Assembly (NCBI GenBank): GCA_963965975.1
Contig: OZ014417.1
Coordinates: 4,135,821 to 4,199,820, forward strand
Length of the DNA: 64,000 nucleotides
Source of the DNA: Xestospongia bergquistia
Taxonomy: Eukaryota > Porifera > Demospongiae > Haplosclerida > Petrosiidae
Direction of reading: 5' to 3'
Below, piece by piece: positions 1 through 64,000 of this stretch. The position numbers were made by a program, and so were the translations under genes. The notes beneath the pieces were generated by a model. The model saw only the letters and a program-made list of their open reading frames with translations. It searched no databases and was not told where the DNA came from. The first letter of the stretch is position 1, and the number at the start of each line of letters is the position of its first letter.

Positions 1-1263
1 GTTTTATCAGGAAAGACAGTTTGCTAATGACTGACATACAAGAGGGGAAATCTTACCAATTAAGAGAGTAGGAAGAGTTTTTCAGACTCAACTATAACTC
101 AACTTTTTATTTGCTGTCTTATGACTCTAATAGTATCACCAGTTAATAATGTATACTGACTTGGGTTAGAATGAAGTAGATGACTTTGACCACAATTAAG
201 TAAGAGTATGCGTTCATCTTATATATTGAGTGATAGGTGATGTGATATGCATGTGTACACATATGTATAAGTTTGTAGGACTGGCATGTAACATATCACT
301 ATAAAACTTATTATGTTATTTTAACAACTATTTTGTAGCCTACTCAGGTGGATGATGATCACTATGAAATCTATAACTATGGAATCTAGAATTTATCTAA
401 ATAATTCACTCTACAAATTGTTGCTATGTGAAATTAAAACATACCAACAAATTGCATAGTGAGTAATTCACATGAGCTTTAGATTCCATTATAACCCCAT
501 CCATGTAAGCTACAAGTTGGTTGTCAAAATAACTGAAGAATTTTACAATGATAGAGTTACTTTAAGGGGACAACAGTACACGGTAATTAATGTAAACTCA
601 TCTCAATTCTGTATCATTTTTAGAAATCTTTATAATAATTTAAGCATTGAATTTTTATGGCCTTTCCTTGATGGTTATATGTATAGTCCGAAAATTGACT
701 ACTGTAGCTGTGTGTAGCCAACAAAGCAATTATATCTATTATAAATGTGGTCCAGAGACGTAGTCCTCGTCCTTTCAATTTTGATAAGCTGACGGGCGGT
801 GAAGGTCTACAGAGGCATATCGCCTCGTTGGAATCTGAGTAATGTGGGGCAGTACCACAAAGTTGTCATAGTGGTTGTGAGCATTGTTATTAGGTAGCCA
901 TTTTGAAAAACTTGGTATAACTTCTAAATATGTGCAGAAGTTAATTTTGGCATAATTTTTTACTGATCTGTTGATGAGAGCCTAGGCCTACTCTGAAGTT
1001 ATAAAGATGGACAGAATAGCATTGCAACTTGAAAAACATCACAACAAACTATTTGCCTGATTCGCAGTTATAACAATATTCATTAACAACTATGAGAATA
1101 TAACTTGTCCCACATTCCATACATTCCAATGTGGCAGCGACCCAAGTTCGCTAGACCATCCTTCGCTCGTCAGTTCATCAAAAAGGAGGAGAGGCTAGCT
1201 CGCTAGACTATATAAAGATATACTGCTTCCTCTTAAATGTACCTTTTTTATTTATTTGTACAG
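1..1263 (+). repeat. Duplicated block, copy 1: first intron of the receptor gene
   Basis: This stretch up to the vWA exon is about 95% identical by eye to 25088-26328, with a few small indels. In the second copy the block directly follows a splice donor at 25001 that ends a lysozyme-like exon, and here it ends at the acceptor for the vWA exon at 1264. Both exon ends are phase 1. I therefore read it as the 5' intron of the receptor gene, whose first exon should lie just left of the window. An 81-codon open frame at 472-717 is not conserved in copy 2. A TATA-like stretch (ACTATATAAAG, near 1208) is present in both copies but no promoter role is shown. Confidence 0.75.
339..389 (+). other. Receptor-tail-like terminal exon inside the duplicated block
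   Basis: After an acceptor (TTTTGTAG) there are 16 codons and a stop, encoding PTQVDDDHYEIYNYGI. The copy at 25427-25477 encodes the same peptide with only a silent ACT to ACA change. The start (P-T-Q-V) matches the read-through of the receptor's own tail exon ending at 7391. YEIY is a tyrosine-based signalling-like motif. It could be an alternative last exon or a fossil from an older paralogue; nothing here shows that it is transcribed. Confidence 0.35.
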
Positions 1264-4200
1264 ATTGTGATGTTAGTGCATTGGATCTTTTCTTTGTGAT
1301 GGATGCTTCAGGAAGTGTTGGTTACTCAAATTTTCAAACAATGAAAACCTTTGTGCGTGATATTGCTAATAGCTTTGAAATAGGACCAAACGATGTACAG
1401 ATAGGAGTTATGTCTTATGGATCACTTAATACATTTCATTTCTACCTAAACACATATTCCACCAAATTTGCTGTTTTGTCAGCAATAAGCACACTTCCAT
1501 ACAGTAGAGGAGGTACTAAAACAGCTTTGGCACTTAATGCAGTTCGAATAACAGGATTTTCTCAATTTAATGGAGCTCGTCCAGCTAGTGAAGGCATACC
1601 ACGTGTTGCCATAGTTATTACAGATGGATATTCTAGAAATTACTCAGCAACAGTCACTGCAGCTAATGCACTGCACAATGCTGGCATAATAGCATTTGCT
1701 ATAGGAATTGCAGGAGCCAATCAGAATGAACTCAATGCTATTGCATCTCAGGCCTCTTATGTTTCGTTTATTTCCAGTTTCAATGTGGCTCAACTAAGTG
1801 CCTTACAGATATCTATTAGTCAAGAGGCTTGCGTAGGTAGGTTGATTTATAGTGTTTGTATTATATATATATACATATTTTACAGCTTCGTCTGACCTTT
1901 CTATTGATCAAGTTGTGTCTGATACCATTGATCAGGGTCAAACCAAGTACATCAATTATCCACTTCCTTCTAATGATAAAGGCATTACAATTGTGCTTAA
2001 TGTTTCAAATGGATCTGTAGTGCTTTATGCATCTACAATAGTGTCCACTCCTAGTGAAGTATTCCATGATGTCAAAATTGAATCAAGTCAATTTGAAGAT
2101 GTTTATATTGATCCAGACAAGATAACCAATCCAGACACTGCTGATACAGTATATATTGCAATTGAAGGGCAAGGTGTATCTAATATGATGCAAGTAAGTG
2201 CATCTCAAGAAGACATCTCAACTGGTAAGTTGTGAAACTAATTTGATTATAAATTAATGGGTTTTTTTTACTTCATAGAACCAGTCGCAGTGAGTAAGTT
2301 GCCAGATATTGTATCTGAATATTATGGGCAAACTCTAAGCATTCAATGCACAGTTAGAGGTAAACCTCAACCAACTATAACATGGTACAGAAAAAGTGTT
2401 GTGATTAATTCATTAACTTATCCTGATATACAAATAACAACCACAGCAAAAGATAACACTACTGTGCAAAGTGGAATAACTATAACTTCTGTTACTGACA
2501 CTGACGAAGGTATCTATACATGTTCAGGATCTAACACTCTTCCAAATGGAACAGTGACAAATGTTAGATCATTTACTTTAAAAGTAACTGGAAGTAAGAC
2601 CCAAACCATCAAGCATTTATATTTACCAATGTGCATTCTTCTTGACAGTCATAGCAATCAACTTCACTGGAATTGCCCTGAGTTCAACAGCTATATATCT
2701 TTCATGGTCTTTGCCTCCAGTACAAGGAGTCAATATTCAACACTTTATCATAGAAATAGATGAATTGGAGACTAGTCGAGACTGGACATTTTATGTTGTT
2801 GAGACTCACGCCACTGTCATATCTCTACATCCATACTATACATATGTTTGCAAAGTTGCTGCAGTTGAAAACATGACTTATCCCTATACAAGTCCAATTA
2901 CTGTTATAACACATCAAGCAGGTATTAATTTCATTTAGCATAGAAAGAAATTATTGTTCATGTGTATAGCTCCTACTAGTTACCCTCAAAATCCAATGCA
3001 TCATGTTATATCATCAACTACACTTAATTTAACTTGGTATCCACCACCAATCAGTCAACAGAATGGTATCATAAACTACTACATAATACAATCAACTGAA
3101 GTGGAGGCTGGCATAACTCATCAATACACATCTAACAATGCATGGATTTATTTGACTAATCTTCATGCATATTACAGCTATATCTTTAAATTTGCTGCTG
3201 TCACAATTGCACAAGGTCCTTTTAGTGCTGGAACAACCATCACCATGCCTGAAGATGGTAAGTGGTATTTACATTAATAAATTTATGCCATTTTGATCTA
3301 ATACAGTTCCTTCTTCACCACCAACAAATGCATCAGTATCAATAAGAAATTCTAGATCTATTTTTATAACTTGGTTTCCACCACCTTTTGATCACCAAAA
3401 TGGACTAATAAGAGAATATGAAATAATTATTGAAGAGATTGAGACTGGTATGATTTACAATGATACATCTCTGAATTTGTACATTCAAATTGACTACATT
3501 CACCCACACTATAACTATAACATTTCAATCAGTGCTGTAACAATAGCATCAGGACCATACTCAACTGCAATCACAATTCAGACCCCTCAAGATTGTAAGT
3601 CAAAAGTCCTTCAATTGAAAATTAGAATAATATAATTTATGCAGCACCCAGTGGATCACCAGATAATTTTAATGCAACAGTTACCTCTCCTTACTCTGCT
3701 GTACTCACTTGGGCTCCACCTTCTCCTGATCAACGAAATGGCATTATTATTGGTTACATCATCAATGTTACAATATTAGAGACCAATGAAACTTTTCTTC
3801 TCTTTTCCAACACTACTTCACTAACAGTTAATGGTCTCAGACCTTTTAGTAACTATGTATGTATTATTGCTGCTCAAACCAGTGTTGGTATTGGACCATA
3901 CAGTGCTGTCTTTACAGTTACCACTCCACAAGATGGTATGTATATAGATTATTAATAGGGAAACATCATTATAATTTATAAAAATATTTATTTATTATTT
4001 TGATTCCTCTCTCTTCAGCTCCTTCAGCACCACCTTCTATGACCCTCACTTCATCAATAACTTCAAATGGATTTACCATTACTTGGAATCCACCAGGATA
4101 TAATGATCAAAATGGAGTCATTATTTACTATAATCTTTCTATAGTAGAAGTTCAGACTGGCTCTATTTTCCAGTATATATCCTACACTACTACAATTACT

Positions 4201-6754
4201 ATACAATCTCTTCATCCAGCTTATACTTACCAATATAGAATTGCTGCATACACTATAGGATTGGGACCATACTCTGATCCAATCAATATTACAACAGCTG
4301 AGGAAGGTAAACCACTTTGTACTTTAAATATTGTTTCATTTTGTCTATAGCTCCAAGTCAAGCTCCTCAAAGTTTATCTGGTGTTGCGTCTTCATCAACT
4401 TCTATTACTTTATCATGGAGTCCACCACTTCCTGAATATAGGAATGGACTGATTATCTCATATTATGTCAACATTACATTACTTGAGACTGGTACAAGTG
4501 TGTATTACTATACTGCACACACTACATTCACAATCTCTGGATTAACTCCCTATACTACATACTCCTGTATTGTAGCAGCAGAGACTAGTATTGGACGTGG
4601 ACCATTTACTACCTTGTTCACTATTACAACACAAGAGGATGGTATGATAATGATCAATGAATTATAATATTGTCTTTTTAGCTCCCAACAGTCCTCCAGT
4701 TATTACTGGATATTATGCATTTGACTCAAGGACAGTAGCTTTTCAATGGGATCCTCCTCCACCACAAGAACATAATGGCATTATAAGGGAGTATATAGTA
4801 ACCACCTCAGTATTAGGAAGTAATGAAACTCAGACACAAATATTTACTGGCACTACTGCTATCATTGGGTCACTGATCCCATCATTCACATATCAGTTTA
4901 CAGTAGCAGCTTACACTCTAGCAACTGGACCATACAGTACTAGTGTTAATATTACTTTACCAGAAGATGGTTAGTTAGTTCAATGGATAAGTATCTTTGA
5001 CATGTTAAATGTATTCTTCATAGTTCCAAGTGGAATTCCACAAGATGTGTCTCTTAATAACGTAACACCCTATTCTATTTCTCTAATGTGGACTCCACCT
5101 CCTCCAAGCCAACAAAATGGAGCTATTGTTGGTTACATTGTCAATTTAACTCATGCTAATACTTTAGAAACCATACAGTATTATAGTATTGTAACTAATG
5201 TTGCTATAACTGGATTAGATCCTTACACTACATATATATGTGTGGTAGCTGCTGAGACGACTATTGGAGTTGGACCATTTAGTCAGTTATTCTTTGAAAA
5301 AACAAAAGAAGCAGGTAACCACTTTTCTGTCATAAAAAATATCTCAAATTTACTTCAATCTTTTACCAGCACCCGCCAGTCCTCCTCAACATCCCAATGC
5401 TGTAGCTCTTAGTCCTACTAGTATCCACATTACTTGGGATCCTCCAATTCTACAGGATCACAATGGTGTCATCAGAGAATATCGTATCAATATAACAGAG
5501 GCATTGACAGGTCTTCAATTACAAGAGATCACCAATCAAACTCAAATAATCATTGACAGATTAAAACCTTACCACATATATCACTGTTCTATTGTGGCTA
5601 TTACTGTTGCTTCTGGCCCATTTACTAAAACCTTCAATATCACCACTCTTCAAGATGGTATGAACATTCAATGCATTTATATAGATTGATAGATCACCAT
5701 GTCACAATGAAGCCATACATGATTGATATAACTAAACATAAGTAGTAAAAGAGCATTGAAACTACACAAAGTCAACAGTAAACAGTATAGAAATAGGTAA
5801 TATTGTAAAGGCTTGTCTATCACTGCATGTACAACTGACCTGTCAGGGATGGCAAACTTGGACTTACCAGTTAGTTTTCAGAACTGATTTTTTTCATATC
5901 AAAAGTTTTACATTTGGTTTACAGCCAGACACATGAGCTCTCGTTCTCACAAATGGAGTCATCATTGTAACCACATAACACTCTCTTGATGACAACTATT
6001 AAATTCCTTCCTTTTAAAGGTTCAGCTTGAATCTTGGTGAGTTTTGTCATCAAATTGCTGAAGAAATCATGGCAGAAAATAAAAGCTTAAATTGGAAATA
6101 CTAAAATTATAAATTCAATAAAAGATGATGTCATCATGTTACCAAAAAAATTATAGCTGACCATCATATTGTGATTTATTGCACATTTCTTGTATGGCTT
6201 CAGCAATACCAACCACTTCTTAGTCTCATCCCCACACATACACTGCGGGAAAGGTCCTTTTTATGTTAGTGAATGGATAGCACCTGGGGCATGAGACTAA
6301 TCACTTATATCATAAATAGGCGTGGTTTATTGTAAATATACTTATAAATTATTCAATTTCTTCGGGCTTTACCCTCGAAGTATGAATATTTACGTTGCCA
6401 TCCATGGTATAACTATATAATGAGATTCATAACTCATCATTTAGAATAGATATCTGTTCTATATAACACACATAGACCCTTCCTGGTTGGTCTATATTTA
6501 AAAATATAAAACCTAGGAACTTTAGCAGATATATTTCCTTCTTCATAAATAGCATAGTGGCTGGTTTATATTGATCTCATAACAAGTGTTATCATTTCAG
6601 TCATTGTTGGTAGGTGTAAGTGTTATAAACTTCCCAACTTTAAATTTTAAACAATACAGCTTGATGACTACACACTACATTTGGAGGGATAGTGACAAGT
6701 TAGTATTAACCTCATGATAGGTTATATGAGATAGATCTGTCACACTCCATCAAT

Positions 6755-6805
<51 letters not shown>

Positions 6806-7591
6806 GGATTTTGTAAAATAGCCCTCAAGTGATGTCTTTTACAAATTTATTGGCTTGTTAATATAATGCATGTATGACCTCTTACTTATGATATATATAA
6901 GACACACACGCATACAAATATATCATAGCTATGTAAAGGGTATTAATACAACACAGCTAATCACCTTTTTAATGTATGTTACTTTCAGCAACTAGTGGAA
7001 CCAATTGTACTCAAAGAGGACATGTTAGAAATACCACTTTATTAATCTCCATACCTGTTGGATCAGTTCTAGCTATAATAATTGTATTGGTCATTTTGGT
7101 TTTATGCATTGTGAGGACTATAAAGAGAAATAAAAATAAGAAGTAAATCATTAATTGTATTAATAATCTAGTATAACTCTAATTAGACAAAATCTGATTT
7201 ATGATGAGCCAGTTAACGTTCTTGCTCTAAATCAATTATCAAGTCATGATACAAATCCAACTGTTCCTATGAGGTCATTTACATTAAGGTTTGAATATAT
7301 TGTATGGAAAATTACGTTGGTTGATATATGTTGTACTCACAGAGAAGATGTAAGAACTGCTGAGAATGAATATGACATTGGACCAACTCAGGTGAATTAT
7401 ACTAATGAGGTCGGCATGTATAGGTCTACTTTGTGATAATGATATATGCTAACTTGTGTAGATTGAAGATTCCAAATTGACTGATGACAGAAATAGTAAT
7501 TGTTTCACAATCATATAATTATGTAATGAGTATTTTTATTATAGAGCATGATGAGTGTCATGATAAAGATGCTGAAGAAGAAATGAGCTGA
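1264..7591 (+). CDS. vWA-Ig-(FN3)9 transmembrane receptor (5' end outside window)
   Basis: Exons read from splice sites: 1264-1836 (vWA, with the MIDAS-type DASGS and a TDG), 1886-2224 (about 113 residues, beta-rich, family not recognised), 2279-2593 (Ig domain with paired Cys, W and a YTC motif), then nine FN3 exons: 2655-2921, 2970-3257, 3307-3594, 3645-3935, 4019-4306, 4351-4641, 4682-4969, 5024-5314, 5370-5657. After a 1.3-kb intron, 6989-7142 encodes a stalk and about 23 hydrophobic residues followed by a basic stop-transfer (RTIKRNKNKK). The tail exons are 7187-7288, 7343-7391, 7462-7495 and 7545-7591, with motifs YDEP and YDIG. Introns between extracellular exons are all phase 1, the usual pattern of exon-shuffled adhesion proteins. 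The vWA exon starts mid-codon, so a signal-peptide exon is missing to the left. It is probably a surface adhesion or recognition receptor; the ligand is unknown. Reading through the donor at 7391 gives an alternative tail ending near 7436. Confidence 0.85.
6217..6303. repeat. Short inverted repeat, MITE-like
   Basis: TTAGTCTCATCCCC at the left is mirrored by GGGGCATGAGACTAA at the right, with one mismatch, about 85 bp apart end to end. It may be a tiny non-autonomous element or a hairpin; target duplications are not clear. Confidence 0.35.
6759..6800. repeat. (AT)n microsatellite
   Basis: An uninterrupted run of AT dinucleotides, about 21 units, in the long intron before the membrane-span exon. 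Confidence 0.9.
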
Positions 7592-8006
7592 GCAACATGT
7601 GAAAAGAAACTTACTCTTTATATAATAGTGTTAAATACATTAGTTTAAATTAGTTTGACTTGACAGAGTTACTAGTTGCTGACTGCTTACTTTGCCTACA
7701 GTTATTAACCATGTGGTGTATTGTCCAGACAGCAGTTTTGTTTTCTTGTTTTTAAATTTTTAAAATAAGAATTTTTTTGCTTTTAGTTCTATGTCCTGTA
7801 TGAGATTACCAAGCAATGCCCAAATTTTAACTGAAGACAACCATCAACATAAAAAGCTGTTTTTTTCAAGTGATCAACTACTTAAACTTATTCATGACTT
7901 CGTTATTTTATCCATGTCCACACATTTTATTGTTAGTGGGGTTCCCTAACAAATTTTTAGACTGTTAGAATGAACAATCTTCTGCCAATTAGTTTCATTT
8001 ATCATT

Positions 8007-8174
8007 TGTAATGTCTGTGCTTACTATTGACAAAGATTTATTGGGATAATAAACAAGGACACAGACACAAAACAACCTCGAGATAATAACATGAGGAACC
8101 AACACAACTGAGCATGCTATAACCATAATAATATTCATATATAATTATTAGTAACACAATTAAGATCCACTACA
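8007..8174 (-). repeat. 3' LTR of gypsy element 1
   Basis: A 168-bp terminal repeat with TG...CA ends, matching 11329-11496 with a handful of substitutions. The TCATT duplication lies just outside it. Confidence 0.92.
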
Positions 8175-8262
8175 CTCCTTCCTTCTTACAAAAAGAAATG
8201 AAACAACAATACATGATAGAATGTATAAAAATGCACTAACTATTATCCCATGACTACAATTG

Positions 8263-10304
8263 TCAAAAGTATCGATCTGGTGGATGACAAACTCGTTGAG
8301 GGTAACGTCGAGTAGTGTTGGTTGCACAATTGTCTGAATTAAATGTCTCGGATTCACTACATGACCAATGAGGACCAGTATTCTGATCTAACTGAGATTG
8401 AGGTTCTGGAAGGGTGACATGACTAGGATATTCCCAGGTGTCATCAAGTTCAGTACTTTGACCTTTACTCAGTGATTGGTCCACATGACGTTTCCAAATG
8501 ATCCCGTCTTCGATTTCAACCAGGAACGTAACATCACCCTTCTTCTCCACAATTTTGCCACTAATCCATGATGGGTCGTTACCACGATAACTACGAACCA
8601 TGACAATGCTGCCATACTTCAAATTGCCTGAACTGTGAATGAGTGTCATGATTACTCTTCTGTAGACCTTGTTGATTACGAACTTTAGTTTCTGTATTAG
8701 GTTTCAGCAAGTCTAGTACAGTTCTTAAAGGTCTTTTTAACATTAGTTCAGAGGGAGTTTTGCCAGTTGTTGAGTGTGGAGTTTCTCAGTAAAACAATAG
8801 AAAATTCAAGAGTGTATACTGACTAGTGTGACCTTCTTTCTTTCCTTTCTTAAGAGAATTTTTTAGAGTTTGGACCAGTCTCTCTACAGCACCATTTGTT
8901 GATGGGTGATATGGGGCTGACTTGAAATGTTTAATGCCGTTGCTACGAAGAAAAATAGCAAACTCATTAGAGGTAAACTGCTGGCCATTATCAGACACCA
9001 GCTGTTCGGGTAGGCCAAAAACAGAGAAAATGTGTCTTAGAACTTCAATTGTAGCTGTAGTAGACGTAGATGATACTTCCCAGATCTCTGGCCATGATGA
9101 TGATCCATCAGTTGCTAATCGAATAGGGAGTAAGGGATTATAATGGATGAGAACATGAGAGGAGGTCAACTTTTCATTGGCCTCTTGTACTGCCTTTGTA
9201 CATTCTTCAGACCACACACATTTACAATTCTTTTGCAGTAGGCTGTTGAGGGGTTGTAATGTAGATGCTAAGTTTGGTATAAATTTGCCATAATAATTAA
9301 CTAAGCCTAAATAGGCTCTCAATTCAGTGATATTCTGAGGTTTGGGTGCATTCACAATTGCTTCAATTTTGCCTGGGGTAACATGCAAACCTTCACTATC
9401 AACAATATGGCCAAGATACTCAACATGATCACACATAAACTTACATTTATTTTTCTTCAACGTGATTCCATGATATTGTAAACGTCAGAGTACTTCTTCA
9501 AGATTGGTGAGATGTTCTTGGTCGTCAACTCCTGTTATTAGTATATCATCAATATAGCAGATAGTATGAGGTATCCCTTGTAAAATAATGTCCATAGTCC
9601 ACTGAAAAATAGCAGGAGCGGAGGGAATTCCAAAAGGCATTCTTGTATATTGGTAAAGTCCATGATGAGTGTTGATGGTGACCTGGCCTTTGGATTGATC
9701 ATCCAGCAACATTTGCTGATATGCCTGAGATAAATCTAGTTTTGTGAATTTCTTACCTCCTAATACAGAAGCAAATAGTTCTACAGGTTCTAGTAATGGG
9801 TATTGGTCAATCTACAATGATGGATTAAGCGTGACCTTATAGTCACCACATATACATATAGAGCCGTCTTTTTTGGGAACAGCAACATTAGGTGCTGCCC
9901 ACTCACTAAATACAATAGGCTCAATGATTCCAGCTGACTGGAGCTTGTCAAGTTCTCTCTCTATTCCATCTTTTAAGTCCAAAAGGTACAGGACGAGGGC
10001 GCCAGAACTTGGGGGTAGTATCAGGTTTGAGACGTAGTTTTGCAAAATACTGAGACATAGTTCCCAGAGTATTACTGAATACCTTTGAGTACTTGTTGAT
10101 TAATAGGTCTACTCCACTGATGAGGGATGTATGCAATATTTCATGCCAATTTAGGATGAGATCACTCAACCAATTTCGTCCTAGTAGAGCTGGTCCAGCT
10201 CCTTCAACAACTACTAGATCCAGTTCGACTTCTTGATCCTGGTAATTTACATGAACAGTGATTTCTCCTACTACATTCATCATTTCTGAAGTATACATCT
10301 TCAA
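8263..10304 (-). pseudogene. pol: Gypsy element 1 pol (frameshifts and large deletion)
   Basis: In order on the minus strand: retropepsin end (about 10304-10130), reverse transcriptase with the C-Y-I-D-D-I-L active-site motif near 9545-9565, and RT connection (9200-9460). Then the RNase H start (A-T-D-G) jumps abruptly, near 9095, into the second half of the integrase core (V-S-D-N-G, then the catalytic Glu region of S-T-N-G-A-V-E-R). The rest of RNase H, the HHCC finger and the first integrase Asp are missing. Several frameshifts divide the gene. The C-terminal piece (8263-8649) is the integrase tail. Confidence 0.88.
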
Positions 10305-10528
10305 TATTACATCAGACTTGTGTAGTTTGTACTAAGAAAACTTGGATTTGTACTCCTGTTGTGATATAATGGAAACAGCAGCTTCCGTGTCTACTTCCAT
10401 TATCAACTGGCTGTCTCCAATTCTGACTTCAACTTTGATTAGTCGACGAGCTTCAGCACCTACATCAAACAGTGCCAAGTCTTGATTGGGAGCCAATGAC
10501 TGATTGGCACTCTTATCTTCTATTTCTT

Positions 10529-11316
10529 CTATATACTTTGTTCTTTGTGATCTAGAGCATAGTTTTGACTGTTTGGACGTCTCAATTGGTTGAAGACTAC
10601 TAACTGGAACACAATAGGTCCTTTACTGTGACAGACAGCTTTCAAGTGACCCCTTTTGCCACATTTCAAACAATCGACATCTTTATAGAGACACTGACTG
10701 GCAGTATGATTCGATTTACCACACCTGTAACATGTTGTACTTAAAGAAGAGACTTGATTAGTGAGACCACTTGGGACTGTAGCAGCATTCTTTATTGCTA
10801 GCATCTGTTTGTCAACCAACTCAATATTTTGAGCCATCTCCACGGCTTTCGTGAATGTCAGGTTATCTTCTAATAGTAGTCGCTTCTGAGTCAATTCTTT
10901 CCGAAGTCCACACACCAAGTGATCTCTTAAGGCATCATTGAGGTATGCCGCAAACTGACAGCGAGTCGATATCCACTTTAATTCGGCTACGTACTCAGCA
11001 ACACTTTCCCCCTCTTTTTGGATCCTTTTATGAAATTGAAACTGGTCAGCAATCACTGACAGAGCAGGTTGGTAATGCTTCTTGAGTATTTCCGTTATGT
11101 CTTCGAACGTTTTGTCCTTGGGTAAGCTAGGTTGCAATAAGTTCCTGAGTAATGCATAGGTACTTTTTCCTACGATGGTTAGAAACACGGGAACTCTCTT
11201 CTCCTCTGCCACTTCGTTTGCAGTGAACAACAGAAAACTCGCTCCTCATAGAACGAAAATGACTCTACTGATGGCTCAAACTCTAGCATTTGACCATATG
11301 CGGGTTTAAATTCCAT
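10529..11316 (-). pseudogene. gag: Gypsy element 1 gag (frameshifted)
   Basis: Retrotransposon gag with the capsid-type region (Y-V-A-E-L stretch) and two CCHC zinc knuckles (C-x2-C-x4-H-x4-C, around 10660-10735). The natural ATG is probably at 11316, right after the primer-binding site; a frameshift near 11225 separates the first about 28 codons from the rest. It is closely similar in layout to the gag at 36282-37165, so both come from related lineages. Not functional as it stands. Confidence 0.85.
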
Positions 11317-11328
11317 CCTCGTCGCCAC

Positions 11329-11496
11329 TGTAATGCCTGTGCTTACTATTGACAAAGATTTATTGGGATAATAAACAAGGACACAGACACAAAACAACCT
11401 TGAGATAATAACATGAGGAACCAACACAACTGAGCATGCTCTAACTATAATAATATTCATACATAATTATTAGTAACACAATTAAGATCCACTATA
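11329..11496 (-). repeat. 5' LTR of gypsy element 1
   Basis: The partner of the LTR at 8007-8174. Its outer end reads TATAG instead of TGTAG, one decayed base at the terminus. TCATT follows at 11497. Confidence 0.92.
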
Positions 11497-12144
11497 TCAT
11501 TCACCGGACTTGTTCTATTAACAACAGTATATACACAATGACATGTGCAATCCCTCCCCAAAAAACAAGTTCAAAGTTTGTTATTACCGTTAAAATTCAA
11601 GGGGCGTCTTCTGGGATCTGGCTGGGATCTCACAGATTTCATCGTAGGACAGAATTTTCACATGACACCACAAGGGAACAGTTCAATTATACCAAAAACA
11701 GAGAAGAATAGGAGAGCCTCAATAGTGCTCAAGTAGTGATTAGATTCGTCACTTTCAAAGTCTACATCTCGTACACTTATTTTCTCACCGTTCCTTTGTG
11801 ACGTCACGAAAAGCCCACCCTAAGAAGCGCCTTGATAAGAAGCTTGCTATAATAACAATTTTTATAAATTTAAAAAATTTGGGGTGATTTATGCCTGCCT
11901 ATCAACAAATATATCTTTGTGCAAAAAATTTTTGAATTTCAGCATCTCCCCCCCCCCCCTTTAAAGATTATAAATCAGAAACAGGGCAAATTATAATTAA
12001 AAGAATTAAAAGATTTTTATCTGTTTTGAGTGAGATATTCATTGTTTTCTGCCAATACATTTCAATGTACAATTCACGCCATCCCTAAATAGGCACTACT
12101 ATCACATGCCTATGTAGGGATGAATCCACTGGTATACTATAATC

Positions 12145-12240
12145 ACAGACAAGGTGTAAGAGCTGCTGAGAATGAATATGACATTGGTACAACTCGAATG
12201 ATACTAACGAGGTCAGTATATATAAGTCTACTTTGAGATA
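12145..12240 (+). pseudogene. Decayed copy of receptor cytoplasmic-tail exon
   Basis: The sequence after the acceptor CACAG encodes V-R-A-A-E-N-E-Y-D-I-G, nearly the same as exon 7343-7391 of the receptor (V-R-T-A-E-N-E-Y-D-I-G), and homology continues about 45 bp past the donor. A 1-bp difference breaks the read-through frame. No receptor ectodomain lies next to it. Confidence 0.7.
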
Positions 12241-13938
12241 CAGTATACTAGATTCAAGTTAACTGGTAATAATTGCTACAATAACATCCTCTATTATGCA
12301 AAATTATTCCTATGGGAGTGAGCAAGCGAGTACAAAATTAAAGTTTGCTTTGAGCTCCAAATTACATGATTATATCTTCCCGAGTGTTTTGCGAGTTGTT
12401 TGGCTTTTTTTTCGACTCTCAAATTAACCTATATTGTCATTCAATGGGAAGAAGAATGTTTCTGAAGAGATTTGGACTGTATATCAAACTTACTAACTGC
12501 TAAGTGAGACATAAAATTATATAATTCATATGTTATATGTCAAATATGTTAACCTTTATATAGAGTGCCTTTCTATTCATAACAATTTCCTATCATGAAA
12601 AATAACCATTTATATTTAGTGTATTGACCTGAAAAGGATGTTATAATACATTTAATATGCATTTAGGTACTGACATTGTAACAATGAACATTGATTATAC
12701 TATTGATGACTAAGTTGTTATTATCATTATAATATTATAGTTTAGATTAAATGATTGGTTATTGATTTAAGCTGTCTATTAATGAAAGTTTAATATTTGT
12801 TAGCACTACAAGGTGACATTAGAGTTTACGATAATGATCTTTTGGTTTGCCATTATGACATACATTATATTACCCTCTTCAAAATACCATTTTGTGTCTT
12901 TATGAATGTGTTTTTACTGCAAGCAATATAACAACAACAATATTGTTTATCATATCTCATCACAGAAAATTAACTGGTCTGAACTTTTTAGTTGAAAGGG
13001 ATGCTGATTTTCTAATTTTCTTCATTTCAAGCATCTTTTACATTCACAGTAGGGTACTGCTCCATTCCAAGTAACATTCACTCTACAGATTGTTGTATCT
13101 TCTCAAATTGTCTTTATAATAGGTACTATTATTCCTCAGGTTGAAGAAGTCTGCTGTTAATGAGACTTCAAATGGGTTTAAGGTACTATAAAATATGTTG
13201 AACTTCTACATGAAAATTCTAGCCAATAATGTTAATTTACAGAACAGTCTATTATAATAGTTGTTATTATGATTTAATATGTAATAAGAACATTGTGTAA
13301 TAAGAAAGAGTGTAGCACAATATCTGTCCGATTTCTAAATTGGAGCAATAAATTATGAGTTACATCTTAGATGGTATTACAAGATCTGAAGTTCTTAAAT
13401 GGATCAGAACTACTCAAACTTGTTATGATTGATTGACAAGACATCAAGTCAAAAAGTATATAACATTAATTAATTAATGAATGAATTATTTGTTGATATA
13501 TTCAAAGGAAGTATGCTTGTATAACAGGATAGCACTTCAACATGATAGCAGTCAAAAGTTATACTCTCTGTATATGGTATATGTAGCAATATTGATTGTG
13601 TAATTATTATCATTATTATTTTTAAATTGGCATTCAGTGAGATCTGACTTACAACACAGGTTTTCATCCCAGCAAGATCCTCTTAGTCAGTGGTTTTTGA
13701 TGACTTTAGAGATAATTTATTTCCATTACATATCTATCAAGTTGTGAAGGTAATTGATGTTTTGAAATTGTGTTTATAATAGATTCTTATATTCCTTAGG
13801 TTGAAGAAGATGCTGTGTTTGACATTTATCATATTACAGCAATAACTTTACTTTTATGCTATTGCTTAAGAAAAAGTAAGTGCAATTATAAATATACTTT
13901 TCATATCATTGTTAATGCACTTGGTAGAAACAAGTGAA

Positions 13939-14085
13939 ATGGATGAACAAAAGTCTGAAAAATTAAACTTTTTCTTGCAAAAGGTTTCTGCTCAAATGAA
14001 AGGCTTAGAGTCTATGATAGTGGCAAGTGTAAACAAAAAGAGTGTGGCTAATATGATGAGAACATGTCAGATAATTTTAACATAA
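13939..14085 (+). CDS. Small open frame, possible exon, unrecognised
   Basis: 48 codons from ATG to TAA with a lysine-rich, helix-like composition. It sits downstream of a tail-exon-like piece (13801-13875) and could be the last exon of a decayed paralogue. I recognise no domain, and this may be chance. Confidence 0.2.
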   Translation: MDEQKSEKLNFFLQKVSAQMKGLESMIVASVNKKSVANMMRTCQIILT

Positions 14086-14232
14086 CTATAATTGTATATA
14101 TGATCTGACTGTTTTTTCTCTTATCAATTCACTTCAGACTTTTGACATTATGATAACTTCACTGACTATAATTGGAACAGGATATCAAGATTTAGTATTA
14201 TCACTATTATATATATCATGTGCATAGCTTAT

Positions 14233-14597
14233 TGTTGAAAGTTTTTGTATAGTTCTATGGCAAGACTGCAGCTGAATACACAGCTCTGCTCTCATCACAA
14301 CTAAGTTTAAGTAGAACTGTATTTAAACGGAATTAATACAGTTAAGAACTAACAATCTGAACACCAAGTATTTATGACAGAAAATCAAACAAAAAACAAA
14401 TATCAAACTAAATGGACAAAGATAATAACAACGAACAAAGATAAGGACTATTACAAAAGTCAGGAAGGAGGAAAGTTTACACACACTTAATTAACACTTA
14501 AATGATTCAAAGAAAATGTGGTTATAGACTTACAGACAGACTAAATTACACACAAATGAATATAGTTAAATAACCTAAGCTATTACTTCTTTCAACA
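14233..14597 (-). repeat. 3' LTR of copia element
   Basis: 365-bp terminal repeat with TGTTGAAAG...CTTTCAACA ends, matching 21840-22208 at roughly 90% by eye. Confidence 0.93.
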
Positions 14598-14724
14598 CTC
14601 CCACTTAATTGTTAGGTTGGTGTTTAAATCAGTTCCAATCCCATGGCAGCACATAATACTTCAAATTGTTGTTTTGGCAATGCCTTTGGTAGTATATCTG
14701 CTATCATCTTTGCTAGACAATAAT

Positions 14725-14918
14725 TCAAAATATCAATTTATCTCTCATAGCTTCTCTAGTATAATGGTATCTGATATCAATGTGCTTTGTATTGCTATGA
14801 GCCACTGAGTTTTTTGCAATCTCAATAGGACCTTGATTATCCTCCATTATTGTAATAGGTTCGTATTGTAAATCTTGTATATCTTTAAGCAGTCCTCTCA
14901 GCCATTCTGCGTTCCTGC
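14725..14918 (-). pseudogene. Copia RNase H C-terminal part, cut off by CACTA insertion
   Basis: The end of copia RNase H (motif W-L-R-G-L-L-K-D and D-N-Q-G-P, then H-I-D-I-R-Y-H). Its upstream half, with S-E-A-E-Y-V-E-L-S, lies at 18213-18270, 3.3 kb away. The open frame seems to run on to 14934, but bases 14919-14934 belong to the CACTA terminus. A one-base shift at the joint shows the frame was already broken before or after insertion. Confidence 0.85.
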
Positions 14919-15251
14919 CACTAGAATAAAACACAGCAATACTGTATCATTATCCCTGTATTATTGATTAAGTATAGGTCAAATGTTATTACATGTTGGG
15001 TATCAAGGATTGTTCCAACTAAACTGTACATTTACTGATGCAGGGTAGGGCACAATAGCTAGCACCTATCATGGAAATGAAAGGTGACATATCCTTGGCT
15101 AATCTAGCTATGTTAAATTTGACAGTAAAGTTAATTATATGTCATATTTTTGTCATATTTCCTTAAATCATTGAAACAATATTGCATGAAACCATCACTG
15201 TAATATATGATAAAATATACATTTCTATAATAAATGTGTTTATAAGCAAGT

Positions 15252-15996
15252 TTAAGCCCATCTGGGAATATCATCTGGTCGATTTCGAGATGAGAAAGGC
15301 CCTCTGACTCTCTTCAGAAGTTGCCTCTTAGCTTGTGATGATCGACTTTCCTCTCAGTTCTTATCTATTATTTTCAGTAACTTCTCATACTCTGTAGATC
15401 TCCAAGAAAGAGGTCTCACTACCAAGATATCCTCATCATTTTCTTTGTCACTTTCTTCACTGGACATAGTGTCAATTTTAAGTGCCACAAGCCAACGGTC
15501 ACGATGTGATTCATCACTGAACTTGACTTTTTGCAATATAACTCGTCTCTCCTCCAGTTTCTATGTATAAAATAACACAAAGAGTTTTAGTGGATTCATA
15601 ATACTTAAAGGATATATATCACAAACAACAATTGCAAACAATATATATAAATATACCGTCAGTGGAAACTTGTGAAGGTAAAGGTGTTAACGTTGGTGTA
15701 GTAGATGATAGGTAAGACTTTAGAACTGGCGCTGTTGATTTTTTAAGTCCTTTTGATTTATAACTACTGCTAGGTTGCTTATTTCTTCTATTGCGATTGA
15801 TAGGTGGTATTTTCTCCAGACTTTGGATACGCCGTCTCTTTCTTCTGGCAATTGTCCGTACATTTTCTAAGTCTTCCTCAGAGCTGGAGCTACAACTAGT
15901 TTGTAAAGTGTACGTTGTACCGTTCCATTTCAGGTTCAAAAAAGAAGACATGTTAATATCAGAACGCAGACTCATTAAAACTTCAGCTGTCTTCAC
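15252..15996 (-). CDS. CACTA companion ORF (basic DNA-binding-like protein), one stop
   Basis: The first exon (about 15657-15996) encodes a Ser-rich acidic patch (SCSSSSEEDLENV) and then a basic R-R-K-R-R-R cluster. The second part (15252-15560) has S-D-E-S-H-R-D-R-W and ends K-R-Q-L-L-K-R-V-R-G-P with a final D-D-I-P-R-W-A. This resembles the second protein encoded by animal En/Spm elements, probably a DNA-binding accessory factor. A TGA interrupts it near 15352, and the exact splice phase between the two parts does not fit cleanly, so it may be inactive. Confidence 0.55.
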
Positions 15997-16086
15997 AGTT
16001 CATACTTCACAGTTCACACTTACGATCGAAGCATGTGCTCAACGTTTGTGGGTGGAGGAAGTAGGCGTTACTTTCAATGCGTGAAA

Positions 16087-17846
16087 ATGAGTTCTGTCCA
16101 GACAAAGTTTTCTTCTCCTTCATGTACTATGTACTGCCCTCATTGTAAGAAGGATGTCACTATCAAAACGTACAGAAAGCACAGAAGACTTTACTTTTGT
16201 GATGATAGTTGGATTGTGAGTGTAGAGAATCATAAGGAAACACAAGGAATTGATTCCATTATGAAAGGTGAATTCTAATATTATCTTTTGCAAGAAAATT
16301 TGTTGTACCATAGATAAAATAAATAAGGGGATGATTGCTAATACTGCACTAAAATTATCTTTAAAATCCTTCCCCTTTCTAAGTTTATGATTGTACTGCA
16401 TGATGAAAGTCAATTATTCTCTGTGACAGTATAGTATTTACTCATGACTGATTCCTTCATCATTGGACTACAGAGGCACCAGAGCTTCCACAAATGTCTG
16501 AACACACAGATTCTTGTTTGTTGAGAGAAGATACAATGGAATCAGGTAATCACAAACTAGCTTGTGGCTATTAAATGTTTCTTATATACTATAGAAGAAC
16601 AATATTTGGCTCCCTTTGAACACATAGCTGCTGGTGATACTATAAAGGAAGATGCTAGAGATATGGCAAGACCATGGTTATTAAATAGACATCACTTCGA
16701 CAGAATTCAAAGCTATGTCAATTCAGTAAACATTCCTTCTGATATTGGCAGAATTCCATATAAGATTTCGAGTGGTTTTTCTGATTTTACTGCTGATCAG
16801 TTCAAGAACTGGGTAAACATATATTCTATTCCTGCTCTGGTTAACATCTTTCCTGAAATACACTTAGAATGCTGGCGCCATTTTGTTCTAGCATGTAGAA
16901 TTCTTTGCAAGCCAACTCTTGACCTGTCAGACATCATATTATCAGACACTCTTTTGTTAAAATTTTGCCAGAAAGTGGAAACTTTATATGGATCACAATC
17001 TATTACACCCAATATGCACATGCACTGTCATCTAGTTGAGGTAGTGAAAAGCTATGGCCCTATACATGGATTTTGGTTATTCTCTTATGAACGATATAAT
17101 GGTATCCTTGGCAATCAGCCACACAACAACAAAAACATTGAATGTCAATTAATGAAGAGATTTTTTTGTGACAATTACATATCCTCATTGTCCCCACCTG
17201 AATCATTTAATTCTGAACTGCTACCATTATTTACCAAGCTCAATGCTAGGGAAGTTGGATCATGTCATCAAACATTTCAATCAGACCTTAATGATGAAGG
17301 CAAGTACTCATTCCCAAATACTTATACCCTTGATGTCTTAACAGACAAACATGTAAGTTACTCTCAACTATTTATGCTAAACTTCACCCACAGTCTATGA
17401 TTTCCTCTCCCAACTCAATTTACAAAAAGTACTTATCAATTAACCTTCATGGAAAACAATTTCTTGCTTCAGCTAAGACCTCAACACTTTTTGTTGCTCT
17501 TGCACATTGGGATGAAACGATCTTTGGACCATTTCCTACTCCTTTGTATAACCAATTAAAACGCAACAGTAGCTTTCGTCCTGTAAAGATACATCACTTT
17601 GGTTCTGTTTCTTTCAGTGTTGGAGATGAGGTTTCAAACTTACCAATAGCTGTTTGTTCGTGGTATCTCCCCCATCAACAATTTGGTAGGATAGGTAAGC
17701 CTGTGCAGATCTGGTGTGCTGACAAATTTGAATATCCAAGTTATTATTGTTTTGTTCCTATTCACTTAATAAAGCAGTGTTGTTCATATTCAAAGATCTG
17801 TATCCATGACGAATGGTTGCTACAACTTATACCTCATATAGAGTGA
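16087..17846 (+). CDS. CACTA transposase-related gene lacking the catalytic DDE region
   Basis: Four exons fit without any stop: 16087-16267, 16474-16545, 16595-17352, 17394-17846 (487 residues). The N-terminus has a zinc-finger-like C-P-H-C ... H-R-R block. The third exon carries the C-terminal transposase region typical of animal En/Spm elements (P-S-D-I-G-R-I-P, F-T-A-D-Q-x-K-N-W, H-M-H-C-H-L, Y-G-P-I-H-G-F-W, F-x-Y-E-R-Y-N-G-I-L-G). The central Transposase_21 catalytic domain that should lie between is absent, apparently deleted around the 72-nt second exon. The remaining frame is intact, so the product could still bind DNA or other subunits but not cut. Known family: En/Spm; lack of activity is inference. 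Confidence 0.8.
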
Positions 17847-18212
17847 AGAAATCTTTGTTCTTTGTAATAATGTGTTTTTCTCACCTGTGCTCAGACAAAA
17901 TTTTCATGTATTATTACTATAGCACAACTTAGCATTAATTAATGTAATAAATTGAATTCAATAATATTCATACCTCATGATCTATATATTAACCAAATGT
18001 GACCTATCTATCCATTATCCTACAGCTACTAATAGGTGACAGATTTGACACATTATAGGTAACAAATTATTTCTGATATCATTAGCTGACCAAAATATGA
18101 CATTTACTGCATCAAGGATAGGTACAGTAAATCTCCAGGATACCTCAAGCTTAACTATCCTGTTCATTTCCAATAAGCCAAATTTTCAGGATAGTTGGCT
18201 TTTTGTCTAGTG

Positions 18213-20764
18213 TGCACTGCTAAACTCAATTCTACATATTCAGCCTCTGAAGTTCACAGAGTGACAATTGCCTGCTTCTTTCTCAGCCAACTTATAGGAC
18301 CTCCAGATATAGAAAGACATTTCCTGTTGTCGAATGTCTATCATCTAGATCACCTGCATAGTCAGCATCTGAATATCCAATTAGCCTTCCATCTTCAGTT
18401 TTCTGATACTTTAAATTGCCAAGTTGATTGTTCCCTTTAAATATTTCAATATCCTTTTGCCGGCAGTTAGATGAGCTTCTGTTGGATTTACATTAAATTT
18501 TGATTCTGCTCCAACTGTTTGTGCAATATCTGGTCTTGTAGTTATAGCAGAATACAATAAGATTCCAACAATTGACTGATATTTGACAGAGTTCACTTGT
18601 TTACTAACACTATCATCTTTTCTCAATTTGGCATTTAAATCAGCAGGAGTTGAAACTGTTTTAGCATCAGTTAATCCGAATTTTTGTATCATATCCATAC
18701 TGTATTGTTTCTGATGGATCAATAAACAATTTATTTTCTCGTCATGCTGTATGTTTATCCCAGACAATAATGTAACTTCCAATGTCTTTCATTTTGAAAC
18801 GTGCTGCCAAACTTTCTTTAACTTTCCTCGTTTCTTCAGGTGTCTTGGTAATAATAATTAAGTCGTCCACATATACTGCTACAATGGTCATATCTTCACC
18901 ACTTCGTACATACACACAAGGGTCAGCGTTACTGGGTTTAAAATGAATAGTTTCCATGTACTTTCTCAATGCTGTGTTCCAACACCTCAGAGATTGTTTT
19001 AAACCATATAATGATTTGTTCAACTTGCAGACTAATTTTTTTCCTGATCTGATGTAGCCATCTGGTTGTTCTATGTAAATTTCTTCCTCTAATTGACCAT
19101 TCAGAAATGCTGTTACCACATCCATTTGATGGATTAACATCTCATTGTGCACAGCAAATGCTAGTAGCACCCATATAGATGAGAAACATACCACTGGTGA
19201 GAATGTCTTGTCATAGTCTACATCATATTTCTTGGCATATCCTTTGGCCACTAGGTGTCTTTTGAACCGGTCAATTTTGCCGTCATTGCCGTACTTTGCT
19301 TTAAACATCCATTTACAACCAAATGCCTTTCGACCTTTCAGTAGTTACACAAGTTCCCAAGTTTTATTTTCTATGAGAGATGAATACTCACTGTTAGCTA
19401 CTTCTTTACACTACTTTCCATGTTCACTGTTCAGAGCTTCTTCCATTGTTTTCGGGTCAATGATATGACAATATGCACATGATCCTTGGTGGTATCTGCA
19501 TATTCTTCTATTCCGTATCTAACAGGAGGACGCCTGTGTCTTTCTGGTAATTGATGTTCCAGTTCTTTATTACTTTTTGATTCAATTTCTTCTATTTCTG
19601 ACTTGTCTTCTCCATGATCATTCCTTACAATATCCACTACTGTCTTGTCAGGTTTGTCTTCATGTCCAAAAACTGTTTCATTAAACACAACATCTCTACA
19701 AATTATTACCTTTGAAGTTTCTTCATTAATTAGTCTGTATTTCTTGTGTTCTAAGCTATAGCCAACAAACCTCAGTTTCTCTGATTTCTTGTCTAGTATC
19801 TGCCTTTGTGAGTCAGGAACATGAGCATAGGTGATACAGCCAAACACTTTTAAGTTGCTTACATTTGGTTTCTTTCCATGCCACTTTTCAAACGGTGTTC
19901 TGTCTTGTTTGATGGCATTTTTTGGTGTTCTTTTTTTAAATATGCAGCTGTAGCTACTGCTTCAGCCCAGTACTTGTCAGGTAATTTAGTGTGTGACATC
20001 ATAGACCTTGCTGATTCCATCAACGTTCAATTCATTCTCTCAGTCACCCCATTTTGTTGTGGCGAGTATGGTACCGTGAGCTAATGGCAGATTCCTTTTA
20101 ACTCCAAATATTCCTTAAATTCATCTGATAGGTATTCTCATCCATTGTCAGACCGCAGAGCTCCAATTCTTTTTCCGCAGTCATTTGTTGTCACAGCTTC
20201 GAATTCTTTAAACTTGTCCTGCACCTCAGACTTGTGTTTGATAAAATAAACAGAGCAACACCTTGAATAATCATCAACGAATGTGACAAAGTACTTACTA
20301 CCACCAATGGAATTCTTTGAGATTGGGCCACACACATCACTGTGTACTAGTTGCACATTTCTTGTAGAGCGAATTTCTCCCACTGGCTTGAACTGTTTTC
20401 TGTGCATTTTTCCCATGATACAACCTTCACAAAATGAGAGCTCGGCACATTTTGGAAACTTCACACTGGTCGCAATCTCCTTTTCAACAATGTCCTTGAG
20501 CAGCTGTCCACTCATGTGTCCTAAACGTTTGTGCAACGGGTTGATACCACTTTGTTCACATGCCATCATTGCACCTTCTACTGTGACATGTTCACAGTCT
20601 AGCTGATAAAGTTTGTCCACTAGAAAGCCCATACCACAGACCTTGCTATTTTTATTTTGTATCCAGCATCTAGATTCTCCAAACTTTATATATATTCCAT
20701 GGGCTACTGCTGACCTAACTGAGAGCAAATTTGCAGGTGAGATTTGGCACAAATAGTACGTCAT
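18213..20764 (-). pseudogene. pol: Copia pol: integrase and reverse transcriptase
   Basis: 20138-20764 holds the pre-integrase HHCC finger (H-K-R-L-G-H and C-x2-C) and the first two catalytic Asp (H-S-D-V and R-S-D-N-G); the following frame, after a stop, carries the P-Q-Q-N-G-V-T-E-R catalytic Glu region. 19431-19847 is the integrase tail. 18742-19308 is reverse transcriptase with the Y-V-D-D-L active site. 18411-18782, in another frame, is the connection and start of RNase H. Frameshifts and stops separate the parts. Confidence 0.9.
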
Positions 20765-20949
20765 GTATTACACTTTTCCTTGGATCACTCAATCTAAACA
20801 ACATATTTACTTCAAAGTTTCCAATACCAACTGCATCTACAGTTCAACCATCACCTAAACCAACTTTCTCTATTTTTCAAACTTCTTGTAGTCAATCAAC
20901 AGTTTTTCTCATATGTTAAATGACTGGATGCACCTGAGTCTACCAGCCA

Positions 20950-21781
20950 TATTCCCATTTGAGACAGGTGAGTACCAGCTGATACTGCAAAGGCTTTAAT
21001 GTCATCTTGACTTTCTTCAGCAGTTTTGTTTTATGTACATGTGATTGTCTTGAATTTACAAAGTTCTTTCTCTTCAGACAGTCTCATTGAAAATGGCCAA
21101 GTTGACCACAGCCAAAGCATTTTGTTTTTTGTGGTTTTGCTCTCCCTATACTCCAGCTCGGGCAGTAGGTTTTCAACCTCCAGGCAATATTTCATCTGCT
21201 GGATGCCCACTTAGCTTCTGGTCTTTGTGGATCAGCGATTGCTGCACCAACCTTAGGATAATGTCATCACCACGAGCTTCTAGAGCTGTCACCAAAGTGG
21301 AGTAACTCCTAGGTAAACTACCAAACAGTGTCACTATTTGATTATCTTAAGAAATGGGAGTCCTAATTGCTGCCAACATATTAGTAATCCCTTTTATATG
21401 CTTGAAATGTGTTTCAATTGAAGTTCCTTCCTTCATTTCTGTACAAAAGTACAGCTTCTTCAAGAAAAGTTTATTTGCTAGCGTGTCTCTCTCGAAATGG
21501 TTCCGTAGTGCTTCCCACGCTTCTCTAGGATGCTCATATGAAGTCACTAGATATAGCTGAGGAGTACTGATAGTCATTACTATTGTAGAAAATGGCTTTT
21601 GTGACCTCCATTGAAAATCAGCTTGAGCTTGAGGGTTTGTTTCCTCATAGAGGTCTTCTGTACCATCTACAAAACCCCATAGTCCCTTAACCAACACCAT
21701 ATGTCGCATCTGGAACTTCTATATAGTCCAATTCGTGCTATCTAACTTGTCAATCGACCGTTTATCCTCTACAGCCGTCAT
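20950..21781 (-). pseudogene. gag: Copia gag
   Basis: The Met at 21781 lies about 60 bp inside the 5' LTR. An in-frame TAG follows about 20 codons later, and then a 120-codon open stretch (21347-21709) has the copia gag (UBN2-type) signature, including G-L-W-G-F and the Y-L-V-T-S / A-W-E-A-L region. A zinc knuckle (C-F-G-C-G-Q-L-G-H-F) at about 21080-21115 has a stop where the spacing leads to its last Cys. Non-functional. Confidence 0.85.
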
Positions 21782-21839
21782 TTTGACTCTTGCTGTGTCT
21801 AGTGTGGGGCGAATTCAGTTGGAGACTGGGCTCATGACC

Positions 21840-22208
21840 TGTTAAAAGTTTTTGTATAGTTCTATGGCAAGACTGCAGCTGAGTACGCAGCTCTGTTCTC
21901 ATCACAACTAAGTTTAAGTAGAACTTGTACTTAAATGAAATCGATACATTTAAGAACTAACAATCTGAACAAAAATCAGATATTTATAACAGAAATTGAA
22001 CAAAGAACAAAGATCAAACTAAATGGACAAAGATAAGGACAATGAACAAAGATAAGCACAATTACAAAAATCAGGAATGAGAAAAATTTACAAACATTTA
22101 ATTAACACTTTAATGATTCAATGAAAATGTGGTTATAGATGTACAGATAGAGTAAATTAGACACAAATTAATATAGTTAAACAACCTAACCAATTACTTT
22201 TTTCAGCA
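21840..22208 (-). repeat. 5' LTR of copia element
   Basis: 369-bp terminal repeat, partner of 14233-14597. The divergence between the two points to an old insertion. Confidence 0.93.
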
Positions 22209-24453
22209 CTTATAAAATTTTTTATGTCTCTGTTGTCATTCCATATGTTATGTCTCTTAGGAATTCTAATTGATAATCTATGCTGACTTCAGCAATGTAT
22301 ACAGGGAACAGGAGACATGTTGTTCTATCTGTTTGGCTCGGTAAAAACATGTCAAATGTGGAAACCAAAAAACTCGGCATTATCTTGCTAAAAGAGAACT
22401 TTCAAAGACATTATTGAAATTAGTAAGTCTAACAAATACCTGAATTATTCTACTATAGTTGTCTCTTACATTATATAAGTTGGTAGAGAGATTGGAGCAG
22501 AAAAAAGTAATAATAGCACTATTGAAAGATGACTTGTAAGTAATTATTGTACTTGACATAGATCTTTTTATTTTAACAAAATAGTTGTTTTGACAGCATA
22601 AATAAACCTAGGGTTATAAGTTAAGTATGAATTATCATAGAAGTACATTTTTCTGTTTTGCACCTACTGTATAGGATACTTTGACATTTCTATGAGTTGT
22701 AATAAATTATATTTTATTAAATACAAGTTTAAAAATGTAATACTAAATGAAATTCTATAAATTACATTGTCAATATTATGAGAAGACTTAATATTGAGGT
22801 GACCACAAATATAACACAGTACTATGAATTAATGTTGTTTCACAATTAGAATACCAAAGCTGCTGAGTTAATGACTACACTTGCATTTTGAGGAACATGA
22901 TTGAACAGGCATATCCAAAGTAGCATTTGCAACTTAGTATCATGGCTAATATTGTTTATAGATAAAATCTTGGAAAAACCCTCAAAGCAGGATGGTATGT
23001 TTTACATTTAATCCATTATATTTCTTTTCATATTGCCCTGCAACATAAATGAAGTTGCAATTACAATGCTAACTCAGATGTCAGAGAAGTCTTACACTCT
23101 TTTGTCAATAAATCTGTCGATCAGTATATGGAGCAGACCCAAGTCAGTGCTGAACGACAATGGCACATTTTTGTAAGAGAGATATAACTTAGCTTTTATC
23201 CTTCCTTTAATTTTTCATAGAATTATGTCAATTTGACTTCAGAGCCATCACAAAGTTTTGAATCAATTTTCAATGAAGATAATCTTCCATTTATCTGGCA
23301 TGATTTCTAAATTACCACATTTTTTCCAGCACTACAAACTATAGATAGCACTGCTGTTATATGTAGTGGTTAAATATTATATTGACATTGTTGTAAAATT
23401 AACTGCATGTACCATCCAGTCCACAACTCTATCATAGAGTGATATGCTATAAAATACTATTTTTATTGCTGACCTTGACATTGAGCTGTCTGTCCACTCC
23501 ATAGTCCATTACATAAACATGTACATTATAGTCCATTCCACAACTGTGTGTTGCTACAATTTGCATGTATATGTAATAGAGTGTGCTGAAATTTGCAGGT
23601 GGTTAATTTATTCCACAACCAATTACTAAAATTATCAAATTATGTTAGTTTAAGTAAAGCTTCTCTTTATTTACTTTCACAGTGGGGTACTGCTTCATTC
23701 CTAGTTCCATTCACTCAACATATTGTTGTATTTTCTCAAATGAGGTTATAATCAATATTACATAAATATGTAGCATATTTACAATTGTGATTGAGATGCA
23801 AAAGCATTTGACACATGACTTGGTACTGTTGATATAATTGATGCATTAGATGTTTCTCTGTAATAGAAAGATCCATTACCATGTGCATTAACATCAGCTC
23901 AATAAGGGGCTATTATAGGATAACTCAGAGGAAATGGCGAAGATGTAAAGGAGAATAGAGCATCATGATATGCATGACAAGTCGCCATTGTTGTTTGTCT
24001 ACAGTGTTTGTCTACAGTGACAATTATGTTCTGAATAAATGTTAGATGACTATATCATATTCTTAGATAGTCAACTGTAGGACTGGTTATAGAAAATTAA
24101 ATTTGTACAAAAATCAATATATGCTAGGAATCATATTTTGACCAAATAAAAATATTAATGTTTGATGTACCATAAGGATCAAAAGAAACAGAAAATGCTA
24201 GTTTAAAGGAACAAAATAATGAGGTTATAATTATTTTATCTCAGCAATTATAAATTGTTCAAGAAAGAGTAAGCACACAAGGCGGTAGTTGAAATTACTA
24301 TTTATCATCATTGTTACGGGTAATGTTGTTATGAATACTATTACACAACAGGAAGTGCTGAAGTGTACTTACAGGATATGAAATAATGAATATTGTTTAA
24401 ACTGTTAATAAATGAAATTCAGAAATACAGACTCTAACATTTTGATGCGCGCA
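22209..24453 (+). other. Sparse region with candidate exons
   Basis: Between the copia LTR and the lysozyme-like exon. Possible exons lie at 22962-23310. Weaker exon-like pieces (22270-22425, 22487-22533) join in phase but carry an in-frame stop. 23680-23745 repeats 13045-13110. The rest (23310-24430) shows nothing I recognise. Confidence 0.4.
22962..23310 (+). CDS. 3' end of an unrecognised small gene (three exons)
   Basis: Exons 22962-22994, 23078-23172 and 23221-23310 join in phase (1, then 0) to give about 70 residues ending at TAA 23308. The peptide is helical and acidic, including V-R-E-V-L-H-S-F-V and ending F-I-W-H-D-F. No upstream exon with a start was found. I do not recognise the family; it may be a remnant of a decayed gene. 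Confidence 0.35.
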
Positions 24454-25000
24454 ATGGAGATTAAGACGATAACTTTAGCGACTTTCTTACTGATCCTTTT
24501 GTCTCTACTGCAGGTGAAGTCAGCAGATGATCTCACTTTGCAACCAGAAACCTATGGCATGTCTTGCTAAGATATCTCAATCATCTGTCTTCTCAAGGAA
24601 TGACCAGCAGATGCTGCGTCGAATAGCATATGTTGAAACGCACGATGGAGCAGATGCTGATACTTATGCAAAGACGAGCAATGGAGGGATCTGGCAGTTA
24701 AGTGAAGCAAAATATACAGCTACCAAAAACACAGGCTCAAACACTCAGTTACAGCAACAAGTGCAAGGCATTTCAAGTAATTTTAGTATAAACTGGTTGA
24801 CTACTCAATGGGTAGACTTACGAAAACCATTCTATTCAGCGTTAGCTGCACGACTTTATATGCAAGTTATCACTGCCTCTCCATACCTCTTGCCTCTGAT
24901 GTAAGTTCTCAAGGAAACTATTGGGCATACTACTATACAAGTTCTGGTGGTAATCAATCACAGTATGTTTCAGCAGTCAATCAACTTCAATCAATTTAAG
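24454..25000 (+). pseudogene. Broken first exon of a receptor paralogue: signal peptide plus lysozyme-like domain
   Basis: ATG at 24454 starts a clear signal peptide (basic MEIK, hydrophobic T-L-A-T-F-L-L-I-L-L-S-L-L). In the next frame (24527-24901) follows a domain with R-R-I-A-Y-V-E-T-H-D-G, G-G-I-W-Q and W-V-D-L-R-K-P-F-Y, a pattern I associate with lysozyme/transglycosylase-like domains of invertebrate secreted proteins; the Glu in YVET would be the acid residue. A third frame carries the end (Y-W-A-Y-Y-Y-T ... L-Q-S-I). So there are two frame changes and a TAA just before the donor at 25001. The donor is phase 1, matching the vWA exon at 1264. The next exon is missing, so this is a truncated duplicate. 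A 34-nt GT-AG intron could explain the first shift but would be unusually short. Confidence 0.65.
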
Positions 25001-25087
25001 GTATTACAAATTAGTTTAATCCAAACTAGCGACTATCCCACATAGCTCCCATTTCTACTGCCTATAGACTACATTGCAATATTTTTA

Positions 25088-26328
25088 AGTTTTATCAGAA
25101 AAGACAGTTTGCTAATGACTGTCATATAAGAGGGGAAATCTTACCAATTAAGAGAGTAGGAAGAGTTTTTCAGACTCAACTATAACTCAACTTTTTATAT
25201 GCTGTCTTATGACTCTAATAGTATCACCAGTTAATGATGTATACTGACTTGGGTTAGAATGAAGTAGATGACTTTGACCACAATTAAGTAAGAGTATGCG
25301 TTCATCTTATATATTGAGTGATAGGTGATGTGATATGCATGTGTACACACATGTATAAGTTTGTAGGACTGGAATGTAACATATCACTATAAAAATTAAT
25401 ATGTTATTTTAACAACTATTTTGTAGCCTACACAGGTGGATGATGATCACTATGAAATCTATAACTATGGAATCTAGAATTTATCTGAATAATTCACTCT
25501 ACAAATTGTTGCTATGCAAAATTAGAACATACCAACAAATTGCATAGTGAGCTTTAGATTCCATTATAACCCCATCCATGTAAGCTACAAGTTGGTTGTT
25601 AAAATAACTGAAGAATTTTACAATGATAGAGTTACTTTAAGGGGACAACAGTACACAGTAATTAATGTAAACTCATCTCATTTCTGAATCATTTTTAGAA
25701 ATCTTTATAATAATTTAAGCATTGAATTTTTATGGCCTTTCCTTGATGGTTATATGTATAGTCCGAATATTGACTACTGTAGCTGTGTGTAGCCAACAAA
25801 GCAATTATATCTTCTTATATAAATATGGTCCAGAGACGTAGTCCTCGTCCTTTCAATTTTGATAAGCTGACGGGCGGTGAAGGTCTACAGAGGCATATCG
25901 CCTCGTTGGAATCTGAGTAAAGTGGGGCAGTACCACAAAGTTGTCATAGTGGTTGTGAGCATTGTTATTAGGTAGCCATTTTGGAAAACTTGGTAGTTAC
26001 ACTATAACTTCTAAATATGTGCGGAAGTTAATTTTGGCATAATTTTTTACTGATCTGTTGATGAGAGCCTAGGCCTACTCTGAAGTTATAAAGATGGACA
26101 GAATAGCATTGCAAGTTGAAAAAAATCACAACAAACTATTTGCCTGATTCGCAGTTATAACAATATTCATTAACCACTATGAGAATATAAATTGTCCCAC
26201 ATTCCATACATTCCAATGTGGCAGCGAACCAAGTTCGCTAGACCATCCTACGTTCGTCAGTTCATCAAAAAGGAGGAGAGGCTAGCTCGCTAGACTATAT
26301 AAAGATATACTGCTTCCTCTTAAATGTA
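25088..26328 (+). repeat. Duplicated block, copy 2 (intron of receptor paralogue)
   Basis: Matches 1-1247 closely throughout and stops abruptly at TAAATGTA (26321-26328), where copy 1 continues into the vWA acceptor. The break coincides with the start of the inverted-repeat element at 26329. The block contains the same tail-like 16-codon exon (25427-25477). Confidence 0.92.
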
Positions 26329-26410
26329 GAGTAAATTACACAAGAACGGACAGATCACTTTCGGCCGCATCTAGCAGGATAAACTACCAAGAGAATTGGC
26401 ATTTCTAAAA
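26329..26410 (+). repeat. Left terminal inverted repeat of the pogo-type element
   Basis: Begins GAGTAAATTACACAAGAACG. Only a few differences from the reverse complement of 37845-37926, including GGACAG versus GGACGT. Weaker homology continues to about 26760. Confidence 0.8.
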
Positions 26411-27267
26411 TACTGAAATGAATTTCGCTGTTATCAAAACACATTTAAGGAATTATAAAAGATTCAGAAAGCTCCTCTGAGCAGAGACAGTCTTTTCAAA
26501 AAAAAAAATCGGAAGCATGGGTGCGCGGACAAGTATCATGTAAATTCATCCAGTTCCTCAAACTCCTTGAAGAACAAAGCTGAGCAAGAGAACTATAGTC
26601 GTTGCTATCAAGTACTGACTGAGCTACAACAGTATACTCAAAGTTCTACTTTCTGTTAACTGATGAGAGTTTCTCGACAAAAATTAGTTGAGTAGGTGTG
26701 GTTGATAAAATCGTCCACGCTTGAAGGTGCTTTTCTGGGCACGCATTTAGATTGATTGCTTTTAAATGATTACTGAATTATTGGTTCAGAACTTATTGTG
26801 TTTCACTATCTGTAACTGCAATCTATTCATAACTTAATTATATTTACTAATTTTTCAAATTCTGAATAATACCTGATAATGGCTGATTACTAATAAGTTC
26901 CTCGTATAGGTAATTTTTGTCTTATCCATTGTTATTATTGATTGATCTATTTATAGTAGTCTCATAATCCAAATATATTGTCTACAGTCATAAGCTATGG
27001 CTACTTTTATCAAGTAATATGTGAACTATAAAAGTCATACAATTAAAACTTTATTATCTGAAAACAAGTTGTTGTTCAGGAAATCAGCTGAATAGGTGTG
27101 GCCATGATTATTCACTAACACATATAAGTAGGTAATGTATATTATAATAAAGTAAAGGTTGTTAAAAGGTTCAATGACAACTGACAAGGCGTTACATTAT
27201 GCAAGGATATATGGTAACATGTACTCAGTTTTTCAGGTGGTCAATTGAAAGTTTCATTAAATGATAT

Positions 27268-27443
27268 TCAAGAGTTTGGTTCATCTAGTTTAGATAGATT
27301 ATCACATAGAGAACAATACCAAGTCCCTCTTGGTTTTCTCTTAAGATTAGCATGTTTAAAATGCCACCAGCCAATTGAGCAATTTGCATTGTCACAATAA
27401 ATCATTCTGCCAAACTCCTCCTGCCTGCAAATGCAGTACTTTT
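27268..27443 (-). CDS. PHD-finger last exon of the pogo-type gene
   Basis: Joins in phase to the 84-nt exon. It encodes 58 residues ending at TGA 27268-27270: Y-C-I-C-R-Q, M-I-Y-C-D-N-A-N-C, W-W-H-F-K-H, then W-Y-C-S-L-C. This is the C4HC3 spacing of PHD fingers of the ING-like class, with His in place of one expected Cys (H-F-K-H-A-N-L). Such domains read histone H3 tails; here it might guide integration-site choice, which is inference. Confidence 0.85.
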
Positions 27444-30400
27444 CTACATTAAATATTATTGCAAGTGAGCAATATATGTGTTATAAATACCTATTGGAGA
27501 CTCAACAATGGTTGTCTTTTGAAATTCAGAACTTGTCTGAAACTGAGAATGTGTCAGAGACTGAGTACTAGGGGCTAGATTATTATAACAATGAATAATA
27601 TAAAAGATAACAGATAAACTGACCTATTGAAGACTTAACAGAGGTTGCCTTTTGAGACTGAGAAAGTTTCCGAGACTGAGTGCCAGAGGCTATATTATTA
27701 TAACAGTGAATAATATAAAAGAAATAGACAAACTGACCTATAGGAGATTTGACAGTGGTTGTCTTTTGAGATCGAGAATGTGTCCGAGATTGAATACTAG
27801 AGGCTAGATTATAATAACAATAAATAATATAGAAGATAACAGACAAACTGACTTATTGGAGACTCAACAGTGGTTGCCTTTTGAGATTGAGAACATGTCC
27901 CTAACATAGTACTAGAGGCTAGATTATTATAACAATGAATAATAGAAAAGATAACAGACAAACTGACCTATAGGAGACTTGACAGTGGTTGTCTTTTGAG
28001 ACCGAGAACGTGTCTGAGATTGAATACTAGAGGCTAGATTATTATAACAATGAATAATATAAAAGATAACAGACAAACTGACCTATTGGAGACTTGACAG
28101 TGGTTGCCTTTTGAGACTGAGAACATGTCCCTAACCTAGTACTAGAGGCTAGATTATTATAACAATGAATAATAAAAAGATAACAGACAAACTGACCTAT
28201 TGGAGACTTGACAGTGGTTGCCTTTTGAGACTGAGAACATGTCCCTAACCTAGTACTAGAGGCTAGATTATTATAACAATGAATAATAAAAAGATAACAG
28301 ACAAACTGACCTATTGGAGACTTGACAGTGGTTGCCTTTTGAGACTGAGAACATGTCCCTAACCTAGTACTAGAGGCTAGATTATTATAACAATGAATAA
28401 TAGAAAAGATAACAGACAAACTGACCTATTGGAGACTTGACAGTGGTTGACTTTTGAGACCGAGATTGAATACTAGAGGCTAGATTATTATACCAATCGA
28501 TAATATAGAGGATAACAGACAAACTAACCTATTGGAGACTTGGAGATACCTGCAGCACCTGATGTGGTATATAAACTAATTCAATAAATTAACACTATAC
28601 CTTCATTTAAACTGTTCTCTAGTTCTTCAGGCATTGTAAACAATGAGCAACCTATAACCACAGTATAATATAACAGTACCATCATTGATACTGGTTGAAA
28701 AGGTGCTACACTTAAGATGAAATTATGCAAATACCTACCTTCAGTGGGATCGTTTGATGTAGATTGAGAACTGCTAACAGGGGCTGAACCAGTACAGGAC
28801 TTTTTAGAGCAAGAACTTTCTATAACAATATTGAGGAATCGTAATTTGGGTATGTCATTCTCACTTTTTTTTAACTGAGCTATCCTAGCTTGATCTAATC
28901 AAAGTAAGAATGTGTAAGTTGCAGTATCTATGTATATATTTACTTCTTTTTTCTTTTTTTCTTCCTTCCTTCTCATTTCTTCAATTGCCATACGATTCTC
29001 TGCACTTGTTAAGACTTTTCCAGACTTCTTTTGTGGTATAACTGGAAGCTTACAAAAGGGTAATGATCTTTCTTCTTCTAAAATCTTTGAAAAAATGGAT
29101 GATTTTTGAAGAACTGCACATTGTGAAGGTTGTTCAGGAGGATGAAAGACAAAAGGTTATGTATTACTTTCAGCACTTGCAGTGGAAGGACAACTTTGAA
29201 AACGATGATCAAATGCTGGCACAAAAAATGGAAAATATGAAAGAGTGTCTTGTGGGTAATATGGGTATCTAGTATCTGGTGGGTAATGTGGGTATTGATA
29301 AAACATACGAGTGTTGGCATCATTAGCAACTGTGTCATTGTGGGAGAATTGGGAACTCAAATCAAGCTCTTGATCAACGAATCCACTACCATCATTAGTT
29401 GATTGATGCTTTTTTTTCCATTGGTTATAACGATCATCAGAAGTAATATCATAACCATCTTGAAACCTTTTTTGAAATCTTGATTCTTCCTCTTCTGTGA
29501 ATACAGCTTCTTGAGTAATGGGAGGCCTGTATCTTCGTGCAGGGCTATATAGTGCTATAAATTTCAGCCCTGTGCGCTGTGCAAGTGTGCTTGTGGCATC
29601 TTTTCTTGATGGAACAATAGCATCCCTGTTCAAGGGGAAGATTCCTGTATATTTGAATCCAGCTTGAATATTTTTCATCGTCATTGCACATGCCCATGCC
29701 TCACTAAATAGTTTTGAAAAGGTGAATCTTGTGACTACCTTGCCAGGATTATCCACTAAAAACTTTCAGCATACCTGCCTCCATGAAGACTTTAATGGTC
29801 CAAATGGACCTTTATCCAGAGGCTGGGTTTCATGTGATGAATGTGGGGGTAGACAAAAAATGATCACTTTCTCTTCTGCTGCCTTATTAATTACTGAAGG
29901 ATTATAGTGTGAAGAATGACCATCGAGTAGGAGTAGAATTGGTCGTACAGTTGGGGCATAAGGCAAAAAATGATGGACGACCATAAATCAAACAGTTCAC
30001 TATTGATCCACCCGGATTCTGAGAGACCATACATAGTCCCGGGGACTTCTCCATCAACCATTGCTTGTTTCAGACACTTTCGGTCAAATATCACAAAGGG
30101 TGGCATGCAATATCCAGCAGCATTACATGATGCAAGAACTGTAATCTGTGTTTTATTTCCAGTTGTTATTGCTCTTGGATGTTTGACACCTTTAGCAGTC
30201 ACACCCTTTGGAGGTTTTGGATCTAGTGGCATTCCAGTTTCATCACAGTTGAACAATTGGGTGGGCTTTGAAACAAGGTCATTTTCCTGAATTGTTTGCT
30301 CTAAAATATCGAAATAATTACTCAAGACGTCTGGGGTGCAGGCTGAAGCACGATTGTTAGCAATTTGCTCAGTAATTCGGAGAGAAAGTTCTGAATGTCG

Positions 30401-30822
30401 TTTCCTGAATCCCTCCCACCAACCGCTAGAAACTGTCACATTCCTTCCTTTTCTATCAACTGTAGCTTGTACTATCGATATCACTTCCTTCCTTGTACGT
30501 GGAAATCCTATTTTTGCAGTTTCCAATAAAAATGTTACCAGCTCTTCTTCTTCTTCATCTGTTAGATACTTTTGACCACTCTTGCTACCACTTAAAACTT
30601 TTCCCGAAACATGATCTTGAATAGTAGATTTAGGGATTTGATACTCTTCTGCTGCCTGTCTCAAAGACAATCCACTCTCAACTGCTTAACATGCTCGTTC
30701 TAAGTTTTCAGAAGTCCAAGTTTTATATTTTAGAGGTCGAGCAGAGCAAGATTGTGGAATATCATGTGTGAACTTGGATGAATAGAGTACACGCCCACTA
30801 AGAGGAAGTGATTTACTTGCCA
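27268..30822 (-). CDS. Pogo-type transposase with tandem-exon linker and C-terminal PHD finger (lesions in the transposase part)
   Basis: ATG at 30822. Exons: 29168-30822, 28944-29113, 28739-28874, 28601-28651, 28529-28549, then nine repeat exons from 28426-28479 down to 27491-27574, and last 27268-27443. The N-terminal psq/CENP-B type helix-turn-helix (L-S-L-R-Q-A-A-E-E-Y, S-T-I-Q-D-H) is followed by a DDE domain with three Asp (N-C-D-E-T-G; L-L-D-G-H-S-S-H-Y; P-L-D-K-G). Next come a Lys/Glu-rich coiled stretch, the Ser/Thr/Gln-rich linker, and a PHD finger (C-I-C ... C-D-N-x-N-C ... W-H-F ... W-Y-C-x2-C). The large exon has TAA at codon 46, a one-base loss near 29980 and a TGA near 29772, so this copy is probably inactive. 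The eleven exons from the 51-nt exon to the PHD exon are fully open and in phase. Confidence 0.75.
27491..28479 (-). repeat. Array of nine tandem coding exons, 114-115-bp unit
   Basis: Exons at 28426-28479 (54 nt), 28311-28376, 28197-28262, 28083-28148, 27968-28033, 27853-27918, 27738-27803, 27624-27689 (66 nt each) and 27491-27574 (84 nt). Introns are 48 or 49 nt. Every exon begins with two bases that complete a codon and ends with one base, so any number can be spliced in frame. Each encodes about 22 residues of the type S-S-T-R-L-G-T-C-S-Q-S-Q-K-A-T-T-V-K-S-P-I. Indels occur in the introns without regard to frame, whereas exon length changes only by multiples of three. Confidence 0.85.
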
Positions 30823-30887
30823 TTTGATGGAACACAAAGACTACAGATAAGTACGTCAATTATAGATGAATAACATACACAACCTAC

Positions 30888-31075
30888 CTATCAGAGATTT
30901 GTTACTAGCTGTCTTGAGATATTGAGAATGTGTTTAAAAGAGAGTACTTGAGTTAAAGTGAGACACTAGGTGTATAACAACATCAAAGGAAAATACAAAA
31001 GGAAACTGACCTATTGGAGACTTAATACCTTTTCAGATAGAGAATGTATTTGAGTTATTATAGCGATAATGTCGG
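30888..31075 (-). repeat. Two decayed exon-array units upstream of the transposase
   Basis: 30888-30946 and 31011-31075 resemble the repeat exons (ending TCTCTGATAG and TCTCCAATAG, followed by GT) but contain stops in the required phase. They lie 5' of the transposase start, on the opposite side from the main array. Confidence 0.6.
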
Positions 31076-32908
31076 TTGATGCAGGATAAGTAACACTATA
31101 GAATTTAACTCTATATGTACTTGGTTGCCCAGATCAAACATTTGAAGACTGATCTAAACATAAATGATTGTAATAATCTAAGTGTAGCAGCAGTAGACAA
31201 AGTTATAGTTGAACAAAATTTATTCAACAAGAGGCTATTACAACACTAGTGCATTAAGGACTAGGTACATCCACTTTGTTCTTAAAATAGTAATGTACAC
31301 TTGTAGATCTCATTGGGTTTGCCAAGGATTTACAAATAGAATGACACCACAAATGACAATGACATAATATATGCTAGTCCCTATGCTTGTATAATTTGGC
31401 CTTAGATTTAGATATATAACTATTATAAGCTAAACCATCATTCACTGCAAAATTTTTGAAGAATATTTGTGAATTTTGCAAACTTATAAATTGTACAATT
31501 TTATGATGAGAGCGATAGGAAATTCTTGAAAATTTCCACTTGCAAATGCTCCCAAAGAAGTTATTTGTCAAATATTCTTCCTTGAAAATTAGGCAGTGTA
31601 TGGTGTTATCCTGCTGTAATCTTGTCAGTGCTGGTCACCATCACAACAAAGGCCCTTTTTGGGCTAAAATATTACTAAAAAGTCATATGGGGAAAGTCCT
31701 AGGCTATTAATATGAAAGCTGTAACTTGCTATTGCACTTTTGGTTTTCTAATGGCAACAAAAAGTGAAAAGACCTTAACATAAAAATTATGGTTTCTTCA
31801 CAACTACAAGTCTGATAAAGCTCTCCAGTTGGTTTTGCCATACTTGAGAACACTGCCAATAACTTTAGCACTTCAATCAGGTATATCTCAAATAAGAAAG
31901 CAGACATCAATAATATGTAAGTTAATTAGCCTCAACTCTATCAGATGGCTATTCTAGTTTTCCTTTAAAGTATTGGGAACATTGTCATAGTTAATTATTT
32001 TATTATGGAAAATGTTTCTTTTGAAGGTATGTGCATGAATATCTTGAATATGGATGTAAGAGAGATAGGAAAATCTCCAAGGTGTCTTATGAGATGTTTT
32101 ATACTTATGGAGACAACTAGTGTTGTTTTAGTAGACATAAGGTGTTTTAGTTTTAGTTTAGCTATAGCAAAAGGTAAAATTTATTTTTAGTTATAGTATT
32201 AGTTATATAGTATTAATACTAATTTTAATTTAGTAGTATTAGTTATAGTATTAATGTGAAATTTGATTTAGTTATAGCATTAGTTATAGTCATATTTAAC
32301 AAGCAAACACTTTTGTTTTCTTCAGGAAGATACATACTCCACTTTTTCTTGGCCTGCCAGGACCAGCTGCTATACTAGCTGTAAGCATGCTTTCTAGTTA
32401 AACTTAACTATAATAACTAGAAAATCACTCATGCATGGAAGGTTAAATCCACAAACAACTCAGATATGCACTACCTAACATGATAATTATGTTAAATGCT
32501 TTACACATTCTATGTGGTTAGTAACTAATATAATTGAGGTTATTTACTATAGCATTAGTTATAGTTCAAAGGAAAGTTTTAATTTTAATTTAGTTATAGT
32601 AACATTTGAAAAAAAAATTGTTATAGTTTTAGTTATAGTTAACTAAAATTTTTACTCTCTACTAAAAATATTTTAGTATTAGTTATAGTTAACTAAAACA
32701 ACACTAGAGACAATGAACATCCAAATAGGTGTTTTGGCAAAAAATGTTAATTTTAATTGTCACTCAAGCTCAGGCAATAATTTGAGACGTCAAGGTGAGT
32801 ACAATTATACTTGAACCAATTACTCAAGCCACTATAATACAGTAGTATTAGCATTATAGACTATGTGACATGCTACAAATAAATCTATTGAGTATCTAAT
32901 CTTATTGT
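31076..32908. other. Non-coding stretch with low-complexity TAGTTATAG repeats
   Basis: No gene seen. 32105-32300 and 32540-32700 are rich in variants of TTTTAGTTATAGTATTAG. The interval lies between the transposase gene and the gypsy insertion. Confidence 0.6.
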
Positions 32909-33156
32909 TGTGGTGACCGAGTGAAGAATTATAGAACCGGCTATGGTACAACTAACAACCGACCCAACGACAATAGTAATAATAAAGATAACTATAACAA
33001 TTGTAGCAAATAATACAACTAATGACAACTCATGACAACTGACAAAATACTAAAAGCATGCGGTATTTATATCGATACATGACGTAATAATACACAATAA
33101 TGAATATATAATTATACATGTAGTTCAATGTTTATCAAGTTACCTAGTATATCACA
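32909..33156 (-). repeat. 3' LTR of gypsy element 2
   Basis: 248 bp, TGTGATATAC...GGTCACCACA in the element's sense. Nearly identical to 37220-37467. Confidence 0.96.
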
Positions 33157-33167
33157 CTCCTCCCTCT

Positions 33168-36100
33168 TTAGGATGAAATATACGGGCCAAAACGCTCAGG
33201 TTGTCTTTTCTCTCTATTCGAGCGACGTAACAACGGTGTTGTACGAATATTGGCAGGTGATGATACTGTAACTGTAGGAGGTGTAAAGTTTTGGGGATGT
33301 CTTACAATGGGAGAATCATCAAAATTGTCCTGATCTTTGTTTCCAATTTGTAGTTCTTTGCTGTCAGTACATCTGGAACGAAGTTGATCAACATGTCTAC
33401 AGATGACAATACCACTCTTGGTTTCTACATGGTATGACACTGGACCTGTAATTTTGATTACTGTAACAGGAATCCATGCAGATGAACCTGAATAATTTTT
33501 TGCATAAAGTTTGTCTCCTATTGAAAAGGTACGAATCTTTTGACGTGGTTGCTGAATTTTTTCTTGTTTCTGTTTAATTTTCTTTGGTATATCGAGGTGA
33601 AGAAGATCAAAAACTGTTCGTAGTCTTCTACCCATCAGCAATTCTGAAGGAGAGAGACCTGTAGTGGACTGAGGGGTAATACGATACTGTAGAAGAAAAC
33701 GGGAAAGTCTTGTTTCAAGTGGTCCATCCAATTTCTTTATGGTAGTTTTGAAGGTCTGTACTGCACGTTCAGCTAGCCCATTTGAGCGGGGGTGGTATGG
33801 TGAAGTAAGGGAGTGTCGGATACCATTTTTGTCCATGAATAGTTTAAAATCGTGACTGATAAATGCTGGACCATTGTCTGATACCAATTGTTGTGGTAAG
33901 CCGTGCATTGAAAAAATACGTCTAAGAATGTTAATAGTACTTTCAGCTGAGGTAGAGTTAACTACATGAACTTCCATCCAGCGTGAATAGGCATCAATGA
34001 GGAGGAAAAAATATTTGCCGAGAAATGGACCAGCATGGTCAACATGAACTCGGGTCCATGGAGTTGATGGGTATTCCCAAGGGTGAATAATTGTTTGGGG
34101 TGGAGTAGGAAGGTGCGTCTGACAGGTGTTGCAGTGTTTGACTACATTCTCAATGTCTTTATCTAGACCTGGCCACCATACGTAGGACCGAGCAAGGCCT
34201 TTCATTCTGCTGATACCAGGATGTTTATCATGAAGTTGTGAGAGAACATATTTTCTACCTTGAGGAGAAATAATGACACAAGAACCTCTGAGAAGGCACC
34301 CATCAATAACACTGAGTTCTGTATAACATTGCGTAAATGGTTGGAGTTCGGGGGAGTGTATAGATGATGACCAGCCAGTCAGAACAAGTCTACGGACACG
34401 CGAAAGTATGGGATCTTGGTCTGTCCATGTTTTGATTTGTGGTGCATGTATGACTGATTCTGCCAAATGGTTTAGTAGTAACTTAATGTCAGCTGGTATA
34501 GGAACAAATTTGGGTGTGTCTGGTAATGGCAACCTGCTTAAAGCATCAGCATTTGCTAACTGGGATCCTGGTTTATGTTTGATTGTATAGGAATAAGTGG
34601 AAAGGGTGATAGCCCATCTTTGTATACGAGGCGAGGTAGGTGTTGGTATCTGGTTTGATTCACCGAAGATGTAGTGGAGAGGCTTGTGATCAGAGTATAA
34701 TGTAAAGTTTCGTCCATACAAATAGTCATGAAATTTCCTTACAGCAAAAATAATTGCCAAGGCTTCCTTCTCCAATTGAGAATATTTCTTTTCTGTTGTG
34801 GTTAGAGTACGTGAAGTGAAAGCAATCGGTTTTTCAGTATTATTTTCCATCTGGTGACTTAGTACTGCACCTAACCCATAGGGAGAGACATCACAGGATA
34901 GGATGAGGGGTTTCTTTTCATCGTAATGGACAAGTAAGGATGAAGACTGAAGTAAGGATTTTGCTTGTTGAAAGGCTTTATCCTGTGTTTGGGACCAAAT
35001 CCATTTAGCATCCTTCCGGAGAAGTTGATGCAGTGGGGCTAGTATAGTAGAGAGATCTGGTAAGAACTTGTGGTAATAGTTGAGTAAACCAAGAAATTTA
35101 AGTTCTGTGACATTTGTAGGCGTTGGTGCATCTCTGATGGCTTTGACTTTCGATTCTGATGGATGAAGTCCATTTGCATCAATAATATGGCCCAAATATT
35201 CTACTGATGAGACCCTGAACTTGCACTTTGATTTCTTTAAGGTGAGGCCTGCATTTTCCAAACGTTGTAGGACAAGGTGTAAATTTTGGAGGTGGTCTGC
35301 TTCACTTGTACCTGAAATAAGAATATCATCTAAATAAACACAGACATGGGGTAAGTCACTTAGAAGGGTTTCCATGATTCTTTGGAAAATTGATGGAGCA
35401 GAAGAGATGCCAAAAGGTAGTCGTTCATACTGGAATAGTCCTTTTGGTGTATTTATGGTAGTGTATTTCTTGGAGGAGTCATCCAGGGGTACTTGAAGGT
35501 AGGCATGACTGAGATCTAATTTAGTGAAAATCTTGCCTCCAGAGAGAGCAGTGAAAAGATCATCCACACGAGGAAGTGGGTATGTATCAGGAATGAGAGC
35601 TGGATTTATGGTGACCTTATAATCTCCACATAAGCGAATTGATCCATCTGTTTTCACAATGGGCACTATGGGAGCTGCCCAGTCAGAGTGTTTGACTGGA
35701 GTAATGACTTGTAAGTCCTGTAGGTGCTGTAGTTCCTTGATAACCTTTTCTTTCAGAGAATAAGGAACCGGGCGGGCCTTAAAAAAACGGGGACGAGCCT
35801 CTGGATTGACTAGGATCTTTGCTGTAATTTCTTTCAACCGGCCAATGCTTGAAATAAAAACCGCTGAATGTTGATCTAAAACCTGTTCTAAGGTAGAAAA
35901 AGTGTTAAGTAATTTAATGTCTGACCAATTTATCTTGATTTCCTCAAGCCAGTTACGGCCTAGCAAAGTTGGACCATCTCCTGGAACAACTAATAGTGGG
36001 AGAGATGCACCTTGGGACTGGTAGTTGACTTGGACATTAATAGATCCTAGAGGAAAAATCTTTTCTCCTGTATATGTAGTGAGTGTAAAATTAGATGGAG

Positions 36101-36251
36101 TAAGTGGGCCTAAAGAACTTGACAAATTTGAGTAAGTTGTTTCACTAATAAGTGAGAGGGAAGCCCCTGTATCTAATTCCATGGGAAGGTCAACTCCCTG
36201 CACTTGAACTGTGACCACAATAGGTCTGGTCTTCCCTGGTAGTGTAAACAT
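33168..36251 (-). CDS. pol: Gypsy element 2 pol polyprotein
   Basis: An uninterrupted 1,027-codon frame. In order: retropepsin (E-L-D-T-G-A-S-L, about residues 27-34), reverse transcriptase with Y-L-D-D-I-L-I (about residues 308-314), RNase H (S-C-D-V-S-P-Y-G-L), integrase HHCC finger (H-P-G-I ... C-N-T-C), the catalytic core D, D, E (V-D-H-A-G; S-D-N-G; N-G-L-A-E-R) and a C-terminal GPY-like region. It makes the enzymes that copy and insert the element. It starts just downstream of the gag stop in the same frame; the first codons may be reached by read-through or by a fused ancestor. Its stop overlaps the polypurine tract. Confidence 0.95.
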   Translation of the reverse strand: MFTLPGKTRPIVVTVQVQGVDLPMELDTGASLSLISETTYSNLSSSLGPLTPSNFTLTTYTGEKIFPLGSINVQVNYQSQGASLPLLVVPGDGPTLLGRNWLEEIKINWSDIKLLNTFSTLEQVLDQHSAVFISSIGRLKEITAKILVNPEARPRFFKARPVPYSLKEKVIKELQHLQDLQVITPVKHSDWAAPIVPIVKTDGSIRLCGDYKVTINPALIPDTYPLPRVDDLFTALSGGKIFTKLDLSHAYLQVPLDDSSKKYTTINTPKGLFQYERLPFGISSAPSIFQRIMETLLSDLPHVCVYLDDILISGTSEADHLQNLHLVLQRLENAGLTLKKSKCKFRVSSVEYLGHIIDANGLHPSESKVKAIRDAPTPTNVTELKFLGLLNYYHKFLPDLSTILAPLHQLLRKDAKWIWSQTQDKAFQQAKSLLQSSSLLVHYDEKKPLILSCDVSPYGLGAVLSHQMENNTEKPIAFTSRTLTTTEKKYSQLEKEALAIIFAVRKFHDYLYGRNFTLYSDHKPLHYIFGESNQIPTPTSPRIQRWAITLSTYSYTIKHKPGSQLANADALSRLPLPDTPKFVPIPADIKLLLNHLAESVIHAPQIKTWTDQDPILSRVRRLVLTGWSSSIHSPELQPFTQCYTELSVIDGCLLRGSCVIISPQGRKYVLSQLHDKHPGISRMKGLARSYVWWPGLDKDIENVVKHCNTCQTHLPTPPQTIIHPWEYPSTPWTRVHVDHAGPFLGKYFFLLIDAYSRWMEVHVVNSTSAESTINILRRIFSMHGLPQQLVSDNGPAFISHDFKLFMDKNGIRHSLTSPYHPRSNGLAERAVQTFKTTIKKLDGPLETRLSRFLLQYRITPQSTTGLSPSELLMGRRLRTVFDLLHLDIPKKIKQKQEKIQQPRQKIRTFSIGDKLYAKNYSGSSAWIPVTVIKITGPVSYHVETKSGIVICRHVDQLRSRCTDSKELQIGNKDQDNFDDSPIVRHPQNFTPPTVTVSSPANIRTTPLLRRSNREKRQPERFGPYISS

Positions 36252-36281
36252 AGGGTAGTCCTTTGAAGTAGAAGGAGTGGC

Positions 36282-37165
36282 TCAGTCTGATGAGGCCTGG
36301 TCTTCTTCCATTAAGCAAGGCTCCAATTGACCTATAGTGTGAGTAGTGTGCTTGCAGGGTGGATCCTTAGAAGGTGGTTTGTAATTTTTCCTTCTTCCAT
36401 CCTGAGTTGAGGCTAGAGCTCTCTTGCTGCTTCGGCAAACTCTAGCCAAGTGACCTTTCTTTCCACAAGCATGGCATGTCCTATCTTGAAAATTACATTT
36501 ATTAGCGTAATGGTTACCACCACATCTAAAACATTCGAATGTAGCAGCTACTGTGGTGGGGCTCCGACCAGTTTTGTCCATCAACCGGTGAACAGCAACC
36601 GGTGAACAGCAATCGGTTTGAAGTTTTGTTGATGTTGTGTCTGAGTAATGTCTTGAAAATCCCTAGCTGCGATTTCCATGGTTTGGGCTGTTTCGAAAGC
36701 CTCTTTGTATGTTAAGTTAGGCTCTTGAAGTAATCTTCTTTGGATACGTGTGTCGTTTATTCCACAAACGAGTCTATCTCTAAGCATTAAATCGAATGTG
36801 TCACCAAAATCACAATGTTCTCCGATAGCACGTAATTCAGCGACATAAGTGGCAACGGATTCACCTGATTTTCTTATTCTTGTGTTGAATTTGAAACGTT
36901 GAACTATCGAAGATGGCTTAGGATTGAAATGTTTCTCAAGAAACTGTTTTAGTTCAGTATAGGTCTTTTCTTTCGGAGTGTTAGGTTGTACCAAACTTTT
37001 CAGTAGTTGGAATGTAGAGGGACCGCAAACAGTTAGAAAGATTGCTCTTTTAGTTTCTGCAGAGGTGACATTATTAGCTTCAAAATAGAAATCTAATCTT
37101 TCGGCGTACGAAGTCCATTGTTCCTTGTCTGGGTCAAATGAAGATATTGTACCGTGAGTTGCCAT
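36282..37165 (-). pseudogene. gag: Gypsy element 2 gag (one 14-bp duplication)
   Basis: ATG at 37165. The capsid-type region is followed by two CCHC knuckles (C-F-R-C-G-G-N-H-Y-A-N-K-C and C-H-A-C-G-K-K-G-H-L-A-R-V-C) that bind RNA. A tandem duplication of 14 bp near 36585-36612 shifts the frame between the capsid part and the knuckles; it is the only lesion I see within gag. The frame then ends in TGA at 36282-36284, and pol continues in the same frame. Confidence 0.88.
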
Positions 37166-37219
37166 TTCAGCAGAGTAGAAAAATAGAAAATGAAGTTTCC
37201 AAATTACCCTCGTCGCCAA

Positions 37220-37467
37220 TGTGGTGACCGAGTGAAGAATTATAGAACCGGCTATGGTACAACTAACAACCGACCCAATGACAATAGTAATAATAATGAT
37301 AACTATAACAATTGTAGCAAATAATACAACTAATGACAACTCATGACAACTGACAAAATACTAAAAGCATGCGGTATTTATATCGATACATGACGTAATA
37401 ATACACAATAATGAATATATAATTATACATGTAGTTCAATGTTTATCAAGTTACCTAGTATATCACA
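37220..37467 (-). repeat. 5' LTR of gypsy element 2
   Basis: Partner LTR; the differences seen are C/T in the CGACCCAA(C/T)GAC stretch and A/T in the AATAA(A/T)GATAAC stretch. It would carry the promoter for the gag-pol transcript. Confidence 0.96.
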
Positions 37468-37844
37468 ATTGTACCTTTCAGAATATCTGTGATGACGCTT
37501 AGTAGTCTTATCTGACTTCTATTGACACGTGCAAGTGTGGTCGAATAATCATAGCCCCACCTACTTAGCAAATTTCCTCTGAAAAATAACGATGTGTTAG
37601 CTGATTTAAAAAGTTTGATTATACTGTTGTAGTTCCATTGTTACTTGATAACAACAGCCATAGCCTTCTCGCTTTGCTTGGTTATTGAAGGAATTTTGGC
37701 GATTGAACGATTTTACATCATACTTGTCCGCTTACTGCTGCCTCCGAAATGTTTTTTCAAAACCTTGTCGCTATTCACAGAAGCTTGCTAAAACTTTCAA
37801 AGTACTTGGTATATTAATTAATCAGGTCGTAGTTTACAACAGTA

Positions 37845-37926
37845 AGTTAGAAATGCCAGTTCTCTTGGTAGTTTATCTTGCTAGATGCGGCCGAAAGTGA
37901 TACGTCCGTTCTTGTGTAATTTACTC
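37845..37926 (-). repeat. Right terminal inverted repeat of the pogo-type element
   Basis: The reverse complement starts GAGTAAATTACACAAGAACG, as at the left end. Weaker homology reaches inward to about 37490, close to the gypsy LTR. A (TC)n(TA)n stretch follows outside. Confidence 0.8.
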
Positions 37927-39799
37927 TCTCTCTATATATATATAAAATTATGAAATTAATAAGCTATAAATTAAAAAAGGTCATGAAATGTACATAGTGT
38001 ACGTGACAGCAGCAAAACATTTGAAACAAGCTTAAAGTAGGAATACCAGAATAGACATTCCTACACAGTACCACGATATGAGGGGCATAATATTTGTTAG
38101 ACAAAAAATCGGCACAACATTTGAGGCATAAAAGCCACAGATTAGAAAAGCTACTTAACACAAGATATTAATTTATCAGATACTTTTGTGTGATTACTAT
38201 GAAGGAATGTCTGTATACTGCTATTCATACTTTTATTTGTGATGTTTTACCATCATTCATTTTGTACACTTAATTATAAAAAATTAACTTGTTTTGCGCT
38301 ATTTTTAAATTGGAATTATGTATTAACTGAAGATGCTACAATTCAAGAAATTTGAGAATTAGGCCAAAAGTACTTGAATATTTTATATATTAAATTTTAG
38401 TTAGACAGATCATTGTCAAGAGACATTATTAGTATCTGTGAAAGAATCCCTGACTGGTTATGTTAAATTTATGAGAGAATTTGAGGAACTCTGTCCTTAC
38501 CAAAAAACATCTTTCTTTATGTATACACACATGTGATCATGACATAGAAGGTTGTAGAATTATACATGTGATAGGAGGTTATAGTAGATAATAATATAAT
38601 TATGTGTATACAATGATTACTACAATAAATAAATAATAATAATATATGTGTTTACTGTAATAAATAAACAAGTTTCTAGTTCATCACAGTATCACTGCTC
38701 TCAAATATTGTAATAGATTTTTAAATAAATAATATTCTACTGATATATGTCCATCGTCATTACTATAATGATAATATACATTAGGCAATAAATATACAAT
38801 TCCCTACATCCTAATCAGGTTATACCTAAACATTTACTCTGATAATAGACATAATTATGTTTTATTATTTGTCTTCAGAACATTTATAATATATTTATAT
38901 AGGAATATATAAAATATTATACATATAAATCTATTTCTGTCTATACTTGTACCTATTCACATTTTGTTTTCCTACTAATTTTATTGATCTCCAATTTAAT
39001 CCATTTCATCATATAGCATCATTTATAAACTGACAAAAGAGAAAAGATTTCAAAAATGTGATATCAATTGTCCTTGTAGGCATCTGAGTCAGCATGATCC
39101 ATATTCAGCTTCATGTCAATTTTTCAGTAGTTGTATAATTTTGATAACTGGTATATTGTAAAAATACTACAAAAGTATGTATGGTCTACATTCCCTTAAA
39201 GGTGCAAAGAATGTTACTTCATTTAAGTTTGTTAGCCTTGTTATTAAAAAATAATTATGATTTTCCATTTTGAAGTAAACAAACACAAAGTTGTTTAAAT
39301 TAAAAATAAAAAAAAGTTTTATTGTAACTCTATATAAAATAAAATTATTACATAAAATGTCATTGAATAAAAAAGCACTTTAGATACTTAGGAAAACGTT
39401 TGCAAAACTTGAGACTATACCTGCAATAATAATGATGAGAGTATTGTTAACACATTAACTGATTTAGAAAAAGTTACTATTGTTTGTTACAACACACAAG
39501 TCATCTACATAAAATGCATGCATTTTTTAAGGAAGTATACTACAGTATAAAAGTATTTTTTGGTAATGTGACAATATGTGTAATGCCATTATGAAGACTC
39601 AAAAATAGCCATAACTCAATCAACAAGTCAGATCATTGTATGTATGTAATAGTACCAAACAACAGCTTCAGTCACCAAGTATTTTTAATAATATTCATCA
39701 TTTATTTTTATAACCAATATGTCATATTTATAATTGACCTAAAAGCTGCTAAACAGACTATAGTTATAATGCAATTATACCTTCTGGATTTAGCAGTCA
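37927..39799. other. AT-rich intergenic region
   Basis: Begins with (TC)n(TA)n at 37927-37952. No coding region is convincing. It separates the pogo/gypsy block from the 3' end of the ankyrin-Roc gene. Confidence 0.6.
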
Positions 39800-42700
39800 T
39801 CACTGAGTCACCTGAGATCCAGTGGATGTGAAGTCCCCATCTAAAAAGATTGGATATTAAAAAGGCTGACAAGACCAAACTTATAACAAGACTGTTATCT
39901 TGATCCATAATTATGCTATATGTAGTTGCAGTAAAAATTATCTCACATCCTTATCTTATGTTATCAATTGTTTAGAGAGTTTCATCAACTAGCTATGTGT
40001 ATTGTTTGTAAGTGATGCCATTTACTACTACTAGTAGTAAGTTTATACACAGTTAAATATAACACTAATTCAAAGCATTATTACAAGTATTGATTCTAAA
40101 ATGTTTAAGATAGTTATGCAATGAAATATCTAATGACTCATGCAATTATGAATTGACATAGAACACTACATAATAACACAGAAACATGGAATAAATATAC
40201 CTCCTTGTAACACATACTGTCGAACAGTAGTAGCCAGTGACTTATTTTGAAGAGATTCTTCTATAATATTGATGATGTTTCTCCAAGTAGTTGGGGTTGG
40301 CTGATTATTAAGCCAACTCTGAAGTGTTTTTGATAGCTTTACTTGATCTGATAAATTTTTAGCAAGTAAGCCATCAAGAGTATTTTCATCAACTCCAAGT
40401 AGGTCACCAATTTCATACCATTTAGAAGATATTGATGATAGATATTTTAGCAGTATATGTTTCTTTGGTTTTGAATCTATGACAATGTTGCAGGTATATT
40501 AATTGTAACAAAATTATTGGAACTCATAAAAAAATTAAGATACATGTCATTAGCCTTACTAAGCAAACAAGCATCTGAAAAACATATTCAAATCTACTTT
40601 TAGACAAGAAATTGATTGATTTTAAACTTAATAATAACTTTAGTGCTAGCTTGGTTAGTATTACATTTATATTGTTGTCATAGACTATAATATTTGTCTC
40701 TGAGATCATGTAGAAAATTATGGAATTATAAATCCATTACAACAATCCTAAATGACTTCTTTATTCAATAAAATCTGCTTTGCTTTTTTTGTTAAATGAC
40801 AATAATAGTAATGTCTCATAAAGGTGGTATACAAGTTGTGAATAAGGTCCTTTACATAGTTTAAACACTAAGAATGTCTAAGTATTGTTGTATAAAAGTA
40901 GTTTCATACTTACCTAAAGTAGCTGTGTCATCTAATGTTTTAGGCTCTAATTAGAGATATTATTTAATACAACAAGGACCATTAACACTATACTAACCAT
41001 TAAAATGGAGTTCCTCAGATATAATTTGTATATCCTCTTCACTTAATGAAGGACAAGCAAGATCCTATAACATAGAACAGAGTGTGGTGTACTAAGTATG
41101 ATATGGTACAGAATGTACTGTAAGTATGATAGAATATAGGATAAGTATGATTCAATACAGAATGTAGTGTAAATATGACATAATACAGAATGTAGCGCAA
41201 CTATGATACATGACAATAGACTTATAGAATATTTCAACTAACTTATACTTACCAAAGGATTACGTCCAGCAAACACACTGAACTGACTGCAACGCTCCTT
41301 TACTGACTTATGATTAAATGATACAAGTGATGACGAGAAATAAGAACACTTTTCCACTATGTGTCTAAGGTGGTCATCTCGAAGTGGTAGCTCATCATTG
41401 AATAGTGCTTTTGTTACTAAAGGAGCAATGCAAAGAAAAGGATCATGAGCTCCCACAACCTGCTTGATGTCCACCTTCTTGGTATACTTGTCATCACTAA
41501 CATTACATTTTCTAAGCACTGATCGAGCAATGTCTTTGATATTATAAAGTGTTCGCTCGCTGACAAGAAGACTACGAGCTTTTGCTACATCACTAGGAGC
41601 AACGAGGTACTCCTCACATTCAAATGAGTGCATTTGACTCTTCAATGTTAATATGACCTGAACAACGTCATTGAAAACTTTGTGGCTTTTCTTGATATCC
41701 TCCATTGATGTAACTATTGTAACACAACGATAGTGCTCAGTTACTTCAACAATAACTTCAACGTCATCATTCTCCCAATAAATGCCATTTGTCCATACAT
41801 GACAGCGACGAGTTAACATTTGAATTTGTGGATCACTATCAGCAATTTTGCCAGCTTTTTTATGTATTGGCAGACAAAAAATGCAAGAAAGTCTAAAAAG
41901 AAGGAGATGAAGAAATCTTGTTGAGAGGAATTGGTTAGGATCAGGACACCAGAGACACCATCCTAATCCATTTTCTATTACAATATCTGTTGGTGGCTCA
42001 GTATAAATGAGAGATGGAAAAAACAAGAGCTCATCTGATGGCTCATCTGATGGAGCTGAAATATTGGTTTCGAAATTTAGTGTATTTGCTTTTAAAACAT
42101 GACAGAACTGAAGACTTCTAAGGAACCCAATTAACATATGAGTATTATGCTTTGGAAACAATTTCTGCAGAATAGTCCTAGGCACAATACCGGTATTACT
42201 AGCAATTTTCTGATGAGCACGTTGAATTTCTTTAGGAGCAAATAGAACACCATTGACTTCAGTGATAAGGGTAGCTCTGTCAATAACAATCCAACTTTGA
42301 GCATCATCCTCATTTTTAAGAAATAAGATGAGACCCTTGTCACTTAAAGTGGTTAGGAATTCCAATAGCACTGACCTATCAGAAGGAAGAGAAGGGTCGT
42401 CACGCTTTTGTAACACATCACATAGCTCCTTCAGGCTAATGGCTACAATATTCTCTTCCTTTCGAAGCAATTGCAAAAAGGAAAATTGAACATGGCAATA
42501 GAAACTAATTTTATCAGATTGATCGAGTACAGCTTTGCAGCTATAAGAAAGCATAGCAACAAATTCTTTAACACCTTTTCCTCCAGGACGATGACATTCC
42601 ATAGGTAGGAACCCACGATATTCTTGTGAATGGTCAGCTTTTGCAGCGACTTCAGCAACTACTTCAGAAATTTTCTCATAAGCATCATTTATCTCATCAC

Positions 42701-45700
42701 GTCGACTTCCAATGACAAGTATTTGAGATGGCCTTGATAACTGAAGACTGGCATTCTTTATAAAATTGAACCAGTAGTACAAATCTCTTTTAATGACATC
42801 TAGATTGTCAGTCATCTTAGAAAGTATGACAAAAACAGCAGGTGTGCTTAGCATAAGATTTTCTAGAATTGCTGAATGACTGCTATAATACTCCTTATGA
42901 CCTGCAAGGTCATAAAGGACAATATTTCCCACTTCATGACTTGTAATTGTATGTGCATTAATACCAGTAGTTAGCAGTTCTACTGGAATAGGATCAGATG
43001 TATTAAACTTGTAGTTAGGTGGTTTGTTAGCTCGTTCCATAATGACTGCAGCAAGTGAACTTTTACCTGCACCAATATTACCACAGAAAAAGACTTTGCT
43101 GTAGGAATCCACAGGGAAGTCTTTTCGACACTGCTCAAATGGCTCAAACATCTTTAAAATATGGAAGCGATCTTCATCCTCTTGATAAGCAAGCTCCATG
43201 GCTGTTTGATTATGCCTGTTCTTCGCTATTGGGTTAATCTTTCCTGATGACAAAAGAGATTTCACAACATCACCATGACAACCCATACAGGCAGCATGAA
43301 GGGATGTGTTACCAAACTAAATAAATAAAATGTATTAGTAAGTAACATTCTATATAGTTTGTTATATCAATCATTGTGCATGCAATAAGCCCTAATTGAC
43401 AGGGTATAATAACTTAACATTCACTGATGACACAAGTCTATCAATCTGAACCCTTCATTTTGCTGATATGAAACAAGAGTCTAACAAACATTAAAATAAA
43501 TTAAATTTCAATTGACAAATCAGATTTCATTACCCAGATTCTGGGTAGCATGGTAACAAAAAGTAGCACTATGTTGTATAGACTCAAGTATATCTTGTTT
43601 GTACAAGGTCAGAGTTTGTTGGTGGTTGCTATAAAATCAAAACTGTTTACAACACTACAAGTCAGTATATGTTTTTTTTAAATCCCTTAATCTTTCTATA
43701 GTAAACAACATGCTTTGAATGGAAACTTGCAAAGAATGTATGTCCTATTTGCTTTCAATTATTGTAATAGGTTGAAGTTCTTAAGTGACCTTTGCTAGAC
43801 CCTTTCTTGTGTATTAGGAAAGAAAAGGGTCTACCTCAATAGCCTATGAAAATGCTAAATAAATCAGTAATCATTGTAAATGAAATAACTCAATTTAATA
43901 GTAGGAAGGTAAGATAAACATTAATAAGTTTGAACATTTGAGCAATGTATACACAAATAGCTAAGACCGTTTGAATGTACAATAAAAAAGTAATTAAAAA
44001 CATTTTGAAAAAAATGAAAGATGATGCAGTGATGACGATGTCAAAAAAAAGGAAACAAAGTAGGGTTGACATACAAATTCACATTAAAATTCCTACATAT
44101 GTAGCCAGGAAAAGCAGTACAGTACAATTTCAATATATACACTATATACTCTTTCATTGCATCTACTGAATTTATAGATGTAAAGTACTGCCATACTGAC
44201 TGGCTACTTATGTAGAGATTTTTAATTTATGTGTTCATCCTACTTTGTTTCTTTCCTTTTTTGCAATATCTTTAAATTTCTCAAATGTTTTTTATAACTT
44301 GTTTTTTATTACCTCTCTACTGTAATGTTAAAATGACTCAGACAATAAATTGCTTTATACATCACATAGTTTGGCTCTTGAAATGAAATGTATTGTTATT
44401 AGAACTAACATAAGCTACAAATCATTAAAAATAATGATAATTTCAATCTTGACAGGTGAAAAGATTAAACTCAGCAAATCCAGTGAATGTAACTGACTCC
44501 ATGATTTAATAGTTTGCATTCACTGATGCAATTTAGCAGACTCCAGAAACATTTTATAAATGTATCAGAATGTTGCTTGATGGTTACATGATTGTGTAGT
44601 TACTTTATATGACTTTTTTAAAGTAACATGGTTAAAATATTTTAGGACATAGCAATGTTAACTGCACCATAATCATTTAATGTTTAAACAAAACAAATAT
44701 ACAACAAATAAAGGTTATAGTATAAATGACTTAAAACTATTTGAATAAAATATAGTATGCTACCTTGTAACTACAACAATCATAAAATATTTCAACATGA
44801 TGTTAAACCAAAGTGAATAGTAAGATTTGTTTTCTGTAATAGTATCTTAAATTGTGACATGAAACCAAAACGTTAAAAGTGTCAACAAACCATTGATAGT
44901 TAGATGATTGTATAGTTGCTTTATGTTATATGCTTGGAGTAAGCTGGTTAAACCATTTTAGGACATAGTATATGTTATATAGGAATCTTGTTTGGTGAAT
45001 AAACAATGAAATGATATTCACAACTTACCTGGTCAGCAATGTCAGGGTTAGCACTGAATGTGAGAAGAAGCTGAACACATTCATTATTGCCTTCCTTAGA
45101 TGCTATGTACAAAGCAGTTTGCCCATCCTATACATATGTAAAAGGACAAATAAACATTGCTGATACTAACCAGTTGAAAGTGTGGGCAAACCACACATTA
45201 TCAGATAAAAGGCTATAATAATTCTATAGTATTATGTCACAAAAACATTATAACCCAACCAGCAATGCACTGTATTTACACATACTGTGTGCCTTGAGAA
45301 AAATAACCCACAAGTTTTGGCCTTGTTTTATGTCATTGCCGAGTGCCTTAGCGCGAGGCAAATAATCGTGCGTCGCATATCGCAGATAGTTTGTATGTAT
45401 GCATGTATGTGTCACGCTTGAGAATGCAATTATTTCAGTGCAACGCGCAAATGTATGCTCACGTGCTCCTGAAATGGCACTGTTGCTATTATTCTCCAGC
45501 TGTGCATGGAATCATGTGTGCTATCTTCCCTGGCCCAGCTATTTTAACAGAAAGATAAAAATAATATCTGCATACAAAAATGTATGCAATTCACTGCGCG
45601 AGGCTCTACACTGCGTATACGTATGTCTAGTAGTGTCTGTACTATCACTCAAATTATGTACATATTACAAGTTGGCATACATTGTTTCCAATATTAACAT

Positions 45701-48700
45701 TAGCTCCCCTTGACAGGGCATCTCTAATGCCTTCCACATCTCCATCTCTTGAAGATTCCAAAAGCAAATTGTCCTAAATAGTAAAGGTAAAAATGTCTTA
45801 ATTTTTATACTAACAAACAACATATATATATTCTCCTAAATAGTAGGATTAAGGTATACATACACTCATACATATGGAGTGTGTTTGCAATCATCTTGTT
45901 ACACTAAAACTATTTATTTGCCGAAATGTTCTTACAACTACTCATAATAATGTCTACATCTGACTGTACTCGTTTTATTTATATCAATATATATGTCCAT
46001 GTTTATGTACTTGTCAATGCTAAAATCACAAAATTATGTCCATATAACAACTACTACAAAACATAGAGTAAGCTAGATACAGAGTATATATACAAATACG
46101 TATAAACTTATTACATCATGACTTACAGCCTGTACAACATTTACATTGGTGGCATTATCATGAATTAACATCTTCATAATGACATCATTTTTAGTCCAAT
46201 AAGCTGCATGAAGTGCTGTACGTCCACACTAAATGAGATAAGAAAAGTATGACATGAGTCAGTGTAAGTAAAACATAGATCATAAATCCAAAAAATGTTT
46301 ACTAAGTAATGGATACCTCATTGTCTAGAGGGTGCTTTGTGTACAGAGAAAGATGGCCATAACATGCTCTGGGCAGTGATATATTAAATTAATACCATTA
46401 TATATTTAACAATAATAGGTTTTTGTTGTTGTAACTAGCATAGATGCTTAGTAGCATTATACTTGTCTATGATAAAGAAAGAGATTTTTAAAGGAGTGGA
46501 CAAAGAACTAAAAAACGTGAAGACAAAGTTGAAATAGCTGATTACTGAAATAGAAGTGACAATGTATGTTGAATAGAGACTGCAGCATAATACCAGTATC
46601 TAAAAACCAAAGAAGTCAGTCAAAATGGTATGTCACAATAGAATAAACAATTTCTTCAGGAGTACTTTAAGAAACACAAACTGGACTTTTACTATCTTTA
46701 ATGACTGCATGGTGTTTGAAGTATGTGTATAAAGAAGACTGCATATGTGTGTATAAATTTAGTAAGCAAATTGGTCCTTTTGAATACAAGGTCCTAAAAA
46801 GAAATAGATTTATTCCATACTCACTAAATTCTATTTACTAAATTATGTGTCGATACAGTATTATCTTAGAAAGAATAGTTGACTTTAAATGTATTGTTTG
46901 ATAAAGGATCAACTAATATAGGACATGACTAACATGGAGACAGAATAAAAATGGAATAGAAGGCCAAATGCAATTATTTTAATTCAAGTTGGTAATGAAA
47001 CATCATAATTGTTTCAATAGTCAAATAATGAATCCTCATAGTAATGGTAAAAAAAAGTGACTAACAAGCCTCAGTACAAAAAGTCAATCAAAAGAGCTTC
47101 AATATATATATTAAAGTGTAGTTATTAGAAGGCTAGTGATGATGATCAATATTCATGACTCCTCTTCTAATTGAGAGGTTTTTGTAATCTGAAACATTTA
47201 CGTTATTAAATGCCATGTTACTATTGCTTGAGAAAACAACCTCTATCATTTAGTGCTACTACAGTAATCACATCCTTCTAGTCCCTAAATAATGTGTGGG
47301 AAAAAGTCACATAAAAACAGCAAGACTGATCATAATCTTATTAAAGACGGTGAAATGGTTGTGCCTTTATGTCCTGGTAAGTAATATGAATAATTACTTA
47401 TAGATTATGGCCCAAGTCAATAGCTTTACTCTGATATTGAAAAAGAGATAGAGTGACAAGAAACAGATCTCTAATTAAAAGTTCTCATAAAAAACTAATG
47501 AAGGTATTTGTGATACTTTATTTGCAATGACAAAACAATGTAAATGGAAGGAATCTCAGGTGAATCCATTGATTCCATCACTTCTGAATGCTCCTGATGC
47601 TCTGTGATTTTTGGTCACTTATCAACAGCTAAACAACATGGTTTGGTTTATCCTAATAGTGAAGAAATTACAATTGTTGGAATTGACCCAACATTTAATC
47701 TGTACTTTAGTGTCATTGAAAGTACATATTGTTATTTACAACTTTTTCTACTAAATCCGAAAAAAACATCTTGTGTTATTAGGACCGGTACCAATGCTGA
47801 TTTATTATCATAAATCAAACAATTTTATCATTTTATGGCATCAAGCATGGTTGAATTTAGACCAAAGTTGAATAGTTTAGTATGTTATGGGCCATATGGT
47901 GAGAAAGGTATACCTGATGTGTTTCAAAATCACTTTCACAAATCAACTCATTTACTGTTTTTTTTCATGCTAAGGACCACATTTTCACAAAACTTAAGGT
48001 AATAGGGATAACTTTGCTTGAGGTAAAGGAATTCATTAGGGATATTATTGGGTGCCAAGAGGGTTAATTTGTTAAGCTACTTGTCTAGTTTTATTTGAGT
48101 GTTTTTACAGCATCAAGCATACATCAAGTCAAATTTAAAACCAGTTTGTATTAAAAATGGTATAGGAAATCCAACAGAGGAGTTTACAAACAGCACAAAT
48201 GAATCAGCTAATGCTAGAATTAAAGTAAAGACTAACTATAAGTGATCTGACCTACCTGATCTTTTGGATAATATAAAAGAATTAGTCAGGAAGCACATGT
48301 GCAATATCGAACAAGTATTTATTAAAAATACTAAGTTATACATGGTCTCAGAATGATACTTACAGAAAAAGTGAAACCTAAGACAAGAAAAGGAGTGCAT
48401 TATGAATCAAGTACACAAGTTACCTCTACTCCAACATCTAATTTTCTCATACTGAAACATCAACTATATTGCCAAATAATTCATCAGAACCTTTTAGTGG
48501 AATGTGGACCAAGGCAACTAAATTGCTGATAGATTTATAATTGATCACAAAGACACCAGGAGTACCCACAGGCAAATTGGTAGTTAGTTACACTCATTTG
48601 CAAAAAAACATGTTCTAAGAATGGTGCTAATAACCAGACAAAAGGTCTCTGCTCACATTCTTTAGCAGTTGTCAAAGCATAAGGAACTTTGAGCACTTCT

Positions 48701-51700
48701 TGAATAGTAAGGTGTGCCAAAACATCCAAGTAAATATAAGAAAAGTAACCAAAAATATATTCCATCTCATTTAAATCAAAATCTAGGTTGTTATAAAATA
48801 TTACTACAACTAGATCTCCTGCCATTAACAAACTAATTCTACTCAAATATCACCCAGTATGTCATCAAGTAGATTGTTCAGTACTGACACATCAGATACT
48901 GCTCACTGTGATCAATCCTTTGTTCTTTTAGATTCTATAGTTGAATTTTCCCATTTGTATTTTCAGTACAGAGCAAATTTTAAAACCCATTTTTCTGCCA
49001 CTTCATCTCTTAAACAACAGTACAAACACAAGAAGCTATAGTCAGTCCCTTTGTTCCATCAGTTTCCATGGTTGACTCTACATGCTTGCATTTATTCAAC
49101 ATTACTCTGCAGATATTTAACCAGATTCAAGCTACTGTTTCACCTTTTTCAACCAACAATGCAATCGTCCATTTGAAAACTTTTTTGGTATGGTACATCT
49201 CCAACTTTTCCTTTATCTTCAAAATAAACTTGGTGTAATTTTGTAGACTGTTCATTAAGACACCAATAACAAACTAACTGCCTGCTCCATTTGAGCCATT
49301 TATTCCAAAATTTCTGACCAAGAGAATCACTAAATGCTAGGGTAAAATCAAAGATAGGTATGAACCCTCTTCACCAAAGGATTTCATTTTTGCTAGAATG
49401 AAAAGGAAATCCTATGTAGCAGGACATGGATCAGTTAATTGCCCCACCTAACTACAAGCTTCCTGTGATCATCTCTCCATGTAGATTTTTTAGACCAATC
49501 TTTTAATGCACAATCTCTAGTTACTCCTGAAGACATTAAAGACAAGCTAAGAAAGACCTGTTTGCAAACAATACTAATTGTATATATTTGGATATTCAGT
49601 ATGACTAGTCATCTGTCTCGACAAGTGTTGATGTCATGGTTATCACTTATATATAAAACAATTGATGATGTATCATTCACTATTATTAATATAGTTCGTT
49701 GTTTGTTATTATTTATATATTTTATGGTTTATTATTATTATTATATTTAATCATTAGTTATTGTTATATTTCACATAGCAAGATGTTTAGAAATTGTAAG
49801 TATGGACATTTTATTACTATAACATACATGACTCCCTCATGGCCCACAAATAGACTATTGTAATTTTAGGTCTTCGGGTCCTTTTAACAAAACCTATCAG
49901 TAATTTTTTACAACAAAGTTAGTAGTGATTGTATAAAAGATACACCTTAAGTAAACTTCAAGGGCTAAAAATCATTCCATCTTCCGTTGCACCTTTTGGT
50001 CATGTCCACTAATACTGACTACCTTTGGCTTTGCAAGTATATTCTTGAATAAAGAAGCTTACTAGCAAAGGATATGATGCACATAAAAAGTTACCTGAGC
50101 TGATCATTAAATTTTTGAAAGCCACTACTGAGAGAATGTCTTTATTAAAAGAACTTTCTACACAATGATCTGCTGATATAGTGTAGTTTTATAATAGTAA
50201 ATTCATTGGCTTAATAGCTGCTTTAATGGTTAGCAACAATATTACATTATATGCCAACTTGAGCAAAGTGTATATACCAGCTGTTAGTTTAAACAAAAGT
50301 AAACCAGAAGAATTAACAATTCCAGAATTAAAGTGTTGGATTCAATGTCAGAAGGCATCAGTTAAGGGAAAGAACGCTGGCCTAATTGCTCAGTGACTCT
50401 TATATAATGATTATTTAATGCAATGAAATATACTAAACAACAACAACATAGCAGGGTGAGCACAGTCTATTGGTTTATAATAATAATAGAAGGGTAGTTG
50501 TGACAAGCTACACTTGCTGCTACCACAATAGGCACAATCCTTATATGGGGGTGGGGTTAGTGTTGACCAAGTGACTCATAGCTGTGAAACCAGTAACACT
50601 GATTGAACAAAGGAGCAATACATAATTATAAGATCATTTATTGTGTATATATAAACATTACTTCTTTCTACATAGGATGAATAAATAACCTGTTTAAAAT
50701 CAGTGGAATGGAACACTGGAATAAAATATTATGATGTAACACTTCAAATGTTTTTATTTACTACTTTGTAGAGATGAAAACTCACACAATGGTATACAAG
50801 AAACCATTTCCTAAATACAGTAAAAAACACCTTTTCAGATCATTTTAGATCTAAAATAGGATCAAAATCATGTGCATAATCTTGGCCAATTAGTGAGGAG
50901 TCAAGTGCTATGTTTCTTATAAGTTTTACTAAGCTATTCCATTCAAATGACATAAAGAAAGACAACTTGGTAAATGAAAACATTCTGGGTCAAATACCTT
51001 ATTGTATTTATTTTATTTATAATGGTGACATAAAAGTACATAAGCAACTAGTGGTGATGATGTATCAATTCAACCAAAGACATCACACAACTCATTCTCT
51101 TCAAATCCAAAGTTTCAATGAATCATAGTTTTCTTTCAGGGCAGGTAGATCTTTGTTTTGAAGACACCCACATAAAGACTGTGGTAATATTGTAAAATAT
51201 GCCAAATGTGAGGGTGGTTGTGTTGGGAAGCTTGAGAAAAAGAAAATGGGACTGAATGGAAAGATGAACTCTGATTATTGGTACAAGGTGAACCACAGAC
51301 AGTGACTAACTTCATTGACTCAACACTAGTAATACACACTGTAATTGGCCATTTATTTCATTAACAACAGCTGGCAAAGGGTTATGTGCTAGTTCTTCAT
51401 CTATCTGAGTTGTTTGCTTTCTTTTCTTAAAAGCCTTTCCTCCTTTCCATCCTTGTCATTTTGGCAAAGTCACTGTTGGCAGCTTAGATAAATGACAACT
51501 GCTTTTACTTTTTGGAAGAAACTGTACAAAGTAAGACTGTTTACTACAATTTTTAGCTACAACTACTAGTGTCAACATATTCCACTTGAGCAGAACTGTG
51601 GAAAAAGAGCAGGGGAAATTGTACCAGGTATCTTCAGTAACTTTTCTGCTTTACTAATAACAAATTGGAGTGCAGCTATGACATGCCAAGATGAGAAGAG

Positions 51701-54700
51701 AAATATAATAGATTAATAGAAGCAGAAACAGTCTCACCTTGGTCTTTATCTTCAACTAATAAATCACAGAGGCTGAAACTAATGTCTCTCTTCTTTAGAT
51801 ACTTTTATCATTGGTATTTAGTCGTGGAAAACCACCTTGTCTGTTATTTCAAAAGTTTATATTCTTGCTAAAAATTAAATATAGCTGATCAATCTGATTT
51901 AGGTAAAAGAATGTGGAATTGTGATGAAACTGGAATTTGCACAGCTCTACAGTCAAAAACAATCTGTCACGAAGGTGAGTTCATGAAACAGGTGGAGGGT
52001 CAGGAAGAGAAAGCATAACAGTTCATTGTTGCTGCTCTGCCAATGGAGAATGTCTGCCTCCTTATATCATTTACAAAGGGAAGAACCTGTCCTCTTCATG
52101 GAGTAAGGGTGGTCCAGCAGGAGTACAAGTGACTTTGGTTGGATGGAAAAGGAAAATTTCCTATCATGGTTTGAAAAATGTTTCTGCCTGCTATAGCTAA
52201 CATTCTTCATACAGGGCATGTGGTACTTTTTGTCGATGGGCATCACTCACACCTTAGCCTCAGCTTAGTGAAGCTAGCGAGAGAAAAACAAGTTTAGCTC
52301 ATCTGTCTTCCACCACATATCACACACATTCTGCAGCCACTGGACATGGGTGTGTATGGGTCGTTCAAACAGGAGTTGAAGCACATACTTAAAGAGTATA
52401 AAACATCTACCAGAGCTGCAAATGTTAGCAAAGAAATATTTCCATCACTACTCAAAATGTTATGGGACAGGGCCATAAAACCACAACATTGTATTGGTTG
52501 TTTTCGACACAGTGAATTTACCCCCTTTAATATGTCCGGTATTCCAACTTGAAAATTCTCACCATCACTTCCCTTTGCTGACTCTACACCAACAATATCT
52601 TGTAATGAACCTTCATTGTGAGGAGAACTCAGGCAGTTTTTTGTCAAAACACTCCAGCCAAAAGAAGGCAATAAACAACAAAAAAGGAGACATGTCAAAG
52701 GTCATTATGGTGAAGTATTAACGAGTGATGGAGTTTATGAAAGGCTGGCTGAGGAGGAGCAGCAAAAAGAAGCTGAAAAAAAGAGAAACAGCAACGACAA
52801 AAAAGAAAAGAAAGTAAAAGCAACTAACAAATCAACCTAAGAGCAAAAGGCAGCCTTTGCCAGAAGCGTTAAGTGTAGATGGAGATGGGGAGCATTGCCA
52901 AGTGTGTGGAGATGAAATTGATGACAATGAGGAAGCTAAATGAATGGGTTGTTCTGGGTGTTGGAGGTGGTTTCATTACTACTGCCTTGAACTGGAAAAT
53001 ATACCAGAAAGTGACTGGTTTTGCTCACATTGCAGTACCTAAAACCATTTTGTAACATTTTAAAGCAAGCATTTATCATTTTTACAATTTTTATCCACCA
53101 TGATATACTAAATTAAAAGTTAACAGAGTTATCCGGAAATATACATTATTAGTGATTACTAGTATTTATGTCAAATATAAAAAACAAGAGGAGTTATTTA
53201 AGTTTTAAGAATATTTCTAACTACAGTGAAAGTTTTAGAAGGTATGGTGATAATTTTGCTCCTATACACTGACTGTGAGTTGTACAATCTGCAGTTGAAC
53301 AAAAGAATTAATGGAATTACCCTGACTTACCTTAACATGCATTTTCAATACCTAGCTATAAGAGAGCAGGTTTATCTCAAACATATTTATCAAACTTTTT
53401 TCATACACAAAAAGTAAGCTTACTCACATAAGGTTTCTGACGGATCCAGCTAGATCTAACCCAAAATAATCAGTGATACTTGAAGGCTCTGATGAGAAGC
53501 GTAATAACACACTCATAAAGAGCTCCTTTGGACCAATTTCCACCATGTGGCACTAACTAAGCATGCTCAGAAGTGTAAACACATAAGAAGGTGGAGTCTG
53601 ATAATTAATGTGTGAACATCCTTGCAAAGAAGCGAGAATGAGCACGCATTCTTGGAAATAATTGATGCATTCTTTTCAGATAGCAAGTACATTAGTTCCT
53701 GGTTACAGCAACTGCACAACTGAATCTCTAAGTCACTTTGTCATTTATTAGTAGGCAGTGTCCGCTGTATGGAAGTTTTGTCTGATTATATATACAACCA
53801 TCTGATTTTTAAATTTTATTACAGATATTATGACTGCTTTAGCATTTTTTAATCTATGGACCTGTGTACCGAAGTAGTTTGCCTAGGTCTAACATGGACT
53901 CATCAGAAAAGATAGTATTGCCAACACAATGTTGTTCAGTGGCATCTGCTGAATGGCTGTGGCCGATTATTGGCCATTTAAGCTATAATTAGTATTATAT
54001 ATTAATATGTTGCTGACCTTATCTGGAGCATTCACTTTCATACCAGCATCTAGAAGAACTTGAACAATCTCATCATGACCATTATAACATGATATGTAGA
54101 GAACAGTTTTGTAGATCTATATAACAACAAATCAAAATATATATAATTATAACATAATAATAAATATTAATATTACCAAGTAAAGTTCAAAGTACACGAA
54201 AAGGAGGTTAGGGGCAATGGCATAAGCACAAATCAATGTATGATGTAATGTGGTAACAATGATGGAAATGAGTTATTTCAATACATAAACAAACATTCTA
54301 CAACAAATATTAATTTATCACATTAACTAACATTTAATCTTTGATATTTGCTATTTATCAATGATTTGACACCTTAATTCCAAGTGTAATATGTATTAAT
54401 CTTAGCAATTTCTAAATCACACCCAGTTAGATTAATTTGATGGAATTATTAACTAACTGTGATAGATTGGTACAAAATATGAGATGATTGTTATAGAAAA
54501 AGATATGAAGTTATGAAAGACTTTTTGAGCTAAGAAAATGAGAAGCATCAACCAGTCAATGATATTTATAGGTTGCTATGTGATCAGTAGTTCCTTCAAG
54601 TGGGTTCATTCATTGCTTGTATACAACAACACAATAAACCAAACTGTAACATCCATATGTGGTCCAAGGCAATCAAAGGACAGCTGATGTGAACATATAT

Positions 54701-57700
54701 TCTAGATAAAAGGCTGTCATCAGAAGACAAATCTTGTAAAGATAGAAAGACTTTTCAAAAAGTGCAGAGCATGACAAAACAAGTGTTTGCTCCAATAAAA
54801 AATACTATGGGTACAAAATACAGCTACTTACAATGTGGGAACTTTCTTTAAAATGTCCCTATTTTCAAATAATGGGAAATTATATTTGCATTGAGAAACT
54901 TCGTTGCAAATAGTTGTAGCATTAACTAAATATATATACTAGAAGGAGCTGTTGATGTTGTGAGAGTACCAATGTGGTAAAAGCTACACAAAGTCTACGA
55001 AATACACAAACATCTTATGAAACTGTCACTTGATAGCTACTGCTATATCTGTTAAAGGTTAAACCAACTCTTGCCTTATCTATTGTTTTAACATTATTAG
55101 TAAGTTATCATGCAGTGGCATTGTGCAATTTTTTTAAACTAACTAATATCACTACAAAAACTGAAGTGATGGACTACAATTTTAAATCTTTTCTGCAAAT
55201 TGAATTAAGAAGAATATCAGTTCCATTCTAAGTTGAATTATTCTAAGTAAGCAAAATATTCTGTCATCAATGTATATAAAATGTGTTAAATGTGTTGTAT
55301 TGAGCAGAGCAAAAACTTATAGAATGATCTATTTATATAAGGTGCATCAAATTGAGATTTCTCACATGCAATTATCAATGACATAACACTCATATACTGC
55401 CTTATAACATTTTATAAACATAACTCAAATAAGTACTCAGACAAAGAAAGCAATCATTTAAAAAATATGTACTTTAATTTTAAAGTGAGAATCATCTCAC
55501 ACACATTACAACATTGAAATAAAAAGATCATAATTGAGATTCCTTTAATTTTGATGGAGTTACTGTTCCTATAAAACTAATGATTGGAATATTGAAAACT
55601 ACAGTTTATAATAATTGTGATGAAATATTACTCTTTTAGGCTTAAAAAAGAAGGAAAAATTAGTGGTACTTTATCTGACTACATGATTCCAACAACCATA
55701 GCCAATAGATATGGCTGATTGCTCAATTGATCAAATAGAACTTATCACAATCATGATATAGCAGCATACATATGTGGTATGGAATGGTCAGACAAATAGT
55801 TCAGCTGTTGTCAAAGCTTAAACAAGCTGTATTCTAATAATATAATCTCCTAAGGCACCTAATATTTGTAGCAGTTAAGTATGATTTCTGCTTAATTACC
55901 TGTATAATCACTGTCCTGCAAATAATTCAAAAGTAAACAAGTTATGCTATACATCATGAGCATCACTATATATTTACATTAGCTCATCTAGTGATCTTCG
56001 AAACAATTATTAAAAACAAGATGTTTAGCCAGCCTTTAAAAATTTGATAGTGTAGACTTACTTCATTGTAATAGTAAATAAGCTTGTTCAAGCAAGGTAC
56101 ATTATTTTTATATAATCATCATGTCTATGTTCTCTAAGAGTTAACACTCATTCAAACAGCTTAAAATAGATTATAATCATTTACATCTGAGAAAAAATTA
56201 CAAAGCACGAAGTGAAAAAAAACTCATTTTAATTAACAAGACAACCTGAATAAAAATAGTCATACTTGTATTTTTAGATGACTTCTAGATTATACTACCA
56301 ACAAGTCAACCACAATATCTATCATCATATATGCCTGTCAATTACATGTAATAAAATAGAGTTACTTTTCAGTCTATAGTTTTAAAAATAAACAATGTCA
56401 ACCTTTAGACTCATTAACTTCACCAATAAACATACAAATGAGACAAAACATTGTGAAACAAGATCATAAATAATATCATTAACTGTTGTGAAATAATAGT
56501 GAGCAAACAGATAAAATAGTCCAATAACATTAAATATTAATTGAATAAACAGACACTATGTGTAAATGTCAAAAAGAAACCATTACTTAGAAAGGACCTC
56601 CAATTAACATCAAGTCATTGCCAAAACTTACAAATACCTATACTGGTCTTCACTAATAATAAGTAGATTATAAATATAGTTTCTATAACAATCATTGCTT
56701 TTGTATTTTCTGTTACAATATAACAACTTAAAACTCAATAACTTATTACTTTACATAATCAGTTTTACTACTACATTTATATGTGCTCCTCAATTGATCA
56801 TTGAAACAGTTATGCAAAATGAGACATTTCATCATCTTTATTTCCAGTAACATTACATGGAAAACTAATTGACATACAAGACATGAAAATGATATTTATC
56901 ACTCGTTATCAAATTATGACAAGAGCTTTACATTATATTATCATTATTATATCACAAAAATTTAGAAAACAAAATTAAGTCGTTATATAATATATAATGA
57001 TTGTCTTTTAACAACAAACGACTTCTTATTTATTTTCAGTTATACATTGTTTATGATATAAGATAAGTATGCACACACTTACTTTGTTAAAAAGCTCTAG
57101 GTTTGCTCCTTTCTCTATTAAAAGAATGGCAACATCTTTGTGTCCCTTCATTACTGCTAACATGACTGGAGTAGACTCCACCTGGAAATATAATGTTAAA
57201 ACAAATTTATATATACAAGGAAAATATATAAAATTAGACATAAAGGACTACATTGTACTATATAATCTTTGAGTTTATATTACCACCAATTATGTTTTAA
57301 AGGACACATCAAGATGACAAAAATTAATAGCACAGTAAATACATAGAAAAACAACAATGTAGTAAATAAAATGACAACATTGTACTAAATAAACATAGAA
57401 ATTATACTACATTATATCACACTTACCTCCTATTATATTTTAAAGGTCACATCAAGATGACAAGTATTCGTAGCACAATAAATGCATAGAAAAACAACAA
57501 TATAGTAAATAAAATGACAACATTGTACTAAATAAACATAGAAATTATACTACATTATATCACACTTACCTCCTATTATATTTTAGAGGTCACATCAAGA
57601 TGACAAGTATTCGTAGCAAAATAAACGCATAGAAAAACAACAATGTAGTAAATAAAATGACAACAATGTACTAAACAAACATAGAAATTATACTACATTA

Positions 57701-60700
57701 TATCACACTTACTGGCTATTATATTTTAAAGGTCACATCAAGATGACAAGTATTCATAGCACAGTAAATGTATAGAAAAACAACAATGTAGTAAATAAAA
57801 TGACAACATTGTACTAAATAAACATAGAAATTATACTACATTATATCACACTTACCGGCTATTATATTTTAAAGGTCACATCAAGATGACAAGTATTCGT
57901 AGCACAATAAATGCATAGAAAAACAACAATATAGTAAATAAAATGACAACAATGTACTAAACACACATAGAAATTATACTACATTATATCACACTTACCA
58001 GCTATTATAGTTTAAAGGTCATATCAAAATGACAAGTATTCATAGATCCATAAATGTATAGAAAAACAACAATGTAGTAAATAAAATGACAACATTATAC
58101 TACATAAACTTAGATAATATATAAAATCATATCATACTTACCCACTATTACATTTTAAAGAACACATCAAAATGACAAGTATTCATAGATCCATAAATGT
58201 ATAGAAAAACAACAATGTAGTAAATAAAATAACAACATGTACTAAATAAACGTAGAAATTATACTACACTATATCACACTTACCTAATATTTTATTTTAA
58301 AGAACACATCAAGATGACAAGTATTCATAGCACAATAAATGCATAGAATAACAACAATATAGTAAATAAAATGACAACAATATACTAAACAAACATAGAA
58401 ATTATACCACATTATATCACACTTACCTAATATTATATTTTAAAGGTCACATTAAGATGACAATTATTCAAAGAACAATAAATGTATAGAAAAACAACAA
58501 TGTAGTGAATTAAATGACAACATTGTACTAAATAAACATAGAAATTATACTACATTATATCACACTTACTGGCTATTATATTTTAAAGGAAACATCAAGA
58601 TGACAAGTATTCATAGCACAGTAAATGCATAGAAAAACAACAATGTAGTAAATAAAATGACAACATTGTACTAAATAAACATAGAATTTATACTACATTA
58701 TATCACACTTACCGGCTATTATATTTTAAAGGTCACATCAAGATGACAAGTATTCGTAGCACAATAAATGCATAGAAAAACATCAATATAGTAAATAAAA
58801 TGACAACATTATACTACATAAACTTAGATAATATATAAAATCATATCATACTTACCCACTATTAAATTTTAAAGAGCACATCAAGATAACAAGTATTCAT
58901 AGCACAATAAATGCATAGAAAAACAACAATGTAGTAAATAAAATGACAACAAATATACTAAACAAACATAGAAATTATACTACATTATATCACACTTACC
59001 TAATATTATATTTTAAAGGTCACATTAAGATGACAATTATTCAGAGAACAATAAATGTATAGAAAAATAACAATATAATAAACATTGTACTAAATAAACT
59101 TAGAAATTATACTACATTATATCACACTTACTGGCTATTATATTTTAAAGGTCATATCAAGATGACAAGTATTCATAACACAATAAATGTATACAAAAAC
59201 AACAATGTAGTTAATAAAATGACAATATTGTACTAAATAAACGTAGAAATTATACTACATTTTATCACACTCACCGGCTATTATATTTTAAAGGTCACAT
59301 CAAGATGACAAGTATTCATAGCACAATAAATGTATAGAAAAATAACAACATAGTAAATAAATTGACAACATGTACTAAATAAACATAGAAATTATACTAC
59401 ATTATATCACACTTACCTAATATTATATTTTAAAGGTCATATAAAGATGACAAGTATTCATAGATCCATAAATGTATAGAAAAACAACAATGTAGTAAAA
59501 AAAAACAACAACATTGTACTAAATAAACGTAGAAATTATACTATATTATATCACACTTACTGGCTATTATATTTTAAAGATCACATCAAGATGACAAGTA
59601 TTCATAGCACAACAAATGTATAGAAAAACAACAACATAGTAAATAAAATGACAACATTGTACTAAATAAACGTAGAAATTATACTACATTATATCACACT
59701 TACTGGCTATTATATTTTAAAGAAAACATCAAGACAACAAGTATCGTAGCACCATAAATGTATAGAAAAACAACAATGTAGTAAATAAAACAACAACATT
59801 GTACTAAATAAACGTAGAAATTATACTACATTATATCACACTTACCCTCTATTATATTTTAAAGATCGCATCAAGATGACAAGTATTCATAGCACAATAA
59901 ATGTATAGAAAAACAACAACATAGTAAATAAAATGACAACATTGTACTAAATAAACATAGAAATTATACTACATTATATCACACTTACCTCCTATTATAT
60001 TTTAAAGGTCACATCAAGATGACAAGTATTCATAGCACAATAAATGTATAGAAAAACAACAATGTAGTAAATAAAATGTCAACAGTGTACTAAATAAACA
60101 TAGAAATTATACTACATTACATCACACTTACCCTCTATTATATTTTAGAGGTCACATCAAGATGACAAGTATTCATACCACAATAAATGTATAAAAAAAC
60201 AACAATGTAGTAAATAAAATGACAACATTGTACTAAATAAACATAGAAATTGTACTACATTATATCACACTTACCCACTATTAAATTTTAAAGGTCACAT
60301 AAAGATGACAAGTATTCGTAGCACAATAAATGTATAGAAAAACAACATTGTAGTAAATAAAATGACAACATTTTACAAAATAAACATAGAAATTATACTA
60401 CATTATATCATACATATTCATTTAAGATGACAACACCATAAACATAGAGGAATATAATAAATTAAATAAAAATACAATAGACAAAGTTTTACACATTCAT
60501 ATATATTGTACGTATAATATCCAGGAATGGGACCAAGACTTTAACTGTTAAGCTAACCAAAGCACCTTTTTATAATGTTTTCATGAGCAATAAACATTAT
60601 GATAAAAAAGGCTCAGTCCTTGTCTTTAAACACTAAAAACATACTAAATGATGGAGGTCATTATGCTTTGAGTAGTTAAAAAAGTAAGCAAGTGTCTCTT

Positions 60701-62526
60701 ATTAAGCACAGAAATATTAATTAAGTGTTTGTGTTAAACTCTTTTTTAAAGTGCTTTCTCCATCTTTGATTTCATTAAACTTTTACTTAAATTCAACTAA
60801 ATTGGCCCCTGAAAGATAAAATAATGTTTTCTCTTAAGATACCATGTAAGAACAACATGATGAAAATCAAGACTATCTGGACTATGTAATAGGGCATCTT
60901 TCAAAATGAAGTAATCCACATCACCAAATTCACTATAGAAAAATGGAGTGTAAGCATCAACATTGGGGACACACAAGAAACAGGGATTCTCAATAAACTC
61001 ATTATTGCTGACATTGAATAAGTAAAATATGTATCATCTAATAATAAATTTCCACATTACAAAGTAACTTTTTAATTATCAATCTACATCAATAGAAACT
61101 AGTCAAGAAAGCAATGTTCAAAACTTTGTACATGATGATAACTTATCTTTAATACCATCAAATTATTTGGAGAGGTGTGGCTAGTATTTTTATCTAAAGT
61201 CTCTTACTATTTCATATCATTTCTCCTTTCTTTACATATTTGCTATAGTTTACTATGTTAATGTAAATATTACAAAGAGAATCTACTCCTTTGTACTAAT
61301 ATCTCATTCTTAATGTAGTACAATTGCATTATAAAAATTGTTAAAGTCAGGTACATTACTTTTCTATCATTACAATGTCTAAACTATTTCTTCTTTCATA
61401 GTTAACATCAATTCACACAGCTTATAATAGATTATAAACATTCATGTGGAAGACAAAAAAATACAAATTGCACAGTAAAATACACTAACTGAATTACCTT
61501 AGTAACAACATTGATGTCAGCTCCATGGTTAAGTAATACTTCAACAACATCTACATCTCCTTTATCACTTGCATAATGAAGAGCCGTCCATCCTTCCTAT
61601 TGTAAAACAAACAAACTGTAAATTGTAAAATATCATTATTAATATCTAAACCAATTGTATTAACATATACTGACAACATTAAACTGTTTCTATCTGTCTG
61701 TTTTGTCATGATAAAACATACCACACTCATACATTGTGTACGTACAAATAATATTACAAATTAACACTACATGTAATATAAAAAGCAAACTAAGGGACTG
61801 TTTAACAAGACACACAGTAAATATTATTTGGATTTAGGCCTAAACTATCAAACCAACAGTACCAAGATCTACAACATATAACTCTTTATATTAAATCATC
61901 TCTTAACTGTTGTCATATTTCTACTTTTAGATGACTTCCTCATAATATTATTGACTAATCCACTGCAATATCCATCATCATATACATCTGTCTATTACGT
62001 GCAATAAAACACAGTTACTTTACAGTTTATAATTTTAAAATAAACGTTGTCTTTAAATTGTACACTTGTTGACTTTACCAATAAAAATATCAATTAGACA
62101 AAAAGGTTGACAAACAAGACTTAAATAATATCATTAACAGCTGTAAAAACAATAGTCACCAAACAGATAAACTAGTCTTTAATAATGATATTACATATTA
62201 ATGACAAGCAGACACTATGTGCATATGTAATTAAGAAACTATCATCTAGAAACTATCAAATTATGACAAGACCTTAGCATTATATTATCATTATGATATC
62301 ATAAAAATTTAGAAAAAAATTAAATCGTTATATAATGTATAATAATTGTCTTTTTAGAACAAACAACTTCTTGTTTATTTTCAGTTATACATTGTTTATG
62401 ATATAAGATAAGTATGCACACACTTACTTCGTTAAAAAGCTCTAGATTCGCTCCTTTCTCTATTAAAAGAATGGAAACATCTTTGTGTTCCTTCATTACT
62501 GCTAACATGACTGGAGTAGATCCCTC
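39800..62526 (-). CDS. Ankyrin-Roc-COR-Death protein gene (5' end outside window)
   Basis: Exons on the minus strand, 5' to 3': 62428-62526, 61498-61596, 57083-57181, 54018-54116 (each 99 nt, one ankyrin repeat, phase 0), possibly 46317-46368, then 46127-46228, 45681-45773, 45029-45127, 41253-43316, 40999-41065, 40914-40946, 40201-40476, 39800-39840. All joints after 46127 are in phase. The protein has ankyrin repeats, a Roc GTPase with P-loop G-N-I-G-A-G-K-S-S and D-L-A-G-H, a COR-like region and a Death domain. This is the ROCO family layout, closest to the non-kinase part of DAPK1-type proteins: a GTP-regulated scaffold in death or stress signalling. No kinase is seen. The first exons and start lie to the right of the window. 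Introns hold many repeats. Confidence 0.8.
40201..40476 (-). CDS. Death-domain exon
   Basis: 276 nt, phase 1 at both ends. It encodes a six-helix Death-domain pattern with K-W-Y-E-I-G-D-L-L-G-V, S-K-T-L-Q-S-W-L-N and T-T-W-R-N-I-I-N-I-I. It is joined through two small linker exons (40914-40946, 40999-41065) to the COR exon and followed by a short exon (39800-39840) with the stop. Confidence 0.8.
41253..43316 (-). CDS. Main exon: last ankyrin repeats, Roc GTPase, COR
   Basis: 2,064 nt, phase 0 at both ends, 688 codons without a stop. The start (F-G-N-T-S-L-H-A-A-C) is an ankyrin repeat, followed by a second (N-R-H-N-Q-T-A-M-E-L-A-Y). Walker A (G-N-I-G-A-G-K-S-S) is near residue 84, D-L-A-G-H-K-E-Y-Y is the switch II/Walker B region, and I-G-S-R-R-D-E sits where NKxD is expected, so guanine specificity is uncertain. 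The second half has the winged-helix-like COR pattern (L-L-E-F-L-T-T-L-S-D-K-G-L-I-L-F). Confidence 0.9.
45128..45680. other. Intron with a block of unusual composition
   Basis: 45290-45640 is richer in G+C and CpG (GCGCGAGGC, CGTGCGTCGC, CAACGCGC) than everything around it. GCGCGAGGC occurs twice, at about 45350 and 45596. It may be a foreign insert or a non-autonomous element; no target duplication was found. Confidence 0.4.
47560..48700 (+). pseudogene. MULE-like transposase relic with SWIM zinc finger
   Basis: Across shifting frames one reads I-V-G-I-D-P-T-F-N-L (47670-47700, first catalytic Asp region), then V-C-Y-G-P-Y-G-E (about 47880), K-E-F-I-R-D-I-I-G (48030), E-F-T-N-S-T-N-E-S-A-N-A-R-I-K (48180-48225) and a SWIM-like finger with L-C-S-H-S-L-A-V-V (about 48640-48670). 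This matches the order of Mutator-like transposases of animals. Many stops and frameshifts; a fossil. Assignment is from remembered family patterns. Confidence 0.6.
51890..53041 (+). pseudogene. Second pogo-type transposase relic with PHD finger
   Basis: Frames read W-N-C-D-E-T-G (51915, first Asp), V-D-G-H-H-S-H (about 52235, second), L-Q-P-L-D-M-G-V-Y-G-S-F-K (about 52335, third), then an open stretch to 52552. After a Lys/Glu-rich segment the end has a PHD finger (52882-53040): C-Q-V-C, C-S-G-C, W-F-H-Y-Y-C, W-F-C-S-H-C, stop TAA. Stops and shifts show decay; the helix-turn-helix part upstream is not recognisable. Confidence 0.75.
52879..53041 (+). pseudogene. PHD finger of pogo relic 2
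   Basis: C-x2-C ... C-x2-C ... H-x2-C ... W-F-C-x2-C spacing is complete apart from one in-frame TGA before M-G-C-S-G-C. It differs in class from the PHD at 27268 (which has C-D-N-x-N-C), so the two are not recent copies of each other. Confidence 0.75.
54117..57082. other. AT-rich intron
   Basis: No exon or element recognised. 56140-57082 is homologous to 61400-62427, the left part of a segmental duplication. Confidence 0.55.
56140..57250. repeat. Segmental duplication, copy A, with ankyrin exon
   Basis: Resembles 61400-62590. Both include the ankyrin exon V/E-x-S-T-P-V-M-L-A-V-M-K and its flanks (5,345 bp apart). The 61498 ankyrin exon has no counterpart here, so it was lost from this copy or gained in the other. 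Confidence 0.75.
57280..60420. repeat. 143-bp tandem satellite, about 22 units
   Basis: Each unit contains TTTTAAAGGTCACATCAAGATGAC or a variant, AAAAACAACAATGTAGTAAA and ATAGAAATTATACTACATTA, ending TATCACACTTAC. Units differ by a few percent up to about 15%. It lies in an intron of the ankyrin-Roc gene, and further units stand at 62613-62768 and 63190-63640. On the gene's strand several units carry AG directly followed by GTAAGT. Confidence 0.93.
60421..61497. other. Intron; part repeated at the window's right end
   Basis: No coding sequence seen. 60998-61360 recurs at 63644-64000 with about 95% identity by eye. Confidence 0.7.
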
Positions 62527-62590
62527 CTAGAATATAATGTTAAAACAAATTTATATGTACAAGGAAAATATATAAAATTAGACATAATGG
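61400..62590. repeat. Segmental duplication, copy B, with two ankyrin exons
   Basis: Contains ankyrin exons 61498-61596 (E-G-W-T-A-L-H-Y-A-S) and 62428-62526 (E-G-S-T-P-V-M-L-A-V), on the minus strand. Homologous to 56140-57250. Confidence 0.75.
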
Positions 62591-62768
62591 ACAACATTGT
62601 AAAACATAAAGCTATACTACATTATATCACACTTCCCAACTATTATATTTTAAAAGACACAACAAGATGACAAGTATTCATAGCACAGTAAATGTATAGA
62701 AAATCAACAATATAGTAAATATAATCACAACATTGTACTACATAAACATAGAAATTATATTACATTAT

Positions 62769-63189
62769 CAAGGTTTCATTTAGAAAAATGGATAAGGAGG
62801 GCAAAATAATACTAAGAGAAAATTTAGGGGGGATGAAGGGATTGCGTGCGACAGCACCCTCTAAGGGAGTCTGGAGGCATGACCCCAGAAACATTTTGAA
62901 TTTTAGACCCTTTGAGATTGCTTATGGCACATTTTTAGACCATTTGTGGTTTCAAATGACACGGAAAAGAAAGAGTAGAAGAATAGATGTTTAGATTAAC
63001 ACTGTATATTCTTCTTGAGTTTAGTCTAAGGTTATCTCATGCTAAATATTCCTTGTGTTGAGTTTCAGTTCTGTATTCATTACATCCAATTACCCTTTGA
63101 AAAAAATGGCTAACATAATTTCTAAGGGGGGGGCAGCTTTGGCAAGGGAGGCAAATGGCCCTCCTGCCCCACCCCTAAATGAAACCATG
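62769..63189. mobile_element. MITE inserted in the satellite
   Basis: 421 bp with inverted ends CAAGGTTTCATTTAG and, on the other strand, CATGGTTTCATTTAG. The flanking ATTAT (62764-62768, 63190-63194) matches the uninterrupted satellite unit (TACATTATATCACAC), so this is a clean insertion with an apparent 5-bp target duplication. No coding capacity; superfamily not assigned. Confidence 0.82.
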
Positions 63190-63640
63190 ATTATATCACA
63201 CTTATCGACTATTACATTTTAAAGGTCACATCAAGATGACAAGTATTCATAGCACAATAAATGTATAGAAAAACAACAATGTAGTAAATAAAATGACAAC
63301 ATTGTACTAAATAAACGTAGAAATTATACTATATTATATCACACTTACCTAATATTATATTTTAAAGGTCACATCAAGATGACAAGTATTCATAGCACAA
63401 TAAATGTATAGAAAAACAACAATGTAGTAAATAAAATGACAACAATGTACTAAATAAACATAGAAATTATACTACATTATATTACACTTACTCCCTATTA
63501 TATTTTAAAGGTCACATCAAGATGACAAGTATTCATAGCACATACAAAAACAACAATATAGTAAATAAAATGACAACATTGTACTAAATAAATGTAGAAA
63601 TTATACTACATTATATCACAATTACCGGCTATTATATTTT
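63190..63640. repeat. 143-bp satellite, three further units
   Basis: Continues the satellite interrupted by the MITE; same unit as 57280-60420. The last unit ends at TTTTATA near 63641, where a different duplicated sequence starts. Confidence 0.9.
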
Positions 63641-63643
63641 ATA

Positions 63644-64000
63644 CTCATTATTGCTGACATTGAAAAAGTGAAATATGTATCATTTAATAATAAATGTCCA
63701 CATTACAAAGTAACTTTTTAATTATCAATCTACATCAATAGAAACTAGTCAAGAAAGCAATGTTCAAAACTTTGTAATGATGATCAGTTATCTTTAATAC
63801 CATCAAATTATTTGGAGAGGTGTGGCTAGTATTTTCATCTAAAGTCTCTTACTATTTCATATCATTTCTCCTTTCTTTACATATTTGCTATAGTTTACTA
63901 TGTTAATGTAAATATTACAAAGAGGATCTACTCCTTTGTACTAATATCTCATTCTTAATGTAGTACAATTGCATTATAAAAATTGTTAAAGTCAGGTACA
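63644..64000. repeat. Copy of 60998-61360 running off the window
   Basis: Nearly identical to 60998-61360, which lies about 500 bp before an ankyrin exon. This implies another duplicated ankyrin block just beyond the window. Confidence 0.85.

Follow-up and report, generated by a model that had tools for sequence, protein, structure and literature searches.

Introduction

DNA transposons of the pogo superfamily measure 1.2–5.2 kb in a published survey (PMC7386202), a range that describes the elements surveyed and sets no strict pogo criterion. The main text of that survey does not use the words "PHD", "intron" or "exon" (0 occurrences), and in the literature searched, which included few subscription journals, neither a PHD finger nor an exon array is described for any pogo element as far as the available text of the articles goes (PMC7386202, PMC7325037, PMC10027918, PMC6446971 and PMC9013439). 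The transposase of Rehavkus, which is treated as the outgroup of the MULEs with 9-bp target duplications, combines a PHD finger with a minisatellite located within or close to the C-terminal end (PMC6446971, available text). Tandem duplication of exons is known from host genes, often in the form of mutually exclusive exons (PMC9013439, available text).

The window, a 64,000-nucleotide stretch of the genome of the sponge Xestospongia bergquistia, contains a pogo-like transposon in which a run of short exons lies between the transposase and a PHD finger. With a probability of roughly 0.7, we read this array as a predicted spliced linker, length-tolerant and weakly constrained, that would have grown by unequal exchange in a sponge pogo-PHD transposase gene. 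The element resembles Rehavkus in having a PHD finger plus a C-terminal repeat on the transposase, but the minisatellite of Rehavkus is not described as exon-intron units in the available text of PMC6446971. As in the tandem exon duplications of host genes (PMC9013439, available text), exons are repeated in tandem within one gene, here as exon-intron units that keep their splice sites and phase; unlike them, they sit in a mobile element and form many short units with phase 1 at both ends (1-1).

Element boundaries and superfamily assignment

The initial annotation had placed the feature at 27268..28874. The array and the PHD finger are indeed found there, but the element extends far past these limits:

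26329..37926, minus strand, complete pogo-like DNA transposon, with 21-bp tips identical at both ends
26329..26642, unstranded, 3' terminal inverted repeat (self-comparison and sister-copy comparison)
37614..37926, unstranded, 5' terminal inverted repeat (self-comparison and sister-copy comparison)
32909..37467, unstranded, nested LTR retrotransposon (self-comparison; missing from sister copy L011)

Once the nested retrotransposon is subtracted, the window element is ∼7.0 kb long, with inverted repeats of ∼315 bp that are 75% identical. The sister copy L011 (6672 bp, or 6.7 kb; positions 1679-8350 of the joined contig) aligns with it from end to end, except for the LTR insertion and ∼300 bp around the start codon. 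Pairs of inverted repeats were found in the window, in L011 and in L022, a copy of a related family (family B, see below). The left flank of the window element carries TA at 26327-26328, and on the right TA is followed by GAGAGA before the tip. Among the pogo-like copies, TA lies beside the tip at 21/24 of the ends listed, in place of the 9-bp target duplications of Rehavkus; it is present at both ends of L022 and at the left end only of the window copy and L011.

The TA target site, the terminal inverted repeats, the HTH_psq and HTH_Tnp_Tc5 domains and the DDE_1 domain, with its 35-residue Asp spacing in sister copy L013, place the element in the pogo superfamily by its sequence features. It differs from the surveyed members in size, since L011, the window element without its insertion and L022 (5385 bp) all exceed the upper end of the survey range (PMC7386202, available text).

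The nested retrotransposon is 4.56 kb long and is present in the window copy, not in L011. Its LTRs (32909-33156 and 37220-37467) are 99.2% identical and flanked by a 5-bp target duplication, ATTGT. It looks young and contains a 1037-aa open frame at 33168-36281.

Exon structure of the window copy

All exons lie on the minus strand and are given in the order of transcription:

30888..31060 (right edge approximate), minus strand, two unit-like exons upstream of the transposase ATG, recognized by eye
28944..30823, minus strand, transposase exon with HTH_psq, HTH_Tnp_Tc5 and a weak DDE_1 (profile matches)
28865..28894, minus strand, exon 2a, 30 nt, phase 1-1, predicted boundary
28739..28819, minus strand, exon 2b, 81 nt, phase 1-1, Ser/Thr rich, predicted boundary
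28601..28651, minus strand, exon 3, 51 nt, phase 1-1 (sister-copy alignment)
28529..28558, minus strand, predicted exon 4, 30 nt, a half unit that opens the array (ends ...KSPI)
27491..28479, minus strand, array of nine unit exons (exon scan, Tandem Repeats Finder)
28479-28426, minus strand, unit exon 1, 54 nt
28376-28311, 28262-28197 and 28148-28083, minus strand, unit exons 2-4, 66 nt each
28033-27968, 27918-27853, 27803-27738 and 27689-27624, minus strand, unit exons 5-8, 66 nt each
27574-27491, minus strand, unit exon 9, 84 nt
27268..27443, minus strand, terminal exon with an ING-type PHD finger and the stop (structure-relative search, Pfam)

The nine phase-1 exons of 54, seven times 66, and 84 nt reported in the initial annotation are present, as are their introns of 48-49 nt, with GT-AG boundaries in 9/9 cases and a stop in the phase-1 frame of 0/9 exons. 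Tandem Repeats Finder scores the array at 1415 with a 115-bp period (8.9 copies) and at 1499 with a 229-bp period. The array joins the pogo-type transposase to the PHD finger, as had been proposed; all three are on the same strand and inside the inverted repeats of the element.

The description of the gene as open throughout applies to the array exons but not to the transposase, which contains in-frame stops at three places, with ends at 30686, 29766 and 29157, as well as a frameshift near 29980. Thus, the window copy is dead and represents an inactive relic. Its Pfam matches to HTH_psq (8e-7) and HTH_Tnp_Tc5 (1e-4) are both above cut-off; DDE_1, in a 264-aa piece, remains below it (18.3 bits compared to 22) because the reading frame breaks there. 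In L013, DDE_1 is detected with an E-value of 9.2e-22 and includes a DDD triad with 35 residues separating the last two Asp; HTH_psq is also found (2e-9), and HTH_Tnp_Tc5 is absent at an E-value of 0.01.

A single exon 2 of 156 nt was considered and rejected. The 45-nt GT-AG stretch following exon 2a contains TGA in 10/15 of the copies that align there, and two exons, 2a and 2b, separated by what fits a 45-nt phase-1 intron describe the region better.

Of the two unit-like exons upstream of the ATG, the one at 30888-30965 runs into the ATG in phase 1; it carries a stop in the window and is open in the five other copies printed. As unit-like exons also occur 5' of the ATG, the transposase exon itself appears to lie within a 1-1 exon array. 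Such flanking on both sides would be expected if the array and the PHD finger came from a host gene hit by a transposon, and the genome may contain host ING genes, to judge from weaker PHD matches located in long open frames. This origin is scarcely credible, however, and we have rejected it: the array and the PHD finger lie within the inverted repeats of the element in both the window and L011, and they travel with the transposase in many copies.

The PHD finger

The closest solved-structure relatives of the terminal exon are PHD fingers of the ING family (ING4, E-value of 1.1e-13), and the Pfam PHD model matches it below cut-off (E-value of 0.0035). Most sister copies retain the full ligand pattern CxC...CxxxxC...HxxC...CxxC, whose ligands show losses in L068 and L063. 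In the window copy, the sixth zinc ligand is changed from Cys to His (HFKH). HFEC is found at this ligand in 17/18 other readable sequences and NFEC in L068, with L013 and L062 unreadable there. Compared to the PHD fingers of the ING family, the finger described here is joined to a transposase and, in the window copy, has one altered zinc ligand. It retains a Tyr, a Met and a Trp, which we take to be the cage residues of the H3K4me3 pocket, and by its similarity to the ING family it may be a histone reader.

Sister copies and array length

The genome searched comprises 146 Mb in 21 contigs, the window being located on contig C7. A search with the transposase protein gave 148 matches, 11 of which, besides the window, are 94-98% identical over residues 1-236, and a two-unit DNA query gave at least 290 matches. 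We scanned 22 unit-bearing sequences, including the window itself (L064). By the exon scan, whose counts are lower bounds, 15 independent copies, the window among them, have 8-16 unit exons; L012 has at least 46, and L037 and L038 have one or two units each. Identity between copies in the sequence outside the array is mostly 94-99%, L037 and L038 being more distant. Given arrays of 8-16 or at least 46 units between such similar flanks, array length changes fast. The proposal that the linker grows by duplication of whole exon-intron units is supported by these numbers, and also by a second array family and a similar Amphimedon protein (see below).

Length variants were counted in 17 copies, after removal of the near-duplicates L020, L043, L044 and L067 and of the expanded L012. 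Exons of 66 nt occur in 17/17 copies and the 84-nt exon in 13/17, with introns of 46, 48 and 50 nt in 8/17, 15/17 and 3/17 copies, respectively. Length variants common to several copies are mostly intronic. Exons that break the frame were nevertheless sought and found in 6/17 copies (L045, L048, L055, L056, L062 and L063). A 67-nt exon is common to two copies at a matching unit, and a 65-nt exon occurs in three copies whose unit sequences differ. Nine exon length changes outside L012 are confined to single copies; the frame is lost in six of these and kept in the other three (54, 69 and 75 nt). In L012 / L070 (G000:C1:17598201-17603676), 12 of the 46 exons are 67 nt long and the transposase is broken. 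Exon lengths that change in multiples of three, as initially described, are therefore a feature of the window copy but not of the family, and the frame-breaking exons in the other copies count against the argument for selection that had been built on them. The array of L012 resembles a minisatellite-type expansion after insertion.

These counts bear on a different reading, which we consider unlikely but the most serious competitor: the array would be a disappearing minisatellite, left from a C-terminal extension that was once coding but has fallen out of use in intact transposases, and it would expand and decay as DNA, its splice signals and frame persisting only by descent. The largest array, with its frame-breaking exons beside a broken transposase, is what one would then expect; the shared length variants, falling mostly in introns and not in exons, are not.

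Related families and other sponges

Family B comprises 15 loci with ∼80% identity to the transposase, 9 of which contain open frames of 639 aa. Its copy L022 has inverted repeats that are 99.5% identical over 403 bp. The array and the PHD finger are absent from L022, the sole family B copy read end to end; a local search for PHD fingers or units found none in the extended L022, nor in L084 downstream of a relative with 54% identity. The combination of intact open frames in family B with a copy devoid of array and PHD finger is a further point for the unlikely reading of an extension that the transposase can do without and that is now decaying.

In family A, to which the sister copies belong, the open transposase frame of L013 is 666 aa long and continues into intron 1, and the printed 639-aa frame of the family B copy L021 likewise extends beyond the exon-1 donor. 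Since these frames pass the donor and L022 is without array and PHD finger, a short transposase without linker and PHD finger is a plausible second product of family A. None of the family A copies with printed frames (L011, L012, L013, L015, L017 and L018) has a clean transposase-to-PHD frame.

A second family, with a transposase ∼54% identical, contains a different array. In L085, this array has a 96-bp period and 3.7 copies, and is situated between the transposase and a PHD remnant. By eye, its unit consists of a 54-nt exon encoding a KQPTASQVSTRGHSKSND-type unit and a 42-nt intron, in phase 1; one unit contains a stop, and the copy is decayed. Five loci contain the 96-bp array; all have a transposase match nearby in the same orientation, and 4/5 have a listed PHD match, the structure of the array having been read in L085 alone. 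Also upstream of the PHD remnant of L085, at 1438-1710, are a 30-bp tandem repeat of the GLDDTEIDNV type and then a Cys-rich finger-like stretch.

The animals named among the listed transposase relatives are Amphimedon and Dysidea. A predicted protein of Amphimedon queenslandica (LOC109582507 isoform X4, P0036) consists of a transposase, Ser/Thr repeats and an ING-type PHD finger; its linker contains, by eye, four Ser/Thr repeats of ∼17-22 residues. At the level of the protein, from which it is known here without exon structure, P0036 has the same layout as the window element, with different unit sequences. The predicted Dysidea avara protein P0105, also compared as a protein only, is alike in its transposase and PHD finger but differs in the Lys/Glu linker between them, which is devoid of such units. 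These two were the only matches among 120 listed relatives (2/120) to a PHD pattern that is itself incomplete, as it missed another Cys-rich finger-like C-terminal stretch in P0028 (10 sequences inspected). P0118 has a Ser/Thr/Lys repeat after the transposase. For many of the 120 proteins, the source may be one in which introns are not modelled. When the Amphimedon linker-plus-PHD region and the Dysidea PHD finger (a single candidate) served as protein queries, each retrieved itself only.

The similar layout in the distant L085-type family and in Amphimedon argues against an array that persists as decaying DNA only. In a broader and quite doubtful proposal, tandem 1-1 arrays would be a fast-evolving, splicing-controlled spacer between transposase and histone reader that arose, once or repeatedly, in two or more families from unrelated units, and exon count and skipping would set the coupling between integration and chromatin.

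Coding constraint on the repeat

The transposase itself has a dN/dS of 0.14 between families A and B and of 0.46 among A copies. The initial annotation had also proposed that the repeat is constrained as a translated sequence, with dN/dS among the units as a check. The window units have a ratio of 0.80; in 19 further arrays, of which four are near-duplicates, it ranges over 0.97-1.86. Values near or above 1 such as these speak against the selection argument. Bootstrapping pN/pS for the window units gives an interval of 0.42-2.17, and pN/pS in the phase-1 frame (∼0.82) compares with 0.61 and 0.81 in the wrong frames, which are thus no higher. Third codon positions vary least among the window units (0.139, compared to 0.180 and 0.192). 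The ratio of nonsynonymous to synonymous changes is 33:9 for widespread variants and 28:7 for private ones, with ∼2.5:1 expected without selection. Purifying selection on the repeat, sought as proof of function, was therefore not found by dN/dS, by frame comparison or by variant classes, and, with the frame-breaking exons of other copies, the claimed constraint is not supported. As the sister copies are decayed, all such counts mix constraint in the lineage with decay after insertion.

A once-coding extension that decays as DNA would show just such values, with a dN/dS around or over 1 for the array units and of 1.18 for the PHD finger (14 copies, 50 codons; near-duplicates were excluded, as were copies whose PHD is broken or cut) and with widespread variants no less nonsynonymous than private ones. 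It accords poorly with the rarity of in-frame stops, which are found in 10/136 unit exons of the 17-copy set, compared to 42/136 and 98/136 in the other two frames. These are whole-exon counts; single-base classification overcounts stops, some of the real codons being TGG. The rare in-frame stops, the mostly intronic shared length variants and the position of the upstream TGA inside a GT-AG interval fit translation of the array in an ancestor.

Divergence within the window is higher in exons (0.152) than in introns (0.042 without the first intron, 0.064 with it). Over 17 copies, per-site variation is 0.163 in exons and 0.094 in introns (p 0.13); a faster change of exons is thus suggestive in the window and not significant over the larger set. 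An adaptive device, in which the number or the skipping of exons tunes linker length and phosphorylation and the units may be under diversifying selection, could account for the excess in the window. Most exons are 1-1 symmetric, so that skipping would preserve the frame, and the Amphimedon homologue is labelled isoform X4. We nevertheless regard such a device as very improbable, given the lack of significance over 17 copies, the wide bootstrap interval of the window and the absence of the array from L022. A tuned, phosphorylated, alternatively spliced linker is unsupported.

A model for the pogo-PHD gene

Of these readings, we favor the length-tolerant, weakly constrained linker. In intact ancestors, splicing would join the transposase to a flexible linker of 22-residue units, rich in Ser, Thr, Gln and Lys, and to a C-terminal ING-type PHD finger. 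Unequal exchange or slippage could add or remove units with the frame kept, because the ancestral exons would be multiples of three between phase 1 introns. Such frame-neutral gain and loss would let linker length drift quickly between copies, and the residues of the linker would be weakly constrained. Reading through the first intron would instead yield a shorter transposase of ∼640-660 aa without linker and PHD finger, and family B seems to persist in this short form alone.

The pogo elements of the survey are compact (PMC7386202, available text); here, the gene has predicted introns, a finger of the histone-reader type and a linker that appears to duplicate exons. Linker growth by whole-exon duplication is suggested in two diverged families and mirrored in the predicted protein of another sponge. 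The many copies with different array lengths in one genome provide a natural series for following the expansion, decay and loss of an exon array, and are suited to testing whether the PHD finger of a transposase steers integration.

Other features of the window and genome

Equal-scoring pogo-like copies recur in blocks on G000 C5, C6, C7, C10, C13 and C15, mostly ∼110-215 kb apart, which suggests very long tandem duplications. In the window, a 143-bp AT-rich satellite is present at 57289-60410 (∼22 copies) and at 63190-63641 (∼3 copies), and an open frame of 692 aa is located on the minus strand at 41238-43316.
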